Source: Bdellovibrionota bacterium (GTDB lineage: Bacteria > Bdellovibrionota > Bdellovibrionia > Bdellovibrionales > JAEYZS01). From it: a stretch of DNA of 64,000 nucleotides. Below are positions 1 through 64,000 of this stretch, one piece after another. The notes below the pieces were generated by a model. It did not search any database and was not told the origin of the DNA. It worked only from the letters and a program-made list of their open reading frames with translations. The stretch covers positions 18,556 to 82,555 of the forward strand of contig JAZKEU010000011.1 in the NCBI GenBank assembly GCA_040386775.1. The letters are read 5' to 3'. Position numbers and translations under genes: made by a program. The first letter of the stretch is position 1; each line of letters starts with the position of its first letter.

Positions 1-825
1 CCTGGTCTAATTGAATTGGGAAAATGGAAAATCCCTGCGATCTTTGCTGTCTGCGCCTTTATGTTCGTAGGATTTATTTTACCTTTGGGTGGGATTTTAA
101 TTTCGGCTTTAAGCAAAGTCCAAGGTGAATTTGGTTTAGCTAATTTTACATTAGAAAATTTCCGTAGAACTTTATTTGATGTCCAAGAAACAGGAAGAGC
201 TTTTTCTAATTCTTTAATCCTGGGAATCAGCGCTGCGACCATTGCATGTTTACTTGGAGTTTTCCTGTCCTACATCCAAACAAAAACAAAATTAAAAGGA
301 AGAAATCTTTTAGATGTGATTGCTTCCGTTCCTTACGCAACTCCTGGAACAGTTGTGGCTCTCGCGTTAATCTTGGCTTTTAGCAATGGCATTATGGGAG
401 TCGGCCCAAGCTTATACAACACTCTCGGCATGCTCGCTCTTGCCTATATTGTTAAGTACTTAAGCTTTGCCATGAAGACCACGGCCGATGGCTATAGACA
501 AATTGATGATGTCTTAGATGAGGCCGCAAGAGTTTCTGGTGCAGGCTGGGGCAAGACTATGACCACCATTTGGCTTCCTCTTATGAAAGCACCTATGGTA
601 GCGGCATGGTTTTTAATTTTTATGCCGGTAGTGAGTGAGTTAACAATGACGATTCTTCTTACAGGTCCTGGGTTAGAAACAATAGGGACAGTAATTTTCC
701 AGTTGCAAGAATACGCGGATGCAAGTGGCGGTGGCGCTTCGGTGCTAGCGATCATGGTTGTAGTGATGGTGATTTTAATTAATTGGATCGTAAAGAAAAT
801 ATCTAAGGGAAGGTATAGTTTATGA
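1..825 (+). CDS. ABC transporter permease, C-terminal part (5' end outside window)
   Basis: Inner-membrane permease subunit of a binding-protein-dependent importer. The reading frame is open to the window edge and continues upstream of the first possible start (TTG at 16), so this is the C-terminal portion of a longer protein. It shows about six hydrophobic segments. The EAA-type loop that contacts the ATPase lies near residues 170-185 (DEAARVSGAGWGKTMTTIWLP in the sequence, with the usual A and G positions). The layout resembles the second half of two-domain FbpB/CysW-like permeases for ferric iron or similar ions. It overlaps the ATPase gene by four bases (ATGA), which indicates translational coupling. 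The substrate cannot be read from this part; iron is a guess from family resemblance. Confidence 0.85.
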   Translation, partial: PGLIELGKWKIPAIFAVCAFMFVGFILPLGGILISALSKVQGEFGLANFTLENFRRTLFDVQETGRAFSNSLILGISAATIACLLGVFLSYIQTKTKLKGRNLLDVIASVPYATPGTVVALALILAFSNGIMGVGPSLYNTLGMLALAYIVKYLSFAMKTTADGYRQIDDVLDEAARVSGAGWGKTMTTIWLPLMKAPMVAAWFLIFMPVVSELTMTILLTGPGLETIGTVIFQLQEYADASGGGASVLAIMVVVMVILINWIVKKISKGRYSL

Positions 826-1550
826 GTCAGGTAAAATTTGAAGGTATTCAAAAACAATATGATAACAACGTCACCGTGGTTGAAGATTTTAATCTCATCA
901 TCCAAGACGGAGAATTTGTTTCTTTCTTAGGCCCATCAGGCTGCGGAAAGACTACAACTCTGAGAATGCTTGCAGGCTTAGAAAAAAATACCGGCGGAAA
1001 AATCTACCTCGGAGATGATCTTGTTTCGGACCCACAGAATGGGTTCTTTCTTCCCCCAGAAAAACGTCACATCGGAATGGTTTTTCAATCCTACGCTGTT
1101 TGGCCACACATGAATGTTTTTGATAACGTCGCCTACCCACTTAAGATTCAGAAAAAATCAAAAGCCGAAATCGAAGAGCGCACTTTAAAAATGCTAGAGC
1201 TTGTGGAAATGAAAGGCCTAGAAAAAAGAATGCCCAACCAATTGAGCGGTGGTCAGCAACAGCGCGTAGCCTTGGCGCGCGGCTTGGTGATGCAACCCAA
1301 AGTATTATTGTTGGATGAGCCACTTTCGAATTTGGATGCAAAATTAAGAGAAAAAATGAGAAAAGACATCCGTGATATTCAAAAAAAATTAAAACTCACC
1401 GTTGTTTATGTGACTCACGATCAAATCGAAGCCAACACCATGAGCGATAGAATCGTCATTATGAAATCAGGAAAAATCCTACAAGTAGGAACCCCCGCCG
1501 AGATCAAATCAAAGCCTGCCAATGATTTTGTGAGAGAGTTCATTCAGTAG
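822..1550 (+). CDS. ABC transporter ATP-binding protein (FbpC/PotA-like)
   Basis: Cytoplasmic ATPase that powers the preceding permease. All the motifs of a functional ABC ATPase are present: Walker A GPSGCGKTT near residues 38-46, Q-loop VFQSYAVWPHMNV, signature LSGGQQQRVALARG, Walker B VLLLDEPLSNLD and H-loop THDQ. The VWPHMNV segment and overall sequence resemble the ferric iron/spermidine/sugar group (FbpC, PotA, MalK). At 242 residues it lacks the longer C-terminal regulatory (TOBE) domain found in many members of that group. It is the last gene of the operon, because the next gene is on the opposite strand. Confidence 0.92.
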   Translation: MSQVKFEGIQKQYDNNVTVVEDFNLIIQDGEFVSFLGPSGCGKTTTLRMLAGLEKNTGGKIYLGDDLVSDPQNGFFLPPEKRHIGMVFQSYAVWPHMNVFDNVAYPLKIQKKSKAEIEERTLKMLELVEMKGLEKRMPNQLSGGQQQRVALARGLVMQPKVLLLDEPLSNLDAKLREKMRKDIRDIQKKLKLTVVYVTHDQIEANTMSDRIVIMKSGKILQVGTPAEIKSKPANDFVREFIQ

Positions 1551-1639
1551 ATCAGTTCGCTGATAGTAGTTAACGGCCATTTTTCACTGATTATCAAGTC
1601 AGCGTCTATTTGAAAATATCTTGATTGTAAAAGCAGGGT

Positions 1640-2209
1640 TTAAGGGGCAATATAGCTATGCCCTTCTAGGGCAAGTCCGTTTTCAATTCCTTCAAAATAC
1701 AGCGGGAGCGTCTTTCTCGTTGGTGATCGATACAATTCGCTCTCAGAATTATAGATTCCAAAATGGAGTTGAGGGCGACATAGAAATCCATTATTAGCAG
1801 TTCTTGCTATAACCTGACCACGTTTTACATTCTGGTTTTGTTTTATAATTGCTTCAACGTGCACGTATTGAGCGACAGTTCCGTCGCTAGATTTGATTTT
1901 GATATTATGGGCTAACTCAGAGTATTTACTATTGCAACCTCCGCCTTTATTGGGCGCCCATATTTCTATTACTTTTCCATCTTCAACCGAAATGACGTCG
2001 CTACCAAAAGGGACATCAAAATCCCAAGAGTATTCATTTCCAGGTTCTGAATGCGAGGCTTTTCCAAAAGTACCTTGAGACACAAAGAAAGCTGTTCCTG
2101 AGTTTAAAGGAATTGAAATTTTTTTGTAAGCGCTGCTATCTGTATTCAAATAAGGATTCACGGTTGAACAACCCGTCAATAGAATCAGAGCCGAGTAAAG
2201 GAGCTTCAT
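1640..2209 (-). CDS. M23-fold lipoprotein with degenerate catalytic site
   Basis: Predicted lipoprotein of 189 residues, with a signal peptide and a lipobox ending at Cys14 (LTGC). The body is a LytM/M23 peptidase fold, recognisable from the DFDVPFGSDV strand, YVHVEA (His117) and the final LHFGIY strand. In active LytM enzymes the zinc site uses HxxxD and HxH. Here the first His of HxxxD is Ser61 (Asp65 kept), and the first His of HxH is Gln148 (His150 kept). Two of the catalytic or metal residues are therefore missing. It probably binds peptidoglycan or activates another amidase rather than cutting, or it uses a variant site. It stands alone, facing the ABC operon. Confidence 0.8.
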   Translation of the reverse strand: MKLLYSALILLTGCSTVNPYLNTDSSAYKKISIPLNSGTAFFVSQGTFGKASHSEPGNEYSWDFDVPFGSDVISVEDGKVIEIWAPNKGGGCNSKYSELAHNIKIKSSDGTVAQYVHVEAIIKQNQNVKRGQVIARTANNGFLCRPQLHFGIYNSESELYRSPTRKTLPLYFEGIENGLALEGHSYIAP

Positions 2210-2291
2210 AATTCAATCTTTACGCTGAGAACCAGATTTGTCCATCAAAAGGAATAATTTTAAGCAAATAAATAGCTCAAAAATCATGACT

Positions 2292-3275
2292 TCATGACGG
2301 AGTTCCAAATACTCGCTCTGTAACAAGTTTATGATGTTGAAAGCACAAAAGTCTTAAATTCTGAACAGTGGTTTCACCATTAAATGCCATAGGCTTTATG
2401 TGATCGTATTGGATTAAATGCTTTGAATTGCATCTTCTCTTTGTTTTCTGATCAGTGAAAGTACAACAGCCTTTATCTCTCATGTATACTTCTTGCTTGA
2501 TAGTTCCTGGAATATAACGATTAACTGGTTTACATATTTTTCGATTCTTGGAATCTGAAATTTCTTTGGATAAAGTTCCAACAACATTTTTATTTATCTT
2601 TTGAGCTTCCACTTCTTTTTTTAATTCCACTTGTTGCGAGGTAGAAGCTCTGCGTTGTGATGGGTCTTTCTTCTTAATTACCATATCGCACATAAGTTCT
2701 AAGAGTTTGTTCAAGTCTCCTTCTGGGTTTTGATGAGAGAGTAAATTTTTAACTTGGTCTATTTTATCTTTAAGATCCTTTTTTATAGTGAGTTTAAGCT
2801 CCGTATATTCTTCGCTGATTATTCTCTCCTTTGATCTTGTGATTATAGGCTCAGGTGAGAGCTTGATAAGTTCTAACTCACATTCTCTCGTCGATTTATT
2901 CTCTATCTTTTGTACGAGCTCTTTCTTTTCTGAAAGATTTAAGGGCTTTTCATCTTTATAAGCTTGTCTGATAAAGCTTTGAATCTTGGCTGCATTGGAA
3001 AGGCTCAAAGAACCTTCTTTGATTTTAGCTTCAACTTCAGGAAGATCACGAATTAATCTCATAGCACATATTCTTCTTTGGGCTTGGGACTCAGAGTATT
3101 TGAGTTCTCTTAAACAATATTCAAAAATACTTGAAAAACCCATTTCCAAATGAAGTTTTCTATTTTCTATCTCCCTTAAATGATGGAGTATCTCGGTAGT
3201 TATTTTTCTTTCTTCACTAGAAAGTCTTTTGGCATTTTCTAGTAAATTTTGATTTGAAAAATGTTTTAAGTTCAT
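2292..3275 (-). CDS. HNH endonuclease domain protein, copy 1
   Basis: Protein of 327 residues. It has a long helical, charged N-terminal region (about 1-230) and a C-terminal HNH nuclease domain. The HNH part shows CC..C cysteines, the QYDHIKP metal/catalytic His, the central Asn in VQNLRLLCFQHHK, and the final His pair. The ATG at 3275 is chosen because an AAGGAG ribosome site lies six bases upstream; an upstream ATG at 3302 lacks one. A clear paralogue sits at 36244-37248, nearly identical in its opening block (SSEERKITTEILHHL). Such HNH proteins are multicopy in Bdellovibrionota. Their role is unknown; mobile or selfish behaviour is possible. Confidence 0.82.
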   Translation of the reverse strand: MNLKHFSNQNLLENAKRLSSEERKITTEILHHLREIENRKLHLEMGFSSIFEYCLRELKYSESQAQRRICAMRLIRDLPEVEAKIKEGSLSLSNAAKIQSFIRQAYKDEKPLNLSEKKELVQKIENKSTRECELELIKLSPEPIITRSKERIISEEYTELKLTIKKDLKDKIDQVKNLLSHQNPEGDLNKLLELMCDMVIKKKDPSQRRASTSQQVELKKEVEAQKINKNVVGTLSKEISDSKNRKICKPVNRYIPGTIKQEVYMRDKGCCTFTDQKTKRRCNSKHLIQYDHIKPMAFNGETTVQNLRLLCFQHHKLVTERVFGTPS

Positions 3276-3748
3276 GTGTATCTCCTTTAATGAAAAGAAC
3301 ATACCACGATATTTAAAACTTAAAGATTTGAGAAATTTAAAAATTGAAAAGCATATTCATAAAACGATATTAGACACACATAAAGGCTTTCTATTAATCA
3401 CAACGAAGATAACATTAAAAACAGAAGAAAATATAAAAATAACTAAATGCAATTCATTTAATCCATCAATAAACTCGTCAACTTTATTCTAAAAAAATGT
3501 TTTTAAATAACGCACAAGCGACACATAAAGGTGCAGGGTACTTTTTGGGTTTTGACGCAGCGACAGTACGAAAAACTAAGGGGTACTTTTTCTTTTAGCA
3601 CTTGCGAAACACAAGTAGGTGGCGCTTTTAACACTTTTAACGACTTTCTCAAATCTTGCGAAGACTAATTTTTTGCATACTTTTAGAATAATTTGTCTCA
3701 ATTTGAGACTGATGCTTTTCTCCATTAAAAACCTACCGATAAGAAAGT
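3276..3748. other. 473-base non-coding stretch between HNH gene and secreted-protein gene
   Basis: No convincing gene. The part next to the HNH gene is very AT-rich and open in one frame, but its translation is low-complexity (Lys, Ile, Thr). Near 3535-3600 the phrase GGGTACTTTTT occurs twice about 45 bases apart, once followed by GGG and once by CTTTT. A short palindrome lies at 3695-3709 just upstream of the next gene. Confidence 0.5.
3695..3709. promoter_or_regulatory. Perfect palindrome upstream of secreted-protein gene
   Basis: GTCTCAA-T-TTGAGAC forms a perfect 7-1-7 inverted repeat, about 40 bases before the ATG at 3749. The size and position suit a dimeric repressor or activator operator, but the cognate protein is unknown. 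Confidence 0.4.
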
Positions 3749-5737
3749 ATGTCTCAAAATCAAACTACAAAAAATATTAAGAAGAAAAATGTTTTAATTA
3801 TTTTTTTACTATCAAGCGCAGCCTTTGCTCAGATTGCTCTTTTTCAGAACTGCGGGAATATGAAAACAGCAACCAGTAGCGTAGGCTCTTCCGGCACCCC
3901 TGATCCTGTAACTACATATGCCTGGCAACTGAGTGCATGGACTTCTTGCTCTTCACCGTCATGCGTACAACAAACAAGAACAGCAACATGTATGAAGACC
4001 GAGGACGGCATAACTTCTGTTGAACCTAATTCATTGCTTTGCGGAACTCAAAACCAATCCTTATCACAATCTTGTGGAGTTACAGTTGCTGCTTGTAATA
4101 CAACACCAGGAACTTGCACAAATTCTGGTTCACCGGTCTGTGTGAATGGAAGGTTAATGCAAGCGAGAACATGTTCTCCTGTAGGATCTATTTGTTCTGG
4201 CGGTTGTCCAACTTTAGATACCGGATCCTGCGGAACTCCGACAACCAACGGAAACTTATTTGTTCCCGCCGTCACAGCAGGAACTACGGATATCACTTTA
4301 CACCCGCAAAGCTCTACAATTTTAAATCAACCAACCAATGTTGTATTCGGTATACCTTTCCCTAAAGGGTTTGTGGCAAGCACGGCAAATATTCGCGTAC
4401 TCAATTCTGCAAACTCAGAAGTTCCATCTTTTGTGACGGCAATTAATTATTGGAGAAATTTCCAGACGCCTGCTACAACGATTTCATTAAAATCAGTGCA
4501 AATTGGTATCACTTACACATTCACAGATAGAAATCCTGTAACGATGAGAGTCCAATGGGGAACCGCCAGAGCAAACACCATCACTTCGACTTTCTCTGCA
4601 GCCAGCACGTGGGTTCCAATTTCAAATGGCGTAAATCCATCGGAATACCCTGCCTCAGGAAACGTTCAAGAACCAAGGGTGTACGTTACGCATTCACCAA
4701 GTTGGTTGAGCCAATCATTATTGAAAACCAGAACTACTGCTTTGAACGAAGTTTCCTCTTACAATTGGTTTGATACAGAATTTTCAGACTTCTCTACGCA
4801 AGCAGCAAATGCCACCGCTCATCAAACAACTTCTGAACCATGGCTGTATGATAGAGCTCAAACACTTTACTTTATGTATTTCAGAAGCGGAAGTGTTGAC
4901 TGGTTAAGACGCGGTCATAGAGCTTCGCAATTCTATAAAGCCAATATCAATTCCAGTGGTGGCTTTGTCTTGGGCGGTGATTCTAAATACGTTTACGGAC
5001 AATCCATGCTCTACGATATGATGATCACAGGAGACACCAGTTTAATTCCCGTGATCGAGAGAACCAGATTGCCACACAACGGTTGGCCAACGACATTCTC
5101 TGCAAGCACAGGATTTTGGACAGAGAGAAACCAAGCCTATGCAATGTTAGCAGCGCTTGCAGCATTCGATGCGACAGGTTTGGCAACAGATGCCACAAGA
5201 GCAACAGCACTTTTCAATAACGTTTTCAACATGCAACAAAATCCTGGAAATGGCTGGACAAGAATCGGTTGCCCTTTGCACACCAGAAATCAGCACGATC
5301 CTAGTGAACCCATTCCTGATGTGATGTGCTCTCCTTGGATGGGCGCATTGATCGCTGATGCTGTGTGGAGATACTACATTTTGTCTCTTGATAATAACGC
5401 TCTTATTTATTTAGCCGACTACGGCGATTATATCCACAACTACGGCCTCGTGACGGAAGGTGGATTAAGAATTCCATACTATGCATCTTCATATCTAGGT
5501 AACACTGGCTCCGGAGAAATTGATCACGCCTGCGATGTTATGGGTGCAACAGTGAAGGCTTACTGGGCGAAAGAAGCCTTGGGTAGAAACTCTGCGACAA
5601 TGGCCACCGACGCCTCAGCTCTTCTGACATCTTGCCAAGCAAACTTAAGCTCATCTAGCATTAGTCCTGCCAGAAAATACAGCTGGTGGTTTGGTACAAA
5701 TTCGGACTTTGGCTGGTTATTATCTAATCTTCCATAA
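3749..5737 (+). CDS. Large exported protein with thrombospondin-1-like motif
   Basis: Protein of 662 residues. A charged start and a hydrophobic segment (14-33) end in LFQNCG. Cys35 may be a lipid attachment site with the N-C-G lipobox seen in another lipoprotein here; cleavage after AFA is an alternative. Residues about 57-115 contain W..W..CS..C..QTRT..C with further cysteines, a thrombospondin type-1-like pattern. The C-terminal half (about 350-660) has repeated helical blocks with aromatic residues, resembling alpha/alpha-toroid glycan-active proteins. This resemblance is by eye only and no catalytic residues are assigned. It probably acts at the outer surface or in the periplasm, perhaps in adhesion or polysaccharide processing. 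Confidence 0.75.
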   Translation: MSQNQTTKNIKKKNVLIIFLLSSAAFAQIALFQNCGNMKTATSSVGSSGTPDPVTTYAWQLSAWTSCSSPSCVQQTRTATCMKTEDGITSVEPNSLLCGTQNQSLSQSCGVTVAACNTTPGTCTNSGSPVCVNGRLMQARTCSPVGSICSGGCPTLDTGSCGTPTTNGNLFVPAVTAGTTDITLHPQSSTILNQPTNVVFGIPFPKGFVASTANIRVLNSANSEVPSFVTAINYWRNFQTPATTISLKSVQIGITYTFTDRNPVTMRVQWGTARANTITSTFSAASTWVPISNGVNPSEYPASGNVQEPRVYVTHSPSWLSQSLLKTRTTALNEVSSYNWFDTEFSDFSTQAANATAHQTTSEPWLYDRAQTLYFMYFRSGSVDWLRRGHRASQFYKANINSSGGFVLGGDSKYVYGQSMLYDMMITGDTSLIPVIERTRLPHNGWPTTFSASTGFWTERNQAYAMLAALAAFDATGLATDATRATALFNNVFNMQQNPGNGWTRIGCPLHTRNQHDPSEPIPDVMCSPWMGALIADAVWRYYILSLDNNALIYLADYGDYIHNYGLVTEGGLRIPYYASSYLGNTGSGEIDHACDVMGATVKAYWAKEALGRNSATMATDASALLTSCQANLSSSSISPARKYSWWFGTNSDFGWLLSNLP

Positions 5738-5780
5738 TTGTCTTTGGCAGCCTCGGGATTATTCGATATGAGTAATTCCA

Positions 5781-7022
5781 ATGTCTTTTACACTCACAGA
5801 ATGCCAACAAAATGCAATGGAACTTTTAAATAAGTCAGAGAATATTTTTCTCACTGGCGTAGCTGGTTCAGGAAAATCTTTTTTGCTTCAGCATTTTCTA
5901 AAAGACAAAAATTCTAAAACTCATCCCGTCGTTGCCAGCACCGGGGCCGCCGCAGTCCTCGTTAAAGGCGTTACCTTTCATAGTTTCTTTGGTCTTGGCA
6001 TTTTAGAAGGCGGCCCAGAAAAAACAATCCAGCGAGCTTTAAAAGACGGAAGACTTAAGAAAAGAATCAACACCGTCGACACCATTATCATTGATGAAAT
6101 CAGCATGATTCCTGGCGTAGCATTCGAGGTGGCAGAAAATATCTGCAGAGAAGTTAGAAAATCTCAAGTTCCTTGGGGTGGAATCAGAATCATTGCTGTC
6201 GGAGACTTTGGACAACTCCCGCCCGTCAGCATTGGTGGAAAAGAAAAAGACTGGGCTTTTCAGAATCACACTTGGGAAAATAGCAACTTTCAAGTGGCCT
6301 ATCTCAAAACTATCATGAGATCGACAGATGAAAAATTCTTGAGAGTTTTAAACTTTATTAGAAATGGCCAAGTGAATTTTGAAGTGAATGAATTCTTAAA
6401 TTCTAAAATCAAAAAACCTACAGATGATTTTACCGGAACAATTTTATTCTCTCACCGAAACTCTGTAGAAGATTATAACCTCACAAAACTTTCAAACTTA
6501 AAGGGTGATCTTCTGACTTTCAAGACTGCATACTCTGGCTCTTCAAAGTTTTTGGAAGCCATCAAGAAAGCCTCTCCCGTACCGGAAGTTCTCCAATTGA
6601 AAATCGGCGCCCTAGTCATGATCAGAAAAAATGATCCTCAAGGGGCATACGTGAATGGAACTCTAGGTACGGTAAAATCCGCAAAAGAGGGCGAACTCCG
6701 TGTAGAAATGCTCAATGGAAATACCGCAAAACTCGAACCCGAAACATTTTCTTATATGAACGCCGAAGGCGAAGTGGTTGCCGCTGCCGAAAATTTTCCA
6801 GTGAACCTTGCCTGGGCGACGACAATCCATAAATCTCAAGGAATTACACTCGACGCAGCAACAATTGATTTATCAAGGGTCTTCGAGGCCGGCCAGGCCT
6901 ACGTGGCTCTTTCAAGAGTCAAATCCTCCGACGCGCTCTTTTTGTCCGGATGGAATCCAAATGCCATCAGGGCGAGCGCCGAAGTAAAAAACTTCCACTC
7001 TCAAATTCTAAAAGATCTTTAA
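5781..7022 (+). CDS. Pif1/RecD-like AAA helicase
   Basis: Cytoplasmic superfamily 1B helicase-like ATPase of 413 residues. Walker A is GVAGSGKSF (residues 26-34), Walker B is IIDEISMI, and GDFGQLPPV is the motif III seen in Pif1. The C-terminal block has WATTIHKSQGITLDAA and YVALSRVKS (motifs V and VI). It covers the helicase core only, without extra domains, so it is shorter than eukaryotic Pif1 but typical of small bacterial versions. A DNA or R-loop unwinding role is inferred from the family. The ribosome site is weak. It is not obviously in an operon with its neighbours, and a convergent gene ends 10 bases downstream. Confidence 0.9.
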   Translation: MSFTLTECQQNAMELLNKSENIFLTGVAGSGKSFLLQHFLKDKNSKTHPVVASTGAAAVLVKGVTFHSFFGLGILEGGPEKTIQRALKDGRLKKRINTVDTIIIDEISMIPGVAFEVAENICREVRKSQVPWGGIRIIAVGDFGQLPPVSIGGKEKDWAFQNHTWENSNFQVAYLKTIMRSTDEKFLRVLNFIRNGQVNFEVNEFLNSKIKKPTDDFTGTILFSHRNSVEDYNLTKLSNLKGDLLTFKTAYSGSSKFLEAIKKASPVPEVLQLKIGALVMIRKNDPQGAYVNGTLGTVKSAKEGELRVEMLNGNTAKLEPETFSYMNAEGEVVAAAENFPVNLAWATTIHKSQGITLDAATIDLSRVFEAGQAYVALSRVKSSDALFLSGWNPNAIRASAEVKNFHSQILKDL

Positions 7023-7031
7023 TTGTACTTT

Positions 7032-7607
7032 TTAATTATACTTTGAAAAACAATCCAAATCAGAAACCTGATTCACATAAGAATTTATACTGGCTGCATT
7101 TGTAAATCCTGTATCTGAGAATATACAAATTAAGGTCGGAGTTTTAAAAGCATAGATCATTTCTTGAACAGATCCGCTCGGGGCAGTCCATGTGCCTCTA
7201 AAAAACTTTCTAGTTCCATAGGTTACAGTGCTATCAAACTCAACATTTCCAAAATTTGTAGCGCCCATATGGGAACCTGGAGATGCACAGCTGTTGTTTG
7301 AGTACATAAGTTGGTTACTGACATGTGAAATTCTTGTTTCACTCGTTTGAGTAAATTGATAAAAATGTCTCAAGGAAGCTGCTGCTGCGTAAACAGAACA
7401 TCTTCCCATGATCCATCCGCCTTCAAGCACCGACAGGTCTTCAAGACTCACATCCCCATCACCACCAGTGTCATTCCCCGTACCATTGTTAGAAGAATTG
7501 TTTGAGGTTCTCGCTGCTCCACCGCAGTTTACAAAGAGTAAGTTTGTCGTGAGCATCATACTAAAAATCACAAATAAACCAATATGCTTATAACTCAACT
7601 TCTTCAA
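7032..7607 (-). CDS. Small lipoprotein of unknown function
   Basis: Protein of 191 residues with a signal segment and lipobox LLFVNCGG (Cys28), followed by a low-complexity linker rich in Asn, Gly, Ser and Asp (about 33-53). The mature part is a compact domain with several cysteines and aromatic residues; no family is recognised. The N-C-G lipobox matches the pattern in the 3749-5737 product, and Asn before the Cys is unusual for classical lipoboxes. It is monocistronic and convergent with the Pif1-like gene. It is probably an outer-membrane or periplasmic lipoprotein. Confidence 0.78.
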   Translation of the reverse strand: MKKLSYKHIGLFVIFSMMLTTNLLFVNCGGAARTSNNSSNNGTGNDTGGDGDVSLEDLSVLEGGWIMGRCSVYAAAASLRHFYQFTQTSETRISHVSNQLMYSNNSCASPGSHMGATNFGNVEFDSTVTYGTRKFFRGTWTAPSGSVQEMIYAFKTPTLICIFSDTGFTNAASINSYVNQVSDLDCFSKYN

Positions 7608-7738
7608 ACCAACCTCCTCAATATATACAGTGTCTCAGATATATACATATCGGGTGAAAAGTGAACGAACTTGATACTAAAAATACGAGCCAAATACCTA
7701 TGCAGTGTTGTCAAATTACTGCACTCTGCTGTTGATTA

Positions 7739-8698
7739 TTAATTGATTGGCAAGACATCTAAATCTTTAGGTCGAATTTTTCTGACTTCTTCTGGAATGC
7801 TTTTAACGATGGCTTCACCTAGAGCCTCAATAAGATTATTCTTATAGTGTTCGCGTCGATATATTAACCCCACCTCCCTTGCAGGGATCGGACGCTCAAA
7901 AGGAATGAGTTGTGTGTGATCTCCGATCGTATTCGATGCAAGCTCTGGCAGAAGCGTATACCCACCATAAGATTCCACAAGATTCTTGAGAGTTTCCAAA
8001 CTCCCACTTTCAAATTTAAATTTCCGATTTTCATCTTTAAAATTTTTAGAGGAGCAAATATCTAGAACTTGATGTCTCATGCAATGTCCCTCTGCCAAGA
8101 GCCAAATGTCTTCCCGTCTTAAAGCAGAGTATTTGATCTTTTTAGATTGAGCATAAGGATGAGATTTCTTACAGAGAAGCGAAAAGGTCTCGTAGTACAG
8201 AGGCAACTCAAACATTTTTGGTGTTTTAGTTGGTGTTGCTAAAATTCCTACGTCAATTTCATCATTGTCTAGCGCTGCTATAATTTGATCTGTTTGCAGC
8301 TCCATGATTTTCAAATTGAGCTGAGGAAATTTCTTTTCTAAAACTGGTAAAAGCTTTGGAAGTAAATAAGGAGCAATTGTGGGAATCACTCCTAAAAGCA
8401 ATTCCCCTTTGATTACGCCTTTTTCATTGGTTTGAATTATTCCTTCGATTTTTTTGACTTCAAAAAGAATGGATTGGATTTGTTCTACTAATTTTTCTCC
8501 GACCTCGGTGAGTAGAATCGGTTTCTTGGAGCGATCAAATATTATAATACCCAAATCCTCTTCCATTTTTTGGATCTGCATACTGAGTGTCGGTTGAGTC
8601 ACAAAACAGGCTTCGGCGGCCTTAGCAAAATGCCCAAATTTGTGCACCGCCATCACATATTCCATCTGCGTTATAGAGAAGGTCAATTTGGTATTCAT
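7739..8698 (-). CDS. oxyR: Peroxide-sensing LysR-family regulator OxyR
   Basis: Transcription factor of 319 residues. An N-terminal LysR winged helix (residues 7-65, with FAKAAEACFVTQPTLSMQI) is followed by the substrate-binding-type sensor domain. Cys206 and Cys215 in GHCMRHQVLDIC match the nine-residue spacing and context of the redox pair Cys199/Cys208 in E. coli OxyR, so disulfide-based peroxide sensing is expected. It is transcribed away from ahpC, with a shared intergenic region carrying an OxyR-type half-site pair. This divergent arrangement supports direct control of ahpCF and probably autoregulation. Confidence 0.95.
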   Translation of the reverse strand: MNTKLTFSITQMEYVMAVHKFGHFAKAAEACFVTQPTLSMQIQKMEEDLGIIIFDRSKKPILLTEVGEKLVEQIQSILFEVKKIEGIIQTNEKGVIKGELLLGVIPTIAPYLLPKLLPVLEKKFPQLNLKIMELQTDQIIAALDNDEIDVGILATPTKTPKMFELPLYYETFSLLCKKSHPYAQSKKIKYSALRREDIWLLAEGHCMRHQVLDICSSKNFKDENRKFKFESGSLETLKNLVESYGGYTLLPELASNTIGDHTQLIPFERPIPAREVGLIYRREHYKNNLIEALGEAIVKSIPEEVRKIRPKDLDVLPIN

Positions 8699-8722
8699 AA
8701 GTCCTCCGAATCACTAGTAATT

Positions 8723-8753
8723 TTGACACTCTATCATAATAGATAAAATCTAT
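8723..8753 (+). promoter_or_regulatory. ahpC promoter with OxyR-type site
   Basis: A TTGACA -35 box (8723-8728) is followed 15 bases later by TAAAAT (8744-8749). Within this, ATAG-N7-CTAT occurs exactly (8739-8742 and 8750-8753), which is one half of the E. coli OxyR consensus of four such elements. A further CTAT lies at 8731 but at the wrong spacing. The short spacer suggests a promoter that needs activation. The assignment is inferred from position between oxyR and ahpC. Confidence 0.65.
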
Positions 8754-8858
8754 CAACTTTAATTAATTATCGATTTCACAATGCCAGGCAGATACCGTAA
8801 AGTAAGTACTTATACAAAGGACTTTCCTAAAAGTCTTAACCAACACCCGGAGGAATAC

Positions 8859-9425
8859 ATGTCTACAATTATCAATAGCCAAATCCCAGCGTTTAAAGCT
8901 CAAGCTTATCACAAAGGTGATTTCGTAACTGTTACAGAAAAAGATTTAAAAGGAAAATGGTCTATCTTTTTCTTCTACCCTGCTGACTTCACATTCGTTT
9001 GCCCAACTGAATTGGGTGACATGGCAGATAAATACGCTGAATTCCAAAAGATGGGCGTAGAAATTTACAGCGTAAGTACAGACACTCATTTCACGCACAA
9101 AGCATGGCATGACACTTCAGAAACAATCAAAAAAATTAAATACCCAATGCTAGCAGATCCAACAGCTCACTTAGCAAAAGCTTTCGGCGTGTACATTGAG
9201 GACGCAGGTTTGGCTTATCGCGGAACATTCCTTGTAAACCCAGAAGGACAAATTAAAGTTGCAGAACTTCATGACAACGGAATCGGAAGAAATGCGGATG
9301 AATTACTTCGCAAGACCCAAGCGGCACAATTCATTGCAAAGAACCCAAGTGAAGTTTGCCCAGCAAAATGGACTCCAGGAGCAAAAACACTGAAGCCAGG
9401 ATTAGACCTAGTAGGCAAAATTTAA
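8859..9425 (+). CDS. ahpC: Alkyl hydroperoxide reductase subunit C (typical 2-Cys peroxiredoxin)
   Basis: Peroxiredoxin that reduces H2O2, organic peroxides and peroxynitrite in the cytoplasm, using electrons from AhpF. Peroxidatic Cys48 lies in FTFVCPTEL and resolving Cys167 in PSEVCPAKW. The length of 188 residues matches the family. The start at 8859 is chosen because CCGGAGG lies five bases upstream and the protein then begins MSTIINSQIPAF like known AhpC; the upstream ATG at 8781 would add an unrelated leader. It is followed by a strong hairpin and then ahpF, with OxyR control likely. Confidence 0.97.
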   Translation: MSTIINSQIPAFKAQAYHKGDFVTVTEKDLKGKWSIFFFYPADFTFVCPTELGDMADKYAEFQKMGVEIYSVSTDTHFTHKAWHDTSETIKKIKYPMLADPTAHLAKAFGVYIEDAGLAYRGTFLVNPEGQIKVAELHDNGIGRNADELLRKTQAAQFIAKNPSEVCPAKWTPGAKTLKPGLDLVGKI

Positions 9426-9536
9426 ACAGCCGATAACAAGGCCGACCGAAATCATTTTAAAAATGAATTTCATCGGCCTCGTTAGCTAGGAAATCAGGCC
9501 AACTTTAGAACCGTCTCTTTAAATTTTCGGCTGTTT
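9424..9536 (+). promoter_or_regulatory. Nested hairpin between ahpC and ahpF
   Basis: The inner stem pairs 9435-9460 with 9461-9483. It includes AAGGCCGA against TCGGCCT, then GAAAT against ATTTC, with a bulge and one mismatch. An outer perfect ten-base inverted repeat, AAACAGCCGA (9424-9433) and TCGGCTGTTT (9527-9536), encloses it. It is not followed by a uridine run, so it looks like an attenuation, processing or stability element. It could keep AhpC in excess over AhpF. Confidence 0.65.
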
Positions 9537-9563
9537 ATATTAACTATTTTCGCGGAGGCTCTT

Positions 9564-11120
9564 ATGTTAGACCAAGATTTAAAAGACCAACTCAAAACAG
9601 TATTTGCTCCGCTAGAAAATAACGTAGAACTTGTTTACAGTGAGTCCGAAGCGGATCAAAATGAATTGGTAGAAATGCTTAACGGCATTGCAGAAACCAA
9701 TGCTAAAATTATCGCAAAATCATCTGGTCAAAAAACAAAGTCTCCAGAATTTCATATTGAATACAAAAATAAGCATACAGGAATTACTTTTAAAGCAATC
9801 CCCGGTGGACATGAATTCACCTCTCTTATCCTTGCGATCTTAAATGCAGACGGTAAAGGAAAGTTGCCGGAAGAATTTATCGCCAACAGAATCAAGAGAT
9901 TAAAAAAACCAATTCACATAAAAACCTATATGTCACTGGAGTGCGAGAACTGCCCCGATGTGGTTCAAACTCTGAATCAAATTGCACTTATTCATGGTGA
10001 TTTTAAACATGACATTATCGATGGTGGATACCACCAAGACGAAGTGAAATCCCTCAGCATTCAAGGTGTGCCTAGCTTGATCGTCGACGGAAATTTAATT
10101 CACTCAGGTAGAATTAAACTTATCGATTTATTAGAAAAATTAGAAGAAACCTTTGGCGTGGATGAATCCAAAGCCAAAAGCGAAGTCTTGAAAAAAGATT
10201 TAGGAAAATTCGATGTTGTTGTTATCGGCGGTGGCCCCGCAGGTGCTTCAGCCGCGATCTACACCGTTAGAAAAGGTCTCAAGACTGCCATGATCACCGA
10301 GAAAATCGGCGGTCAAGTTTCCGAGACAAAAGGAATCGAAAACCTAACTTCTGTCATATACACCGAGGGACCTCAACTTGCCGCTCAACTCACTCAGCAC
10401 GTCGCTGCATATCCAATTGAACTTTTAGAAAACAGAAGAGTAAAAAGTATCGGACAAGGTGCTGATAAAAAAATTGAACTAGAGAGTGGCGAATACTTAA
10501 CCGCAAATTCCATCATCGTTACAACAGGAGCAAAGTGGCGCGAGCTCGGTGTTCCTGGTGAGAAAGAATTCATGGGCAAAGGCGTCGCCTACTGCCCGCA
10601 TTGCGATGGACCATTCTACAAAGGTAAAAAAGTTGCCGTTGTGGGCGGAGGAAATTCTGGTGTGGAAGCTGCAATAGATTTAGCCGGAATCGTGAAAGAG
10701 GTGGTGCTCTTTGAATACAACGATACATTAAAAGCAGATCAAATTTTGGTAGATAAGTTAAAATCACTTCCCAATGTTTCAATCATCACCAGTGCTCAAA
10801 CAAAAGAGATCGCCGGCGACGGAAAAAAAGTAACATCGCTGAATTATATAAATAGGAAAACAGAAAAATTAGAAGAAATGCCTTTAGACGGGGTGTTCAT
10901 TCAAATCGGGCTAGTGCCGAACAGCCAATTTTTGAAAGATACTGTGGAACTTACCAAGTTTGGTGAAATTGTAGTGGATGGAAAAGGAAGAACCTCTGTC
11001 AAAGGCATCTATGCCGCAGGAGACGTAACAACGACTCCATACAAACAAATCATCATCGCCATGGGCGAAGGTGCAAAAGCTGCCCTCGCCGCATTCGAAG
11101 ACAGAATGTATGCTCATTGA
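9564..11120 (+). CDS. ahpF: Alkyl hydroperoxide reductase subunit F
   Basis: NADH-dependent flavin disulfide reductase that recycles oxidised AhpC. The N-terminal tandem thioredoxin folds carry Cys127-x-x-Cys130 (ECENCPDV). The FAD motif [13 protein letters not shown] opens the reductase part, the redox pair is Cys344/Cys347 in YCPHCDG, the NAD motif is [14 protein letters not shown], and the FAD-closing block is [10 protein letters not shown]. The length of 518 residues is usual for AhpF. The ribosome site is GGAGG, eight bases before the ATG. It lies 138 bases after ahpC across a strong hairpin, probably as one regulated unit. It ends one base from the convergent neighbouring gene, without an obvious terminator. 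Confidence 0.97.
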
Positions 11121-11121
11121 T

Positions 11122-11625
11122 TTAGTTTAAATCCACCTTTTGATTATCGCCAGCAGAATAGCTTTTGCCGGTGATCACAGATTTTGCAAGATTTAAAACA
11201 TAAGCAACCGCAGATGGTGTATCCCAATATTGCGCATGATGAGCATCTACTTTGAGTAAAGTTAATTTAGGATCATCTAAACCTTCAACAAACCAAGCTT
11301 TGTAAGCAGGCTTCCAAAATTTTTCTTTGATAGCTTTATCATCTACAAAGCTCCCGGTTCCACAAATCGAAACATAGCTATGCCCATTGGGATTTGCATA
11401 CGCCAGATTCACTTCACTGCTGGAATCCAAATCATTTTTGATTCCTGAATCTTTACTTGTAAAAAACCAAAGCGTGCCATCAAATTCATCTTCTTGAGTC
11501 GTCATAGGCCTTGAATGCAAATGTCCTTCTGGATTTGTAGTACAGAGCATAGCAAACTTAATGTCTTTGATGAGTTCTCCAACTTTTTTGATCGATTGTT
11601 CTGGCGATAAATCAGTATTCTTCAT
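11122..11625 (-). CDS. Pyridoxamine 5'-phosphate oxidase-like flavin-binding protein
   Basis: Protein of 167 residues with the split-barrel fold of the general stress protein 26/PNPOx-like group. Recognisable parts are the opening helix, the FAMLCTTNPEGHLHSRPMT strand pair, LWFFTSKDSGI, VNLAYANP and YVSICGTG. Members bind FMN, F420 or haem and are often induced by stress; a true pyridoxine oxidase role is unlikely. It has an AGGAGT ribosome site before the ATG. It is convergent with ahpF, so the link to oxidative stress is by proximity only. Confidence 0.87.
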   Translation of the reverse strand: MKNTDLSPEQSIKKVGELIKDIKFAMLCTTNPEGHLHSRPMTTQEDEFDGTLWFFTSKDSGIKNDLDSSSEVNLAYANPNGHSYVSICGTGSFVDDKAIKEKFWKPAYKAWFVEGLDDPKLTLLKVDAHHAQYWDTPSAVAYVLNLAKSVITGKSYSAGDNQKVDLN

Positions 11626-11783
11626 AGGTACTCCTTTAAAGCACCATTATCTTTTCAATTGGTATGATTTTCTATAACAATGAGAGAAAGTGACTAAATC
11701 TACAAAGTAGCTTTAAACAAAAGCAAAAAAGTGCATAAGATATTTATTGAACTGGACCTAAATCCCTAAGAGACCAGGAACTG

Positions 11784-11803
11784 CCTGCATTTTACCTGCA
11801 TTT
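11784..11803. repeat. Tandem CCTGCATTT direct repeat upstream of cassette A
   Basis: CCTGCATTT occurs twice (11784-11792 and 11795-11803), an 11-base period of about one helical turn, roughly 40 bases before the cassette A ligase ATG. It could be a regulator site. It is not repeated before the cassette B ligase. Confidence 0.4.
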
Positions 11804-11841
11804 AAAAAAGAGAACTTTAACTATATTTATTAATATTTCAA

Positions 11842-13143
11842 ATGGCCGATAAGAAAAGCATGGACGCTTTCAAAAAATTATCCAGTCACAATTCCCTAAA
11901 TATTAATGAGCTCATAAAATATGCTCGTCAATATTCTAATTTTTATAAGGAACTCCATAAAAATCTTCCCGATATCGCTCCCCTCGAAATATTTCCACTC
12001 ACACCAAGTGAAAAGTTTTGGGAATCGAACAAGTCCACCAAAAATACGTTACTCACGGGTCCACAGGATGATGGAATTTTACTTCGCAGTGGAGGCACGA
12101 CTGGCAATCCAAAATTTTCTGTATATTCCAAACTCGAATGGGAAATATGCACGCAACTCGCCGGTGAAAAATTTGGCTTAAGCCATATTGAGAGCAAGGA
12201 CCGTGTGGCCAATCTATTTTTTGCTGGCGGTCTATACGGCTCATATCTTTTTGCTACTAGAATTTTAGAGCTATGTCCTATTGACGTGGTTCATTTGCCT
12301 ATCGCCGGACACACTTCGAATCAAGAAATGGGTGAAATTCTAGAACAATTTAAACCCAATGTTTTAATGGGAGTACCTGGTACGATCATTGGTTTGGCTG
12401 ATCACCTTCGAAAAAACAAAATGGATGGTTCCTACATCAAAAAAATATTTTTTGCCGGAGATTTTTTCTTTAGTGATCAAGAAAATTTGGTTAAATCTAT
12501 TTTTAAAAATGCAGCAATTTATCCGATCAGTTATGCAAGCTCTGACGCCGGACTGATTGGTTATCATGATAAAACTTGCGGTAAAGACGAATACAGATCC
12601 ATTGATGATTACATTCACGTCGAAATACTGGATGAGCATACCCTAAAAAATATTGATGTCCCTGGCAAAGAAGGAATTATCGTCATTACCAATTTATTCA
12701 GAAAATTGATGCCTATCATTCGTTATCCAGCTGGGGACCGTGGGATGTGGGTGGAAAACACCACAGGCAAAGACCGCAAATTTAAGCTGCTAGGTCGCAG
12801 TGATGAAGCGGCAAGAGCAGGTGGCATAAAATTTTATGTCAGTGAAGTTCGAAACCTTTTAAATACATATAAAAATAAAATTCAATTCGTCGATTTTCAG
12901 ATGATCCTCGAACACAAAAATCTTAAAGACCACCTCACGATAAAGATAGCGACACTTTCCGCACCAAAGACTCATGAAAAATATGAAAAAGAAATCATCA
13001 GTCAACTCATAAACTCAAGGCCAAAAACAGAAATATTAGAGGCCCAAAATATTTGTATTCTTATAGAGTGGGTGCTGCCTGAGCATTTAATTACCAGCCT
13101 AAAAACCGGTAAAATTAAACGAGTCATTGATCAGAGAGAATAG
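11842..13143 (+). CDS. PaaK-like adenylate-forming ligase, cassette A
   Basis: ANL-superfamily enzyme of 433 residues. It is expected to activate a carboxylic acid as acyl-AMP and pass it to CoA or a carrier. The ATP-binding P-loop SGGTTGNPK is at residues 83-91, the adenylate motif YASSDAGLIGY in the middle, GDRG and LLGRSDEA mark the hinge, and a C-terminal catalytic lysine (Lys424) lies in TGKIKR. It resembles phenylacetate-CoA ligase in size and motif style. The substrate is unknown. About half of the residues match the cassette B ligase at 16999. It is followed after five bases by the acyltransferase gene, so the two are surely cotranscribed. Confidence 0.85.
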   Translation: MADKKSMDAFKKLSSHNSLNINELIKYARQYSNFYKELHKNLPDIAPLEIFPLTPSEKFWESNKSTKNTLLTGPQDDGILLRSGGTTGNPKFSVYSKLEWEICTQLAGEKFGLSHIESKDRVANLFFAGGLYGSYLFATRILELCPIDVVHLPIAGHTSNQEMGEILEQFKPNVLMGVPGTIIGLADHLRKNKMDGSYIKKIFFAGDFFFSDQENLVKSIFKNAAIYPISYASSDAGLIGYHDKTCGKDEYRSIDDYIHVEILDEHTLKNIDVPGKEGIIVITNLFRKLMPIIRYPAGDRGMWVENTTGKDRKFKLLGRSDEAARAGGIKFYVSEVRNLLNTYKNKIQFVDFQMILEHKNLKDHLTIKIATLSAPKTHEKYEKEIISQLINSRPKTEILEAQNICILIEWVLPEHLITSLKTGKIKRVIDQRE

Positions 13144-13148
13144 TATTT

Positions 13149-13853
13149 ATGAATAAAAAACTGGAACAATTAAAATATATTATTCTTCCTGGGAAATTTC
13201 CGAATGATCCTATTGCACAGGATTTGCACAATAAATCTTTTTTGTACTGGAAAAATTTTTGGAATAAAATTTTTGAAGAAAAAAAATTAAATCACCAAGT
13301 ACTCGCAGACAATCTTTGGCGCCAAGACCTTATTGGGCTTATTATTAACGACAATGAAATTGTAGGACAGATTTTTTATTCTTTTTTTAATCTCAAAAGC
13401 CTCACCTCTAACAATCACTCCTACTTGATCAATAACTATACGGAAGATTTTTTTGCCAGGCTCAAAGAACAAGGCATTACTAATTTTATGACTATGGAAT
13501 CCATCGGAATAGCTCCGCACTGGCGCAAAAACCAATCTGGAGTTCCTATGTCGGCAGTCATATTCAGTTTAGCCTGTGAACACTTGAAGCAATTTGAGAA
13601 TGAAGTTTTAATTGGTGCTGCAAGAAAAAATTCTGTGGTACCCTCCGTACTCAAACAGCTGGGTGCAGAGGCATTGATCACCGATATTGATCTCTATGAC
13701 GAGCCAGCCGAACTTATTGCTATTTTTAGAAAGAATATCAAAGTTTACCCTGATTCGGCAGTACCACTTCTCTCCAAAAAACTATGGAATCAAAGACAAG
13801 ATTTATCTCAAGACACGCCAATGCTAAAAGTGAAGAAAAAGAGTGCGGCTTAA
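13149..13853 (+). CDS. GNAT/FeeM-like N-acyltransferase, cassette A
   Basis: Protein of 234 residues, most like the GNAT fold by eye. A strand pair (LIGLIINDNEIVGQIFYSFF) is followed about 60 residues later by MESIGIAPHWRKNQSGVP and a long helix, which corresponds to the acyl-CoA pyrophosphate-binding motif. The acidic residue just before IAP and the order of elements recall FeeM/LuxI-type acyltransferases, but the classical LuxI residue set is not complete. It would take the acyl group activated by the ligase. It overlaps the convergent HDO gene by four bases. It is a clear paralogue of 18337-19029. Confidence 0.6.
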   Translation: MNKKLEQLKYIILPGKFPNDPIAQDLHNKSFLYWKNFWNKIFEEKKLNHQVLADNLWRQDLIGLIINDNEIVGQIFYSFFNLKSLTSNNHSYLINNYTEDFFARLKEQGITNFMTMESIGIAPHWRKNQSGVPMSAVIFSLACEHLKQFENEVLIGAARKNSVVPSVLKQLGAEALITDIDLYDEPAELIAIFRKNIKVYPDSAVPLLSKKLWNQRQDLSQDTPMLKVKKKSAA

Positions 13854-14482
13854 ATTTTTTGTATCGAGTTTAATATTTGAGTATAGAGCATTGCACTTTG
13901 CCTTAAGCTATCGCGAAAAGCTTGTAACTCTTCTCTCGTGAGTCCCATTAACAATTTGAGACCTTCTTCATAGTGCCCGACATCTTCTTCTGAATGAATT
14001 CTCAAGAATCTTCCAGCTTGTTCCCCATGGGTTTCTGCCACGATCTTATAAGCTCTCGCTGCTTCTTGAGAAGCAATGCCTTCCAACAAAAATGCATAAC
14101 CCAATTGAGCTGCCGGACTAACGTGCTCTATAAAGTAATATTGATTTTGATAAAATACTTTTGTTTCTGGAAGTTCTACAAAACTCTTAATAGATAGACC
14201 CATGTGCTTTAAATCATCTAAAGCCAATAAATCATGTGCAGATTCACCATTAAGAAACCCTAAGGCTTGATACTGCCTTTCTCGATTTTTCACTCCCCAA
14301 TGCGCAGCCATTAAAGCAATAAAACACGTAGTGTGTCTCACATAATAGTATGTTTGAGCTAGCCATTGACTGTAGTGGTTCTTATCATTCCAGGGGAATT
14401 GATGAAATATCTTGCCTACGGCTTTTACCGTTTGGCCCAGTTCATTTATAGTCGATTGCAAGTCGTTTTCTACTGACTTCAT
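13850..14482 (-). CDS. Haem-oxygenase-like diiron oxidase (HDO), cassette A
   Basis: All-helical protein of 210 residues of the iron-containing redox enzyme/TenA-like group. The metal-site pattern expected for HDO enzymes is present: Glu80-x-x-His83 (GESAHD), Glu134 (FLLEG), and His163..Asp167-x-x-His170 (IHSEEDVGH). Family members perform N-oxygenation, C-C cleavage or desaturation on amino- or fatty-acid-derived substrates. Here it follows the PAS-like gene after five bases and is in the XRE operon. In cassette B the homologue is on the opposite strand, in the ligase operon. The reaction cannot be predicted. Confidence 0.8.
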   Translation of the reverse strand: MKSVENDLQSTINELGQTVKAVGKIFHQFPWNDKNHYSQWLAQTYYYVRHTTCFIALMAAHWGVKNRERQYQALGFLNGESAHDLLALDDLKHMGLSIKSFVELPETKVFYQNQYYFIEHVSPAAQLGYAFLLEGIASQEAARAYKIVAETHGEQAGRFLRIHSEEDVGHYEEGLKLLMGLTREELQAFRDSLRQSAMLYTQILNSIQKI

Positions 14483-14487
14483 GGATA

Positions 14488-15189
14488 TTATGTTTTAACT
14501 AAGGAACCGTGTTCTGGAATTTTAAAAGTATGTAAAAATCCACCAACAGAACCATCGATACGATACAAACGACACATTAGCGCCGATTGCATTTTGATCC
14601 ATATTTTTTTGTTCGAAAAAATTTCTTCTGCGTAATGAACAGGGAAATTTGGCGTGTATACACCGCTGATTTCTCCTGAAAGAATTTGAGACACGGTTTC
14701 AGAAATTCTTTTAAAAACGAAACTATCTCTCGTAAACAGATCCATCCACGTAAAGCAAAAAATTTCGCTAAACGAGTAACTCATATATCTATACAATTCC
14801 AGAGATCTGAATATCTGAATAGAGGCAGCATCGTAGACCTCAATCATATCTTTTTCATCAATTTTATCAAAAAGATCATCAGGAGGTAGCAATCCCATAC
14901 TTCTCATGGAGAACCATGCATACTTACGGTTGTCGCCGATGAGATCAATTTTACTTGCAGAGGCTTCCATCAGCTGGGTGGAGTAAGTTTTCATAACCGT
15001 TAGAATCTCGAGTTGTTTCTCTAGACTCAATGAAAGAAACTTTTCAACACCGATGGTATTATAAGATTCAATTTGTATATTGTATGCCGAAACCATATTC
15101 GAAAGTTCTACACAGTAATTTAGAAAAATCGGAAGAGTTTCTGTAGATACTCTTCCTTTTGGTACCTTTATAGACATATTGATTTCCAT
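14488..15189 (-). CDS. PAS-like sensor protein, cassette A
   Basis: Protein of 233 residues with no confident family. Residues about 120-225 look like a PAS fold. The segment SYSFSEIFCFTWMDLFTRD matches the usual Y-S-x-x-E-L...W..L..RD pattern, and the terminal strands (IWIKMQSALMCRLYRIDGSVGGFLHTF) resemble the last PAS hairpin. The N-terminal 110 residues are helical. There is no output domain, so it may work with the XRE protein encoded 25 bases upstream. GGAG lies before the ATG. The paralogue is at 19656-20360. A role in ligand sensing is inferred. Confidence 0.6.
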   Translation of the reverse strand: MEINMSIKVPKGRVSTETLPIFLNYCVELSNMVSAYNIQIESYNTIGVEKFLSLSLEKQLEILTVMKTYSTQLMEASASKIDLIGDNRKYAWFSMRSMGLLPPDDLFDKIDEKDMIEVYDAASIQIFRSLELYRYMSYSFSEIFCFTWMDLFTRDSFVFKRISETVSQILSGEISGVYTPNFPVHYAEEIFSNKKIWIKMQSALMCRLYRIDGSVGGFLHTFKIPEHGSLVKT

Positions 15190-15214
15190 AAAGTTTCTCC
15201 TTCAAGTGAAATAT

Positions 15215-15484
15215 TTATTTAGTTTTTTTACTAAAAATACTTCTTTTAAAAAAATCTAAATGTATCGCAGTCATTACGCTGTAAAATTCCTTAGGTGAAA
15301 TTTTATAAATTTCAACGATTTTCCTAAGTGCTTCCAAAGGCGGAGATGATACTCCTCTTTCCCAATTTGCGACAAATTGCGAACTGTAATCTAGCTCTTT
15401 GGCAACTTGAACTTGGGTTAATTTACGTTGAATACGTTTCTGGCGCAAAAAAATTCCTAACTCTGTAAATGATATATTATCCAT
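15215..15484 (-). CDS. XRE-family regulator, cassette A
   Basis: DNA-binding protein of 89 residues. The helix-turn-helix at about 12-65 contains LTQVQVAKELDYSSQFVANWERGVSSPP, typical of the Cro/C1 group. A short basic tail follows, with no ligand domain. First gene of an operon with the PAS-like and HDO genes. No clear Shine-Dalgarno is seen; the bases before the ATG (GGCCC in mRNA sense) are conserved in cassette B. It probably binds the conserved block just upstream and controls its own cassette. Confidence 0.9.
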   Translation of the reverse strand: MDNISFTELGIFLRQKRIQRKLTQVQVAKELDYSSQFVANWERGVSSPPLEALRKIVEIYKISPKEFYSVMTAIHLDFFKRSIFSKKTK

Positions 15485-15518
15485 GGGCCAATATTACCAC
15501 GATTCTAATATTTATCAA

Positions 15519-15548
15519 TTGTCATAATTCTAACATGGAAGAAATACC
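15519..15548 (-). promoter_or_regulatory. Conserved operator-like block upstream of cassette A XRE gene
   Basis: Contains TGTC-N8-AACA (15520-15535), followed on the + strand by ATGGAAGAAATACC. In this 30-base block, 22 positions match the block at 20709-20738 in cassette B, although the surrounding non-coding sequence has diverged. This suggests a binding site for the XRE proteins or a shared promoter element. Confidence 0.5.
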
Positions 15549-15690
15549 TTATATGTACTCTACAAGATAGAAATAGCATTTTTGTTTAAATCTGAGTATT
15601 TTTAATATTATACAAATTTTATTAAAACAAAACTGTCCATTATTTTTACAGTTCTAAATACATCCTTCGTGCCAGAGAGTTAATTTTTAA

Positions 15691-16908
15691 TTAATCTACA
15701 TAATCTAAGTTCTTATGAAAGGATTCTTTTAGATAAAAAAGTGGACCGATAGAAAGAACTATTGTCAAAATACCAACAAAAAGCCCTGCCATCATTATTC
15801 CCTGATTTGCCTTGAGATAAACAAACAACATGGAAAGTGGAATGAGTGTGGCTCTACCAAAATTAGTAATTGCCGTCGTGGCTGTAGCGCGAATGTTTGT
15901 GCCAAATTGCTCTGCTGCAACTTGAACAAATATTGCCCAGTAGCCACTCGCAATTCCCATGTAGACACAAAAAATATAAAACATACGACTAGAAATATCT
16001 TTTAAGAAAAAATAACCAATAATTCCAGAAGAAGAGAGTATCATAAAAATAATTAAGGCTTTTATTCTGCTTTTTAAAACCTGACTGACCAATGCACTCA
16101 AGAATCCACCAACTATAACTCCAATATAACAATAAAAAATAGATTCTCCAGCAACTATATCTTTACTGATACCTAAACTCGAAGTGAATTCCGGGGATAA
16201 CGTTATCAATATTCCCATGATGTACCAGAGCTGAATTGCCACAAGAATGCAGGCCAAAAATTTATAGAATCTTTCTTTGTGCGTAAAGAGAGACAAAATA
16301 TCTCCACGCCGAGCTGGTGATTGCTCTACTTTTTTAAAAAGCTCTGATTCTAAAATTTTTACTCTGAGTAAGAGCAAGGAAATCCCCATCACCCCACCAA
16401 TAATATACGCCGTACGCCAATCAAAATGCTTTGCAATCGGCCACGCCAAAAGAGCGCCAGACATTCCAATCGTCGCAATTGCCATAGTACCATAACTTCT
16501 TTTTTCTTTAGGTAAGAGTTCTGAAACAAGCGTAATACCAATTCCCAATTCTCCAGCAAGCCCAAACCCTGCGATAAATCGTAAAATCGCGTAAGAAGTT
16601 ACGTCCTGAACAAAAGCATTTAAAAACGTTGCCAGAGAGTACATCAAGATAGAACCTAACAATACTTTGAGACGCCCTTTTTTATCGGCCCAAACTCCAA
16701 AAAAAACTCCACCCAGTAACATTCCTGCCATCTGAATATTCAAAAGCAAAAGACCTTGATCTAAAATCTCTGCTTCATTTAAGCCTAAGTCTTTTAAACT
16801 GGGCACTCTCACGACACTGAATAATATTAGATCGTATATGTCGACAAAGTAACCCAAGGCCGCCACAGCAATTGTTAAAATAACTTTATAATCTTTTTTT
16901 GTTTCCAT
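15691..16908 (-). CDS. Major facilitator superfamily transporter
   Basis: Inner-membrane protein of 405 residues with about 12 hydrophobic helices. The loop 2-3 motif GVWADKKGRLKVL and the first helix (GYFVDIYDLILFSV, with charged Asp) are like those of metabolite:H+ symporter and sugar/organic-acid transporters of the MFS. It lies between the two cassettes, reads toward cassette A, and is divergent from the cassette B ligase across 90 bases. It may therefore export or import the cassette product or precursor, but this is from location only. No duplicate exists for the other cassette. Confidence 0.9.
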   Translation of the reverse strand: METKKDYKVILTIAVAALGYFVDIYDLILFSVVRVPSLKDLGLNEAEILDQGLLLLNIQMAGMLLGGVFFGVWADKKGRLKVLLGSILMYSLATFLNAFVQDVTSYAILRFIAGFGLAGELGIGITLVSELLPKEKRSYGTMAIATIGMSGALLAWPIAKHFDWRTAYIIGGVMGISLLLLRVKILESELFKKVEQSPARRGDILSLFTHKERFYKFLACILVAIQLWYIMGILITLSPEFTSSLGISKDIVAGESIFYCYIGVIVGGFLSALVSQVLKSRIKALIIFMILSSSGIIGYFFLKDISSRMFYIFCVYMGIASGYWAIFVQVAAEQFGTNIRATATTAITNFGRATLIPLSMLFVYLKANQGIMMAGLFVGILTIVLSIGPLFYLKESFHKNLDYVD

Positions 16909-16964
16909 AATATTATGCTAAATTTGATTGCATCCTATGTCTAGCTACAAAATGAATTTAAATT

Positions 16965-16976
16965 TAACAATTGTTA
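16965..16976. promoter_or_regulatory. Palindrome in the MFS/ligase B divergent promoter
   Basis: TAACAATTGTTA is a perfect 12-base palindrome in the 90-base divergent region between the MFS gene and the cassette B ligase. It could be an operator for either direction. AT-rich palindromes this short can arise by chance. Confidence 0.35.
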
Positions 16977-16998
16977 TTGAATATCCGATAAAATAAAC

Positions 16999-18315
16999 AT
17001 GAGTAAGGCTTTAAAAATTCAACCTCCACAGGTGTCGTCTTCAATCGAAGGAATACTATCTCCCCAAGAACTTATCCACTTTGTACGAAAGCATTCTCCG
17101 TTCTATAAAAGTTTGTATCAAGATCTTCCTGACATTCTCCAACTCAAAGATCTTCCTCTTACCCCACAAGATGCTTTTTGGACTGCTAATACTCTGCCCA
17201 ATAGCAAAGTTCTGACCTCAAACCTGACCAATGGACTAGTTCTCCGCAGTGGTGGGACGACAGGAAATCCTAAATTCTCCGCCTTCACACACGCAGAGTG
17301 GAAAATCTATACTGAAACAACGGGAGAAGGATTTGCGAAAGGCGCAATTGATTCCGGAGACGTCCTTGCGAATCTCTTTCCTGTTGGAAATATGTATGGA
17401 TCATTTATCTTCACGACAAGATATCTAGAATCCTGCCCTACAAATGTTGTTCAACTCCCTATTGCATCCCACATAGAGCTTTCAGAAATTCCACAAATTC
17501 TCCAAGAATTCCAAGCCAATGCAATTGCAAGTGTTCCAACCACACTTATGAATTTTGCAGAGCATATTAAGAAAAATTCTCTGGACTTCAATTTCCATCA
17601 AATTAAAAAAATATTTTTTGCAGGCGAGCCTCTTTTTGAGGATCAGAGAAAAAGATTAAAAGAAATTTTTCCTGATGCTCAAGTATTTTCTATAGGCTAT
17701 GCCAGTGTCGATGCCGGAATGTTAGGCTACGCGGATCGTACATGCAAAGTTAATGAGCACCGTGTTTTCAGTCAACATACTGTCATAGAAATTATTGATG
17801 AAAAGACTCATGAAGTTATAGAAAAAGAAAATCAAGAAGGCTTAATTGTTGTCACCAACCTTTATAGAAAACTTATGCCTATTGTTCGATACCCTGTTGG
17901 AGACAGAGGAATGTGGGTCGAGAAAAAAGGAAATCCAGACCGAAAATTCAAATTGCTAGGAAGATCCGAAGAGGCCGCTTGCGTTGGGGGCGTTAAATTT
18001 TATGTTCATGATGTGAGAACTTTATTAGAAGCTTACCGGGAAAAACTTCAGATTGTTGATTTCCAACTGCTGACGCTACATCAGAGCAAGAGAGATTGTC
18101 TTGTTATCAAAATAGCAAGCCGCCTGCCCTCTCAAAAGCTGCACCAACATTCTCAAGAAATTATAAATGAACTCATACGCGTCCGCCCACTTTATACTGA
18201 AATAATTCAAGAAGGAGGGATCGAACCTCTCCAAATAGAATGGATTACTCCAGATCAATTAGAGATTAATCCAAGAACAGGAAAGTTGCGTAGAGTATCT
18301 GACAAACGAATTTAA
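16999..18315 (+). CDS. PaaK-like adenylate-forming ligase, cassette B
   Basis: ANL-superfamily ligase of 438 residues, paralogue of 11842-13143. The P-loop SGGTTGNPK is at 84-92, followed by YASVDAGMLGY, the hinge block KLLGRSEEA and the catalytic lysine Lys429 in TGKLRR. The catalytic positions are kept while the middle (substrate-pocket) region differs from copy A, so the two may activate different acids. It leads an operon with the acyltransferase (21-base gap) and the HDO gene (18-base gap). Confidence 0.85.
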   Translation: MSKALKIQPPQVSSSIEGILSPQELIHFVRKHSPFYKSLYQDLPDILQLKDLPLTPQDAFWTANTLPNSKVLTSNLTNGLVLRSGGTTGNPKFSAFTHAEWKIYTETTGEGFAKGAIDSGDVLANLFPVGNMYGSFIFTTRYLESCPTNVVQLPIASHIELSEIPQILQEFQANAIASVPTTLMNFAEHIKKNSLDFNFHQIKKIFFAGEPLFEDQRKRLKEIFPDAQVFSIGYASVDAGMLGYADRTCKVNEHRVFSQHTVIEIIDEKTHEVIEKENQEGLIVVTNLYRKLMPIVRYPVGDRGMWVEKKGNPDRKFKLLGRSEEAACVGGVKFYVHDVRTLLEAYREKLQIVDFQLLTLHQSKRDCLVIKIASRLPSQKLHQHSQEIINELIRVRPLYTEIIQEGGIEPLQIEWITPDQLEINPRTGKLRRVSDKRI

Positions 18316-18336
18316 ATTAAGGACAAGGTTACGGCC

Positions 18337-19029
18337 ATGATTAAAAATACAAATCATTTGAAATACATTATAATTTCAGGAAAATTTCCAGAGGATCAGA
18401 GCTTGCACGCTTTACACAATAAAGCTTTTCTCTATTGGAAAAATTTTTGGAACAATATTTTTAAAGAAAATGGAACGGATGACACCGTTAATGCTGATCA
18501 TTTCTGGAGACAAGATCTCGTCACACTTCTTATGGATGGAGACGAGATCGCAGGACAACATCTTTACAGTTTCTTCCATCTCAAAAGCCTTGCTTCCAAA
18601 AATCATAGCTACTTTGTCGAAGGTTTTAACGAAGAATACTTTGTACAACTCAATCAGCGCAAAGGATCTACGGTGATGTCTGTAGAATATCTTGCTGTAG
18701 CTCCTGACTGGAGAAAAAAGAACTGCGGAGTCTCTCTGGGTACAGTGCTGATTGGATTGGCTTGCCAGCATCAGAAGCTTCATAATATAAGCGTATTAAC
18801 GGCTCCTTCCCGTGTCGATGTCAAGGTAGACAGGATGGTGGCAGAACATGGTGGCGAAGTGATTGTAGGTGGCTTAGAAATGCACAATACACCTGTTAGT
18901 CTAATGGCTATCTTCAGAGAAAAAACTAAGGTTCATGATGATTTGAGTATCAGCTCATTAATTGATAGGCTCTGGAATGAACGCACAGATTATACTTCTG
19001 TCAAAGAAAAGCAAAAAATTGCAGCTTAA
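18337..19029 (+). CDS. GNAT/FeeM-like N-acyltransferase, cassette B
   Basis: Protein of 230 residues, paralogue of 13149-13853. Shared landmarks are the N-terminal FLYWKNFWN block, a WRQDL block, the strand pair ending GQHLYSFFHLKSL, and VEYLAVAPDWRKKNCGVSLG, the likely acyl-donor loop. The C-terminus is lysine-rich and less conserved. It is expected to transfer the acyl group made by the cassette B ligase. Acceptor and product are unknown, and the GNAT assignment is by motif shape only. Confidence 0.6.
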   Translation: MIKNTNHLKYIIISGKFPEDQSLHALHNKAFLYWKNFWNNIFKENGTDDTVNADHFWRQDLVTLLMDGDEIAGQHLYSFFHLKSLASKNHSYFVEGFNEEYFVQLNQRKGSTVMSVEYLAVAPDWRKKNCGVSLGTVLIGLACQHQKLHNISVLTAPSRVDVKVDRMVAEHGGEVIVGGLEMHNTPVSLMAIFREKTKVHDDLSISSLIDRLWNERTDYTSVKEKQKIAA

Positions 19030-19047
19030 GCCTAGTGATAAGGAATT

Positions 19048-19659
19048 ATGGATATAAAAACTGAACTCCACATGTTGATAGAAAAAGTTGGAAATGAATT
19101 TGAAAATTTCCCTTGGGAAGATAAAAAGGCTTATGGTCATTGGCTGGCTCAAACTTATTATTTTGTAAGGCACACAACTTGTTTTTTAGCTTTGACCGCC
19201 AGTCGCTGGGGAGTTAAAAATCGGACTCAGCAGTATCGAGCCCTTAAACATTTAAAAGAAGAATCTTCCCATGACTTGTTACTTTTGAATGATCTTGAAG
19301 CAATAAAAGACTCTATCAATAACCATACGGAAAGACCAGAAACCCAAGCCTTCTATCAAACACAATATTATTGGATCGAGCACGAAACTCCTGCCGCACA
19401 CTGGGGATACGCTTATCTCTTAGAGGGTTTGGCTTCCAAAAAAGCTCTGATGGCATACAATAGAATCATTAAAGCACACGGAAACAGTACGGCTTCATTC
19501 TTAAAGACCCACGCTGAAGAAGACTCAACCCATTTTGAGGAAGGCCTAAAGAATTTGGAGCATCTTAATAAATATGAAATGGATTGTTTTAGAGATTGTC
19601 TGAGGCAGGCGGCAATGCTTTATCTCCAGATTTTATCTGGATACAAAACGAAATCTTAA
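19048..19659 (+). CDS. Haem-oxygenase-like diiron oxidase (HDO), cassette B
   Basis: Protein of 203 residues, close paralogue of 13850-14482. The presumed metal ligands are all kept: Glu72-x-x-His75, Glu126, and His155..Asp159-x-x-His162. Long stretches such as HWLAQTYYFVRHTTCF and WGVKNR are nearly the same in both copies, making this the best-conserved enzyme of the pair. Here it is third in the ligase operon and overlaps the convergent PAS-like gene by four bases, whereas in cassette A it is on the other strand. Confidence 0.82.
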   Translation: MDIKTELHMLIEKVGNEFENFPWEDKKAYGHWLAQTYYFVRHTTCFLALTASRWGVKNRTQQYRALKHLKEESSHDLLLLNDLEAIKDSINNHTERPETQAFYQTQYYWIEHETPAAHWGYAYLLEGLASKKALMAYNRIIKAHGNSTASFLKTHAEEDSTHFEEGLKNLEHLNKYEMDCFRDCLRQAAMLYLQILSGYKTKS

Positions 19660-20360
19660 GTACTAGATTTTTCTGAACCGTAATTTACAATTTCAAAAAC
19701 GTTTATAAAACCTGCTCGAGAGCCGTCTGCTCTATTCAATGGAGCCATAAGTCTGTGCTTCATTTCTATCCAGTGCTTAGAAACTGAGAATTTTTCTTTT
19801 ACGATATGATTAGGCATATTCGTCAGATAGACGTCGTTACCTTTTCCAGATAATACCTCATTTGAAGCGTTCAGCATTCTTTGCCCAACAAAACTATCTC
19901 TTTCAAAGAGTTCCATCCACGGAAAACAAAACAATTCGCTAAACGAATAGCTAATGTGATTGTACAATTCAAAGCTACGAAACAGCTGAAGCGAGCTCAC
20001 ATCATAAATTTCAATGATATCTGTAGGAGAAATTTTATCGAATAAATCTTTTGAAGGAACAAATCCCAATCCAGTCAAGGAGGACCATGCATGAAGACGA
20101 CCATCGCTGCGCATTTCTATTTTTTTCAAAGAAGCTTCGGTAAGTTGCTGGAGATAACTCTTTAAAGAATTTAGAATTTCGAATTGTTGGCTTAAATCTA
20201 AAGAAATGAATTTATTAATTCCAACTGAATTGTATGGTACCATCTTGATGTTGTAAGCGGTTGTGATAAGCGCCAATTCTTCGCAGAATCTCATGAATAT
20301 TGGCAAGGTTTGTTCGAAAAGATAGAGTCCGTTTTTCTTATGATTTAAATCTAATTCCAT
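19656..20360 (-). CDS. PAS-like sensor protein, cassette B
   Basis: Protein of 234 residues, paralogue of 14488-15189. The PAS-like block SYSFSELFCFPWMELFERD and the terminal hairpin (HRLMAPLNRADGSRAGFINVFEI) are conserved. The N-terminal region keeps the SLSL/SLDL..QQ/KQ-EIL pattern and similar helices. It lies 30 bases after the XRE gene in the same operon. The family is not recognised; a cytoplasmic ligand sensor working with the XRE protein is the simplest inference. Confidence 0.6.
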   Translation of the reverse strand: MELDLNHKKNGLYLFEQTLPIFMRFCEELALITTAYNIKMVPYNSVGINKFISLDLSQQFEILNSLKSYLQQLTEASLKKIEMRSDGRLHAWSSLTGLGFVPSKDLFDKISPTDIIEIYDVSSLQLFRSFELYNHISYSFSELFCFPWMELFERDSFVGQRMLNASNEVLSGKGNDVYLTNMPNHIVKEKFSVSKHWIEMKHRLMAPLNRADGSRAGFINVFEIVNYGSEKSST

Positions 20361-20390
20361 TTTATTTAAATTCCTTTTAAGCTAGTCATA

Positions 20391-20672
20391 TTACTTGTTT
20401 TTATTTTTAGACTTTTTAGAAAAAATATTTCTCTTCCAATAATCTTGTTGAATCTCATTTATCGTATGAGAGAAATCTCTTAAATTAATGCTATACATGT
20501 CTATAACTTGTCTTAGAACTTCCAATGGCGGCGAAGACACCCCTCGCTCCCAATTCGCAATAAATTGAGACGTATAGCCCAAGGACTTTGCCACTTGAAC
20601 TTGAGTTAACTTCTTACTCAATCTCTTTTCTCTAAGATACTTACCTAATTCTAAAAATGATGTTTGATCCAT
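20391..20672 (-). CDS. XRE-family regulator, cassette B
   Basis: DNA-binding protein of 93 residues. Its helix-turn-helix (about 12-65) is very close to copy A; the stretch ANWERGVSSPPLE is identical and the recognition helix differs slightly (SLGYTSQFI against ELDYSSQFV). It has a lysine-rich tail. Near-identical recognition residues mean that cross-regulation between the cassettes is possible. Confidence 0.9.
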   Translation of the reverse strand: MDQTSFLELGKYLREKRLSKKLTQVQVAKSLGYTSQFIANWERGVSSPPLEVLRQVIDMYSINLRDFSHTINEIQQDYWKRNIFSKKSKNKNK

Positions 20673-20708
20673 CCGGCCAATATACAGAAACCTTAGATCT
20701 TATAGCAA

Positions 20709-20738
20709 ATGTCAGTATTTAGACATGAAATAAATACC
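20709..20738 (-). promoter_or_regulatory. Conserved operator-like block upstream of cassette B XRE gene
   Basis: Contains the inverted repeat ATGTC-N8-GACAT (TGTC at 20710-20713, GACA at 20722-20725), followed by the AAATACC segment also found in cassette A. It lies 37 bases before the XRE start codon, at almost the same distance as in cassette A. Confidence 0.5.
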
Positions 20739-20851
20739 CAAAAATCACTAAATATAGACAAAAACTTCGAAGGATTTCCTTTGCTGGTTAAAACAACATC
20801 ACAACTCACCGTAACAGAGGATGCGGTAGCAGCATCTTGAGCAAAAATAAC

Positions 20852-20882
20852 TCGGCGGAAAGTCGTCGAGAAGAACCGCCGA
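20852..20882 (-). terminator. Terminator after the secreted-protein gene
   Basis: TCGGCGG and CCGCCGA form a perfect seven-base GC-rich stem. Read on the minus strand, it is followed by GTTATTTTTG, after the stop of the gene ending at 20909. It also marks the border between this operon and cassette B. Confidence 0.65.
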
Positions 20883-20908
20883 ATCGAAATCTTTACAACT
20901 ATAACTAT

Positions 20909-22012
20909 TTATTCAATAGTTTCGATGGAAGCCTCTAAAACCATTTTTGCGGAATCTTTACTGCAATTATCTGAAGATTTTCTAGGCTTACATTGAGCGC
21001 TGACAATAATTCCTTGAATAGAAAAACCATCTAATGATTTTTGCATGGATTCACAATAATTATCACTTGTCCATGTTTTGCTAGTACACAATCTCTTTGG
21101 AGTAGATTTAAAATGTGCCGAAGTATTTTTCTGTACCGCTAACGAGTATAGCAAACTATAAAGAGAACCATCTGAAGTGTAAGAAGTTAATATTTGTACT
21201 TGAGGAGATGATAGTGCTCTCAGTGCATTGCTATGGCGTCCAATTTCATGTGGAAGCTCTTCATACTTTACAGTTGAAGCTACACCTTCAACTCGAGTTG
21301 AGGTTTTGCAAGTAAGATAGCCGGGCTTAGAAGTTAAATCAGGTTCCCCTACAATAAATGAATCAACAACTCTACATAAAGTGTACCCCGATTCTTTGCA
21401 TAACTTCAGAGCTTCCTTAATAGAGAGGGCAAAGCCTCTTTGGCAACGCGAAACATGAGGCATAGATGGTACAGGAAGTATATAAGACGAGACAGAAGCA
21501 TCGAAATATTTATTTTTACTAGAATCTACTTTGAGTAAGTTGGAGATATTGTAACTAGAATCATCAAAAAGTCTTGAATAGTTATTTGGCCCAAAAGCTT
21601 TCAACTCTTCCTTATAAAAACCAAATGCAACTCCTAAAAGTTCATGAATGGCTAAAGCTTGCCTATCGAATTTTGACAAATTATCCCAAGCAGCTTCATT
21701 GACACGAATCAAAAACTTTGAAGGATCATTTACAGCCTCTTTACTAACCCCTTTGATATAGAGCGGTTGATCTGTGAATTCTATAACAATTTTTTTGATA
21801 ACTTCTTCAACCTCGCCATCCGCGATAGTAGTTAATTTGTTCACTGTACTTGAACCATCTTCTGCTCTACCAATTATATTCAGGCGTGCCCATCCCAAAT
21901 GAACTGCCTCTGCGAATTCTTGTTCTTTTGTATCTCCCCCACCTCTATCTTTTTCTGCAAAGGCAGAAAATCCTGTGCATGCAATTAAAATTGCAGTTAT
22001 TAAATTTTTCAT
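20909..22012 (-). CDS. Secreted protein of unknown function paired with TIGR02147 regulator
   Basis: Protein of 367 residues with a signal peptide (MKNLITAILIACTGFSAFA). The mature N-terminus has EKDRGGGDTKEQEF, and a later LAIHELLGVAFGF segment carries His and Glu reminiscent of a short metal-binding helix, although a full HExxH motif is absent. The C-terminal part has many cysteines, probably paired in the periplasm. Its start overlaps the stop of the upstream regulator gene (ATGA), so the two are translationally coupled. Such pairs of a TIGR02147 protein with a secreted protein are a Bdellovibrionota habit; the function is unknown. Confidence 0.8.
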   Translation of the reverse strand: MKNLITAILIACTGFSAFAEKDRGGGDTKEQEFAEAVHLGWARLNIIGRAEDGSSTVNKLTTIADGEVEEVIKKIVIEFTDQPLYIKGVSKEAVNDPSKFLIRVNEAAWDNLSKFDRQALAIHELLGVAFGFYKEELKAFGPNNYSRLFDDSSYNISNLLKVDSSKNKYFDASVSSYILPVPSMPHVSRCQRGFALSIKEALKLCKESGYTLCRVVDSFIVGEPDLTSKPGYLTCKTSTRVEGVASTVKYEELPHEIGRHSNALRALSSPQVQILTSYTSDGSLYSLLYSLAVQKNTSAHFKSTPKRLCTSKTWTSDNYCESMQKSLDGFSIQGIIVSAQCKPRKSSDNCSKDSAKMVLEASIETIE

Positions 22013-22800
22013 TTTGTTCTCCTTTTATTTTTTTTAATAATTTTATTTGTTGTTTCTAATTTAGTAATTGGAAATAGCGATACGGAAATTTGATATACAT
22101 GTTCGGAGGCAATATTTTTTCTTTGGAAAAATGCCGCTAAATTGTGTCGAAATTCAGTTATAAGTTCTTTTGCTTTCTTAAGGTCTTTGGCATTTCCACA
22201 GACCATCATGGAAGTATGATCTCGTTCGGTCCTTGGAAGATCTTCTAAGGCTTTCATGGATTTTTCTAGAATTTGCATTTGATATTTTCTCATGGCAGCC
22301 GAAGAAAAATCGGAATCGAGAGTATTGGAGTTAAATCTTGATTTATCTAACCACTGTCCGTTGGGCGCAATTTCTAAAAGTTCCAATCTACATAATCTTT
22401 CCGCGGCCGCGCGCACTTGATTTACGCTAATATCTAAAGTTTTAGCGATCCAAGTGAAATCTGGATTGAAATTTTTAATTCGCGTGAGCTCCAGAATAGC
22501 ATCATGATACCAATCAGAAGTGGCTGCAAATAGATCTTGAGTAAATTCTGCATACAACTCGTTAGTGGATTTTTGAGATATGTAATTCTGCAATTCATCA
22601 GGTGAGAGACTGAGTTTAGTTCCTAATTTTTTGATTGTTTTTTCGGTTATAGGTCGTTTTTGAGAAATTATGGAAGAAAGGGTCGCGGGATCAATATCAA
22701 GTTGTTTTGCGAAAGATCTTAATGAATAGCTCGGGTTTCTCTCGCATCTCTTAATGAGTTCTGATTGTAGCATTAACCGAAAATTGATTTTGTTTTCCAT
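22009..22800 (-). CDS. TIGR02147-family regulator
   Basis: Protein of 263 residues with two likely DNA-binding parts. An N-terminal XRE-like helix-turn-helix has SLRSFAKQLDIDPATLSSIISQKRPIT, and a winged-helix-like middle has FTWIAKTLDISVNQVRAAAERLCRLELLEI. The C-terminal domain (DUF4423-like) carries the typical HTSMMV segment. This architecture is TIGR02147, a family frequent in Bdellovibrio and Fibrobacter. A perfect inverted repeat lies about 42 bases upstream of its start and is a likely autoregulatory site. Confidence 0.85.
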   Translation of the reverse strand: MENKINFRLMLQSELIKRCERNPSYSLRSFAKQLDIDPATLSSIISQKRPITEKTIKKLGTKLSLSPDELQNYISQKSTNELYAEFTQDLFAATSDWYHDAILELTRIKNFNPDFTWIAKTLDISVNQVRAAAERLCRLELLEIAPNGQWLDKSRFNSNTLDSDFSSAAMRKYQMQILEKSMKALEDLPRTERDHTSMMVCGNAKDLKKAKELITEFRHNLAAFFQRKNIASEHVYQISVSLFPITKLETTNKIIKKNKRRTK

Positions 22801-22841
22801 ATGGGCGAGAAGATAATGGAAGAGAAGAATTTATTAAAGAA

Positions 22842-22866
22842 AATTTGCAACAAGGTGTTGCAAATT
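22842..22866. promoter_or_regulatory. Perfect 11-3-11 inverted repeat, likely operator
   Basis: AATTTGCAACA (22842-22852), spacer AGG, TGTTGCAAATT (22856-22866). The arms match perfectly. A further TGCAAC half-site begins at 22871. It sits just upstream of the TIGR02147 gene, which makes that protein the first candidate to bind it. Confidence 0.65.
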
Positions 22867-23359
22867 GAAGTGCAACGGTCATTTTTACAGTATTTTAGAA
22901 GAAATATTCCTTTAGATCATCATCAGTACTGTAGATGTAATGGGCCGATACTTTGAACACGCTTTTTTTAAAGGATTAATTCTGTTTTGTAACGCAAGTT
23001 ACTTTGGAAAAAACAAAGAAGTGTTTGATGATCAGAACAATTTCAATTTTCTATTTTAACTACCTGAGATTATATGCGATTTAACGAATTAAACCTTCGA
23101 ATCAGCTTTGATATTTAACAAAAATCCGGCTTATATCTAGCGAGTTCTGAAGCCAAAAATTTTAATTTTGAATTGGCTTTCGATGCAAAACGAATTTTTC
23201 AAATCGCCACATTAAGCGAGATTTCTTTGCCATCAAAAAAACAAGAATTCCATATGGTTTTGATAAAGCAAAGCCACGAACAGAAATTCTGCTCTATTGA
23301 AAAATTTCACTTGCGGCAAATTCTCTTTACATCAACTCAGTAAATTTATAAACAAACAA
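22867..23359. other. AT-rich non-coding stretch
   Basis: No gene is seen. There are several weak hairpins, for example AGCCAA/TTGGCT near 23151-23178 and ATCAAAA..GTTTTGAT near 23232-23265. Short decayed-looking coding fragments are possible, but none can be assigned. Confidence 0.4.
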
Positions 23360-23724
23360 TCAGTGGACCGTGAAATAAAAGCATCGGGTACTCGCCCGAA
23401 AGAGAGACGACACTCGCCGGGGCTCATCGGTAAATTTTAAGGAAGAGACGGATATTCATCGAACGGCCACTCGAGAAACGAAGGCCAGAAGACTCGAGCG
23501 GAACGCCACGACTTGATAGCGTGAGGTTATCTACCATAGAGCTGTGCAAAAGTGATAAGTCCCTATATGGGCAGAAGTAGCGCAGTGGGCACTTGGCGGC
23601 AGACAAGTAAAAAAATTAGTAAAAGATTTCGTTGGGATTTGTACCGAAGAAAAAACAGATTTGCACTGCAAACCTGTCCAGATATTTTGTTATGCTAAGC
23701 ATGCAATGTCGAGCATGCTTTTTT
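23360..23724 (+). ncRNA. Candidate structured RNA ending in an intrinsic terminator
   Basis: The part from about 23370 to 23610 is clearly richer in G and C than its surroundings. It contains several small stems, such as CGGG..CCCG, ACTCGAG twice, CCCTATATGGG and ACTTG..CAAGT. It lacks a sensible open frame and is followed by a strong terminator at 23697-23724. No RNase P (GAGGAAAGTCC), tmRNA or SRP core sequence could be found. The exact 5' end is unknown. It could be a housekeeping RNA too diverged to recognise by eye, or an RNA of the neighbouring mobile element. Confidence 0.4.
23697..23724 (+). terminator. Intrinsic terminator with perfect stem
   Basis: AAGCATGC (23697-23704) pairs with GCATGCTT (23713-23720) around an eight-base loop, followed by a run of T to 23724. 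No protein gene precedes it on the + strand, which supports an RNA gene upstream. Confidence 0.75.
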
Positions 23725-23846
23725 CGTCAAACAAGGGATATGGGGTGAGCCCCTCACATTAGACAGTGCCTTAAATAGTTATTGAACAAGACGGTTGGCC
23801 TAACTGCGGAACCTTGATAGAAGGATTTCCGTTATGAAGGACAATT

Positions 23847-24257
23847 ATGGAAATATTTACGCCACCACAAGTTAAAGAGAAAAGACCACCAGGAAGGCAA
23901 CCAAAGCACTCGCAAGAGTTTATGATAATGGTTGCTAGGAAATGCATTGATGAGGGAATGACTTATCGAGAAGCCTCCACAATATTTGGAGTATCTCACG
24001 GATCGGTCTATCAATTTATTCAAAAATATAAGCACGATAAATTCAAAACCAAAAGAAATGCTAGAACGAGTAAGTATAAAAAGGAAGTTGAAGAATATCG
24101 TCATACGGCTCAAGTGAAGGAATTAAAGCATGAGATAGCAGAGCTTTATTTAGAAAACTTGATGTTAAAAAAAGCTCTGAAACACTCTCTGTCAGCATCC
24201 AAACGAAATAAATCTTTAAAGACGTTGTTCCAAAGAAAAAATTTAAAGTTGAAATAA
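23847..24257 (+). CDS. IS3-family OrfA-like protein, without OrfB
   Basis: Protein of 136 residues. A helix-turn-helix (about 25-60, MTYREASTIFGVSHGSVYQFI) and a leucine-rich coiled coil (HEIAELYLENLMLKKAL) give the usual layout of IS3 OrfA. The expected OrfB with its DDE integrase domain is not found downstream. The last 20 or so residues (lysine-rich) seem to come from sequence that also encodes a T4SS-like fragment on the other strand, so the element is probably truncated near 24190. Just upstream, TGAGCCCCTCACATTAGACA (23746-23765) looks like an IS3 left end. Confidence 0.6.
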   Translation: MEIFTPPQVKEKRPPGRQPKHSQEFMIMVARKCIDEGMTYREASTIFGVSHGSVYQFIQKYKHDKFKTKRNARTSKYKKEVEEYRHTAQVKELKHEIAELYLENLMLKKALKHSLSASKRNKSLKTLFQRKNLKLK

Positions 24258-24351
24258 GTAAGAAGAGAGCCAGAAGATCAGGAACCTCAAATCCAAAGAT
24301 CATAAGTTTTTTATCTAGACTCTTACTTACCGAAGTACTTTTTAACTCCAT
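24061..24351 (-). pseudogene. T4SS VirB3/TraL-like membrane protein fragment
   Basis: An open frame of 96 codons begins MELKSTSVSKSLDKKLMIFGF and continues with a hydrophobic pair (PDLLALFLLISTLNFFFG and LKIYFVWML). The Lys-x-x-x-FG-x-x-x-D-L pattern before two membrane segments resembles VirB3/TraL-type conjugation proteins. The part after about residue 52 overlaps the OrfA-like gene in antisense and looks unrelated, so the gene was probably cut by the insertion. It starts three bases after the stop of the frameshifted gene upstream. Confidence 0.35.
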
Positions 24352-24353
24352 TT

Positions 24354-24633
24354 TCAATTCACCATACTTCTTAAGAAGCTCACTAAACTTGGCGCTAAAA
24401 ATCCGATAATTGCTCCAATGATTGCCAAAGTGAGATGTCCTTTGGCGTTTGGAGATCCCGCAACAAATGATAAGCCCGCAAACACTAGACCTATTGTGTG
24501 AAATTCCACCACGAATATAAGCTTTGGCGGCTTTGTCTTTCATAAAGACAGTTGCATCTAATAAAGTGCCAGCCATTCCTAGGGCAATGGCAAACCATAT
24601 AATTGCAAATATAAACTTAATAACTCCGATCAT
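24354..24633 (-). pseudogene. Frameshifted small membrane protein (possible VirB2-like pilin)
   Basis: The gene starts MIGVIKFIFAIIWFAIALGMAG and runs in frame to AAKAYIRGG. It then loses the frame near 24512-24520. One base fewer would restore a continuation HTIGLVFAGLSFVAG, then GHLTLAIIGAIIGFLAPSLV and a stop at 24354, giving about 92 residues with two or three membrane helices. The size, the helix pattern and the following VirB3/TraL-like fragment fit a T4SS pilin-type protein. This is inference. A sequencing error at one base would also explain it. Confidence 0.5.
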
Positions 24634-24896
24634 AAAGCTCTCCTCATAGATAAATTTAGTTCTATGAAGACAGGTCAAAAGCGAGTGGCTTTGCCAGTTT
24701 CTTCTAAGCTGGCAATTTCAGATTGAAAATGCCATTTCAAAAGAAGCATTTGAGAAGCAAAAAAGAAGCAAACTCACGAAATTTGCTGAAATTTCAGGAA
24801 ATAATTGAAGCTTATCTGCTTTGCTCGGTTATGTGTTTTCAAGTGTTTAGACTGCTTAGTCTTTTTGATTTCGCTTGCAATATCAGGTCAGAAAAA

Positions 24897-24973
24897 TGGG
24901 GCGATCGACGGGGCTCGAACCCGCGACAACCGGAATCACAATCCGGGGCTCTACCAACTGAGCTACGACCGCC
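24897..24973 (-). tRNA. tRNA-His (GTG anticodon)
   Basis: Full cloverleaf on the minus strand. The acceptor GCGGTCG pairs with CGATCGC with one G-U. The tRNA-His-specific extra G(-1) is at 24973 opposite C73, the CCA end is encoded, the D-loop is AGCTCAGTTGGTAGAGC, and the anticodon loop TTGTGAT has anticodon GTG. The T-arm GGGTTCGAGCCC is standard. It lies in the middle of a decayed mobile-element region, consistent with use as an integration site. Confidence 0.96.
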
Positions 24974-25597
24974 ACAAAAGAAAATTTACCAGTTTGGTGA
25001 ATTGGTAATCTTACTGCGCAATAAGCGCAATGAATACGGAGACAAAATAAATATAGCTTTTAAGGTTTCTTTTCAACCTCTTTTTAAGCCACGAGAGGAC
25101 CTATAGATAGCTTACAAAGCCTTTAAATGCCCAAAGATCAGTCATTACCTTATTTTATTCCCGGCTCAGGTCTTCTGATTCTTGAATCTATTGTTCCCTT
25201 TAATATTCCAGAAGCATGCTTTCAGCTATACGCTGCTTGCTACAAACTCATTTAAAATAAAAGTTTTGTAGCTTCTGGTACTTTTTTTGTATAGCTCTCT
25301 TAAATTCTTAAGATATTCTTCTTTTAGCCTGACCTTTTTAACTAAATTCATCTCTCTTTCGGGTACTTTTAATTTGAAGCAGTTCGCGTAAATTTTCCAA
25401 GCGCAATTGAAATATATCTTTAAAAAAGACTTTTTTTGTAAGCAGTGAGGATGATTCTTACGCCAAAACAGCGTAATGATTTTTTAATGCAATAAAATTA
25501 GTTTTAACAACGGCATGCCGATTGCACTAAAAAAATAAAATAATTTCAAAAAAGAAGATATTTTTTTGCGATAAACTTAAAAAAAGGTAAATTTCAC
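24974..25597. other. 624-base stretch downstream of tRNA-His with transposase remnant
   Basis: It holds no intact gene. The main content is the transposase remnant at 25150-25351. Within it lies an inverted repeat around GCTACAAACT and AAGTTTTGTAGC (about 25228-25275). The 200 bases before the secreted-protein gene at 25598 are AT-rich and show nothing further. Confidence 0.5.
25150..25351 (-). pseudogene. Remnant of an integrase-type transposase
   Basis: An ATG at 25351 preceded by AAAGAGAG opens MNLVKKVRLKEEYLKNLREL, then YKKSTRSYKTFILNEFVASS, and stops. In the next frame it continues YS*KHASGILKGTIDSRIRRPEPGIK. Together these match the N-terminal helical region of integrase-core transposases (pattern KS.ILDEF....GY.RK.A...L.G....RRP.). 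A frame change and an in-frame TGA in place of an Arg codon show decay; the catalytic core is gone. Confidence 0.6.
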
Positions 25598-27247
25598 ATG
25601 TGCAAAGTCAATTACTATAAGTCATTACTTTTAACTGCCCTAACAGTTTTTGGATATTCTAAATCTCATGCGCAGAGCGCTTGTTTGAAAATTTTTAGTG
25701 ATAATCAAGTATCGAGTACGGCAAAAACCGGAAAGTTGGATAGTATTTTTTCTTCTTCGGATATTCGTATGTTGGGGCGACTGTCAACGGTGTCAAATAA
25801 TGATAGAAGATTAGATAACTATTGGATTCATCGCCTAGAGACTGTTAATGCAATGGATCGTGTGTTACTTGACCCTAAACCCTGGTTTAAGCTCGGCCAT
25901 CAGTCTGTTGTTGTGTCTAGGTTAGAAAAATTAATTGAAGCAGACCCCAGTTTTTTAAAGCTTATTGAAGAGAGTGGATCTTACGTGCTTTCTTATTTAA
26001 AACTAGAAGAGGGAAAGAAAGGAAACGATCAATTATTTTCGGAAGGGAAAGAAATTTTATTATTTCTTTCGGAGGTAGCTGGAGCTCTTGATTTCACAAA
26101 GCCCACCATCCAAGATGATTTAAATAGGGCCTATGGTTTGGCTAATGCTTTAAGAAACGAGTCTCGTAATTTTTCACATCCTACGGATAGGGAACTCGCT
26201 ATATTGAATTTCTTCGAAAATATTAAAAGCAAAAAAGATGACCTTATTCTGAGAGAGACTGACATGAAGTTAGTCCTAAGAGCACAACTTTATTATAAAG
26301 AATCGTCATTGGGTCAATATATTGAGAGACTTGTTGATCGCAGGCAAAGCAGGAAGTGGGTTTCATTAAGAGACAATAACTCCAAGTCCCTCGAGCAAAG
26401 AGTTAAGGATTTAGTTATCAATATTGGATGGAAATGGAGTTCTGAGTCTAATATTTTATACGCTTTTTACAAAGGAGACCATGGAATTGGTATACCTGTA
26501 GTTTTTAGCAAATCTTCTTCGCTGCAATATAAAGACTTTATACCTCTAATGCAAACAAGAGATCTCTTTGGAGGAGGTTTCAAGTCCTTGCCTGGAAATT
26601 ATGCTTACACTGCTATTGAGCTTACTTTAGAATCAAGGTTTTTTGATTTACCAATAAGTGTTTCCGGAGTTATCCGCCACAAAAAAGGTAGAGATGCTAA
26701 AGGTAGATTTACATCTATTCCTTACTTAGAAATAGAATCTGTTGGCAAATCCGCTGTATCAACACTATCCGCTCACCAGGCTATTGCGGAATATGGTAAA
26801 TGGTATCAAAAGGAATTGATTAAGGAAATGAATAGGAAGGCGGATAGAGAAAAAGACAGAGAATCCCATCGGCTTGCAATGATTGTTACTGAAGCTATAA
26901 TTCGCAGTATGGGGCCACCCGTACAAGCCCGTAGTAGGACTCCTGAAGATAGAGCAGTAAATGATTTCCTTGTAGAAGCCGCTAGAAAATACCCAGCTGC
27001 CACAGTAGATGAAATTGCAGATTATCAAGCAAGAAATGAAGCAGCTAATGCCGAGAGAAGACGAGCCAAAATAGAAAGTGAGCAGCAAAGAGCAGAAGCT
27101 TCTCATTCAGGAAGAGAAAGTAACTCAAACTCTATGTACAGAGGTGTAGTTTCAGATCCAGATGTAATGAATGCTCATGATGCTGCTCTGCAAAGGGCAA
27201 ACGAAAGCAATAGAGATATGAGTATTCTAGATTCTGATATTGATTAG
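25598..27247 (+). CDS. Exported protein of unknown function
   Basis: Protein of 549 residues with a signal peptide (cut near SHAQS). The N-terminal 230 residues are mainly helical. The middle (about 270-390) has beta-rich stretches such as GIGIPVVFSKSSSL and YTAIELTLESRFFDLPISVSG. The last 140 residues are highly charged with long helical runs (KWYQKELIKEMNRKADREKD), probably a coiled coil. No family is recognised. It stands alone between a decayed island and a terminator, so horizontal origin is possible. Confidence 0.75.
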   Translation: MCKVNYYKSLLLTALTVFGYSKSHAQSACLKIFSDNQVSSTAKTGKLDSIFSSSDIRMLGRLSTVSNNDRRLDNYWIHRLETVNAMDRVLLDPKPWFKLGHQSVVVSRLEKLIEADPSFLKLIEESGSYVLSYLKLEEGKKGNDQLFSEGKEILLFLSEVAGALDFTKPTIQDDLNRAYGLANALRNESRNFSHPTDRELAILNFFENIKSKKDDLILRETDMKLVLRAQLYYKESSLGQYIERLVDRRQSRKWVSLRDNNSKSLEQRVKDLVINIGWKWSSESNILYAFYKGDHGIGIPVVFSKSSSLQYKDFIPLMQTRDLFGGGFKSLPGNYAYTAIELTLESRFFDLPISVSGVIRHKKGRDAKGRFTSIPYLEIESVGKSAVSTLSAHQAIAEYGKWYQKELIKEMNRKADREKDRESHRLAMIVTEAIIRSMGPPVQARSRTPEDRAVNDFLVEAARKYPAATVDEIADYQARNEAANAERRRAKIESEQQRAEASHSGRESNSNSMYRGVVSDPDVMNAHDAALQRANESNRDMSILDSDID

Positions 27248-27271
27248 TAAGCACTTGCTAATCACTGTATA

Positions 27272-27301
27272 GGTAAGGTCAAAAAACCTTCCCTTTTTTT
27301 A
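27272..27301 (+). terminator. Terminator after exported-protein gene
   Basis: GGTAAGGT (27272-27279) pairs with ACCTTCCC (27286-27293) with one mismatch, followed by eight T. It lies 25 bases after the stop codon. Confidence 0.7.
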
Positions 27302-27398
27302 TTCCAGTTTAGAAGACATCAAGACAACATGAATGGCGGATACCACCCCTCACCTTAGACAAAGTAACACCATAATTTCTGTATATGCGAGGGAGCCC

Positions 27399-28640
27399 CT
27401 ATTCTTCTAACTCTGTATGCTTCAAAGTCAAATCAATAGACTCAAGCTTTATATGCTCTTCCCGATCCTGGAACCCAAGTTCCTTGAGCTTTCTGACCGA
27501 CGGGAGCACCCTTGTATCCAATGAACTCATAGAATCATTGTAGGACTTTACGGCACCCTCAAGGTTGGCGCCCAGTTTTGATAAATGCTTAAGCCATGGA
27601 GTCAATCGATCGTAGAATTCCTTTGCCTGATTGATCATCCCTTGCGCATTTTCTGTAATTTGATTTTGGCTCCAACCGTAAGCAATCGCCTTAAGCAATG
27701 CCACAAGAGTCGTTGGAGTTGCGATGATGATTTTTTCTTTTAGCGCATCTTCTATAATTGATTTATCGATTTCAACCGCTGCGCCCAAAAGTGCTTCGTT
27801 AGGAATAAACAATACCGCAAATTCTGCAGAATGTTCGAATTGTTCCCAATAACTTTTCTTGGAAAGGTCTTGAACTCTTGTTCTTAGGTTTCTAGCGTGT
27901 CTTTCTAGAGCCTTCTTTTTTTCTTCTGGAGTTGGAGCATCTACAGCATCAAGGAATGCATCGAGAACTGCCTTGGAATCCACCACCACCACACGATTAT
28001 TAGGAAGTCTAACGATCAGATCAGGCTTCTGCAAATTCTTTTCCCCGTCTCTTACAGCCACTTGTTCGTCAAAATCACAGAACTGATTCATGCCCGCAAG
28101 TTCCACCACACGTTTCAACTGGATCTCACCCCAACTGCCACGAACTTCGGGACGTCTTAGTGCTTTTGAAAGTGAGCTCGCCTCTTCTTTTAATTTTTCA
28201 CTCGTGATTGTCACTTGAGTCAATTGTTGAGCGATCTTTCCAAACTGCTCGTTTCTTTCTTTTTCTACCGTCGTTAAATCTGTTTGAAGTTTCGAGAGCG
28301 TGTCCTTCATTGGGTTTAAAAGTTTTTGAAATTCCAAAACCTTTTCATTCAATGTCCCATTGGCTTCCGTAGTCTTTTTGTCCAATCTCTCTGTCGCTAG
28401 ATTTAAAAAGTTTTTGGACTGGCTCTCTAAGGTTTCAGATGCTAGCCCTTTAAAAATCTTTTCCATTTGGTTTTGTGTATCCTGGAAGAAAGATTTTTGC
28501 TCTGCCAAACGCTTGTCCGTTTCTTGAACTCGGAGCTCTTTCTCAGTTTTTTCCCTAGCCAATTCCGACTTCACTTTAAAAAGATAAGCGCCAAGAGCAA
28601 AACTCACTACCCACCCTAATAGTCCAATAATGCTTTCCAT
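27399..28640 (-). CDS. rmuC: DNA recombination protein RmuC
   Basis: Protein of 413 residues with an N-terminal membrane segment, a long coiled coil (about 25-160) and the RmuC domain, recognised from RGSWGEIQLKRVVELAGM, DLIVRLPNNRVVVVDSKAVLDAF and FAVLFIPNEALL. The DSK motif belongs to the restriction-endonuclease-like core. RmuC limits inversions at short repeats in E. coli. It follows the thioredoxin-TPR gene after seven bases, as third gene of a three-gene operon. Confidence 0.95.
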   Translation of the reverse strand: MESIIGLLGWVVSFALGAYLFKVKSELAREKTEKELRVQETDKRLAEQKSFFQDTQNQMEKIFKGLASETLESQSKNFLNLATERLDKKTTEANGTLNEKVLEFQKLLNPMKDTLSKLQTDLTTVEKERNEQFGKIAQQLTQVTITSEKLKEEASSLSKALRRPEVRGSWGEIQLKRVVELAGMNQFCDFDEQVAVRDGEKNLQKPDLIVRLPNNRVVVVDSKAVLDAFLDAVDAPTPEEKKKALERHARNLRTRVQDLSKKSYWEQFEHSAEFAVLFIPNEALLGAAVEIDKSIIEDALKEKIIIATPTTLVALLKAIAYGWSQNQITENAQGMINQAKEFYDRLTPWLKHLSKLGANLEGAVKSYNDSMSSLDTRVLPSVRKLKELGFQDREEHIKLESIDLTLKHTELEE

Positions 28641-28647
28641 GTTTTAC

Positions 28648-30420
28648 CTATTCCGTCTTTTTTGCGTCATCGGATTCTTTGCCGCGAGTTTTCAAAGCTT
28701 CTTTTTGGATTTGGATCTTTGCCAATAACCCTTTTAGATTTGCCACGTATCTGTGAGATCTAATCTGAGTCGTGGATGGCAAATATACTTTTTCTAAAGT
28801 TTTTGTAAGCGTGCTTTCCGCAATGTTCAGTTTCTTTTGTTCTAATTCAATTTGCGCCTTCAATACGGCAGCTCTGATCATATTGTCGCCATAAGAACCT
28901 TCAAGCGCGCTCTTCGCATAAATGTAAGCCTTATCCACGCTCCCAGTATCAAAAAGTGCCTTTGCATAGTAATAGTTGAACGCAAACTCTGTTCTGTAAA
29001 TTTTTACGAGATCACCAAAGATTTTTAACGCTTCTTCGTTCATTCCCGCCTTCACCAAACAAAAACCTCTCTCCATCTGAGCACCACGAGGAGTCTTGAG
29101 AGGAGATTTTTCTGAAATCTTTTTGTAGTCTTCTGCACAAGACGCAAAGTTTTGGCGAGATGATGTGCCCTCCTCTAGATTCTCAAAAGCACTTCCCAAA
29201 TTGTAGTAGAGTTCAGCTCTAGTAAACTCAGAAGAATCAATCTCGGTCCCTGCGGCCCAAGTGGCAACGCTTTCTTTTACCTTCTCAATTCTCTTCTTAA
29301 GTGCTTCTGGATCTTTTTCTGAAAGAGCCATCGCCCATTGGCTAGCTAAAATATCTTTTGGATTTTCATCGATAAGTTTTGCGAGAACTTCCGCGGCTTC
29401 TTTTGGCTTATTGTCATTTTCAAAAATTTTATAATCTGCAATCAAAGAAAGTTTCTTGGCCTCAGGACTTGTTTGCTTTAAGAGCGTGATCTTGGTGTTG
29501 GCAGGTTCGTCTCTATCGAGTTGCCATTGAGCAAGTCTAAGGACGTCTTTTTCTAGCGCCATACCTTTTTCAACTTTAGACACCACCATCTCGATTGGAT
29601 TGTCTTTTTGTGCTAGCTGTGCACCTAACCAATTTGAAACTGCCGTTTCGGTTCTATAACCTACAAATCTTCCAATCTCATTCAATGTCGAGGTTGTTAG
29701 AACTGTCGTTGGGTATCCACCGATTTTGAATTTTTCTTTTAGGTCCCAAGAAATATCTGAATCCACATCCAAGATCAATTTCACAACGCCCTTGGCCTGA
29801 TCTTGGAACTTTTTGTTTTGCCATACGTTTTCATCTAGCATGTTGCATGCTGGGCACCACTGAGCCGAGAACACAATCAGCAGAGGCTGGTTTTTCTTTT
29901 TCGCTTCAGCAATTGCAAATTGATCACGGTTTTTCACAAATCCCGGAGGAGCACTGAGTTCTGCCTTAGGAACATACAAAATATTTGAAGAAACTCTTTT
30001 CTTCATGGCCTTCTTGTAACCTCTCGGCGCGCTCACTAGCACATCTAATTTTTCAAACTTACAGAAACTTTCTTTATCATCACAGATGTAAGCATTGATT
30101 TTATACATCCCCGACTCTTCAAACTGACATTGCATGAATTCTGGCTTAAGAGTTTGAGGCTTAACAAGGTTGCAATTGTTGTTGGCCTTAAGGTTGAAGT
30201 GATGACCTTCTATGGGACGAATATCAATCATCTCGTTCACTACATATTTATTGAGCATGGGTTTTAAGAGCGACTCCCCTGGAGCTTTTCCCCACATGGT
30301 TTTTTTGTCTGTCACTACGGCTCCTGATGCTTTTTCTAAGCTATTTTGCTCCTGCGCATATGTCTGTGAGTTTATTAAAGTCATCCCAACTAACAATACC
30401 ATTAAAACTAAAATTCTCAT
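28648..30420 (-). CDS. Periplasmic thioredoxin-fold protein with TPR-like repeats
   Basis: Protein of 590 residues. A signal peptide (cut near TYAQ) is followed by a DsbD-like N-terminal beta domain with cysteines (about 45-130), a thioredoxin fold with active site WCPAC (Cys189, Cys192) and cis-proline YPTTVL, then helical TPR-like repeats to the C-terminus (about 300-575). It may reduce or isomerise disulfides in envelope proteins, or act as a redox-sensing scaffold. It overlaps the upstream glycosyltransferase gene by four bases. Confidence 0.88.
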   Translation of the reverse strand: MRILVLMVLLVGMTLINSQTYAQEQNSLEKASGAVVTDKKTMWGKAPGESLLKPMLNKYVVNEMIDIRPIEGHHFNLKANNNCNLVKPQTLKPEFMQCQFEESGMYKINAYICDDKESFCKFEKLDVLVSAPRGYKKAMKKRVSSNILYVPKAELSAPPGFVKNRDQFAIAEAKKKNQPLLIVFSAQWCPACNMLDENVWQNKKFQDQAKGVVKLILDVDSDISWDLKEKFKIGGYPTTVLTTSTLNEIGRFVGYRTETAVSNWLGAQLAQKDNPIEMVVSKVEKGMALEKDVLRLAQWQLDRDEPANTKITLLKQTSPEAKKLSLIADYKIFENDNKPKEAAEVLAKLIDENPKDILASQWAMALSEKDPEALKKRIEKVKESVATWAAGTEIDSSEFTRAELYYNLGSAFENLEEGTSSRQNFASCAEDYKKISEKSPLKTPRGAQMERGFCLVKAGMNEEALKIFGDLVKIYRTEFAFNYYYAKALFDTGSVDKAYIYAKSALEGSYGDNMIRAAVLKAQIELEQKKLNIAESTLTKTLEKVYLPSTTQIRSHRYVANLKGLLAKIQIQKEALKTRGKESDDAKKTE

Positions 30421-31223
30421 GTCATCCCCAATTCGATTGATCGAACATCTTTTTCTTGTTGTTCTTTTCTCTTAACTACTTGTTGAAGTTCTTTTAATTT
30501 CGAAAACTTCAAAAATACCGAATACGCTGCTCCCACCGAAATAATAAATCCCGGAAGGCCATCTAAAAATCCTAATTTCCAAACATAAGTCTCTAAAAAT
30601 TTTGAAATCGGCTTCAAAAGAAGTTTCACTAGAGAAAATTTCTTTCCACGATCATACAAATCCTGCGCACCCAAAGAGGAATAGCGATTGTTCGCATCCA
30701 CTTGGTGTTTTAAATCTCTAAATACATAATGCAAAAGATTGTTCTGAAATGTGCCGATATTTTCACATTCAATTTTTTCGTGAACGTGACCGCCGCCCCA
30801 TTTTGCTTTCTTGCGATTAAAAAATCTCAATTGCCTGTCAGGGTACCAACCACCGTGCTTGATCCATCTGCCCAGATGAAAGCTGAGTCTTGGCATTCTG
30901 TAGCCGTCTTGGATGGGAGTTGTATCAAATGTTTGCAAAATTTCTTGGGAGAGTCCGAGGGAGAGGGCTTCGTCTGCATCCAACGCCAATATCCAATCGT
31001 TTTTTGCAATATCCGTAGCTCTTTGTTTTTGATCTCTGAATCCTAAGAACTTTTGCACGTGAACTTTTGCCCCTAGGGAAGATGCGATCTCTCTTGTTTT
31101 GTCCTTGCTCTCCGAATCTAAAACAATGACTTCATCGGCCCACGGAACGCTCTCTATGCAACGAGCAATATTTTCTTCTTCGTTGAGAGTGATAATCACA
31201 AGAGTTATTGGTCTTTTTTCCAT
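30417..31223 (-). CDS. Family 2 glycosyltransferase (LPS core WaaE-like)
   Basis: Protein of 268 residues with GT-A fold. It has LVIITLNEEENIARCIESV, VIVLDSESKDKT, the metal-binding LALDADEAL (DxD) and an acceptor region with GGGHVHEKIE. This resembles the WaaE/KdtX group that adds glucose to the LPS inner core. A C-terminal hydrophobic segment suggests membrane association. It leads an operon with the thioredoxin-TPR and rmuC genes. Confidence 0.88.
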   Translation of the reverse strand: MEKRPITLVIITLNEEENIARCIESVPWADEVIVLDSESKDKTREIASSLGAKVHVQKFLGFRDQKQRATDIAKNDWILALDADEALSLGLSQEILQTFDTTPIQDGYRMPRLSFHLGRWIKHGGWYPDRQLRFFNRKKAKWGGGHVHEKIECENIGTFQNNLLHYVFRDLKHQVDANNRYSSLGAQDLYDRGKKFSLVKLLLKPISKFLETYVWKLGFLDGLPGFIISVGAAYSVFLKFSKLKELQQVVKRKEQQEKDVRSIELGMT

Positions 31224-31433
31224 CTGCTCGGAGCTTACGAACCTTAGGTTATTTTGTCCATCATGGAAGGCTATTTCGCATCGCCCAATTTAAAGGTTTG
31301 TTTCGTAAAAGCTATGGCCTTTTCGTATAGCTTGAAGTTAAATCTTGAAAGTGTCTGCTCAATTGGATTTCGCAGCTGCGAAACAAAAGTAGACTAACAT
31401 CTTTCGACTTGTTTCGACCTTTTGGAGGCCCTT

Positions 31434-32063
31434 ATGAAATTACTGGTTTTTCGCGCTATTTTTGCCGTTGCTTTAATGTTCTCTTTTTCTACTGCGAATG
31501 CTTACTACTCAACTATGGATACTGGGAAAATCGTTCCTACAGGAAAATATAGAGCCATCGTAGGTCCGCAATTCATCACCACTGGTGGGAACGAAGGCAC
31601 TAATCTGTCTGGTAGATTCGATGCCGGAATCGGTGAAAGCACAACGATGAGAGGCTTAATCGGCGTGGGCGAAGATGAATTCCTTTATGGCGGTCTTTTT
31701 GCGAAATGGATTCCATATCCTGATTTTGAAAATCAACCAGCGCTGGGCTTTATTTTTGGTGGAACTTATGCGAGAGAAGAAGTTGCCGATGAGACCGAAG
31801 ATGTACTCAGCCTAAGATTCGCTCCTCTAGTGAGTAAAGAATTTGAAACTGACATTGGTGTGCTTACACCTTACGCTTCTTTACCGATCAGCGTGGCTTT
31901 TGTGGATGGAGACACCATCTATCCAGTACAACTTGCCGGTGGAACAGAATTTAAACCTTATAACTGGGAAAACGTAAGCTTCATGGGCGAAGTTGGACTG
32001 AAACTCAATAAAGCTTTTTCTTATATTTCACTCGCAGTTGTATTTGAATTTGCGGACGATTAA
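31434..32063 (+). CDS. Exported beta-rich protein, likely small outer-membrane barrel
   Basis: Protein of 209 residues. The ATG at 31434 is chosen because GGAGG lies seven bases before it. A signal peptide (cut near TANA) precedes alternating hydrophobic/polar strands (about 30-205), ending in AVVFEFADD. The pattern suits an eight-stranded outer-membrane barrel, although the usual terminal Phe is three residues early. Function unknown. The next exported-protein gene starts two bases after its stop. Confidence 0.75.
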   Translation: MKLLVFRAIFAVALMFSFSTANAYYSTMDTGKIVPTGKYRAIVGPQFITTGGNEGTNLSGRFDAGIGESTTMRGLIGVGEDEFLYGGLFAKWIPYPDFENQPALGFIFGGTYAREEVADETEDVLSLRFAPLVSKEFETDIGVLTPYASLPISVAFVDGDTIYPVQLAGGTEFKPYNWENVSFMGEVGLKLNKAFSYISLAVVFEFADD

Positions 32064-32065
32064 GA

Positions 32066-32419
32066 ATGACGAAATCAGTAATGAAGTTTTTTATTCTTGC
32101 AACCTTAATACTCACCTCCTCTATCAGCTTTGCCATTCCTAAAACTGGCGCAAAGTATGCCATCCTCTGCCGTAAAGCCGAAAGCTTTGATCAGGCCGTT
32201 GCAAAAATCAATACGATCACTACAGATCCTCAATGGCCCATTGATTTAGCCGTCGAAAAAACTGGCGGAACTGCGCACAACATTTCGGTGAACCCAAAGC
32301 AAGTAAAGTACGACATGGCAAACTTCAAAATTTCGGAATCAGAAGAAGATGTGAAAGTTGGAAAGACTTCAAAGAAGACAAAGTTTTATCAGGCTTGCGT
32401 ACCGATTGAGTTTGATTGA
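32066..32419 (+). CDS. Small exported protein of unknown function
   Basis: Protein of 117 residues with a signal peptide (cut near SFA) and a compact mature domain. The two cysteines (in AILCRK and YQACVP) are probably disulfide-bonded. It is cotranscribed with the preceding barrel-like gene. No family is recognised. Confidence 0.75.
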   Translation: MTKSVMKFFILATLILTSSISFAIPKTGAKYAILCRKAESFDQAVAKINTITTDPQWPIDLAVEKTGGTAHNISVNPKQVKYDMANFKISESEEDVKVGKTSKKTKFYQACVPIEFD

Positions 32420-32430
32420 AGACTTGTAGA

Positions 32431-32461
32431 GAGACTGTCGCCCATCGTGGTTGACAGTCTC
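32431..32461. terminator. Hairpin between convergent genes
   Basis: GAGACTGTC (32431-32439) and GACAGTCTC (32453-32461) form a perfect nine-base stem between the exported-protein gene and dnaK, which converge here. No T-run follows on either strand, so it is a possible bidirectional or Rho-assisted terminator. Confidence 0.5.
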
Positions 32462-32480
32462 AGTGCGATAGCTCTTAGGA

Positions 32481-34382
32481 TTAATTCACATCTTTGTAGT
32501 CAGCGTCGATGACATCATCGCCATCCTTCTTCGCTGCTGCAGGCTCTTGTTGTCCGCCACCCGTTGGGTCTCCGCCGCCTTGACCTGAAGAACCTTTATA
32601 GATTTCTCCAGAAATTTGGTGAGACACTTGCGTGAGTTTTTCGTACTCCGAAGTTAAGGCCGCAACATCGTCTGACTCTAAGGCTGTCTTCGCTTGAGTA
32701 ATCGCATCATTGCCAGTTTTTGCTAAGTCTGCATTGAGTTTATCTTTGTTGTCCTTAAGCATCTTTTCTGTTTGATAAATTAAAGAATCCAAATTGTTTC
32801 TTAGAGTGACAACTTCTTTTCTCTTTTTATCTTCCTCAGCATTGGCTTCCGCATCGTCTACCATTTTCTTGATATCCGCTTCTGAAAGATTTGATTTTGC
32901 AGTGATCTTGATGGCTTGTTCTTTTCCCGTTCCAAGATCTTTTGCTGTCACGTGCATGATACCGTTGGCATCAATGTCGAAGGCCACTTCAATTTGTGGA
33001 GTTCCACGTGGAGCCGGCGGGATTCCCACGAGCTCAAAGCGCCCGAGGGCTTTATTGTCTTTTGCAAATTCTCTTTCACCTTGCAGAACATGGATATCAA
33101 CCGATGGTTGGCTATCAGCAGCTGTTGAGAACACCTGAGATTTCTTAGTTGGGATTGTTGTGTTTCTTTCGATGAGTTTTGTCATTACGCCACCCATTGT
33201 TTCAATACCCAATGAAAGTGGAGTTACGTCGAGCAACAACACATCTTTCACATCACCAGCTAATACTCCACCTTGAACTGCTGCGCCTACGGCAACAACT
33301 TCATCGGGGTTTACTGAGCGGTTTGGTTCACGTTTGAAGAAATCTTTTACTGCTTTTTGGATTGCTGGAATTCTTGTTGAACCACCCACCAATACAACTT
33401 CATCAATTTGTTCTACGGATAGACCAGAATCTTTTACCGCTTTTTTGCACGGCTCGATTGATCTTCTCACAAGGTCTTCTGTCATTTGGTCAAATTTTGC
33501 ACGTGTAAGCTTCACTTGTAAATGCTTTGGACCTGTTTGATCTGCCGTGATGAACGGGAGATTGATTTCTGTTTCTTGAGTTGTTGAAAGTTCGATCTTT
33601 GCTTTTTCTGCGCCTTCTTTTAGACGTTGAAGTGCCATTTTATCTTTGGATAAATCAACACCGTTGGTTTTTTTGAAGTCTTCCACCAACCAATCTAAGA
33701 TAACGTTATCGAAGTCATCGCCACCAAGGTGCGTGTCCCCGTTTGTTGATTTTACTTCTACGACATTATCGCCAACTTCAAGGATGGAAATATCGAACGT
33801 CCCACCACCGAAGTCATAGACTGCGATTTTTTGGTCTTTCTTTTTATCCATTCCGTAAGCAAGTGCCGCAGCAGTTGGTTCGTTGATAATACGTTTCACA
33901 TCAAGGCCCGCAATTCTGCCGGCATCTTTTGTGGCTTGTCTTTGAGAATCGTTAAAGTAAGCAGGAACCGTGATCACCGCCTCTGTCACTTCGTGACCGA
34001 GATAATTTTCTGCAGTTTGCTTTAGTTTTTGCAAAATAAAGGCACCGATCTGTTCGGGCGAATATTCTTCACCGCGAATGTCGAATGCGACGCCGCCGCC
34101 TTTTTCTTTTACTTTATAAGGAATTCTTTTTTGCTCGTGAGTTGTTTCGCCAAAAATTCTACCAATGAATCTTTTTGAAGAGAAAATTGTATTTTCTGGA
34201 TTCGTGACAGCTTGTCTTTTTGCAACCTGACCGACCAGTTTTTCGCCGTCCTTTGTGAAGGCCACGATGGAAGGAGTTGTTCTTCCGCCCTCTTCGTTTG
34301 TTAGAACTTTGGCTTCACCGTTTTCCATGACGGCAACACAAGAGTTTGTTGTACCTAAATCTATACCAATAATTTTTCCCAT
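32481..34382 (-). CDS. dnaK: Chaperone DnaK (Hsp70)
   Basis: ATP-dependent cytoplasmic chaperone of 633 residues. The phosphate-1 motif [13 protein letters not shown] is at the start. [14 protein letters not shown] and VGGSTRIPA are in the ATPase lobe, [18 protein letters not shown] is the linker and substrate-domain start, and the lid is followed by a Gly/Gln-rich tail ending [13 protein letters not shown] lies seven bases before the ATG. It has its own heat-shock-type promoter after dnaJ. The order dnaJ-dnaK is the reverse of the common dnaK-dnaJ. Confidence 0.98.
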
Positions 34383-34480
34383 TCTATCCTCCGAAAATTC
34401 GCTTCCTGTTTTTTTCTCTGTTAGAGTTGCTGGAAGCGGTCATTATTTTAATCATTATTTACTTCAGTAACTACATTCAT

Positions 34481-34509
34481 AATTTGAGTTGCTTTAAGTT
34501 TCCGTCAAG
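34481..34509 (-). promoter_or_regulatory. Heat-shock-type promoter upstream of dnaK
   Basis: On the minus strand, CTTGACG, a 14-base spacer, then CTCAAATT. The -35 heptamer and the spacing are identical to the site before dnaJ, and both resemble sigma-32 promoters. The leader to the ATG would be about 90-100 bases. Confidence 0.55.
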
Positions 34510-34519
34510 GGCACTCAAA

Positions 34520-35617
34520 TCAGGAGAAAAACCCCTTCTTTTTGTCAAAGATCTTTTCTCCGCGTATCTCAGCGATTTCCCTTAGCTTTTGTTCTTCTTC
34601 GGGTTTTAGCTTTTTTGGAATATCAATTTTAACTTCATAATATATATGGCCACGAGCTGCTGATCTGAGTGATGGAAGGCCTTTTTTTGAAAGCTCAATT
34701 TGAGATCCTCCTTGAGTTCCCGGTGGAATTTTCAAGGGTTCTTTGCCCTCGAGAGTTTTGACTTCCACTTCGGTTCCGAGGATGGCTTGGCTGTAAGAGA
34801 TTTTGATTTCTGAATATAAGTTTTGGGCTTCGCGCTCAAAGTTTGCGTGATTTGCTACGCGGATTTCGACATAGAGATCGCCTTGGGGACCGCTTCCGTA
34901 ACCGCCTTCACCTTCGCCGCTGACTCTGAGGCGAGTTCCGTTATCGACGCCGGCTGGGACTTTGACTTTGAGTTTTCGGCGAGCCATTACGCGGCCTTGA
35001 CTGTTACAAGATGCGCAGGGCTTTTTGATTTTTTTGCCCGAGCCTCTGCAAGTTGGGCAGGTCGTTGCCATCTGGAAGAACCCTTGGGATCTCACCACCT
35101 GACCTCGGCCAGCGCAGGTGCCGCAAGTTTCCATGCCGAACTTGGGATCGGCGCCCGTGCCTGAACAAGGTTTGCAATTGTCTTCTGTTTCGAAGGTGAT
35201 TTCTTTTTCTATGCCTTCTAGAACATCTTCAAGTTTTACTTCAAGTAAATATCGTAAGTCCGAGCCCCTGCGATTGGAACTCTTTTGACCTTGTCTTTGC
35301 TGACCACCGAAGAAGTCGCCAAAGATATCACCAAAACTTTCAAAGATATCGTTGATGTCCGTAAAGCCTTGGCCACCGAAACCACCGCCGCCTCCACCTT
35401 GGAAAGCTCGGTGTCCGTAGGTATCGTACTGTTGTCTTTTTTGTGGGTTCGAGAGAATTTCGTAAGCACTTGCCGCTTCTTTGAATTTGTCTTCAGCTTC
35501 TTTGTTTCCAGGGTTTTTGTCAGGATGATATTGCATCGCGAGCTTGCGATAAGCTTTCTTAATAACGTCCTGGTCGGCGCTTTTCTCCACGCCTAATACT
35601 TCGTAAAAATCTCTCAT
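34520..35617 (-). CDS. dnaJ: Co-chaperone DnaJ (Hsp40)
   Basis: Protein of 365 residues that stimulates DnaK ATPase and delivers clients. The J-domain HPD motif is in [11 protein letters not shown] Gly/Phe-rich linker follows, then four zinc-binding CxxCxGxG-like repeats ([32 protein letters not shown]; the last has Ser-Gln before the final Gly), and C-terminal substrate domains. This is a full type I DnaJ. The predicted heat-shock promoter ends about 12 bases upstream of the ATG, leaving a very short leader and only a weak ribosome site. Confidence 0.98.
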
Positions 35618-35629
35618 ATGATGCGCCTA

Positions 35630-35658
35630 ATTTGGGGGGTGACATCAATTTCGTCAAG
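35630..35658 (-). promoter_or_regulatory. Heat-shock-type promoter upstream of dnaJ
   Basis: On the minus strand, CTTGACG (35652-35658), a 14-base spacer, then CCCCAAAT (35630-35637). This is close to the sigma-32 pattern CTTGAAA-N13-15-CCCCATNT. No CIRCE repeat is present, so HrcA control is not indicated. Confidence 0.65.
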
Positions 35659-35697
35659 CCCGGAGATGAAGATAGATAAAGAATATTTGCCGTGTTT

Positions 35698-35775
35698 TTA
35701 GGCAGATTGATTTTTGAGCGCCTTCTCCAAATCAAAAGTCACCTGAAGATTCATCCAAAGCTTTGAGAGTATCAG
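35698..35775 (-). pseudogene. C-terminal remnant of a HigA-type antitoxin
   Basis: A short frame reads LSKLWMNLQVTFDLEKAL then KNQSA and a stop. This matches the conserved end of HigA/VapI antitoxins (pattern S..FW.NLQ..YDL..A). The helix-turn-helix part is missing and the frame overlaps the end of the XRE gene. No HigB toxin is nearby. It is probably a relic of a toxin-antitoxin locus. Confidence 0.5.
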
Positions 35776-36095
35776 CTGACTTTGAATTTACTTTTTCTAT
35801 TTTGAACATCTTTAAACTCTGGTTCTTTTTCAAAACCATTTGGATAGAGAATGATGTCTGGAGCAATTCCCATAAAGGAAGCCAGTCTTAAGGCAACCCT
35901 AGAGCCGACATCTCGGCGATCATTTTCGATGGCACTTAAATTTGCCTGAGATATGCCACAGGTAAAAGCCATAATATCTTGAGGCACATTAAAGTTAGCT
36001 CTCCAAGATTTAATTAATTGCCCCGTCGTCATCTTAACGTCAAAGACTTCTAAAGGTTTTTTATTTTTTTTATTCATTTGTCTCTCGATGGTCAT
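35772..36095 (-). CDS. XRE-family DNA-binding protein with own operator
   Basis: Protein of 107 residues (about 101 if the ATG at 36077, with GAGAG upstream, is used). The helix-turn-helix runs MTTGQLIKSWRANFNVPQDI to ISQANLSAIENDRRD, of the antitoxin/regulator type, and the C-terminal tail is charged. A perfect 10-4-10 inverted repeat lies about 20 bases upstream, strongly suggesting autoregulation. Next to a HigA relic, it may be the survivor of a toxin-antitoxin module; no toxin gene is seen. Confidence 0.85.
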   Translation of the reverse strand: MTIERQMNKKNKKPLEVFDVKMTTGQLIKSWRANFNVPQDIMAFTCGISQANLSAIENDRRDVGSRVALRLASFMGIAPDIILYPNGFEKEPEFKDVQNRKSKFKVS

Positions 36096-36115
36096 CTAAC
36101 CATACCTTTCAATTA

Positions 36116-36139
36116 TGACATATCATTTTTGATATGTCA
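36116..36139. promoter_or_regulatory. Perfect 10-4-10 operator upstream of XRE gene
   Basis: TGACATATCA (36116-36125), TTTT, TGATATGTCA (36130-36139). The perfect dyad is about 20 bases before the gene start, in the position expected for an autoregulatory XRE operator. Confidence 0.75.
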
Positions 36140-36243
36140 ATTTCATTATTTGTTAATTGGGTATAGAAGCAATTTAGAAGCGAGGCTCAATTAAGATTAA
36201 ACCTAATACAGCTAATGATTAATCCGAATAACGAATTAATTGT

Positions 36244-37248
36244 CTAAATTTCGTCAGAATTTTGATTTACAGCAGATGGCAACCCTGCTTTCCGTGCGCC
36301 GCCTGTGATTAATTTATGATGTTGAAAACAGAGTAATCGCAAATTCTGCACCGAGGTCTCTCCGCCCAATGACAGCGGATACTTATGATCATACTGGAGT
36401 AAATGTTGAGAGGTGCATTTCCGCTTGGACTTGGGATCCGTAAACGTGCAACAGCCTTTGTCCCGCACATAGACTTCTCGCTTGACGATCGCTGGGATTG
36501 AGCGAGATTTTTTTGATGCAACTACTCTTGTCTGACAAGAATCGGTGCGTTGATTTTTCGACTCTGCCTTTTGATTCTTTATTTTATTTTCAGGGTCTAA
36601 CTTTTGCAATCCTAATTGAGTGAGATACTTTAGCAATTCATTGTAGCTCATATTGGGATTCTTATGAGATAGAAAGTTTTTTAGACGATCTAGTTGATTT
36701 TTAAGGTCTTCATCTATTACTAATTTCAATTCAATTTTTTCTTCATTAATTTGTCGAATTTTTTCTTGAGGAATAGATTCTGGATTTAGCTTAACCATGG
36801 CCTTCTCAATTTCGAATAAAGATTTATTTTCCATGGATTCAACAAAAGTTAGCTTCTCTTCTTTGGTTTTAATTTTAGGAGAAGAATTGTGCTGTGATTT
36901 ATTTTGTGTAGGTACAGGACTCTGCACTTTGTTTTGAGCATTGAGAAATCTTTGAATTTTCGCTGCGCCGGCCAGGCTTAAGGAGCCCTTTAAAATTTTA
37001 TTTTCAACCTCAGGAACAGATTTTAGCAACCTCATCGCGTTGATTCTTCTGTAGGCGGCATCCTCACCATAACTCAATTCCTTAACTGTATATTCAAACA
37101 AGCTCGAATACCCGATTTCAAGATGCAACTTGCGGTTTTCAATTTCCTTGAGATGATGAAGAATTTCAGTAGTTATTTTTCTTTCTTCAAGAGATAATTT
37201 TTTGATATTTTGAAGCAAATTGTCGTTAGAAACATTTTTTAGATTCAC
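36244..37248 (-). CDS. HNH endonuclease domain protein, copy 2
   Basis: Protein of 334 residues starting at a GTG (37248). AAGGAG lies seven bases upstream and the first residues then align with copy 1 (NLKNVSNDNLLQN against NLKHFSNQNLLEN). It has the same helical N-terminus and C-terminal HNH domain (YVRDKGCCTFTD, LLQYDHKYPL, VQNLRLLCFQHHK). The linker region differs in length and content from the copy at 2292-3275, so duplication is not recent. A small perfect palindrome just upstream (37267-37282) could regulate it. Confidence 0.83.
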   Translation of the reverse strand: MNLKNVSNDNLLQNIKKLSLEERKITTEILHHLKEIENRKLHLEIGYSSLFEYTVKELSYGEDAAYRRINAMRLLKSVPEVENKILKGSLSLAGAAKIQRFLNAQNKVQSPVPTQNKSQHNSSPKIKTKEEKLTFVESMENKSLFEIEKAMVKLNPESIPQEKIRQINEEKIELKLVIDEDLKNQLDRLKNFLSHKNPNMSYNELLKYLTQLGLQKLDPENKIKNQKAESKNQRTDSCQTRVVASKKSRSIPAIVKREVYVRDKGCCTFTDPKSKRKCTSQHLLQYDHKYPLSLGGETSVQNLRLLCFQHHKLITGGARKAGLPSAVNQNSDEI

Positions 37249-37266
37249 CAAATTTCTCCTTACATT

Positions 37267-37282
37267 TTGATGTTCACATCAA
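37267..37282. promoter_or_regulatory. Palindrome upstream of HNH copy 2
   Basis: TTGATGT-TC-ACATCAA is a perfect 7-2-7 inverted repeat, 18 bases before the GTG start. It is not present before HNH copy 1. Confidence 0.4.
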
Positions 37283-37449
37283 GCGATTAAGCTGGATATT
37301 ATGTATCGAAAAAAATGATTTTTGTCTCTGAAAATGAGAAATAATTTTTGTTTTTGGTGGGGAGAATCAATTCGAAATTCGGATTAAATTAGAATGTGAC
37401 TACTATCGCATTTATGAAACTGAATGTATAATCAAGAACCAAACCAACT

Positions 37450-37695
37450 TTAATTATTAACGTTATTTTTTCCTGGCTTTAAGAATAATAGGTAAAGTGC
37501 GAAATACAAATTGATGATGGGTATTAATGCAAGAAAGTAAAACCAGCTAGGAGAACCTGTATCTTTATAACGTTTCGTTGCAGGAATATACAATAAGATC
37601 AAATTTATCATCATCATAATCGCTACAATTACTTTATCTAACTGTGGTAAAATTAATTTAAAAAGAAAAATGATAATAAGCTGGACGATCATCAA
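37450..37695 (-). CDS. Small DUF805-like membrane protein
   Basis: Protein of 81 residues with two to three membrane helices. The segment TKRYKDTGSPSWFYFLALIP resembles the conserved R-x-x-D-x-G-x-S-x-W block at the end of DUF805 proteins, and FLKPGKN follows as in that family. It is shorter than full DUF805 proteins, which have about 110-150 residues. It is third in the row after the RHS gene and might be an orphan immunity protein; this is only an inference. Confidence 0.6.
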   Translation of the reverse strand: MMIVQLIIIFLFKLILPQLDKVIVAIMMMINLILLYIPATKRYKDTGSPSWFYFLALIPIINLYFALYLLFLKPGKNNVNN

Positions 37696-37730
37696 TATGA
37701 CAGTTGCCTTTAGATAATCCTATCGTCCAA

Positions 37731-37892
37731 TTATTCTTTCTTTAGAAAAAAATATTTTTTTAGTTTCATAGCCAGGCCCTTTAAGATTAAAAGTTGTCCA
37801 ATATATTTTTTCTTGTTTTCATAGTTTAAGTTTTTTATTACTTCTCTTCTAGAGAGAAATGAAATTAAAGCAAAGGTAATAGGCAATATCAC
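37731..37892 (-). CDS. Small basic/hydrophobic ORF in frame with the preceding ORF
   Basis: From the GTG at 37892 the frame reads about 53 residues: VILPITFALISFLSRREVIK, then a Lys-rich helix ending LKKYFFLKKE. It is in the same frame as the 63-codon ORF upstream, separated only by TAG and four codons. Its SF(L)xRREV block resembles FFYLRREVKK of that ORF, so the two may be diverged repeats. It may be a real small gene, or the tail of a longer protein broken by a stop. Confidence 0.35.
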   Translation of the reverse strand: MILPITFALISFLSRREVIKNLNYENKKKYIGQLLILKGLAMKLKKYFFLKKE

Positions 37893-37904
37893 ATGCCATA
37901 AAGC

Positions 37905-38096
37905 CTATTTTGTTAAATCTAAATAAAGTCTATACGTAGTAATTAAAAACATCACTACAGCTAAATATGAGACGATAGTGAATAGAATATTCTGTCCTTT
38001 TTTAGAAGGATCATCAGAGTATTTCTTAACCTCTCGTCTCAAATAAAAAAATGCAAAGAGAGAGAATATTTCGACAATTATGACACTCGCATCCAA
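37905..38096 (-). CDS. Small membrane ORF directly after the RHS gene
   Basis: It begins with TTG immediately after the RHS stop (TAA) and in the same frame, and encodes 63 residues: MDASVIIVEIFSLFAFFYL, then RREVKKYSDDPSKKGQ, then a second membrane helix. It may be translated by coupling, by stop-codon readthrough, or not at all. A two-helix protein next to an RHS protein fits an immunity protein, but no family is recognised. Confidence 0.45.
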   Translation of the reverse strand: MDASVIIVEIFSLFAFFYLRREVKKYSDDPSKKGQNILFTIVSYLAVVMFLITTYRLYLDLTK

Positions 38097-41000
38097 TTAC
38101 TGCCCTCCGCATGTAACAGATTGCCCTGCAAAGTCTAGTAAAGCACCACTTACACCACCGATTCCAGAAGAAATTATATCATTTGATAGATTATTTAAAG
38201 TTGCTGCTCCCGGCGCTCTCCCTATTACTCCAAACGGTACCTGTAAATAATTTGCTGCTCCAATTCCTAGCGCTCCTCCACCAGCTCCTGCCATAGCTGA
38301 TGCTATTATACTAGAGTAATTTAATTGAGCAACGCTTGACCCAGATGCAATTTGGTTAGCAGCGCTTGATACCGCACCGATTATTGCTCCAGCAGCAATT
38401 CCCGCACCCATTGTAGTACCAGAAACTGCGCCAGCACCTGCCCCAATAGCAGCACCTTGCCATGTACCGCTAACAGCATAGCCAGACGCACCTCCAATTA
38501 AGGCACCTATTACGGCTCCAGCAAATTTTCCATCGGGATCAATAAAATTCACAGGGTCGTTAAAAGTATATCCCATCAAGTTCGTATCGCCGCCGCTGAA
38601 TCTAATTGGATCCTTACTTGTCCATCTTCCTATTTCTGGATCATACGTTCTCGCGCCGAACTTCACTAGTCTTGTGTCTTCGTCGTAGATTCCGCCGGCG
38701 AAGCCGAAGGGTTGGTAGCCGGGGTTTGTGTCGGTGATTACTCTTCCGAATTCATCGTGTTCCATTTTTTGCATCACTGTTCCGTCGGATTCTCGCAGGA
38801 CTAATCTCACTGATCCTAGGTGATCTGTGACAATTCGGTATTTCACGTTCGCATTGTCTACAAAATAATCTGGAGAGTGAGCTTTGCTTGCATATACGAA
38901 TCTCTTTGTGACTATGCCTGATGTATTGATTTCTCCAATCAATCTATTATTCACGTCGTAAGCAAATCTTTTTTGCAAGACGCTATTCACTTTTCTTCCA
39001 ATTCTTCTACCGAGAGCATCCATCTCGTAATTGATTGTCTTTGTCGGAGTCACAGCGCCCGTCATATTCCCGTATACATCATAACTGTATGACGTTGTTG
39101 CGATTCCAGTTCTGGATAACATTTCGCCATTCGCATTGTATGTGTAAGTTAAACTTTTGTACGCCAGCAATCTATCCTGATCATCATAGACTGCTGTGAT
39201 GGGCGATCCATCAGCTCCGCCATTTCTGTTGGAGTTTTCATCATAACTGTATGTAGAGGCTACGATACCGTTCTTCTTTGTAAGCTCAAGCCTTCCGGTA
39301 TTGTCGTACTCATATTCAAAAACCGTAGTCACTCCATCTAGAGTTTCTGTTTTCTTTGTGATTCTACCAAGTAAATCTCTTTCAAATGAGAGGCTGTAGA
39401 CTGCATTAGAATTTCTATTGAGACTGTATGCAGAAAGCTCTCCGTATGTTGGATCGTATGTTCTCTCATCATTAATACTTCCAAGTGTTGTCGTAGACAA
39501 TTGGCCATTTGGAGCACTGTAAGTTAAAGACAAATCTCCGGCTTGCGATAGATACTCATCGTTATCGTAGGTGTAGTTGATATTGATGGAGTTTGATGCG
39601 CTTAAGTACTCAGCGTTGAGTTGTGAGTTTTGTGATGTTCCTAGAGAGAAATTATAAATGGTGCTTGTCGGAGAAATTCTAACACTTTGTCCTGACAAAA
39701 CTCCACCACTGTAACTCAACTCCACTCTAGAATTATCTGGAGCAATTACTTTTGTTGGTAAACTTATGTTATTTGAAAGTTGCCCATACTCGTAAGTATA
39801 TACACCATTCGGAGCAGTGACACTCTCAAGCCGTCCAGAAGATGCACCATAATTATAATCGAGAGCTTGCCCATCAGGTCTTGTCACCGAAGTTAATTGA
39901 TTATCGATATTATAACCATACAATGTGCTCACCTGAGGAATTGATGAAAGCACTGGAGGATTGTAATGAGAGACTTTTTCATTAGCACCGATTGTCATAG
40001 TGTGAGCGGGTCTTGATGGCGGCGTGATTGATGTTAAATTCCTATTGCCATCATAGGTGTAGTTGATCTCTCTTAAATCCGGCAGTCTGATTTTGATAAG
40101 TCTTTCGGTGGCATCATAGACGTAATTTGTAGATTGATTGAGAGCGTTTGTTACGGTCTTTAGAACCTTCGTAATCATGTTGTAAGTGAAAGTTGTCGTA
40201 CGAGTGCCTTGAGTGATTTGCGTGAGCTTTTCGTCTGTATAAGTCATCTCGACAGGATTGAGATTTCCCTGCCTGATGCTGATAGGACGTTGATAATCGT
40301 CGATTACTGATTCTGTTGTTTTGCCGAGTTGTGTTGTTGTTACCGTGGTTTTGGTTGAGCCTGTGTATACTGATGTTACAGGAAATTGAGACTGGTATCC
40401 TACGGTTTGAGTTCTCGTCCATGTATTGATTGAGAATGGATCGCTAGGATTAGTGAGAGTAATGTTGTTATTGAAATTTTTTACTCTTTGACCCAACATT
40501 TGCTCAACTGTACTAGACACATGGTTTGAAGTACCACCAAATCTTGTGTTGTTGATCGTATAGTTTACCAATTGGCTTGATCCATTATGTGAGTATTTCT
40601 GAGATGTATTGCCAGAATATTCTGACAAATATTTTGATCCGTCGGCTCTTAATTCTTCTTGCTTAGAGTAATTATCATAGCTATCGACAGACATAAGATC
40701 TTGGCGATTCATCCCTGTTGCTGACGACACAACAAAAGACCCATTTGGATTAGATGTCTTTGCTAGATTTATTTGCCTTCCACCAGAGTGAGCATCATTA
40801 GTAAGGTTTCCGTAATTATCATATGTAAAAGAACTTAAAAAATTCCCAGGTTTTTTGAAACTTGCAAGAAGGCCACCAGCTCCGTAATAAGTCATCGTTT
40901 GGACCTGGAACTTTGGATCTCTGACCGTTGCGAGATAGCCATCAGAGTTCAAAGTTACGTTCGTGACTCTACCATTTGGTGATACTATAAAACTAAATTT

Positions 41001-41900
41001 ATCGAAAGTTCTATGGAAGGTTGTGGTTCTTTGGAATGGCTCTACAATGTAAGCCAGACGTTCTTGAGAATCATAGTAGAAAGAATAAAGATTCTGTCCT
41101 GTAAGACCAAGTTTTATTTCAACGATTTTTCCTGTAGAATCAAAGATATAAACTCTTGATCCGTCTTCTTCTGCGACTCGATAAAAATTTCCAGGAAGAG
41201 TTTCTGCCGTTACAGATCGCTCGGTTCCATTGGGTTTATAAAGAGTTTTCGAACTTGCATCGTAAAAATACCAAATTGACGGAACCCAAGCTCCAAGACC
41301 CAGTTTTTTGTTTTTGAGAGAGCCTATGTGTAATTCTGTGGTTGTATCATATGAAAAATCAGATCCAACTTCTGTAACTACTGTCTTATAGGGCACAGTA
41401 GTCCAAACCTCATTCCCAAAGCTGCTTAGACCATTAGTGAGATAAGTTGCAACTTGATTTAACCCTGTACCATACGTAGAAGTATGGATGACACTATTTT
41501 GATCATTCATTATCTTTAGCGTATAACCAGTTACACTAGAATGGATTTGTGAGCGAGTAATTGGAACTTTTATTTTATAATCTTCTAATCTACCAGGTAC
41601 TCTATTTGAAAAATAATTTAACTTGAATGAAGATCCAACAATATTAATTTCTTCTCCTAAGGTTTCACTACCTACCTGAATAATTGAACCACATTTATTT
41701 ACAGGCTGCTGAATAGCCGGTGCACTTTTAGTAGAAGTAAAATTTGCTCCACATCCGCTTGTTACAGCTACCCCTAGAGCATGTGTTACAGTCGAACTAC
41801 CACAATATATAGCTGCTCTGCTATTTGAATTACATACACCTGCTTGAACATGATTTGAAACAATAAAACTAAAAGAAAATACAATTGCCCATTTAAGCAT
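38097..41900 (-). CDS. RHS/YD-repeat protein with glycine-zipper C-terminus
   Basis: Exported protein of 1267 residues. The ATG at 41900 has AAGGAG six bases upstream and gives a signal peptide (MLKWAIVFSFSFIVSNHVQA). Many YD repeats (for example YDNYGNLT, YDATERLI, YDVYGNMTG) form the shell. The RHS core is complete: LGSVRLVLRESDG, EFGRV, YQPFGFAGGIYD, FGARTYDPEIGRWTSKDP, NLMGYTFNDPVNFIDPDG. After the core come about 140 residues dominated by Gly, Ala and Ser zippers (GAVIGALIGGASGYAVSG and similar), likely membrane-interacting. No nuclease or ADP-ribosyltransferase toxin domain is evident. Confidence 0.93.
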   Translation of the reverse strand: MLKWAIVFSFSFIVSNHVQAGVCNSNSRAAIYCGSSTVTHALGVAVTSGCGANFTSTKSAPAIQQPVNKCGSIIQVGSETLGEEINIVGSSFKLNYFSNRVPGRLEDYKIKVPITRSQIHSSVTGYTLKIMNDQNSVIHTSTYGTGLNQVATYLTNGLSSFGNEVWTTVPYKTVVTEVGSDFSYDTTTELHIGSLKNKKLGLGAWVPSIWYFYDASSKTLYKPNGTERSVTAETLPGNFYRVAEEDGSRVYIFDSTGKIVEIKLGLTGQNLYSFYYDSQERLAYIVEPFQRTTTFHRTFDKFSFIVSPNGRVTNVTLNSDGYLATVRDPKFQVQTMTYYGAGGLLASFKKPGNFLSSFTYDNYGNLTNDAHSGGRQINLAKTSNPNGSFVVSSATGMNRQDLMSVDSYDNYSKQEELRADGSKYLSEYSGNTSQKYSHNGSSQLVNYTINNTRFGGTSNHVSSTVEQMLGQRVKNFNNNITLTNPSDPFSINTWTRTQTVGYQSQFPVTSVYTGSTKTTVTTTQLGKTTESVIDDYQRPISIRQGNLNPVEMTYTDEKLTQITQGTRTTTFTYNMITKVLKTVTNALNQSTNYVYDATERLIKIRLPDLREINYTYDGNRNLTSITPPSRPAHTMTIGANEKVSHYNPPVLSSIPQVSTLYGYNIDNQLTSVTRPDGQALDYNYGASSGRLESVTAPNGVYTYEYGQLSNNISLPTKVIAPDNSRVELSYSGGVLSGQSVRISPTSTIYNFSLGTSQNSQLNAEYLSASNSININYTYDNDEYLSQAGDLSLTYSAPNGQLSTTTLGSINDERTYDPTYGELSAYSLNRNSNAVYSLSFERDLLGRITKKTETLDGVTTVFEYEYDNTGRLELTKKNGIVASTYSYDENSNRNGGADGSPITAVYDDQDRLLAYKSLTYTYNANGEMLSRTGIATTSYSYDVYGNMTGAVTPTKTINYEMDALGRRIGRKVNSVLQKRFAYDVNNRLIGEINTSGIVTKRFVYASKAHSPDYFVDNANVKYRIVTDHLGSVRLVLRESDGTVMQKMEHDEFGRVITDTNPGYQPFGFAGGIYDEDTRLVKFGARTYDPEIGRWTSKDPIRFSGGDTNLMGYTFNDPVNFIDPDGKFAGAVIGALIGGASGYAVSGTWQGAAIGAGAGAVSGTTMGAGIAAGAIIGAVSSAANQIASGSSVAQLNYSSIIASAMAGAGGGALGIGAANYLQVPFGVIGRAPGAATLNNLSNDIISSGIGGVSGALLDFAGQSVTCGGQ

Positions 41901-42104
41901 CAATAACTCCTTAATCAAAAATATGAATCCGTTTATTTAACGGACAAAGCTTACTTTTATTGAATTTATAAAAATTAAAATAAACAAATTTAGTTGAAAG
42001 TCGTGAGAAATATCTTTAACGCAAGACGAACATGATGCATTTATTGTTTAAATAGTAAACACATCAAAATAATTATGTATTTTTTGATAAATTTAGCTTT
42101 AGTT

Positions 42105-42806
42105 TTACTCTTTAATATTAAGTTCTTTTTTTAATTCTTCGAGGCGAGTTTTTGCGCGACTTATATGAGGACTATCTGGATTGTTTTCTATAAATGATTT
42201 GAGCGTAGTATAGCCTAGAGTTGCTCTACCGACTCGGGACCATAACCTTGATGCAAGAGTGGGAAGAAAGTCAGGACCTCCATTCTTATAAGCTGCCATA
42301 AGTAGGTCTGCTGCCCGTCCTGGCTTCTGTAATTCCATGAGATAGTGATAAGACGCTCGATAATTTAAGATCCAATTATTGGGGAATTGCTCTAGGCCTT
42401 TATCATAAATAATTTTAGCACCTTCTCTATCGTCAACAACTACACTTAAAACTGTTGCCCCAACTTCATATACCGCTTCAAATCTTGGTGAAATATCCGT
42501 AATAAAATCCATCATCTGAAAAACCCATCCCTTGTGACAGCGCGATGGTTTTAATTTAGCAGATAACGCCTCATCAACTCCGATTCCAGGATTATAAGAT
42601 CGCTCCATATTTTCATTTTCACAATAATCCATATTCTGAATAGTATTAAGCCAAAAAGTATCTGCCATAGTATTCTTATGACCAAAATGAAAACTCTGTA
42701 CTATTTTTATTGGATATATTTTAAATCCAGCTTTTCGTTCTACCTGAAATCCATTACCAATAATAATAAAGATTATTCCTAAAAATATAAGAAAAGCGCC
42801 TCTCAT
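42105..42806 (-). CDS. Membrane-anchored helical (TPR-like) protein beside pilA
   Basis: Protein of 233 residues. One N-terminal membrane helix (MRGAFLIFLGIIFIIIGNGF) is followed by a periplasmic helical part, with LEQFPNNWILNYRASYHYLMEL and YTTLKSFIENNPDSPHISRA in TPR-like pattern. No family is recognised. It lies next to pilA behind a shared terminator, so it could be an accessory pilus or envelope factor. Confidence 0.7.
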   Translation of the reverse strand: MRGAFLIFLGIIFIIIGNGFQVERKAGFKIYPIKIVQSFHFGHKNTMADTFWLNTIQNMDYCENENMERSYNPGIGVDEALSAKLKPSRCHKGWVFQMMDFITDISPRFEAVYEVGATVLSVVVDDREGAKIIYDKGLEQFPNNWILNYRASYHYLMELQKPGRAADLLMAAYKNGGPDFLPTLASRLWSRVGRATLGYTTLKSFIENNPDSPHISRAKTRLEELKKELNIKE

Positions 42807-42861
42807 ATTTTTATTATGATCTTTTTATAAAGTTAATGTCAAAGAAAGGTACTTAAAAAAT

Positions 42862-42893
42862 AAAAAGCCCATCTATGAGAAGATGGGCTTTTT
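42862..42893. terminator. Bidirectional intrinsic terminator after pilA
   Basis: AAAAAGCCCATCT (42862-42874) pairs perfectly with AGATGGGCTTTTT (42881-42893). T-runs are present in both directions. It ends the pilA transcript 23 bases after its stop. Confidence 0.9.
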
Positions 42894-42916
42894 ATTTATT
42901 TCATATCTTAAAGATA

Positions 42917-43519
42917 TTAGATACCAGAAGTATCGTTTAATAATTGTTTGTTTTGAGTAATAGACCAAGTATCTACTGCTTGACCACCAATGTCCGCCGA
43001 AGCACATGTTGTGTAAGAACTCGTTGCACCAGCTGTGCTTGAGTTAGCAGCAGCACATCCAACAGGAGCAGCCACAAATGTAGCATTTTCAAACCAGCCA
43101 CCAGTTGTATCGTTACCTGTTTCAAGAGGTTTATTACCAAATCCGTTAACACCACCGCAAGCAGCTATTGCAACGTTGGTTGTAATACAAGCATCTGCAT
43201 TTGGAACGTTGTTAAAGTTAACTAACTGAGCTCCTTGATATACAGCTAATGCATTATCTGCAGCTGTTATTCTATAAGTTAATCTACCAGTTGGTCTAAA
43301 TCCGATGGCAACGAAATTTCCTAAATGGCCATTGAACTCTGAAGATGAAGATGAAGATGATTGGTAATAAGCGCCCAAAATTGATCTTGCTTCACTCTGT
43401 CTCGACTTCCTTTGGAAAGATTGATAGTTCGGGATTGCAATTGCCGCTAAGATACCGATGATCGCGACGACGATCATTAGTTCGATTAGCGAGAAACCAC
43501 TTTGGTTTGACTTTTTCAT
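42917..43519 (-). CDS. pilA: Type IV pilin PilA
   Basis: Prepilin of 200 residues. It has the short basic leader MKKSNQSG, cleavage before Phe (mature [21 protein letters not shown]), and Glu5. A Ser-rich stretch (SSSSSSS) marks the end of the helical spine, followed by a globular head with several cysteines ([26 protein letters not shown]). It is the major pilin candidate of the adjacent pilB-T-C-S-R cluster. AAGGAG lies before the ATG. Transcription is likely controlled by PilSR, although no sigma-54 box was found. Confidence 0.95.
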
Positions 43520-43687
43520 GTGACGTTCTCCTTGTTATTTGTTGTTTTTTTGTAAAACAGCCTGAAGCTCTCGTTAATTCAAGAGCTAAAATATTTTTTT
43601 CCTTAACAATATCTTAATTCTAGAGACACTATTGGTTTTCCGCAATTGAATTTTAAATGGGTCCTAAGTTGATTCGCACCATATTAA

Positions 43688-43712
43688 GACCAGACCTTCG
43701 TCTGGCTTTTTT
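43688..43712 (+). terminator. Intrinsic terminator on + strand with no upstream gene
   Basis: CCAGAC-CTTC-GTCTGG (43690-43705) with a T-run to 43712, in the orientation of + strand transcription. Both neighbouring genes are on the minus strand. It may end a small RNA divergent from pilA, or act weakly for the gene ending at 43739. Confidence 0.6.
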
Positions 43713-43738
43713 ATGTTTCATAATGATACAGAATTTAT

Positions 43739-44899
43739 TTAATATTTTCTGTGGCAAAAAAGAACTTGTTCCACATCTAGAGTTTTGATTCCATCAATTT
43801 TTTGATTATCCATAGAAATCAAACAAGGTTCAAATGACGGAGTGGTTTTACAAAAATCAATCAAAGATTTCAAATCGGAAATTTTTGTCTTCGCAGACTT
43901 GACCTCAATGGCATACTTCTCACCGCCAGGCCCAAGAGCTACAAAATCCACTTCTTTATCTCTGTCTTTCCAATAATAAAGTTCCCACCCTGCTTCAATA
44001 AGCCGTGCACCAATCGTATTCTCAAAATATCGCCCAAATTTCTCACTAGAAATTCTTTCTGTGATTGGCCTCTCAAAACATCTCATCAATGCATTATCAT
44101 GAACGATAATTTTGGGAGGTGTTTTCTTTGTACGTAAGATTTTAGTAGAATACTTTTGAATGCCTGTAACCAAGAACGCATCCTCTAAAAGTTTTAAATA
44201 GTGCTGAAGCGTTACAACGCTGCCCTTACCCTCGAGCTGACCTTGCAACTTTGTTAAACTGATAATCTCAGAAGGGTGCCCCACGGCAACTCTAAAAACC
44301 TGTCTCAGCAATGCTGGCTGATCGACCGGATGCAATTGCAAAAGATCTCTACCAATAGCAGGCTCTATAATAGAATCTCTAACGTACGAACCCCATCTCT
44401 CTACATCAGAAATAAATTTCATCGACCCCGGATAACAGCCATACTCAACGTAGTCTTTCAACGACATATCAAATACTTTATTAGCTTCTTGATAATTCCA
44501 ATGTTCCGCGCGAATTAATTCGAAGCGGCCGGCCAAAGTTTCCTTCAAACCTTTTTCCATAAGCAAAGCTGATGAACCTGTGACGATAACTTTGAGTTGG
44601 TATTTGTCTCGATCCCAGAGTTTTTTTAAAACCTCGCTCCAGTTAAAGATTTTCTGAATCTCATCTATGGCTAGAATTTTTGATTTTGTTTTATTCGCCT
44701 TCTCCCACCACTCCTCAATGACAGTTGCATTCATGGGAGTTGGAGAATCGGCAGATTCATAAATTGCATCGGCCTTCAATGAAGCCTTTAAAGCCGTTGT
44801 TTTGCCTATCTGCCTTGGGCCGATAACAACTTGAATTAACGGAGCTTTTTCAGCAAGTCGGGATGAAATAACGCTTTTCAGGTACCTATTTTCGTTCAT
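43739..44899 (-). CDS. AAA ATPase with DUF4143 domain
   Basis: Protein of 386 residues. Walker A GPRQIGKTT (27-35), Walker B ILAIDEIQKI, sensor VTGSSALL, then the DUF4143 C-terminal domain with VDFVALGPGGEKYAIEVKSAKT, a PD-(D/E)xK-like core. These proteins are widespread, often isolated, and of unknown function; defence or regulation has been suggested. Here it sits between pilR and pilA, where it does not belong functionally, and is preceded by two palindromes in tandem, so it is probably acquired and autoregulated. Confidence 0.9.
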   Translation of the reverse strand: MNENRYLKSVISSRLAEKAPLIQVVIGPRQIGKTTALKASLKADAIYESADSPTPMNATVIEEWWEKANKTKSKILAIDEIQKIFNWSEVLKKLWDRDKYQLKVIVTGSSALLMEKGLKETLAGRFELIRAEHWNYQEANKVFDMSLKDYVEYGCYPGSMKFISDVERWGSYVRDSIIEPAIGRDLLQLHPVDQPALLRQVFRVAVGHPSEIISLTKLQGQLEGKGSVVTLQHYLKLLEDAFLVTGIQKYSTKILRTKKTPPKIIVHDNALMRCFERPITERISSEKFGRYFENTIGARLIEAGWELYYWKDRDKEVDFVALGPGGEKYAIEVKSAKTKISDLKSLIDFCKTTPSFEPCLISMDNQKIDGIKTLDVEQVLFCHRKY

Positions 44900-44921
44900 A
44901 TATCAATATGTTAGGTCATTT

Positions 44922-44957
44922 TTTACAATTTGTAAAGTACATTTAACAAATTGTAAA
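44922..44957. promoter_or_regulatory. Two tandem palindromes upstream of DUF4143 gene
   Basis: TTTACAA-T-TTGTAAA (44922-44936, perfect) is followed by TTTAACAA-A-TTGTAAA (44942-44957, one insertion). The TTGTAAA halves are 21 bases apart, two helical turns. They lie 22 bases before the ATPase start. Confidence 0.6.
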
Positions 44958-44964
44958 ATCCTTA

Positions 44965-46374
44965 TCACTCATCGTCCGCAGCTTCTTCGTCACCTGGAGC
45001 ACTTAACCCATACTTATCACATCGATATCTCATCGATCTAAACGTAATTCCAAGGAGCTTCGAGGCTTTTTTCTTTACGCCGTTCGCCTTGTGAATGGCC
45101 TTTACCAATAATTCTTTTTCCATTTGGCCGATGATTTTTTCTAACTCAATACCTTCATCGCTGATTTCGATCTCGTAGCTGGATGCTAATTTTCTTCCTG
45201 ATGGTGTGTTCACAAATGGTGGCAAGCTCTCGGGCAAGATCGTTGAACCTGCTTCTAGAGCAACCGTTCTCTCAATGATGTTTTCTAATTCTCTTACGTT
45301 ACCTGGGTAATCGTATTTTTTTAAAACCTTCATTGCCTCATCTGAAATTCCGCTCACCGGTTTTCCAAAACGTGTCGAGTACTTTTGCAAGAAGTGCTTT
45401 GCGAGCAACGTAACGTCATCCGTTCTCTCTCTCAAAGGAGGTACGCGGAGTAAAATAACATTCAATCTATAATAAAGATCTTCTCTGAAGGCGCCGATTT
45501 TGATCATGTCCTCTAAATCTCTATTTGTCGCGGCGATGATTCTCACCTCGATCTTTTGATCATCAGTAGCCCCCACACGTCTGATCACTCTTTCCTGAAT
45601 CGCTCTCAAAAGTTTTACCTGAATGGTCAGCGGCAACTCACCCACCTCATCCAAGAACAGCGTTCCACCATCGGCAACTTCAAATAAACCTACCTTATCT
45701 TGAATCGCTCCCGTGAAGGATCCTTTTTTGTGACCGAACATTTCGGATTCCATTAAGTTCTCAGGTATCGCTCCGCAGTTGATCGTCACAAAAGGTTTGT
45801 TCTTCAGTGGACCGTTCACGTGAATGGCCTTGGCGACCATCTCTTTACCCGTACCACTTTCCCCCGTGATCAAAACGTTTGTTGGAGTTTGTGATACACG
45901 CTTGATCAATTCATAGATGTGATGCATTTTTTCGGAATTCCCTACCAAACTCTGGAAGGAATATTCTTTCTGCATTTCTTTTTTTAAAGTTCTGTTTTCT
46001 ACCTCTAAGTTTTTAGATCTTAGAGCGTTACTAATAACAATTCTAACTTCATCAATTTTGAAGGGCTTTGTGATGTAGTCATAGGCTCCGAGCTTCATCG
46101 CCTCAACAGCGCTCTCTGTAGTTCCGAAAGCCGTGATGATCATGAATACGAGGTCAGGATAGTTGTCCTTTACGTGCTTCAGTAATTCCATCCCTGTCAC
46201 ATTGGGCATTTGCATATCTGAAATGACCATGTCGAAGGATTTCTTTTTTAGAAGCTCAATTGCTTTTGCTCCGTCCTCTGCAGTAGTTACTTCATAGCCT
46301 TCTTTCTTGAGCATGATCTCAAGAAATTCTCTTATAGACTCTTCGTCATCTACTGCTAATATTCTAGGTTTCAT
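44965..46374 (-). CDS. pilR: Sigma-54 response regulator PilR
   Basis: NtrC-family activator of 469 residues. The receiver domain phospho-acceptor is Asp53, with the AAA+ domain at about 135-375. Walker A GESGTGKEM, the sigma-54 contact loop (KGSFTGA, with Ser instead of the usual Ala), LFLDEVGELP, and a Fis-type helix-turn-helix at the C-terminus (KKASKLLGITFRSMRYRCDK) are present. It pairs with PilS encoded 47 bases upstream. Regulates pilA in other bacteria. Confidence 0.95.
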   Translation of the reverse strand: MKPRILAVDDEESIREFLEIMLKKEGYEVTTAEDGAKAIELLKKKSFDMVISDMQMPNVTGMELLKHVKDNYPDLVFMIITAFGTTESAVEAMKLGAYDYITKPFKIDEVRIVISNALRSKNLEVENRTLKKEMQKEYSFQSLVGNSEKMHHIYELIKRVSQTPTNVLITGESGTGKEMVAKAIHVNGPLKNKPFVTINCGAIPENLMESEMFGHKKGSFTGAIQDKVGLFEVADGGTLFLDEVGELPLTIQVKLLRAIQERVIRRVGATDDQKIEVRIIAATNRDLEDMIKIGAFREDLYYRLNVILLRVPPLRERTDDVTLLAKHFLQKYSTRFGKPVSGISDEAMKVLKKYDYPGNVRELENIIERTVALEAGSTILPESLPPFVNTPSGRKLASSYEIEISDEGIELEKIIGQMEKELLVKAIHKANGVKKKASKLLGITFRSMRYRCDKYGLSAPGDEEAADDE

Positions 46375-46421
46375 ATCTATGACTCCCGTGCTTCAAATTT
46401 GGTAGCGATTTCTCGCTACAG

Positions 46422-47978
46422 CTAAAGTTTAAATCTTATAATAAATTCTGTTCCGCCGTCATTTCCGTTTTGGCTCACTTTGGATTCTACATCCACTTGC
46501 GCATTGTGAGATTCTAAAATCTTATGCACAATCGCCAAACCCAATCCTGTTCCTCTGGGTTTTGTTGTAAAGAATGGCTCAAACATTTTTATTCGAATCT
46601 TTTCTTCCATCCCTACGCCGTTGTCTTTTATTCTCACCTCAATAAAATTTTCTTTCAATTCCACTGATACCTTAAGTTGTGGAGATTCTACTTTTTCCAT
46701 CGCGTGACAAGCGTTTATCATTATATTTAAAAACACTTGTTTTAGTTTGTCACGATTAGCTTGAATGGGCTTTGTAGATTGAATGTTAAGGTCTAGTAGA
46801 GGCGTCACTATGGCCTTATTCAGCTGCAAGAGTTCTAAGCAATCCTTCACAAGCTTCGAAATATCGACCTTATCGTCCATAGGAAGGTTGGGTCTCACGA
46901 ACTCTAAAAATTCTGAGATCAGGTTATTGAGGCGATCCGTTTCTTTTAAAGTAATGGCGATAAGCTTTTTTTGTTCATCGTCGATCTGTTCAAAACTCGT
47001 AGCGAGCAATTGTACACTGCCGCTCATGCTTGCTAAAGGATTTCTGATCTCATGAGCGATACCCGCTGCCAATTGGCCGACGGCTGCTAATTTTTCTTGG
47101 TTCTTTAGGCGGTCTTCGATTTTTCTTCTTTCAGTGACGTCTTGGATGAGAAGCAAGTAACCCGCCTCTAACTCTGCCAAATTTAATCTTGAAATTAGAA
47201 TCTCCAAGTGCCTTCGGTCATCACCGATATCGTATTGGATTTCTTTTGTGATCACTTGTTTTTTTGAAAGATCCTCTTTCAATGAATGCAGATCCACCAC
47301 GGAATGAATATCAAACTTTGTATCTATGCTTTTACCTAATATATCGTGGCCCAAGATATCCTTGAGGGCTTGGTTGGATTGAATCACCGTAAAGTTTTGA
47401 TCTAAAGTCATTAAACCTGTTTTTATATTGTCCACAATCAAGTTATTGATATTTTTTAACTCTTTAAGATCTTTTTCTTTAGCCTTCAATTGCGTCGCTA
47501 AACCACCACTTAGCAAGGCCACCACAAAGAACGCCAAGTTGTTCATCAGAAACATAAAAATTTTAGAATTACTTCCCATAGATGTGTCTACAAACAACAC
47601 CGCACTAAATAAGAACGCGCAGAACACAGAAATAGTAAGGGCGCCTCTCAATTGGAAAGACAAAGCCGTTATAAAAATTAAATATAAATAGAAAAATAAA
47701 TAAAGAGAATTTTGTAAACTGGTTTTATAAAGAATCAAAGAAATGATCACCGCATCGAGTGGGAGCAGAACCCTGAGGGCCTTCTCATTTAGTTTTTCCT
47801 TGTCCACTCCGATGTATAAAAAAATCGCACTCACCATAAGAGCCAAAGACAACAAACAATAAAGTGGTATTAAAAAATCAAAATTAATAAATAACGGATA
47901 TCTCAGTTGGTAAATAACCGTGAATACCAAAAGGAAAAAGTACAATGCTAATCTTGAAAGTTGAGGCAAGCTAATCAT
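46422..47978 (-). CDS. pilS: Sensor histidine kinase PilS
   Basis: Membrane kinase of 518 residues. Six hydrophobic helices (about 10-165) have no large periplasmic loop, as in PilS. A PAS domain (about 175-280) follows. His309 lies in the H-box [12 protein letters not shown], with the N-box INACHAMEK and G-boxes DNGVGM and GTGLGLAIV. It shares the base at 47978 with the pilC gene start/stop overlap. It phosphorylates PilR; in Pseudomonas it senses membrane pilin. Confidence 0.95.
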
Positions 47979-49195
47979 TATGCCCCCGCCGCGCCAGCAA
48001 GATTGAAGATCGGAAGATACATCGCAACCACGATGACCGCGATGATACCACCAAGCACAACCATCATGACTGGCTCAATCATACTTGTTAAAGCCGTTAC
48101 CGCATAATCCACTTCTTCCTCGTAGAAATCTGCAATCTTACCCAGCATTGTATCGAGGGCACCGGTTTGCTCTCCCACACCAATCATTTGCACCATCATA
48201 TCCGGAACAAAAGGATCTTGAGCTAGAGGAATAACAATACTTTTACCTTGGGCAATAACTTCTTTGGCTCTCAAGAATGTGGCTTCAAGAACGGCATTGC
48301 CCACAACTTTTGCGGAAATATCCAAACCATCCAAAATAGGAACACCACAAGAAATCATTGTAGAAAAAGTTCTGGTAAATCTAGCAATGGCATTTTTTTG
48401 GATAAGAGAACCTACCAGTGGCATGCGAATAAAAATCGCATCACAAGTTGCGCGTCCCTTTTCCGAGCGATAATAAACAAAGAAAGAATAAATTGTTCCA
48501 AACAACGTACCAAAAACGAGATACCAGTAATCCACCAAAAAGTGACTGAGGTTTACGACCTGTTGAGTAAGCCATGGAATGTCTTGGCCAGAACTTTTAA
48601 ATAATTCTTCAAATTTAGGAATAACAAACGCTAAAATCACATAAATCACCAGCGCAGCGACGCCCAAAATCCCTGCTGGATAAAAAAGAGCTCCCGTGAC
48701 CTTACCTCTAATTTTTATTGATTTTTCAATGTAGGCTGCAAGTCTTTCTAAAATAACATCAAGAGAACCGGATTCTTCGCCGGCTTTGAGTAAGTTCACG
48801 TAAAGCTTATCGAATATTCTCGAATGCTGAGCTATGGAATCTCCAAGTTTTTTACCACCTTCGATGTCTTCTTTGATTTTTTTTAAGCTGGCTCCCAAAT
48901 AAACATTGCTCGTGGAATTGGATAGAATTTCTAAGCTCTGAACAATGGGAATCCCGGAGTTGACCAGCGTAGCAAATTGTCTGGTAAAAATTTGAAGGTC
49001 CTTGCCGCTCACTCTGGTTTTTAGATTATCTAATCCACTAAAGTAATTTTTTTTACTGTTTGCCATGCTCATCTTGGTAGGAATCAGACGTTGAGCTCTT
49101 AACTTAATACGTGCTTCTGTATCGGAGGCTGCTTCGATTGAGCCTCTCGTAATTCTGCCATCTACAGATTTTGCCTGATACACGTATTTTGGCAC
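47978..49195 (-). CDS. pilC: Type IV pilus platform protein PilC
   Basis: Inner-membrane protein of 405 residues with two GspF domains (about 70-195 and 275-395). Repeated motifs are RQFATLVNSGIPIVQSLEIL and RTFSTMISCGVPILDGL. Three membrane helices are present. It transmits motor rotation or force to the pilus base. It lies between pilT and pilS in the usual order. Confidence 0.96.
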   Translation of the reverse strand: MPKYVYQAKSVDGRITRGSIEAASDTEARIKLRAQRLIPTKMSMANSKKNYFSGLDNLKTRVSGKDLQIFTRQFATLVNSGIPIVQSLEILSNSTSNVYLGASLKKIKEDIEGGKKLGDSIAQHSRIFDKLYVNLLKAGEESGSLDVILERLAAYIEKSIKIRGKVTGALFYPAGILGVAALVIYVILAFVIPKFEELFKSSGQDIPWLTQQVVNLSHFLVDYWYLVFGTLFGTIYSFFVYYRSEKGRATCDAIFIRMPLVGSLIQKNAIARFTRTFSTMISCGVPILDGLDISAKVVGNAVLEATFLRAKEVIAQGKSIVIPLAQDPFVPDMMVQMIGVGEQTGALDTMLGKIADFYEEEVDYAVTALTSMIEPVMMVVLGGIIAVIVVAMYLPIFNLAGAAGA

Positions 49196-49213
49196 TGAAC
49201 CTTCCTAAAGAGC

Positions 49214-50281
49214 CTATAGCCCAGCTTTTCTTAGCATGTTGTTTAAGTCATCAGGATCAGGACTCGCTTCAAATCCCACTTTCATATCAATTTTACGACG
49301 AATCATTAAATTCATCAGACATTGATTCATGGTAATCATGCCGGAGGTTGCTTGCCCCACTTGCATCATCCCGTGAAGTTGATAATACTTCCCTTCACGA
49401 ATCAAAGCTTTAATACCGGAAGTTGGAATCAATAATTCATAAGCCAAAACCAATTTTCCATCTAGGCCCGGAAGCAATTGCTGACTGAGAATACATTGCA
49501 AGACGGAACTCAATTGGTTCAGCGTGATTTCTCTTCGGCCTTCATCAAACATCGCCACGATACGACTGATGGTATCGGGCGCAGAATTCGTATGAAGAGT
49601 CGCAAACACCAAGTGACCCGTCTCTGAAACCTTCAACGCCATCTCGGCAGTTTCTCGATCTCTCATCTCACCCACTAGACAGTAATCAGGATCTTGACGA
49701 AGAACATACTTCATAGCGGTTTCAAAATTTTCTGTATCCAAACCCACTTCTCTTTGGTTTACGATACACTTTTTGTGATTGTGAACATATTCGATAGGAT
49801 CTTCGATGGTGACAATGTGCGATTGTTTTTCTTCGTTCACTTTATCCAGAAGTGATGCAATCGTTGTCGACTTACCAGAACCTGTTGCGCCCGTAACCAA
49901 AATCAATCCGTTTGCCTTATTGGTAATCTCTTGAATGATATTGGGTAATCCTAGCTTTGAGAAATGCGGAATCTCCTCTGGAATTCTTCTCACCGCAGCC
50001 GAAACCACACCACGCTGTCTAAAAACGTTCACACGGAAACGGCCCAGTCCCGTCACACCAAAACCAAAATCCACTTCGTTTCTATTTTCGAATAACTTTC
50101 TATGTTTTTCAGTCATCAGCGAGAGACAAATGTTACTCGCTTGCTGTGGAGTTAATGGCTCTGAAGATCTCTGAAATAAATTTCCATTGATTCTCACCAT
50201 CGGAGGCGAACCTGCCACAATGTGCAAGTCTGTTGCGTTGTCTTTTACGACCATTTCCAATAGTTCTTTTATGCTCTTCAT
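49214..50281 (-). CDS. pilT: Pilus retraction ATPase PilT
   Basis: Hexameric motor of 355 residues. The ATG at 50281 is chosen because the product then begins MKSIKELLEMVV like other PilT; the TTG at 50326 would add an unlikely leader. Walker A GATGSGKSTT, the Asp box IEDPIEYVH, Walker B LVGEMRDRETA, the His box TLHTNSAPDTISR, and the retraction-type C-terminus with AIRE-like ALIREGKYYQL are present. It follows pilB after 54 bases. Confidence 0.96.
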   Translation of the reverse strand: MKSIKELLEMVVKDNATDLHIVAGSPPMVRINGNLFQRSSEPLTPQQASNICLSLMTEKHRKLFENRNEVDFGFGVTGLGRFRVNVFRQRGVVSAAVRRIPEEIPHFSKLGLPNIIQEITNKANGLILVTGATGSGKSTTIASLLDKVNEEKQSHIVTIEDPIEYVHNHKKCIVNQREVGLDTENFETAMKYVLRQDPDYCLVGEMRDRETAEMALKVSETGHLVFATLHTNSAPDTISRIVAMFDEGRREITLNQLSSVLQCILSQQLLPGLDGKLVLAYELLIPTSGIKALIREGKYYQLHGMMQVGQATSGMITMNQCLMNLMIRRKIDMKVGFEASPDPDDLNNMLRKAGL

Positions 50282-50335
50282 GTTAGCTCTACTTCTGGGC
50301 GCCTTGTGGACGCCACTGCTGTTCAAGTTTTCCGT

Positions 50336-52042
50336 TTAGTCCTTGGCAGTTACTCCCAAGACCTCATCAATTGTTGTAATTCCAGCTTTAACTTTATTCA
50401 GTGCGGCTCTCCTCAATGATTTCATTCCGTTTCTAATGGCGCATTCTTTTAAAAGTAACGGATCTACTTTTTTGAAGATTAAAGATTTTAATTCATCATT
50501 GAATTGCAAAATTTCATAGATCGAAATACGACCCGAGTAACCGGTTTCGTTACAGCGCTCGCATCCATCACCCTTCATCACTTGGAAAGTTCCAAGCTCG
50601 TCCTCTCTGAATCCCATATCCAAAAGTGCTTGGTTATCGACGTGAATTGAATTTTTGCAATACGTACAAATCTTTTTCACGAGTCTTTGTGCAACGACAA
50701 GATTCACCGCCGATGTGACCAGAAAAGGTTCGATTCCCATATTGATCAAACGGTTGATGGTAGCAGGAGCATCGTTGGTGTGTAGAGTGCTGACCACCAA
50801 GTGACCCGTAAGCGCGGCCTTGAAGGCTATCTCTGCTGTTTCGTAGTCACGAATCTCCCCCACCATAATGATATCCGGGTCTTGACGAAGGAAAGATCTC
50901 AATGTGGTTGCAAATGTTAAATCAATATCTTTGTTCATTTGAACTTGGTTGATACCTTCCAAGTTGAATTCCACCGGGTCTTCGGCTGTAGAAATATTTA
51001 CGTCCGGTTGATTCAATTCGGCAAGAGCAGAATAAATTGTTGTGGTCTTACCTGAACCCGTTGGACCCGTGATCAAAAGAATTCCGTTGGGTTGGTAAAG
51101 TGCTTTTTGGAATTTGACCAAATCATCATCCTCAAATCCTAATTTTTTAAGATCGAGCTGAAGGTTGGATTTATCTAAAATCCTCATCACCACTTTTTCA
51201 CCGAAGAGTGTAGGTAGAATGCTCACCCGAAAATCGACTTCTTTATTGTCTTTAGTTTTGATTTTTAAACGACCATCTTGCGGACGTCTTTTTTCCGAAA
51301 TATCAAGCTTACTCATCACCTTGATACGAGAAGCAATCGCACCGGCCATCCCTGACGGTGGTTGGATTTGCTCATAGAGAGATCCATCGATTCTCATTCT
51401 GACTCTGAAGTTTTTTTCGTAAGGTTCAATGTGAATATCTGAGGCTTTTCTTTTTACGGCTTCGGCTAAAATTACGTTTACAAATTTCACAACCGGAGAC
51501 TCATCCGCATCCCCGTCGATAATTACGGATTTTGTTCCCACTTCGATATCTACCGAAGTTGTTTCTTTTTCCATGTCGGTCATGATGGATTCAAATTTTG
51601 TTTTTGAACTGTAATACCGATCGATGGCCAATTCAATAGAGTGCTCTGGTGCAACCACTGCTGTGATTTTGCATCTAGTGATATGGAATAAGTCGTCTTT
51701 GATGTACACGTTGCTAGGATCTGCCATGGCCAATACGAGAGTGTCTCCAGATTTGTTTACCGGAATGACTTTGTATTTTTCGCAAATCTTTTTTGGAACA
51801 AGTTTAATGGCGTCGGGATCAATTTGGAATGCATCAAGATCAACAGAAGGAATGTTGTACTGTCTCGCCAAAAAATCTGCGAGCTGTTTGTCATCGATGT
51901 ATCCAAGCTTAACCAGTGAAGACGAAAGTCTTCCGCCGTTACTCTTTTGTTCTTTCTTAGCTTTTTCCAATTGATCGATGCCGATCAAATTTTCATTAAC
52001 TAAAAGTTCACCAAGTCCCTTTGCCAAGTGTCCCCCACCCAA
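50336..52042 (-). CDS. pilB: Pilus assembly ATPase PilB
   Basis: Extension motor of 568 residues. An N-terminal MshEN-type domain (about 1-160), Walker A GPTGSGKTTT, AEDPVEFNLEG, Walker B IIMVGEIRDYET and TLHTNDAP are present. A zinc-binding set CTYCKN...CERC lies near residue 465-510. The start is uncertain: TTG at 52042, or TTG at 52027 after GGGGGAC, which gives MAKGLGELL and aligns better with family starts. It is first gene of the pil operon. Confidence 0.96.
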   Translation of the reverse strand: MGGGHLAKGLGELLVNENLIGIDQLEKAKKEQKSNGGRLSSSLVKLGYIDDKQLADFLARQYNIPSVDLDAFQIDPDAIKLVPKKICEKYKVIPVNKSGDTLVLAMADPSNVYIKDDLFHITRCKITAVVAPEHSIELAIDRYYSSKTKFESIMTDMEKETTSVDIEVGTKSVIIDGDADESPVVKFVNVILAEAVKRKASDIHIEPYEKNFRVRMRIDGSLYEQIQPPSGMAGAIASRIKVMSKLDISEKRRPQDGRLKIKTKDNKEVDFRVSILPTLFGEKVVMRILDKSNLQLDLKKLGFEDDDLVKFQKALYQPNGILLITGPTGSGKTTTIYSALAELNQPDVNISTAEDPVEFNLEGINQVQMNKDIDLTFATTLRSFLRQDPDIIMVGEIRDYETAEIAFKAALTGHLVVSTLHTNDAPATINRLINMGIEPFLVTSAVNLVVAQRLVKKICTYCKNSIHVDNQALLDMGFREDELGTFQVMKGDGCERCNETGYSGRISIYEILQFNDELKSLIFKKVDPLLLKECAIRNGMKSLRRAALNKVKAGITTIDEVLGVTAKD

Positions 52043-52165
52043 TTCTCTAAAGACCTAAAAAGTTATCTTTTTTGGGTCATATCAATAGATTACAGTGGTG
52101 TGACGATTTTTGTAACTAGGCTGACGTCCAGATTGTATATATAGAGAGCCGGAATTTTTTTTGGG

Positions 52166-53056
52166 TTACATTTGGAATTCATCGAGAATGGTTTGAATTT
52201 TATTTTTGTCATATGCGACTTGATCCAAATTGGTTTTCAAAAGCTGCTTGTACTCATCAAAATCAGTCTTTAGTCCAGTCACCTTAAGTACCCAATTCAG
52301 ATCATAAAAGCCAAAGGCCTCATAACCGCGCACGACTCTCGCCCCAATGTCTTGCGCGATTCTCAAGAACGGAGTCTCTGGCGGCACATCAACGAGGTCG
52401 ATAACCAAGCCACCTTTTTTTAAAAAATTAAAATAGTAAATTTCATTCGGAAAATCTTCAGAGTCCAAAACCGAAAAAGTATTGATCACCAGTCCGTGGG
52501 TTCCCGGAAGGATAGTTACATCTACTCTTTTGGTGTATTCAAATTGAACATTATAAAAAATTTCCTTAAAATCTTTGATTAAATTTAGCGCACTTTCATC
52601 ATCCTTGCTGGTGATGTTGATTTTTGAGAATCCAAGTTTTATCAAAGCTGCAATGGAGGCTCTCGCCAAACCACAAGTCCCTATAACAAAACCTTTATCC
52701 ATGACATCGAGATTTTTTACGGTGTGAGTGAGGAATTCAAAAAGAGAATCTCTAAACAAAATTTCTGGCCAGTAGCCTTTTTTTTCATCAAACATAAGAC
52801 TGTCGACGGCTTTTAGATTTTCTAATTCTCTTAGATTATTTTTAATATTCAAAGAAACTTGATCAATATTTTTCGGATGAAACCTTATGGAGAGTTTTTG
52901 AGCTGTGGCCTCCGCGATTTTTTCTTTGAGGTTAGCATCTGTGGCCTCGATAAAAGTGAATTGATTTTGAATTCCTTTAGAATTGAGATATTGGCTCAAA
53001 ACTTCCAACCTTGGAGTTTTTAAAGGACCAATTTCACACCATTTCAATTCTTCCAT
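52166..53056 (-). CDS. Shikimate dehydrogenase-like protein with altered active site
   Basis: Protein of 296 residues with a Rossmann domain (FVIGTCGLARASIAALIKLG, about 143-162) and the AroE-like end block VRGYEAFGFYDLNWVLKVTG. The substrate part is unusual. The NVTxPxK lysine region reads SIRFHPKN, and the usual AVNT and GYNTD motifs read AVDS and GYWPE, so the Asn and Asp that bind shikimate are missing. It may use another substrate or be non-catalytic. It lies upstream of pilB on the same strand and downstream of ribF. Confidence 0.65.
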   Translation of the reverse strand: MEELKWCEIGPLKTPRLEVLSQYLNSKGIQNQFTFIEATDANLKEKIAEATAQKLSIRFHPKNIDQVSLNIKNNLRELENLKAVDSLMFDEKKGYWPEILFRDSLFEFLTHTVKNLDVMDKGFVIGTCGLARASIAALIKLGFSKINITSKDDESALNLIKDFKEIFYNVQFEYTKRVDVTILPGTHGLVINTFSVLDSEDFPNEIYYFNFLKKGGLVIDLVDVPPETPFLRIAQDIGARVVRGYEAFGFYDLNWVLKVTGLKTDFDEYKQLLKTNLDQVAYDKNKIQTILDEFQM

Positions 53057-53085
53057 CTTTTCCCCTTTTTAGGTGCGCTGTCGCT

Positions 53086-54033
53086 TTAGCAATTCATTGG
53101 TTCTAAGAAATCTAATGTTGTTGCTATATCGTGTTTGATTTGTGCCTTGAGTGCATCAATGTTTGGAAATTTGATTTCTGCACGGATGAATTGTTCAAAA
53201 TAAATTTCGATCTCTTCACCATAAATATCTTTGTTGAAATTCAGGATATGAGTTTCAACTTTTAAAGGTCTATTTTTCCCATCACTGTCCACAAAAGTAG
53301 GATTGTAGCCCACGTTCGTCACTGACTTATAGATTTCACCTCTCACACTTGTGTAGGTCGCATAAACTCCAGCCTTTGGAAAGACTTCGGCCTTCGTAGA
53401 TAAATTTGCCGTTGGAAATCCCAGGAGTCTCCCTCTCTGATCTCCTTTTTCCACTAATCCTGAAACATAAAAAGATCTGCCTAACATTTTGCGAGCCACA
53501 TCGACATGACCTTCTTTGATCGACTTTCTAATTTCTGAACTCGAAATAACAAGGCCATCCATTTTGACTGGATGAACAATTTCCAAATCCAGTCCATGCA
53601 TCTCACAGAGTCTTTCTAAGATCGAAAGTGTTCCCTGTCTATTTGCACCAAAAGCAAAATCATATCCCACCACCAAGGCAATTGGTGAAAGAGGTTTAAT
53701 GATATAATCGCTTAAAAATTTTTCTGGTGTGAGTTGCGAAAGATCTCTAGAAAAAGGTTCCAATATCAAAAGGTTCACGCCCATTTTTGCGAGTTCCCTT
53801 TCTTGATCTTTGTGCTCAAAAAGTTGCACGTGGTGGAGTTCGGGTCTAAGAATTCTGCGCGGATGAGGATTGAAAGTTACGACTACAGATTGCGCTTTCA
53901 ACTCACGCGCTTTACTCGTGGCCTTTGAAATAATTTCACGATGGCCAAAATGAAGCCCATCAAAATTCCCAATGGTAACGACTGACTTGGTAACCTGTGC
54001 CTTAAGCCTTGCAATTCCGTGTGCGACTTCCAT
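53086..54033 (-). CDS. ribF: Bifunctional riboflavin kinase/FAD synthetase RibF
   Basis: Makes FMN and FAD from riboflavin. It has 315 residues. The N-terminal nucleotidyltransferase domain has TIGNFDGLHFGHREII and a later GYDFAFGANRQG. The C-terminal kinase domain has GRLLGFPTANLS and PTF...ETHILNF. The length is normal for the bifunctional enzyme. It is divergent from the CHASE2 kinase gene across about 60 bases. Confidence 0.97.
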   Translation of the reverse strand: MEVAHGIARLKAQVTKSVVTIGNFDGLHFGHREIISKATSKARELKAQSVVVTFNPHPRRILRPELHHVQLFEHKDQERELAKMGVNLLILEPFSRDLSQLTPEKFLSDYIIKPLSPIALVVGYDFAFGANRQGTLSILERLCEMHGLDLEIVHPVKMDGLVISSSEIRKSIKEGHVDVARKMLGRSFYVSGLVEKGDQRGRLLGFPTANLSTKAEVFPKAGVYATYTSVRGEIYKSVTNVGYNPTFVDSDGKNRPLKVETHILNFNKDIYGEEIEIYFEQFIRAEIKFPNIDALKAQIKHDIATTLDFLEPMNC

Positions 54034-54093
54034 AAAACTCCATTGATAGAACCATTGATTTAAATCATATAAGATAGTATATCATTACGCCTA

Positions 54094-55965
54094 GTGTCTA
54101 TTATCAAAATACTAAAGAAAATCGAGCATTTCCTCACCACTTACCTAAAGTGGGCATGGGGCGCAAGAGCCTTTTGGTTAAGGGCACTCCTTTGCTGGGC
54201 GATTGGCTTAGCTTTTCTATGGACGGACTACGGTTCAAACTTTGATTATAGATTCCAAGTTCGCGGAAATGTCTCCAAGCCCAATGACATCGCGTTAATC
54301 TTGATCAACGAAATGGATTGGAAAAAATTAAGGAATGTCCAGGTCGACACTTTCGAATCTTTACGCTCCCTTTACGTGAACGAAACTCTCACCGATAATT
54401 ACTATTGGGATGAAGAACTCTGGGCTCACCTCCTAAGAAAAATTCTAGAGTACGAACCCAACAAAATTGGCGTTACATTTTTCTTTGGTAGCAACCTTGG
54501 AAACGTAAAGATCTCTAAAAAAAATTCTGAATTATTTGAAAATCCAAAAATTTATTGGCCCGCAAGAATTTCTTCTGAAGGACAAATTCAATTTCCGATT
54601 TTCACCAGACATCGTGAAACAGGTTTAATCAACCTCTATCCTGATATGGATGGTATTGTTAGAACCTTTGAAACCTCAATTGCCGAAATTCCAAGCTTTG
54701 GTTACGTACTTTCAGATCAAAAAAGAGACATCAAAACCTATTCAAAAAAATATTTTATAAATTATCAGGCAGCACCCGAGAAAACTCCATCCTACAAAGC
54801 CATTGATCTGCTGACTGGAAAAATAAAATTGGAAGATTTGAGAGGGAAAACCATAATTATTGGTACAAAAGACTCGAAAGAACATCTTTACCCAACGCCA
54901 ATGGGTTTTATGACAAAATCCGAATTGTTTGCGCAAGTTGTAGATAATTTTAACAATGAACGCTTTCCCAGAAAATTCCCAATTCAGTTCTATGCCTTTT
55001 ATCTCGCGATCATTTTAATTTTAACTTTATTGATCATCTTTGAGTATCCCCAAAACTATGCCCTGGCATTCTTGATTTCTTTGGGCGCCATCATTGCCGG
55101 ATTTTCGACATGGCTATTTGATACTTACTATGTATGGGCACCCATATTTGCAGCCTTGATTCAGATTGTTGGAACCTACATTATCTTTATTGGTTTCAAA
55201 CTTGCACAAAACGAAAGAAAAACTTGGAGACTCGAGCAGGAAAAGAGCTATCTCTTTGAGCTTGAGCAACTCAAAAACAATTTCATCAGCCTGATCAGTC
55301 ATGATTTAAAAACTCCGATTGCAAAGATCCAAGGCATTACAACAAGACTCATGCAATCCAATGGCCCTTTCAATAAAGATCTTGAGACCATTCAAAACTC
55401 AAGTCAGGATCTCTATAGATACATTCAATCGATTTTACAGATCACTCGAGTAGAATCTTCGGATTTTAAGATTAGAAAAGAGGCGGCCGATATCAACCTG
55501 ATCATCGAAAAGGCCGTAGAACAATTAAAGCCTTTAGCTTTTGAAAAGAACATCAAACTGAATGTTCAACTCGAACCTATGTTCTCTATTGAAATTGATA
55601 CAGCGCTAATTCACGAAGTGATTGCGAATTTGATAGAAAATGCTATTAAATATACTCCAAAAGACGGAACCGTAGAGATTTCTTCAGTCGAAGCCGATGA
55701 TTACGTGAGATTTTCAGTTCGTGACAACGGCGCTGGAATTCCAAAAGAAGAATTAGATTCTGTTTGGGAAAAGTTTTACCGCGGAAGAAATCATAATCTC
55801 ACGACGCAGGGAACCGGTCTTGGGCTTTACTTGGTGAAATACTTTATAGAACTTCACAGAGGAAAGGTTTTTTTGGAAAGCCAAACTTCTACAAATGAGC
55901 TTGGTCAAGGAACAGGAACAAATATTGGATTCATTCTTCCTTTTTCTGCGAATGAAAAAATTTGA
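54094..55965 (+). CDS. CHASE2 sensor histidine kinase
   Basis: Membrane kinase of 623 residues starting at GTG. The periplasmic CHASE2 domain spans about 45-295, ending in three membrane helices (300-370), typical of CHASE2 proteins. A helical linker precedes the HisKA domain with His403 (HDLKTPIAKIQGI). The N-box is NLIENAIKYTP and the G-boxes are DNGAGIP and GTGLGLYL. The ligand is unknown. Its end overlaps the leader of the next gene, an NtrC-type regulator that is its likely partner. Confidence 0.92.
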   Translation: MSIIKILKKIEHFLTTYLKWAWGARAFWLRALLCWAIGLAFLWTDYGSNFDYRFQVRGNVSKPNDIALILINEMDWKKLRNVQVDTFESLRSLYVNETLTDNYYWDEELWAHLLRKILEYEPNKIGVTFFFGSNLGNVKISKKNSELFENPKIYWPARISSEGQIQFPIFTRHRETGLINLYPDMDGIVRTFETSIAEIPSFGYVLSDQKRDIKTYSKKYFINYQAAPEKTPSYKAIDLLTGKIKLEDLRGKTIIIGTKDSKEHLYPTPMGFMTKSELFAQVVDNFNNERFPRKFPIQFYAFYLAIILILTLLIIFEYPQNYALAFLISLGAIIAGFSTWLFDTYYVWAPIFAALIQIVGTYIIFIGFKLAQNERKTWRLEQEKSYLFELEQLKNNFISLISHDLKTPIAKIQGITTRLMQSNGPFNKDLETIQNSSQDLYRYIQSILQITRVESSDFKIRKEAADINLIIEKAVEQLKPLAFEKNIKLNVQLEPMFSIEIDTALIHEVIANLIENAIKYTPKDGTVEISSVEADDYVRFSVRDNGAGIPKEELDSVWEKFYRGRNHNLTTQGTGLGLYLVKYFIELHRGKVFLESQTSTNELGQGTGTNIGFILPFSANEKI

Positions 55966-55982
55966 ATTTTACGGAGCAAATA

Positions 55983-57389
55983 ATGGAAAATTTGAAATTA
56001 AAAGTATTGATCGTAGATGACGAAGTTGAACTTCGAAAATCTGTGCGAGCTTTTCTAGAAAACATGTCGGAGTTCCAATTCGAACTCGATGAAGCCGAGA
56101 ACGGAAAGATCGCGCTTGACAAAATCTTAGCCGACACTTGGGACATTGTTCTGATGGACGTAAGAATGCCAGAGATGAATGGCATCGAAGCGCTGAAAGC
56201 CATCAAAGAACACGATCCAAGAATTTTTGTACTCCTAATGACTGCACACAGTAACTTGGCCGACGCGGTGGAAGCTATTAAGCACGGGGCTTACGATTAC
56301 GTTCCAAAGCCAGTTCATCCTGAAAAACTAAAAGAAGTTATCACCAAAGCAATTGATGCAAGAGAGATGGTATCTACACTTGCGATTTCAAATCCTATTT
56401 TTGACGATGATATCGATAGCGAATTCGTAGGTAGAAATCAAAAGATGAAAGAGATCTTTGATCTGATCTATAGACTTTGCAAAGTAGACACTACGGTTCT
56501 TGTCCGCGGCGAAAATGGAACGGGGAAAGAGCTTGTGGCTAGAGCGATTCATTACAATTCTCCTCGCAAAGAAGGTCCTTTTGTTGCAATCAACTGCGGA
56601 GCTATTCCTGAAAACTTAATGGAATCAGAATTATTCGGTCATGAAAAAGGTGCCTTCACCGGTGCAAGTGAAAGAAAAATTGGCAAATTCCAATTGGCAA
56701 ACCAAGGAACAATATTTTTGGATGAGATCGCAGAGCTGAGACCTGACATGCAAGTCAAACTCTTGAGAGTTCTTCAGGAGAGAAGTTTTGTTCCCGTCGG
56801 TAGCAACAGAGAAGTCAAAACCAACGCTAGAATCATTGCCGCTACGAATAGAAACCTAGAAAAGATGATCGAAGAAGGAACATTCAGAGAGGATTTATTC
56901 TATCGCCTGAATGTTATGCCAATCTTCTTGCCACCTCTCAGAGAACGTATTGATGACATTCCGGAGCTTGTAGAAAGTTTTATCAAAAAATTTGATAGAC
57001 AACACAAGAGAGAAATCCGAGCGATTTCTAATCAAGCTTTACAAATTCTAAGAAACTACCCATGGCCTGGAAATATCCGTGAGCTTGAAAACGTGATTGA
57101 ACATGCTTTCGTCATCGAAAATACAGAGACCATTCAGTCACCGAGTCTTCCGCAACATGTGCGAGATAGATCTCAAGCTATGGTGAAAGTGGATTTCAAT
57201 AAAGAATATTCTGCTCCAATGGATTTTGAAATTTTCAAAGAAAAAATGGAAAAAGAATTTATCGAAAGCGCCCTCAAAGCCAACCACGGTAAAATCAATC
57301 AAACCGTGGCCCACGCTAACATCCCGAAGAACACCCTTCTTCGCAAAATTAAAAAATACGGCATCAATGTAAAAGATTTCTCTGACTAA
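55983..57389 (+). CDS. NtrC-family sigma-54 response regulator
   Basis: Activator of 468 residues. The ATG at 55983 is chosen for the GGAG seven bases before it. Receiver phospho-acceptor is Asp59 (VLMDVRMPE). The AAA+ domain has GENGTGKELVARA, EKGAFTGAS (intact GAFTGA) and IFLDEIAEL. The C-terminal Fis-type helix-turn-helix includes GKINQTVAHANIPKNTLLRKI. It is coupled with the CHASE2 kinase. Targets are unknown. It overlaps the convergent glycosyltransferase gene by four bases. Confidence 0.94.
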   Translation: MENLKLKVLIVDDEVELRKSVRAFLENMSEFQFELDEAENGKIALDKILADTWDIVLMDVRMPEMNGIEALKAIKEHDPRIFVLLMTAHSNLADAVEAIKHGAYDYVPKPVHPEKLKEVITKAIDAREMVSTLAISNPIFDDDIDSEFVGRNQKMKEIFDLIYRLCKVDTTVLVRGENGTGKELVARAIHYNSPRKEGPFVAINCGAIPENLMESELFGHEKGAFTGASERKIGKFQLANQGTIFLDEIAELRPDMQVKLLRVLQERSFVPVGSNREVKTNARIIAATNRNLEKMIEEGTFREDLFYRLNVMPIFLPPLRERIDDIPELVESFIKKFDRQHKREIRAISNQALQILRNYPWPGNIRELENVIEHAFVIENTETIQSPSLPQHVRDRSQAMVKVDFNKEYSAPMDFEIFKEKMEKEFIESALKANHGKINQTVAHANIPKNTLLRKIKKYGINVKDFSD

Positions 57390-58429
57390 CCGCGGATGGG
57401 CGACAGTCTTTCCGCTGCCTCGATAACTGCCTGGCTTGAAATGGACTTCATGCACTCGTGAGTTCCGATGGGGCATTTCTGGTGACCGTGCTTTCCGCAA
57501 GGTCTGCATTTTAACTCTTTATTCTCTACCACAATTGCTTTTTCCTGCCAGGGTTCATAACCTAATGACAAAACTGTTGGACCAAACACTGCAACCGTAG
57601 GAAGTTCTGCGACACTTCCCATATGCATTGATCCACTATCATTAGAGAGCAAAAGTTTTCCGGTACTCATCAGTGTTAGCAACTCAAAAAGTGAAGTGTT
57701 CCCTGCTAGATTAATGGATCCCGGAACTTCATTTGAGATTTCTGTGCAAAGATCTCTCTCGTCCGGAGAGCCAATAAAAACAATGGGATTTTTGGCAGAC
57801 AAATTCTGAGCCGCTTTTTTAAAACCGTCCGGCGTCCATCTCTTCGTATTCCAAACCGAACCTGGAGCGATGAAGATAGCTTTATTGAGAATATTGAATT
57901 TTTTAATGGTGTTACTGTATTTAGGATGACCGAGGATTCTATTCCTTAATCCCATCTGAGCTATATCTGGAATCTTTTTGCTACTTAAGTAATTAGCAAT
58001 GGCTGCTTTTGAACCCGCATCAATGACTGCGAGTAAACTCAGCTGCCTCAATGCATCTGGAAGATCCATGTTTCTTTGGGTAAATTTTGTAAATAAAAAT
58101 GGATTCCACCAATCCTTAAAACCAATTTTCTCTTTGGCTTTAATTTGCATCGTCATAAATGCAGATCTGTAAGATTCGTGCGGACAAAGCAGCAAATCGT
58201 AGGAATTCTTTTTTAAACTTTTAAAAGTCTCAGAAAATTCTTCTTTGTTCTTTTTATTGAGCTCTATCACGATGTCAGCAAGCTTGAGTTCTCTAAAAAT
58301 CTCGCCCACACCTTTACGGCAAAGCAATGTCACTTCAGAATTTTGATAAAGTGATTTCAATCTCAATAACGTTGGTATTGAGAGCAATACATCACCTAAA
58401 AATGCAGTCTGAATAACTAAAATTTTCAT
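57386..58429 (-). CDS. Family 9 glycosyltransferase (ADP-heptose:LPS heptosyltransferase)
   Basis: Protein of 347 residues with GT-B fold. The N-terminal KILVIQTAFLGDVLLSIPTL is typical of WaaC/WaaF. The donor-binding part has FIAPGSVWNTKRWTPDGF and LLSNDSGSMHMGSVAELPTVAVFGPT. It adds heptose to the LPS inner core. Whether it is heptosyltransferase I or II cannot be fixed here, though II (WaaF) is favoured by the NTKRWT segment. It is last in the envelope gene row. Confidence 0.9.
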   Translation of the reverse strand: MKILVIQTAFLGDVLLSIPTLLRLKSLYQNSEVTLLCRKGVGEIFRELKLADIVIELNKKNKEEFSETFKSLKKNSYDLLLCPHESYRSAFMTMQIKAKEKIGFKDWWNPFLFTKFTQRNMDLPDALRQLSLLAVIDAGSKAAIANYLSSKKIPDIAQMGLRNRILGHPKYSNTIKKFNILNKAIFIAPGSVWNTKRWTPDGFKKAAQNLSAKNPIVFIGSPDERDLCTEISNEVPGSINLAGNTSLFELLTLMSTGKLLLSNDSGSMHMGSVAELPTVAVFGPTVLSLGYEPWQEKAIVVENKELKCRPCGKHGHQKCPIGTHECMKSISSQAVIEAAERLSPIRG

Positions 58430-58456
58430 TTTTTACCAAGGTACCGGGTTGCCTTT

Positions 58457-59536
58457 TTATGGAACAATTTCTTTTAGGGAGCCTATGATTGTTCCTATTT
58501 TAATTTTTGATTCTATGCGAACTACAAATTTTCTGTCGTCGTCAGTCAGCCAGAAAAATACATCTCCCATGGGCTTAAAGACGCCATCAATAGCAAGCTC
58601 AGGCTTTACAACTACAGTTTTGATTTCGCCCAGGTCTGTTTTGATCGTTTCACGTCTCAAAACATGACCTTTAATTACCATATTCTTTTTATTATCAGCC
58701 ATTCTAAACTGAATGACTTTTCCAGGAGTTAGAGTGAAAGTTCTTAAATAAAAAATAGAACTGAATATATTCTGAGCGTAAGGCTCAATAGCCCACTCTA
58801 AGTTTTTTTCCTCAACCCCATGCTTCTTTGTGATTTTCTTTTCCCAAAAGAACGCTTTCATTTTTTTCCAGTCAAAATAAGATCTCACTGTACGAAGTTG
58901 TTTTGTCTCTTTCACATCGATAGCCATGTTGTAGGGAAGTAGCGTTTCATAGTCTAAGAATGTCTCTGCTTTATCGTCTACGGCATAAACATTAGAAAAA
59001 AAGCTATTGGACTTACCAGAGACCTTAAAATGATAGCTCTTCCTACCATTTACTTCCTTGAATGGAAGAACCTCAACCGTCATATCACCAGCGACCACAT
59101 TGAAATAAGAAAGCTTAATTGTAACTTTCTCTCCCGGTCTAAATGGATCTACGACGGGACGTCTCCCGTCAAAACCTTCACTGTCTTCGATCGCTGGTAA
59201 TTTCTTTTTTAATTTTTTAGGTTTTTCAGCTTTTTCAGTTTTCTTAGACTCTTCTTTTTTGACTTCTGGTTCAACTGGCTTTGGAGTTCCCAGCTTTGCA
59301 AACATATCGTCTTTTTTGACTTCAGGCTTTTTTTCAACAATGGATTTTAAAACTGGTGCCGTTGTTGGCTCTGGGGGCTGCTCTGCTTCTTTGACTTGCA
59401 AAGTTTTATCGTAGTCCTCAATTTTTAAAAGATTGTCTGAATTATCAACTTCTAAAACTTTTGAAGCACAAGAATTCAAAAGAGTAAGAGAAACTATGGA
59501 GGCCAATGTAAATTTAGAGAAATTTAAAAAGTTCAT
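58457..59536 (-). CDS. DUF3108 lipoprotein
   Basis: Protein of 359 residues with a lipobox LLNSC (Cys23) and a Lys/Pro/Glu-rich linker (about 50-115), suited to cross the periplasm. The DUF3108 domain spans about 130-355. It begins FRPGEKVTIKLSYFNVVAGDM and includes RSYFDWKKMKAFFWEKKIT and the late PELAIDGVFKPMGDVFFWLTDD. The family is beta-rich, of unknown function, and often near envelope genes, as here between LpxL-like and heptosyltransferase genes. Confidence 0.87.
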   Translation of the reverse strand: MNFLNFSKFTLASIVSLTLLNSCASKVLEVDNSDNLLKIEDYDKTLQVKEAEQPPEPTTAPVLKSIVEKKPEVKKDDMFAKLGTPKPVEPEVKKEESKKTEKAEKPKKLKKKLPAIEDSEGFDGRRPVVDPFRPGEKVTIKLSYFNVVAGDMTVEVLPFKEVNGRKSYHFKVSGKSNSFFSNVYAVDDKAETFLDYETLLPYNMAIDVKETKQLRTVRSYFDWKKMKAFFWEKKITKKHGVEEKNLEWAIEPYAQNIFSSIFYLRTFTLTPGKVIQFRMADNKKNMVIKGHVLRRETIKTDLGEIKTVVVKPELAIDGVFKPMGDVFFWLTDDDRKFVVRIESKIKIGTIIGSLKEIVP

Positions 59537-60403
59537 CTAGTCTTTCCATCTCCTGTGAACCCACAGCCACTGCTCCGGATGCAAGCGAATGATTTTTTCG
59601 AGGGCATCGTTATACTTTTGAGTCATGACCTTTATATTCTGCTCTCTATCTACATTAACTTCAAGTTCAATTGGGTCGAGCACATCTATGGCAATCTTCC
59701 CGTCATCTCGACGAAAGTTATAGAGAGGAATCACGGGCATTTGCGTTTTCATTGCAAAAGCTGCAAGTCCGGCCGCAGTCCATGCCTTTTTACCAAAAAA
59801 ATCCACCTGAATGCCGTGAGGTCTTCCCATGTGCTGATCCATCACAAAAACCACGGCCTCGTTGTTCTTTAATGCCCTAAAGATATCAAAAGGATTTTTT
59901 CTATCAGCAATGAATTTGATTCCATTTTTGTCTCTAAGATCATTTACAAATTTGTCGATATGCACATCTTTAATGCGCTTAAGAGTAGCATTCACCTTGT
60001 AACCAAAACCCGTAAATCCCACAAGAGCAAAATCAATGGCACCCATGTGCAAAGTCATGAGGAGAGCGCCCTTACCTTTTTGCAGTTGGTTACGGATGAT
60101 GTGCTCGTTATGGATATCAAAATACTTTGAATGCATCTCTGGCTTGTAATTGTAGATAATCATGTATTCAAAAAAAGAAAGACAAAGGTGTTGAACGCTC
60201 TGTCTGCCCACAGAAATTTTCTTTTCCATTGCCCAATCCGGAAAGGCCACCGAAATGTTCTGGATCACAAGCTTTCTTCTCAGGCGAATAACATCAAACC
60301 AAATTATGCCGAGAATTTGGGCGCAAAAAAATTGCGATCTTTTTGAAAGACCAGAAAAAACTCCACTCAACGGAATCAAAATAAAATTAATGAAGTACTT
60401 CAT
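59537..60403 (-). CDS. Lipid A acyltransferase (LpxL/HtrB-like)
   Basis: Membrane-associated acyltransferase of 288 residues. The catalytic HX4D motif is His119-MGAI-Asp124. FVMDQHMGRPHGIQVDFFGKKAWT is the usual second block, and the C-terminus ends HPEQWLWVHRRWKD as in the family. It adds a secondary acyl chain to lipid A. It overlaps lpxK by 17 bases, so it belongs to the same operon. Confidence 0.92.
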   Translation of the reverse strand: MKYFINFILIPLSGVFSGLSKRSQFFCAQILGIIWFDVIRLRRKLVIQNISVAFPDWAMEKKISVGRQSVQHLCLSFFEYMIIYNYKPEMHSKYFDIHNEHIIRNQLQKGKGALLMTLHMGAIDFALVGFTGFGYKVNATLKRIKDVHIDKFVNDLRDKNGIKFIADRKNPFDIFRALKNNEAVVFVMDQHMGRPHGIQVDFFGKKAWTAAGLAAFAMKTQMPVIPLYNFRRDDGKIAIDVLDPIELEVNVDREQNIKVMTQKYNDALEKIIRLHPEQWLWVHRRWKD

Positions 60404-61373
60404 AAAAAAACTTATCCATTGAACGTTGGTTAACGAATTTTAACTTCGCCACTAAAAAGTTAAGTTGCTCTGAAAACTTTTGAAGCTTTACGGCATCTTT
60501 TTCTGTGGTGAGTAAAATTCCATTTTCAGACTCTGCTTTAATTCTTAAAATATCAGATTCCTTATAAGCATGATGATCTTTAAAGGCATAGTGTTTTTTT
60601 ATTGAGAGATTTGGATAATTCTTTTTGATCAAATCTTCAAAGGTTTTAGGTTTTCCAATTCCTGAAACCAAGGTGACATCTCTAAATTGAGTCTGAATTT
60701 TTTGATTCGACTTTAAATCGTAAAAGCTATCGATTTGAGATTCAAACTCTGCTACGGGATATTTCTTTAGAACTTCCCTGATTTTATTTAATTCTTCAGT
60801 TGAGCAAAGATTAGTTTTCGTTAGAAAAACAAAATCTGCTCGCTTTAAGTAAGAAAAAGAATTTCTTGCTCGTCCTACGGGTGGGTAATTGTAATTTTGA
60901 AATTTTTCCGTGGCATCTATCACCACCACGTCGATATCTTTCTTGAGTTTTAAGTGTTGGAAAGCATCGTCTGCAATAATAAGATCAAATATTGCTTCTT
61001 TCTCTATTTGCTCGCATCCTTCAACTCTATTCTCGCACACATACACTGGAACTTCAGGATGATTTTTAGCAAGTAGTACCGGCTCATCACCAAACACACT
61101 TGCTGCCTTTGGATCTGCTGGATTGACCTTAAAGAATCCTGAAGTTGTGCGCCCATAACCGCGACTCAATACCGCAATTTTTTTATCTTTCTTTAAATTT
61201 TCTAAAAGAAAATCTACCGTTGGAGTTTTACCGGTGCCTCCAAATGTCAGGTTCCCTACAGATAAAACTTTCGTTTTCACTTTATAAGAAGGTAAAATTT
61301 TATATTTGTAGAGTGTTTCTCTTATGTATACAAAAAATCCATACAAAAGAGATAGCGGATAAAACACCATCAT
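60387..61373 (-). CDS. lpxK: Tetraacyldisaccharide 4'-kinase LpxK
   Basis: Protein of 328 residues. It phosphorylates lipid A disaccharide at the 4' position at the inner membrane. An N-terminal membrane helix precedes the P-loop GNLTFGGTGKTP (40-51). LSRGYGR and DDAFQHLKLKKDIDVVVID are the other family blocks. It overlaps lpxB by four bases. Confidence 0.96.
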   Translation of the reverse strand: MMVFYPLSLLYGFFVYIRETLYKYKILPSYKVKTKVLSVGNLTFGGTGKTPTVDFLLENLKKDKKIAVLSRGYGRTTSGFFKVNPADPKAASVFGDEPVLLAKNHPEVPVYVCENRVEGCEQIEKEAIFDLIIADDAFQHLKLKKDIDVVVIDATEKFQNYNYPPVGRARNSFSYLKRADFVFLTKTNLCSTEELNKIREVLKKYPVAEFESQIDSFYDLKSNQKIQTQFRDVTLVSGIGKPKTFEDLIKKNYPNLSIKKHYAFKDHHAYKESDILRIKAESENGILLTTEKDAVKLQKFSEQLNFLVAKLKFVNQRSMDKFFYEVLH

Positions 61374-62551
61374 ATTTCTTTTCCTAAGAACTTCAGCACG
61401 CTCTCGGCGACTCTTTTATTGGCGCCTTTTGAACCTAATTTTGTTTTGAGTTCTTTGAGATTTGCCACTTCCGCATCATAGACAGCTGGATTTGAAAGAA
61501 CTCGGTACGCTTCCGCGGCGATATTTTGACCTGTAGCTTCTTCTTGAAAAAATTCTTTGGAAATCATTTTGTCTGGAATCAAATTCGACATGCCAAAAAA
61601 CTTAGGCCTCTTCATAATGAACTGGCCAAAGAACACCGTGAGTTTCTTCATGATGTACATAATCACCATGGGCTTTTCCATCAAACCCACCGTCAATGTT
61701 GCAGTCCCCGATGCACAGATCACATAATCGGCCATGGAAACCATTTCAAAAGGATCTCTTTGAACAAAGATCAAAGGAATACTGAGTTTAGGAATTTTTT
61801 CTTTCACTTGATCAATGGTTTTATTGGGAGCCACAAAAAGCATAACCGAAAGATTCGGAATTTTTTGTCTTAAGATCTCTGCTGCCTCTAACTGCACAGG
61901 TAAATGATGATTCAATTCAAAGTTCCGACTTCCAGGCATTAGTCCCAAAACTTTTTGATCTGCCTTGATTCCATAGCGCTGCTTTAAATCTGTTTGATAT
62001 TTTTTATCGAAGAGTTCAGGACGAATATCATCCAAAAGAGGATGGCCCACAAACTCCACATCAACACCATATTTTTTGTAGAAATCCACTTCAAATGGAA
62101 AAAGAACCAAAACTTTATCGATATATTTTTTAATAAAATGAACTCGGCCCGTTCTCCATGCCCAAATTTGCGGAGAGATGTAGTAGAATATTTTAAATCC
62201 CGCTTTTTTTAATTTCTTTGCAATACGCAAATTGAAGTCTGGATAATCTAAAAGCAAAACACAATCTGGTTTTCTCTTTTTTGCTTCATCAATCAGTTTG
62301 TGAAATACGTACCAAATTTTATCAAAAACTCCCAAAACCTCTTGGATTCCCATCACTGCAAGCTCTTCGGACTTTCCGAAACGCTCAAAACCCATCTCTT
62401 CCATTTTTTGACTGCCAATACCAAAAGCATTGACCTCATAGCCCATATCTTTCCAGGATTTTAATAATTTTTCTGCATAGTGAGTACTTGATGCCTCAGC
62501 AGCAATGATCAGGATGTTTAGCTTCTTTGACTGGTCATTTTTTTGGACCAT
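61370..62551 (-). CDS. lpxB: Lipid-A-disaccharide synthase LpxB
   Basis: GT-B glycosyltransferase of 393 residues that joins UDP-diacylglucosamine with lipid X. It has IIAAEASSTHYAEKLL, GIGSQKMEEMGFE, LLDYPDFNLRIAKKLKKAG, YISPQIWAW, VEFVGHPLLD and the ASGTATLTVGL donor-site block near the C-terminus. The start overlaps the lpxA end by one base. Confidence 0.97.
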   Translation of the reverse strand: MVQKNDQSKKLNILIIAAEASSTHYAEKLLKSWKDMGYEVNAFGIGSQKMEEMGFERFGKSEELAVMGIQEVLGVFDKIWYVFHKLIDEAKKRKPDCVLLLDYPDFNLRIAKKLKKAGFKIFYYISPQIWAWRTGRVHFIKKYIDKVLVLFPFEVDFYKKYGVDVEFVGHPLLDDIRPELFDKKYQTDLKQRYGIKADQKVLGLMPGSRNFELNHHLPVQLEAAEILRQKIPNLSVMLFVAPNKTIDQVKEKIPKLSIPLIFVQRDPFEMVSMADYVICASGTATLTVGLMEKPMVIMYIMKKLTVFFGQFIMKRPKFFGMSNLIPDKMISKEFFQEEATGQNIAAEAYRVLSNPAVYDAEVANLKELKTKLGSKGANKRVAESVLKFLGKEI

Positions 62552-63330
62552 TAGATGGCAATCCCTCTTTCTGACTTTTTGATGAAGTTTACAAAGTAAT
62601 CTATTTCAAGACACTTCTCGCATTCAGTTTCAATTCTCTTCACGCGATCCTCTACTGTTCCCTCACCTTTCGTAATGATACGAATGGCCTTGTTGATTTC
62701 TGTGATGGATTTATCTGTAATGCCTTTTCTTTCTAATCCGATTTTATTTGTCGCCCTTACGACGGCAAAATTGCCTTGAGCAATACAGTAGGGAACAATG
62801 TCTTTGTTGATAGAGCTAAAGCCTGCGATGAAAGCATGGCTTCCGATTACAGCAAATTGGCTCACTCCACTCATTCCGCCAATAGTTACGTGATCTTGAA
62901 TCGTCACGTGACCCGCAAGTTGACAGCAATTCGCAAGAACGTTGTCATTTCCAACAATGCAATCATGTCCAAAGTGTGCATAAGCCATGACAAGGTTTCT
63001 ATCTCCGAGCTTTGTTACGCCACCACCTTGAACTGTACCTAGATTTAATGTTGTGTACTCTCTGATATGATTGTTGTTTCCAATAACAAGTTTTGTTTTT
63101 TCGTTTTTATATTTTTTATCTTGAGGAACTCCACCTAGGACTGCGCCTGTGTAAATGTGGTTACCTTCGCCGATTTCTACAACACCGAATTCACAGCCGA
63201 TGACGACGTTATTTTCGAGAATTGTATTCTTACCTATTTTTACTTGTCCATTGATAATGCAATAAGGTCCCACCGTTACCGAAGGATCAATGATTGCTTC
63301 TTTTGAAATTATACTTGTTGGGTGAAACAT
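62551..63330 (-). CDS. lpxA: UDP-GlcNAc acyltransferase LpxA
   Basis: First enzyme of lipid A synthesis, 259 residues. A left-handed beta-helix of hexapeptide repeats occupies the first 190 residues. The catalytic His lies in AHFGHDCIVG. ANCCQLAGHVTI is the usual neighbouring block, and IGLERKGI starts the helical C-terminal domain. It follows fabZ after 13 bases. Acyl chain length cannot be read by eye. Confidence 0.97.
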   Translation of the reverse strand: MFHPTSIISKEAIIDPSVTVGPYCIINGQVKIGKNTILENNVVIGCEFGVVEIGEGNHIYTGAVLGGVPQDKKYKNEKTKLVIGNNNHIREYTTLNLGTVQGGGVTKLGDRNLVMAYAHFGHDCIVGNDNVLANCCQLAGHVTIQDHVTIGGMSGVSQFAVIGSHAFIAGFSSINKDIVPYCIAQGNFAVVRATNKIGLERKGITDKSITEINKAIRIITKGEGTVEDRVKRIETECEKCLEIDYFVNFIKKSERGIAI

Positions 63331-63343
63331 AGCTCTTGGTCCT

Positions 63344-63817
63344 TTACGGCATCATCTGCGCAAAAATTTCTGCTTCAGCCTTGAGCTCCCCATCACAATA
63401 AACCTTGCAGTCGAACGTGTAAAATACGCTCTTTACTTTTATACATTTACATTTCAATTCCAGAACATCACCAGGAACAATCGGTTTTCGAAATCTCGCC
63501 CCATCGATTCCTAGAATGAAGAACTTCCACTTTTCTGCAGTGCCACTAGGATGAGGTCTATAAGCCATCATCCCGCAAGCCTGAGCCATGGATTCGATAA
63601 CAAGCACACCTGGCATAATCGGCATCTCAGGAAAATGTCCTTGAAAATATGGTTCATTGAACGTTACGTTCTTTTGCGCCACGATTTCATCGCCAAGTCC
63701 CCTAGCATCGCCTCTTTTTAAATCCAATACTTTATCCACCAACAGAAATGGAAATCTGTGGGGTAAAGTATTGAATACATCTTTATAGCTGAGCTGTTTT
63801 TTATTGATATCAAACAT
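63344..63817 (-). CDS. fabZ: 3-hydroxyacyl-ACP dehydratase FabZ
   Basis: Protein of 157 residues with hot-dog fold. Catalytic His61 and Glu75 lie in FQGHFPEMPIMPGVLVIESMAQ-like sequence, and LPHRFPFLLVDKV opens the domain. It links fatty acid elongation with lipid A supply. It stands between ompH and lpxA. lpxD, often located between ompH and fabZ, is not here. Confidence 0.97.
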   Translation of the reverse strand: MFDINKKQLSYKDVFNTLPHRFPFLLVDKVLDLKRGDARGLGDEIVAQKNVTFNEPYFQGHFPEMPIMPGVLVIESMAQACGMMAYRPHPSGTAEKWKFFILGIDGARFRKPIVPGDVLELKCKCIKVKSVFYTFDCKVYCDGELKAEAEIFAQMMP

Positions 63818-63836
63818 CCTTAGTCGTCCTTAGAAA

Positions 63837-64000
63837 TTATTTTTCAAAAGCCTTTACGACTTGCTCTGTAATATCCAATTCTTTCTGAGCCCAAAGAACA
63901 CCGTTCTCTCTTTTTTCTAAGATCACTGTGTAATTGTCTTTTTTAGCCATGTCTTCGATTACTGTTTGAAGTTTCTTTAAAATTGGCTCTGTCAGTTTTC
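63837..64000 (-). CDS. OmpH/Skp-family periplasmic chaperone, C-terminal end only
   Basis: The last 53 codons of a gene that continues past the window edge. They read LTEPILKKLQTVIEDMAKKD, then NYTVILEKRENGVLWAQKEL and DITEQVVKAFEK. This matches the Skp/OmpH end, where the final strands and DIT..V helix are conserved. The gene order ompH-fabZ-lpxA supports it. Skp carries unfolded outer-membrane proteins. Confidence 0.8.
   Translation of the reverse strand, partial: KLTEPILKKLQTVIEDMAKKDNYTVILEKRENGVLWAQKELDITEQVVKAFEK

Follow-up and report, generated by a model that had tools for sequence, protein, structure and literature searches.

The question raised by this locus is what is made, and possibly sensed, by a group of enzyme and regulator genes that is present in two diverged copies with a transporter gene between them. 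The locus lies in the window, a stretch of 64,000 nucleotides from a Bdellovibrionota genome, and the coordinates of its ten open reading frames, given below, were confirmed and agree with those of a first-pass annotation. The two copies are 42–58% identical, and each of the five genes, designated A to E, aligns end to end with its counterpart: the acid ligases A1 and A2 with 49% identity, the acyltransferases B1 and B2 with 42%, the heme-oxygenase-like diiron oxidases (HDO) C1 and C2 with 56%, the PAS-like proteins D1 and D2 with 48%, and the XRE regulators E1 and E2 with 58%, at E-values from 1e-148 to 4e-39. The paralogy of all five genes, noticed already in the annotation, is thereby corroborated. 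In phylogenies of B (SH-aLRT 97), C (95), and D (99) the sequences from copy 1 and copy 2 form sister pairs, so the cassette was duplicated as a block. The two copies differ in the strand of the HDO gene, with C1 at 13850–14482 on the minus strand and C2 at 19048–19659 on the plus strand, an observation absent from the first-pass annotation. The layout of copy 2, with B and C together and D and E convergent, is the usual one in other loci, so that in copy 1 a single gene, C1, is inverted when compared with copy 2 and with the majority of homologous loci.

The conserved unit is B-C-D, often accompanied by E, that is, an acyltransferase, an HDO oxidase, a PAS-fold protein, and an XRE regulator. 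Matches to B were found in 105 of 197 Bdellovibrionota genomes and in none of 141 Myxococcota or 299 Pseudomonadota genomes, and D was present in 101 of the 197 versus 0 of 200. A C gene is located within 1.5 kb of 107 of the 136 B genes, for a chance expectation of about 0.1%; in 92 of these, C follows B in the same orientation, with a median gap of 37 bp, and D is mostly convergent, downstream of B-C. At the remaining 29 B loci, some of them on short contigs, C is missing. Other copies of the cassette carry a desaturase, an acyl-CoA dehydrogenase, or a methyltransferase gene in place of the ligase, and the cassette contains no gene for an acyl carrier protein. Open-licence papers that link Bdellovibrio to HDO enzymes, acyltransferases, or quorum sensing contain no description of this gene set.

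The products of B1 (13149–13853, plus strand, C-terminus KKKSAA) and B2 (18337–19029, plus strand, C-terminus KQKIAA) belong to no Pfam or NCBIfam family, and the Pfam, NCBIfam, and PDB sequence profiles gave nothing useful. Matches to xanthine phosphoribosyltransferase were discarded, as they span only 35 residues. The fold of B was sought in the predicted structure of B2 (AlphaFold2, mean pLDDT 94.8), for which the top nine Foldseek matches in the PDB comprise FeeM (2g0b, the best) and four acyl-homoserine lactone (AHL) synthases, LasI (1ro5), EsaI (1kzf), BjaI (5w8c), and MesI, with RpaI (6wn0) lower in the list. The match to FeeM has an E-value of 3.5e-6 and a TM-score of 0.53–0.65 at about 10% identity, with no family profile match; the likeness to the FeeM and LuxI folds is moderate (TM about 0.55), generic GNATs following close behind in the list. 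The model thus supports the earlier description of B as a GNAT/FeeM-like acyltransferase, with a predicted GNAT fold closest to FeeM and the LuxI-type synthases. In an alignment of 40 members of the family, which includes B1, residues W34, R58, Y92, R159, and W213 are strongly conserved, and the LuxI-like glutamate, E117, is present in 32 and missing from eight. The autoinducer synthase profile PF00765 (Autoind_synth) finds no B-family protein at E-values up to 0.1, and canonical LuxI detected with this profile is absent from the source genome, with two weak partial matches in 148. B is its own family with a predicted LuxI/FeeM-like GNAT fold, and not a member of the LuxI family.

Both C proteins match the HDO profile PF14518 (C1, 1.6e-12; C2, 1.4e-9), and the HDO ligand-type residues E72, H75, D82, E126, H155, D159, and H162 of C2 are invariant in 38 homologues, C1 among those that retain them. 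They comprise the three histidines and three or four carboxylates of the HDO ligand motif (PMC13108848); D82 or another residue may be the optional seventh ligand. An HDO oxidase with intact metal ligands, as originally described, is thus found in both copies. The nearest relatives of C in the PDB are the HO-fold protein 3dde (2.6e-19) and MboA (9ypi, 3e-7). A scan of genome contigs with C retrieved mainly HDOs of Streptomyces whose neighbourhoods lack B, D, and E; the presence of C by itself is therefore no mark of the cassette.

D1 (14488–15189, minus strand) and D2 (19656–20360, minus strand) are presumed sensors with N-terminal helices and a C-terminal PAS domain, the structure having been predicted for D2 (AlphaFold2, mean pLDDT 93.2). 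The best PDB matches of this model are PAS/LOV domains, with a probability of about 1 and an E-value of only 2.6e-3, and within the family of 65 D proteins weak PAS_9 matches are found in three members; the PAS-like character proposed for D is supported by this predicted fold. The search of the 65 proteins for LuxR receptor features gave one weak match to Autoind_bind (PF03472, E 0.012) and no HTH. PAS domains sense redox state, O2, light, and ligands, so sensing of the B/C product by D is a guess. In 24 Bdellovibrio genomes there are about 101 matches to D and 43 to B. E1 (15215–15484, minus strand) and E2 (20391–20672, minus strand) are small XRE-family regulators, an identity that the HTH_3 profile (PF01381; 1e-13 and 4.6e-11, respectively) confirms. 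None of the 12 Bdellovibrio B+D loci examined has an E gene next to D, so E does not always go with D. Upstream of the four gene starts no common palindrome or XRE operator was found, the only shared element being ATATTGGCC, which immediately precedes the start codon of each E gene, and scans for promoters and terminators did no better than chance.

A1 (11842–13143, plus strand) and A2 (16999–18315, plus strand) are PaaK-like (ANL) acid ligases, as had been proposed, by both profile matches and catalytic motifs. A1 matches NCBIfam TIGR02155 (3.3e-22), and an A1/A2 profile matches PaaK in the PDB (9s3l, 1.5e-16); A2 matches NF041878 (1.1e-22) and PF00501 (2.6e-10). The SGGTTGNPK loop, GDRG, and the C-terminal GKIKRV are present in A1, Asp stands where the YGxTE-like motif usually has Glu, and the C-terminal lysine is present. 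The suggestion that the two ligases handle different acids, made on the ground that their middle regions differ, found no support: A1 and A2 are 42–52% identical over most of their length, with higher identity only at 276–350, and in these middle regions without special divergence no difference in substrate can be read from the sequence. In a ligase profile search A was found beside B in the source genome only; one further A within 7 kb of B, at locus L167, is part of a LuxC-type operon of its own. The sequences closest to A (35–44% identity) belong to MFS-GNAT-LuxE-LuxC::AMP-ligase-A operons, of the LuxC/LuxE acyl-reductase type, in other Bdellovibrionota. As A in the window stands directly before B, without LuxC or LuxE, it appears to have been recruited to the cassette. 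The MFS transporter encoded between the copies (15691–16908, minus strand) comes closest to the aromatic acid:H+ symport subfamily, with a match to TIGR00895 (6.3e-35) that falls short of the cut-off of this model. A homologue with 51% identity flanks a B-C-D-E cassette in a metagenome-assembled genome (L033) of Bacteriovorax stolpii. The transporter is not a conserved companion of the cassette.

The first-pass annotation had treated the five genes as one unit and had named their failure to recur, or structure predictions with neither an acyl-donor site in the acyltransferase nor a PAS fold, as what would count against it. The five-gene unit was dropped, because the ligase adjoins B in the source genome alone and the second candidate, at L167, sits in an operon of its own; the XRE gene, too, is missing from the Bdellovibrio loci. 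For the four-gene set these objections fall away: recurrence holds across the Bdellovibrionota, the acyltransferase has a predicted GNAT fold closest to FeeM and the LuxI-type synthases, and the PAS fold is predicted.

A new observation is the enrichment of Ala-Ala C-termini on B and C, which occur in 19 of 37 B proteins (p 9e-18) and 17 of 36 C proteins (p 1e-15), compared with 11 of 516 products of other genes, and in none of 60 D proteins. In the window B1 and B2 end in Ala-Ala; C1 and C2 do not. The genome's own tmRNA tag is DNNYALAA, and ClpX is present. An Ala-Ala ClpXP degron has been described in 67 of 71 sigma-AntA orthologues (PMC7142297). The ssrA-like tails suggest regulated destruction, and the B and C proteins that carry them are likely ClpXP substrates, in which case synthesis could be stopped quickly.

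These data can be read, tentatively and at somewhat less than an even chance, as describing a Bdellovibrionota-specific module, B-C-D(-E), that makes, modifies, and senses an acylated small molecule, one that would derive from a fatty or an aromatic acid; we infer that it would be functionally like LuxI/LuxR, signalling included, outside the LuxI family. For the reaction, its substrate, product sensing by D, the D-E partnership, degradation, and a role between cells we infer the following course. B would transfer an activated acyl group onto an amine (probably an amino acid or amino acid derivative), C would oxidise or desaturate the acyl or the amine part, D would sense the product or a related state, and E, where present, would turn this sensing into transcription. 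The acyl group would be set by lineage-specific neighbours: in the source genome the aromatic-acid-type MFS protein may import, and the PaaK-like ligases activate, an (aromatic) acid for B, and in other lineages the desaturase, acyl-CoA dehydrogenase, or methyltransferase may shape the acyl group. Removal of Ala-Ala-tailed B and C by ClpXP would allow a rapid switch-off of synthesis. Precedents are the ligase-fed and the crotonase-linked AHL circuits (PMC10470506). The original proposal that the cassette makes and senses a small acylated molecule stays a proposal, if now a stronger one, and is shorn of its five-gene form.

Among known systems, FeeM (2g0b) is the best structural match to B, but at that low identity, and no FeeL-type carrier gene is present here. 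To our knowledge, neither an HDO nor a PAS/XRE pair has been described in FeeM clusters. C shares its Pfam domain and full ligand set with the HDO superfamily (UndA, SznF, BesC, CADD, MboA) and differs in being linked with genes for an acyltransferase and a PAS protein; we know of no HDO pathway with this gene set. As in LuxI/LuxR systems, a single GNAT-fold synthase adjoins a sensor or regulator, but B lacks a PF00765 match, a diiron HDO belongs to the core, and in place of LuxR there is a PAS protein, the presumed sensor, joined at most by an XRE protein encoded separately. RpaI/RpaR relies on acid supplied by a CoA ligase, RpaI requiring both exogenous p-coumarate and a ligase, and here A stands beside B. 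The surplus of D over B in Bdellovibrio is, by analogy, LuxR-solo-like, LuxR solos being unpaired sensors. In the three-gene circuit of Mesorhizobium the acid is tailored by a linked enzyme (PMC10470506), as it might be by the tailoring neighbours of the cassette.

An ordinary specialised-metabolite cassette is a real possibility, if a less than probable one: its oxidised N-acyl product would be an antibiotic, a membrane aminolipid, a metallophore, or a prey-directed agent, with D and E regulating on, for example, oxygen or redox state. Natural-product pathways are the best-known setting of HDOs (PMC13108848), N-acyl amino acids are the products of FeeM-type enzymes, the accessory desaturase, methyltransferase, and ligase resemble metabolite tailoring, and PAS domains often sense redox or O2, C itself needing O2 and iron. 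Such a cassette fits less well with the very small size of the locus, the phylum-wide linkage of the PAS gene, and the excess of D over B genes in Bdellovibrio, and the apparent marking of the synthases for fast turnover is easier to reconcile with a signal released in pulses than with a product made in bulk. The same turnover would suit a developmental switch, and the product could stay in the cell, D and E giving feedback on acyl-CoA, iron, or oxygen status, for instance between attack phase and growth in prey. The lack of conservation of the MFS transporter agrees with this, as does the pairing of a PAS sensor with an XRE regulator, typical of a one-cell switch; still, it is unlikely, as the folds closest to B make diffusible products and the presence of several paralogous cassettes in one genome is more characteristic of families of signals. 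Small XRE regulators are also common in defence or toxin-antitoxin-like loci, but this reading, very improbable, was set aside, as the matches in NCBIfam and PADLOC are to generic HTH only, PADLOC has no match for A, B, C, or D, the biosynthetic enzymes are intact, and inheritance in Bdellovibrio is vertical and syntenic.

The make-modify-sense reading has a bolder form, possible but doubtful, in which the module is a quorum-sensing-like language private to the Bdellovibrionota: the synthase family, with matches so far only in this phylum, would make the signal, the HDO would finish it, the PAS protein would be the receptor, with many unpaired eavesdropper copies, destruction tags would shape pulses, and swappable neighbours would set the acyl group. 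If the reading holds, this would be a phylum-wide acyl-signal or metabolite system in predatory bacteria, undescribed so far, with a synthase and a sensor unnamed in family libraries and a dedicated diiron oxidase. It would place HDO chemistry in a genomic setting new to it, offer an unusual example of synthases for a signal that bear their own degradation tags, and put forward a candidate means by which Bdellovibrio-like predators could coordinate their life cycle or time it.

The ten-gene arrangement proposed in the first-pass annotation is confirmed: the window holds two copies of a block of five genes, encoding a PaaK-like ligase (A), an acyltransferase (B), a heme-oxygenase-like diiron oxidase (HDO; C), a PAS-like protein (D) and an XRE regulator (E). 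Copy 1 occupies positions 11842-15484 and copy 2 positions 16999-20672, with a gene for an MFS transporter (15691-16908) between them. All five gene pairs are 42-58% identical over nearly their full length, and the two copies group as sisters in the trees of B (support 97), C (95) and D (99), which include 36-63 homologues; the block was therefore duplicated as one, long ago. Copy 2 has A, B and C on one strand and, facing them, D and E on the opposite one. The C gene of copy 1 (13850-14482) is inverted relative to that of copy 2 (19048-19659) and to most homologous loci, and its stop codon overlaps that of B1. Directly upstream of the cassette, at 7739-11120, genes for a LysR regulator (OxyR-like by sequence), an AhpC-like peroxiredoxin and an AhpF-like reductase probably form an ordinary oxidative-stress neighbourhood, and copy 2 is adjoined by a gene (22009-22800) for a regulator with an XRE-type HTH and DUF4423 (PF14394, 2.9e-37). 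The window also encodes a 1273-aa RHS/YD-repeat protein (38097-41918) and type II secretion/type IV pilus components (44965-57389; two T2SSE, T2SSF), the latter together with histidine kinases, one with CHASE2, and sigma-54 response regulators.

Sets of B, C and D recur across the phylum, their profiles having matches in 105, 118 and 101 of 197 Bdellovibrionota genomes, respectively. C neighbours B at 107 of 136 B loci, an adjacency expected by chance at about 0.1%; at 92 of those 107 the two genes share a strand with B first, and the gap between them has a median of 37 bp. D is downstream, convergent and facing B-C at 42 of the 59 loci where it is also listed. In group g15, taken as Bdellovibrio since its genome G131 and a named Bdellovibrio sp. 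MAG (L032) have this contig in common, about a dozen genomes have the module in one conserved position with unchanged neighbours on either side, and the named MAG itself carries B-C with a convergent downstream D. The module is also carried by a Bacteriovorax stolpii MAG (L033) and by two MAGs named only as Bdellovibrionota (L031, L034). B had no match in 141 Myxococcota or 299 Pseudomonadota genomes, nor D in 200 Pseudomonadota genomes; in a positive control, the same B query did recover B in the Bdellovibrionota genomes of L033, L031 and L034, which were accessed by the same route. The window's own genome contains a third locus with B, C, D and E (contig C11, 114-116 kb) and a fourth with B, D and E (contig C9, 174-177 kb), where a fatty acid desaturase-family gene separates B from D.

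The five-gene unit itself did not hold. Ligase A adjoins B in the window's genome only, and the distance from E to D is at most 300 bp at 20 of 32 loci with B and D outside Bdellovibrio versus 0 of 12 inside it. The earlier reading should be replaced by that of a phylum-specific four-gene, often three-gene, module with a recruited ligase. A retains the ANL motifs and is a true PaaK-like ligase, whose relatives (35-44% identity) are found in operons with MFS, GNAT, LuxE and LuxC::AMP-ligase fusion genes, as scanned for domains in one operon (L166) and assigned by gene sizes and ligase matches in L167, L168, L169 and L174. The L166 operon runs MFS, GNAT, LuxE, LuxC::AMP-ligase fusion (about 860 aa), PaaK-like ligase. 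Elsewhere the place of the ligase beside B is taken by a fatty acid desaturase (L146, L176, L179 and L175 of the window's genome), an acyl-CoA dehydrogenase 15 bp upstream (L137) or a methyltransferase (L089, L105), all of which act on acyl groups or small molecules. The MFS transporter of the window, a 51% identical homologue of which adjoins the cassette of L033, is nearest to the aromatic acid:H+ symport subfamily, with a score below the cut-off of that subfamily.

B matches no Pfam or NCBIfam family and no PDB sequence. The best PDB fold matches of its AlphaFold2 model (from 40 homologues; mean pLDDT 94.8) are FeeM, LasI, EsaI, BjaI and MesI (E 3.5e-6 to 1e-5), followed by the altemicidin acyltransferase and other GNATs. 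Nearest in fold is FeeM, at about 10% sequence identity and with no match to a family profile; TM-scores against FeeM/LuxI-type structures are about 0.55, so the relation is one at the level of the fold. Trp34, Arg58, Tyr92, Arg159 and Trp213 are kept in at least 36 of 40 B proteins, and 32 of 40 keep a Glu on the strand which, by our reading of the alignment, is the one on which LuxI enzymes carry theirs. It is replaced by Ser, Thr or Gly in eight (L100, L108, L124, L126, L127, L136, L137, L145); L126, L137 and L145 lack a C gene and have a desaturase-family gene and/or an acyl-CoA dehydrogenase close by.

C is a true HDO with intact metal ligands, as first annotated: it matches PF14518, and Glu72, His75, Asp82, Glu126, His155, Asp159 and His162, invariant in 38 sequences, fit the reviewed HDO ligand pattern (PMC13108848). 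Among solved structures, its closest relatives are 3dde and the acetylenase MboA (PMC13185094). The predicted structure of D (pLDDT 93.2) combines an N-terminal helical part with a C-terminal PAS domain, in agreement with the expected PAS fold; PAS/LOV structures fill its match list at a probability of about 1, but with E of only 2.6e-3.

Across Bdellovibrionota, 19 of 37 B (p 9e-18) and 17 of 36 C proteins (p 1e-15) end in Ala-Ala, compared with 11 of 516 for other genes of at least 150 aa; the ending occurs in none of 60 D and none of 28 E proteins (set reduced to <60% identity). The preceding residues are not alignable and the confidence of the B model is low there, which suggests that it is the ending that is conserved. 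In the window B1 ends with KKKSAA (13830-13853) and B2 with KQKIAA (19009-19029), while C1 and C2 lack the tail. The endings are ssrA-like; the genome's own tmRNA tag is DNNYALAA, and ClpX is present. Sigma-AntA, from the antimycin biosynthesis pathway, offers the nearest parallel: 67 of 71 orthologues carry Ala-Ala, and this tail has been shown to make the protein a ClpXP substrate (PMC7142297).

The B-C-D(-E) module possibly works like LuxI/LuxR but is not a member of that system, because the putative synthase B has no PF00765 match and the presumed sensor D is not LuxR; PF00765 is absent from the window's genome and nearly absent from 148 relatives. No described pathway with this gene set was found in the open literature searched. 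In R. palustris an AHL synthase requires both a CoA ligase and exogenous p-coumarate, and a tailoring gene linked to an AHL synthase is also known in Mesorhizobium (PMC10470506). The acid supply of R. palustris is the model for the role proposed in the window's genome, where the MFS transporter and the PaaK-like ligases would provide the acid, aromatic or otherwise. In the most likely scheme, B would couple an acyl group, once activated, to an amine, C would oxidise the product or a precursor, D would sense the product or a related state, and E, where present, would regulate, with ClpXP quickly removing B and C.

The strongest rival to the earlier idea of a cassette making and sensing a small acylated molecule is a regulated specialised-metabolite pathway. 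In the 24 Bdellovibrio genomes D matches exceed those of B (101 versus 43), which resembles the occurrence of unpaired LuxR receptors, although reception is not thereby proven. Signalling, by which these bacteria may communicate from cell to cell, is the best single reading of the module, at slightly under an even chance.

Follow-up and report, generated by a model that had tools for sequence, protein, structure and literature searches.

A conserved RNA of ∼225 nt with a predicted pseudoknotted fold on small dispersed elements free of protein genes in the Bdellovibrionota

We describe, in the phylum Bdellovibrionota, a family of small dispersed elements free of protein genes, each with one RNA gene of ∼225 nt. 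The RNA has a conserved structure with a loop-loop pseudoknot and a patchy, multi-copy distribution; the copies end sharply, many lineages show inverted terminal repeats, and no protein gene lies inside or consistently beside them. On balance, we favor the view that this is an RNA gene on a non-autonomous transposable element, probably needed for the spread of the element, with the protein acting in trans.

This RNA, which has an elaborate conserved fold and appears to be spread among Bdellovibrio-type genomes by small mobile elements free of protein genes, was previously unlisted. To our knowledge, large bacterial RNAs so structurally constrained are few, and most have turned out to act as catalysts or to belong to RNA-protein machines. 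That such an RNA travels on these elements in a phylum of predatory bacteria raises the question of which machine it belongs to. Should the RNA drive movement of the element, the result would be an additional kind of RNA-dependent transposition; otherwise the RNA class is nonetheless one not described before, and its structure and copies have now been catalogued and can be tested.

Results

The RNA in the window

The window is the whole stretch of DNA analyzed (64,000 nt). Within it, the original prediction placed a GC-enriched candidate structured RNA, free of any ORF and with its own terminator, at 23360–23724. The enrichment is real (0.52 at 23400–23599 vs. 0.29–0.37 over 23000–23399, 200-base windows), and the hairpin with its T-run is present. 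Terminator-like sites in 22780–24300 number 7 vs. 1.2 ± 1.1 in shuffles. The conserved RNA covers ∼23361–23588, ∼110 bases shorter on the 3′ side than proposed; 23589–23696 is without conservation in strong BLASTN matches. Only one 60-aa minus-strand frame (23424–23606) overlaps the RNA. We rejected this frame as protein-coding, because the protein clusters overlap the RNA itself and the alignment has insertions and deletions.

Comparison shows a conserved fold, but folding energy gives no support by itself (z −0.07 on the + strand and, mildly better, −1.80 on the − strand, relative to shuffles). With an energy so near that of shuffles, the several possible stems of the prediction are no evidence in themselves, and the window alone makes a weak case. 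Comparison also brought out what lay beyond the view of the prediction, namely that the RNA belongs to a dispersed, multi-copy and apparently mobile unit and that its conserved part ends at ∼23588. The ends of the element copy (Table 1) were taken from relatives: on the left, the alignment with L052 (genome G038) begins at 23297 (87% identity), and on the right, a 393-bp unit common to L060 and L108 terminates in AAACAAGTG, equivalent to CAAACAAGGG at 23728–23737.

Table 1. Features of the window copy (z, covariation in the structure-blind scan; cells paired, counted in the 86-copy alignment).
Feature	Position	Strand	Basis or remark
Element copy, approximate span	23297–23737	+	Ends deduced from relatives; no inverted repeats detectable here
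Conserved structured RNA, ∼225 nt (predicted)	23363–23588	+	Covariance-model matches, covariation; 39/39 proposed pairs standard in window
P1 closing stem	23363–23366 with 23506–23509; 23368–23369 with 23500–23501	+	z 18.1, 8.8, 5.9, 5.5; 87–90% cells paired
P1a hairpin, length varies among relatives	23384–23399	+	z 7.7 (columns gap-offset); 55–75% cells paired
P2 stem	23416–23419 with 23464–23467	+	z 19.9, 14.0; 95.9% cells paired
P3 stem	23470–23475 with 23493–23498	+	z 16.0, 11.6, 11.0, 7.8; 93.8% cells paired
P2/P3 loop kissing interaction	23421–23423 with 23484–23486	+	92–93% cells paired
P4 hairpin	23515–23531	+	z 7.9 plus weaker pairs; helix 67.6% cells paired, innermost pair 34.7%
P5, conserved internal loop (GAAAGU.AUAAGUC / GAAGUAG type)	23542–23585	+	z 14.7, 13.6; 73.5%, 77.5% cells paired
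P5 inner stem	23561–23563 with 23569–23571	+
Terminator-like hairpin and T-run of window copy	23697–23725	+	Hairpin 23697–23720, 8-bp stem, 8-base loop
Block upstream of P1, recurs in nearby lineages	23304–23330	+	GGCGGCAAA..CTnTACAT, read by eye

Covariation and fold

Covariance-model searches yielded 130 matches (111 + 19), and 87 were left after filters for length, flanks, absence of N and distinctness. Column pairs of these 87 distinct copies, aligned by sequence alone, were ranked by G-test with average-product correction. The top pairs of this structure-blind scan lie within P1–P5 and the kissing pair 23423–23484 (z 9.9), where CG, TA, TG, GC and AT occur; some top-ranked pairs are nonstandard (e.g., 23556–23572, z 7.5).

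The drawn structure (39 pairs) was counted on 86 of the 87 copies in a MAFFT alignment that was not fitted to any structure. Paired cells made up 80.9% of 3062, vs. 62.9% in shuffles and 36.9–42.7% with slid structures, and this test is not independent of the scan, from which the structure was partly drawn on overlapping sequences. The covariation score was 0.451, vs. 0.060–0.129 for slid structures. In none of 500 shuffles did the percentage of paired cells or the covariation score come up to the observed value, and both-side changes were found at 36 of the 39 pairs. P1a, P4 and P5 are paired in fewer cells (35–78%) because their lengths vary. About 30 columns are at least 90% identical across the 86 divergent copies, and the core is pseudoknotted.

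These data indicate that (i) the tabulated segment is almost certainly a structured RNA; and (ii) its predicted fold comprises a closing stem P1, hairpin P1a, P2 and P3 with kissing loops, hairpin P4 and a terminal stem P5. Energy minimization gives the window copy an MFE fold of −56.3 kcal/mol that is not the comparative one (−37.9 without the pseudoknot), which counts against a simple energy-based reading. A first RNAalifold consensus gave a partial structure only, with a small hairpin placed where P1 is now drawn. In two further sequences (L037:∼2560–2680 and L048:∼1–115), P3–P5 are retained but another, mutually similar sequence stands in place of the 5′ half, giving the RNA a modular look.

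Comparison with known RNAs

None of 4227 Rfam families matched 22780–24300 at gathering score, where matches up to E 10 stayed at chance level, and 8 RNAs of relatives were also without a match (RNase P, tmRNA, SRP, 6S, HEARO and group I/II introns included). A known housekeeping RNA was therefore rejected; the prediction had likewise found no core signatures of RNase P, tmRNA or SRP RNA on either strand. The two computational checks proposed with the prediction, an Rfam search of 23300–23730 and covariance analysis in relatives, gave no family at threshold (none credible at E ≤ 10) and strong covariation, respectively. Among the titles listed by searches of openly accessible full-text journal papers, none describes the 225-nt RNA.

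Transcript ends

A T-run (at least 5 T) within 25 nt after P5 was found in 34 of 96 copies, vs. 2.9 in shuffles, so that P5 itself often looks like a terminator. The hairpin of the window copy sits ∼110 nt beyond P5 and is specific to its lineage; in other copies a T-run often directly follows the last RNA stem. Terminator hairpins beyond P5 are weakly enriched (12 of 96 vs. 6.8 expected). TATAAT-like hexamers starting 11–15 nt before P1 were counted 14 times (4.4 expected; 77 of the 86 copies). From these signals, transcription of the 225-nt RNA is plausible. An upstream block like TTGGCGGCAAA..CTnTACAT stands ∼40–60 nt before P1 in the window (23304–23330) and in relatives, at a distance that does not match sigma-70 spacing.

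Dispersed copies and their ends

The copies lie in units of ∼340–640 bp without a protein gene; copies in the same genome share a block of 344–640 bp, with sharp divergence outside it and unrelated flanks. Copies L060 and L108 are 99.5% alike over 393 bp, and L147 and L148 are 99.5% alike over 403 bp, both with unrelated flanks; the same was observed for the L121 pair (95.6% over 362 bp) and the L142 pair (98.8% over 344 bp). L130 and L131 share 91.9% over ∼405 bp, and L054 and L106 share 88.8% over 640 bp. With a single 3-kb query, matches were obtained in 17 of the 26 genomes of one genus, many of them beginning at the same base, 1412.

Inverted repeats were scored on 83 of the 111 matches (96 of them served for T-runs and 78 for flank complementarity). 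A score of at least 12 was reached by 28 of the 83 copies vs. 25 of 600 swapped pairings (4% expected), and a score of at least 14 by 17 vs. 6, respectively. Examples are AAGGAATTTACCTGG (L121), AATAGATCTACTCGCT (L044) and AAAGATTATCAGCTACTAGTAG (L043), and the ends of L055 form a 35-base pair with one mismatch. The terminal repeats vary between lineages, with a CTACYYGT-like core read by eye. In the window copy the best score was 10, which is chance level, so its mobility rests on relatives. Inspection of 17 pairs of ends by eye revealed no target-site duplication, and the empty-site searches yielded no clean empty site. An autonomous parent was not seen when TIR patterns were searched in 7 genomes; the sites read were RNA copies, remnants and contig ends. 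Judged from the sequences of the copies, mobile dispersal of the element family is very probable.

At L040 and L048, a different small element with inverted repeats (ends resembling ACTGGTACAGGGCAACTCT) is located within or next to the RNA copy. Closely spaced tandem RNA copies occur at L154:5615–5944 and L138:4610–5138, the latter being an intact copy abutting a 5′-shortened one.

Distribution

BLASTN matches at E ≤ 0.001 were obtained in 11 of 59 related genomes, own genome included. In the relatives they are limited to 23360–23591, with up to 94% identity in short pieces and 91% at full length. Scanning 84,980 species genomes with a conserved-core pattern gave 28 stretches, and nearly all of these records are titled Bdellovibrionales, Bdellovibrionaceae, Pseudobdellovibrionaceae or delta-proteobacteria. 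Covariance model R1 matched 33 of 140 genomes of the order (E ≤ 0.01) and 78 of 368 genomes of the phylum (E ≤ 0.001), counts that may miss copies because stricter filters were used for many genomes.

The distribution is patchy, often with several copies per genome; 15 matches in genome G076 are the maximum, and the window's own genome has a single copy. Most copies lie in draft metagenome bins, and two plasmids of Bdellovibrio sp. HAGR004 bear one unannotated copy each. The match in a planctomycete (L046) was judged by eye to be due to chance. A phage origin was rejected: the core pattern had 0 matches in a viral contig collection, and no match was found in 50,697 phage records. Two CALQIT02 records labelled Streptomyces griseus (L047 and L055) hold model matches identical to contigs of G076 (L047/L102 and L055/L105); since G076 is placed in the same order as the other carriers, this label looks wrong, and the MAG appears to be a Bdellovibrionales genome.

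Search for a protein partner or guide function

No neighbor is constant: the commonest adjoining protein family is found at only 5 of 117 distinct copies, and a fixed partner gene was rejected. Among the 140 genomes of the order, Y1 transposases are present in 25 of 33 carriers vs. 71 of 107 non-carriers (p 0.39), reverse transcriptases in 10 of 33 vs. 36 of 107 (p 0.83) and IS110 transposases in 4 of 33 vs. 13 of 107 (p 1.0). Their presence is independent of the RNA, and a reliance of the element on any of these three kinds of protein was rejected. Matches to PF01797 (Y1) are absent from 8 of the 33 RNA-bearing genomes, G076 with its 15 RNA matches among them, and matches to PF00078 are absent from 23 of the 33 in the order. 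For exact complementary matches, the RNA did no better with its own flanks than with swapped flanks of other copies (78 copies), which argues against a simple guide.

Discussion

Proposed role of the RNA

We propose that the elements would move as DNA in a non-autonomous, MITE-like manner, and that a protein encoded elsewhere would cut or copy them, recognizing their ends. Transcription of the RNA would start near P1 and stop either after P5 or at a hairpin close by. The RNA would serve the element's own spread rather than a host task, for instance as RNA partner of the trans-encoded protein. MITEs need no gene. Here, however, an intricate RNA stays whole in elements that are gained and lost and whose ends drift apart, and the simplest account would be that spreading falls to those copies whose RNA works; with its structure under selection in such an element, the RNA would most likely serve that spread, probably bound by the enzyme. 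For a role of the RNA in the element's own movement, we regard the chances as even. We put forward only tentatively, as possible yet doubtful, a new type of RNA-dependent transposon in which the RNA is sole gene and mobility factor, as the obligatory partner of a transposition protein encoded in trans or as a ribozyme, and selection for spread rather than for the host keeps the fold across the phylum.

Alternative explanations

Among the alternatives, we place a host- or plasmid-serving cargo RNA first, a ribozyme second and retro-movement third. A regulatory or housekeeping RNA could ride as cargo on mobile DNA and act in trans on functions of the host or of a competitor, such as plasmid or island stability or defence. 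The strong structural constraint, the copies on two plasmids and some neighbors that look by eye like toxin-antitoxin or defence genes would suit such an RNA. However, it is missing from 107 of the 140 genomes of the order, is multi-copy in many carriers and has no constant neighbor; this patchy presence speaks against a host-serving RNA, whose inheritance should be more regular, and we judge this explanation unlikely.

The near-invariant columns and pseudoknotted core would also befit a ribozyme of unspecified reaction with the element as its vehicle, but no Rfam ribozyme matched, and we consider this improbable. Still less probable is a retroelement-like unit, in which the RNA would be the mobile form, reverse-transcribed by a reverse transcriptase in trans. 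Conservation at the RNA level without a protein fits it, as do two copies interrupted by group II introns, although there the element is the victim. Reverse transcriptase presence, however, is unrelated to RNA presence, and inverted terminal repeats outside the RNA point to DNA transposition. An ordinary MITE, whose copies merely share sequence and encode no functional RNA, would account for the repeats, the inverted ends and the lack of an ORF, but is very improbable: among lineages with diverged terminal repeats, compensatory changes greatly exceed those in the shuffled and slid controls.

Comparison with known mobile systems

The preferred reading, an RNA gene on a non-autonomous element, has one familiar half: the dispersal is of a known, MITE-like type. 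As in MITEs, the units are short and dispersed, with no protein gene and no parent enzyme inside (paired copies of 344–640 bp), and their flanks are unrelated (the own genome having only one copy). Inverted terminal repeats occur in many lineages, in about a third of the copies, none being detectable in the window copy. In contrast to MITEs, the element carries an RNA with phylum-wide compensatory covariation, and neither an autonomous parent nor a target duplication was found for it in the searches above.

The IS110 bridge RNA, too, is structured and sits within a small transposable element, but the unit described here has inverted ends and lacks a recombinase gene; it shows no adjacent DEDD recombinase (there being no common neighbor), no IS110 co-occurrence and no flank complementarity beyond chance. 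The omegaRNA of IscB/TnpB (HEARO RNA and relatives) is also a conserved RNA tied to mobile DNA, whereas our RNA has no Rfam match and no recurring neighbor, hence no consistent nuclease gene, in 117 copies. As in REPIN/RAYT systems, the inverted ends of one lineage (L055, L036 and L050) form hairpins with a GTAA foot, but the presence of the RNA is not tracked by Y1 transposases. Group II introns without an ORF are mobile units that can be RNA only; the 225-nt RNA differs from them in having no Rfam match, inverted terminal repeats and no reverse transcriptase link. The RNA class has no Rfam match, and neither it nor its association with elements free of protein genes fits any of the known kinds tested.

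Insertions and neighboring features

Two copies (L204:∼1900–3600 and L243:∼1–1650) appear to be split by group II introns that bear a reverse transcriptase gene. Reverse transcriptase genes adjoin the RNA at G076:C77 and G008:C98, where a group II intron appears to interrupt the copy. In the window, a tRNA-His (GTG; 24897–24972, − strand) is the sole Rfam match at gathering score. Directly beyond the RNA element, at 23746–24257, lies a partial element that we take to be IS3-like; it carries an HTH_Tnp_1 orfA, and 24 bases of its end are found again at G000:C17:150028.
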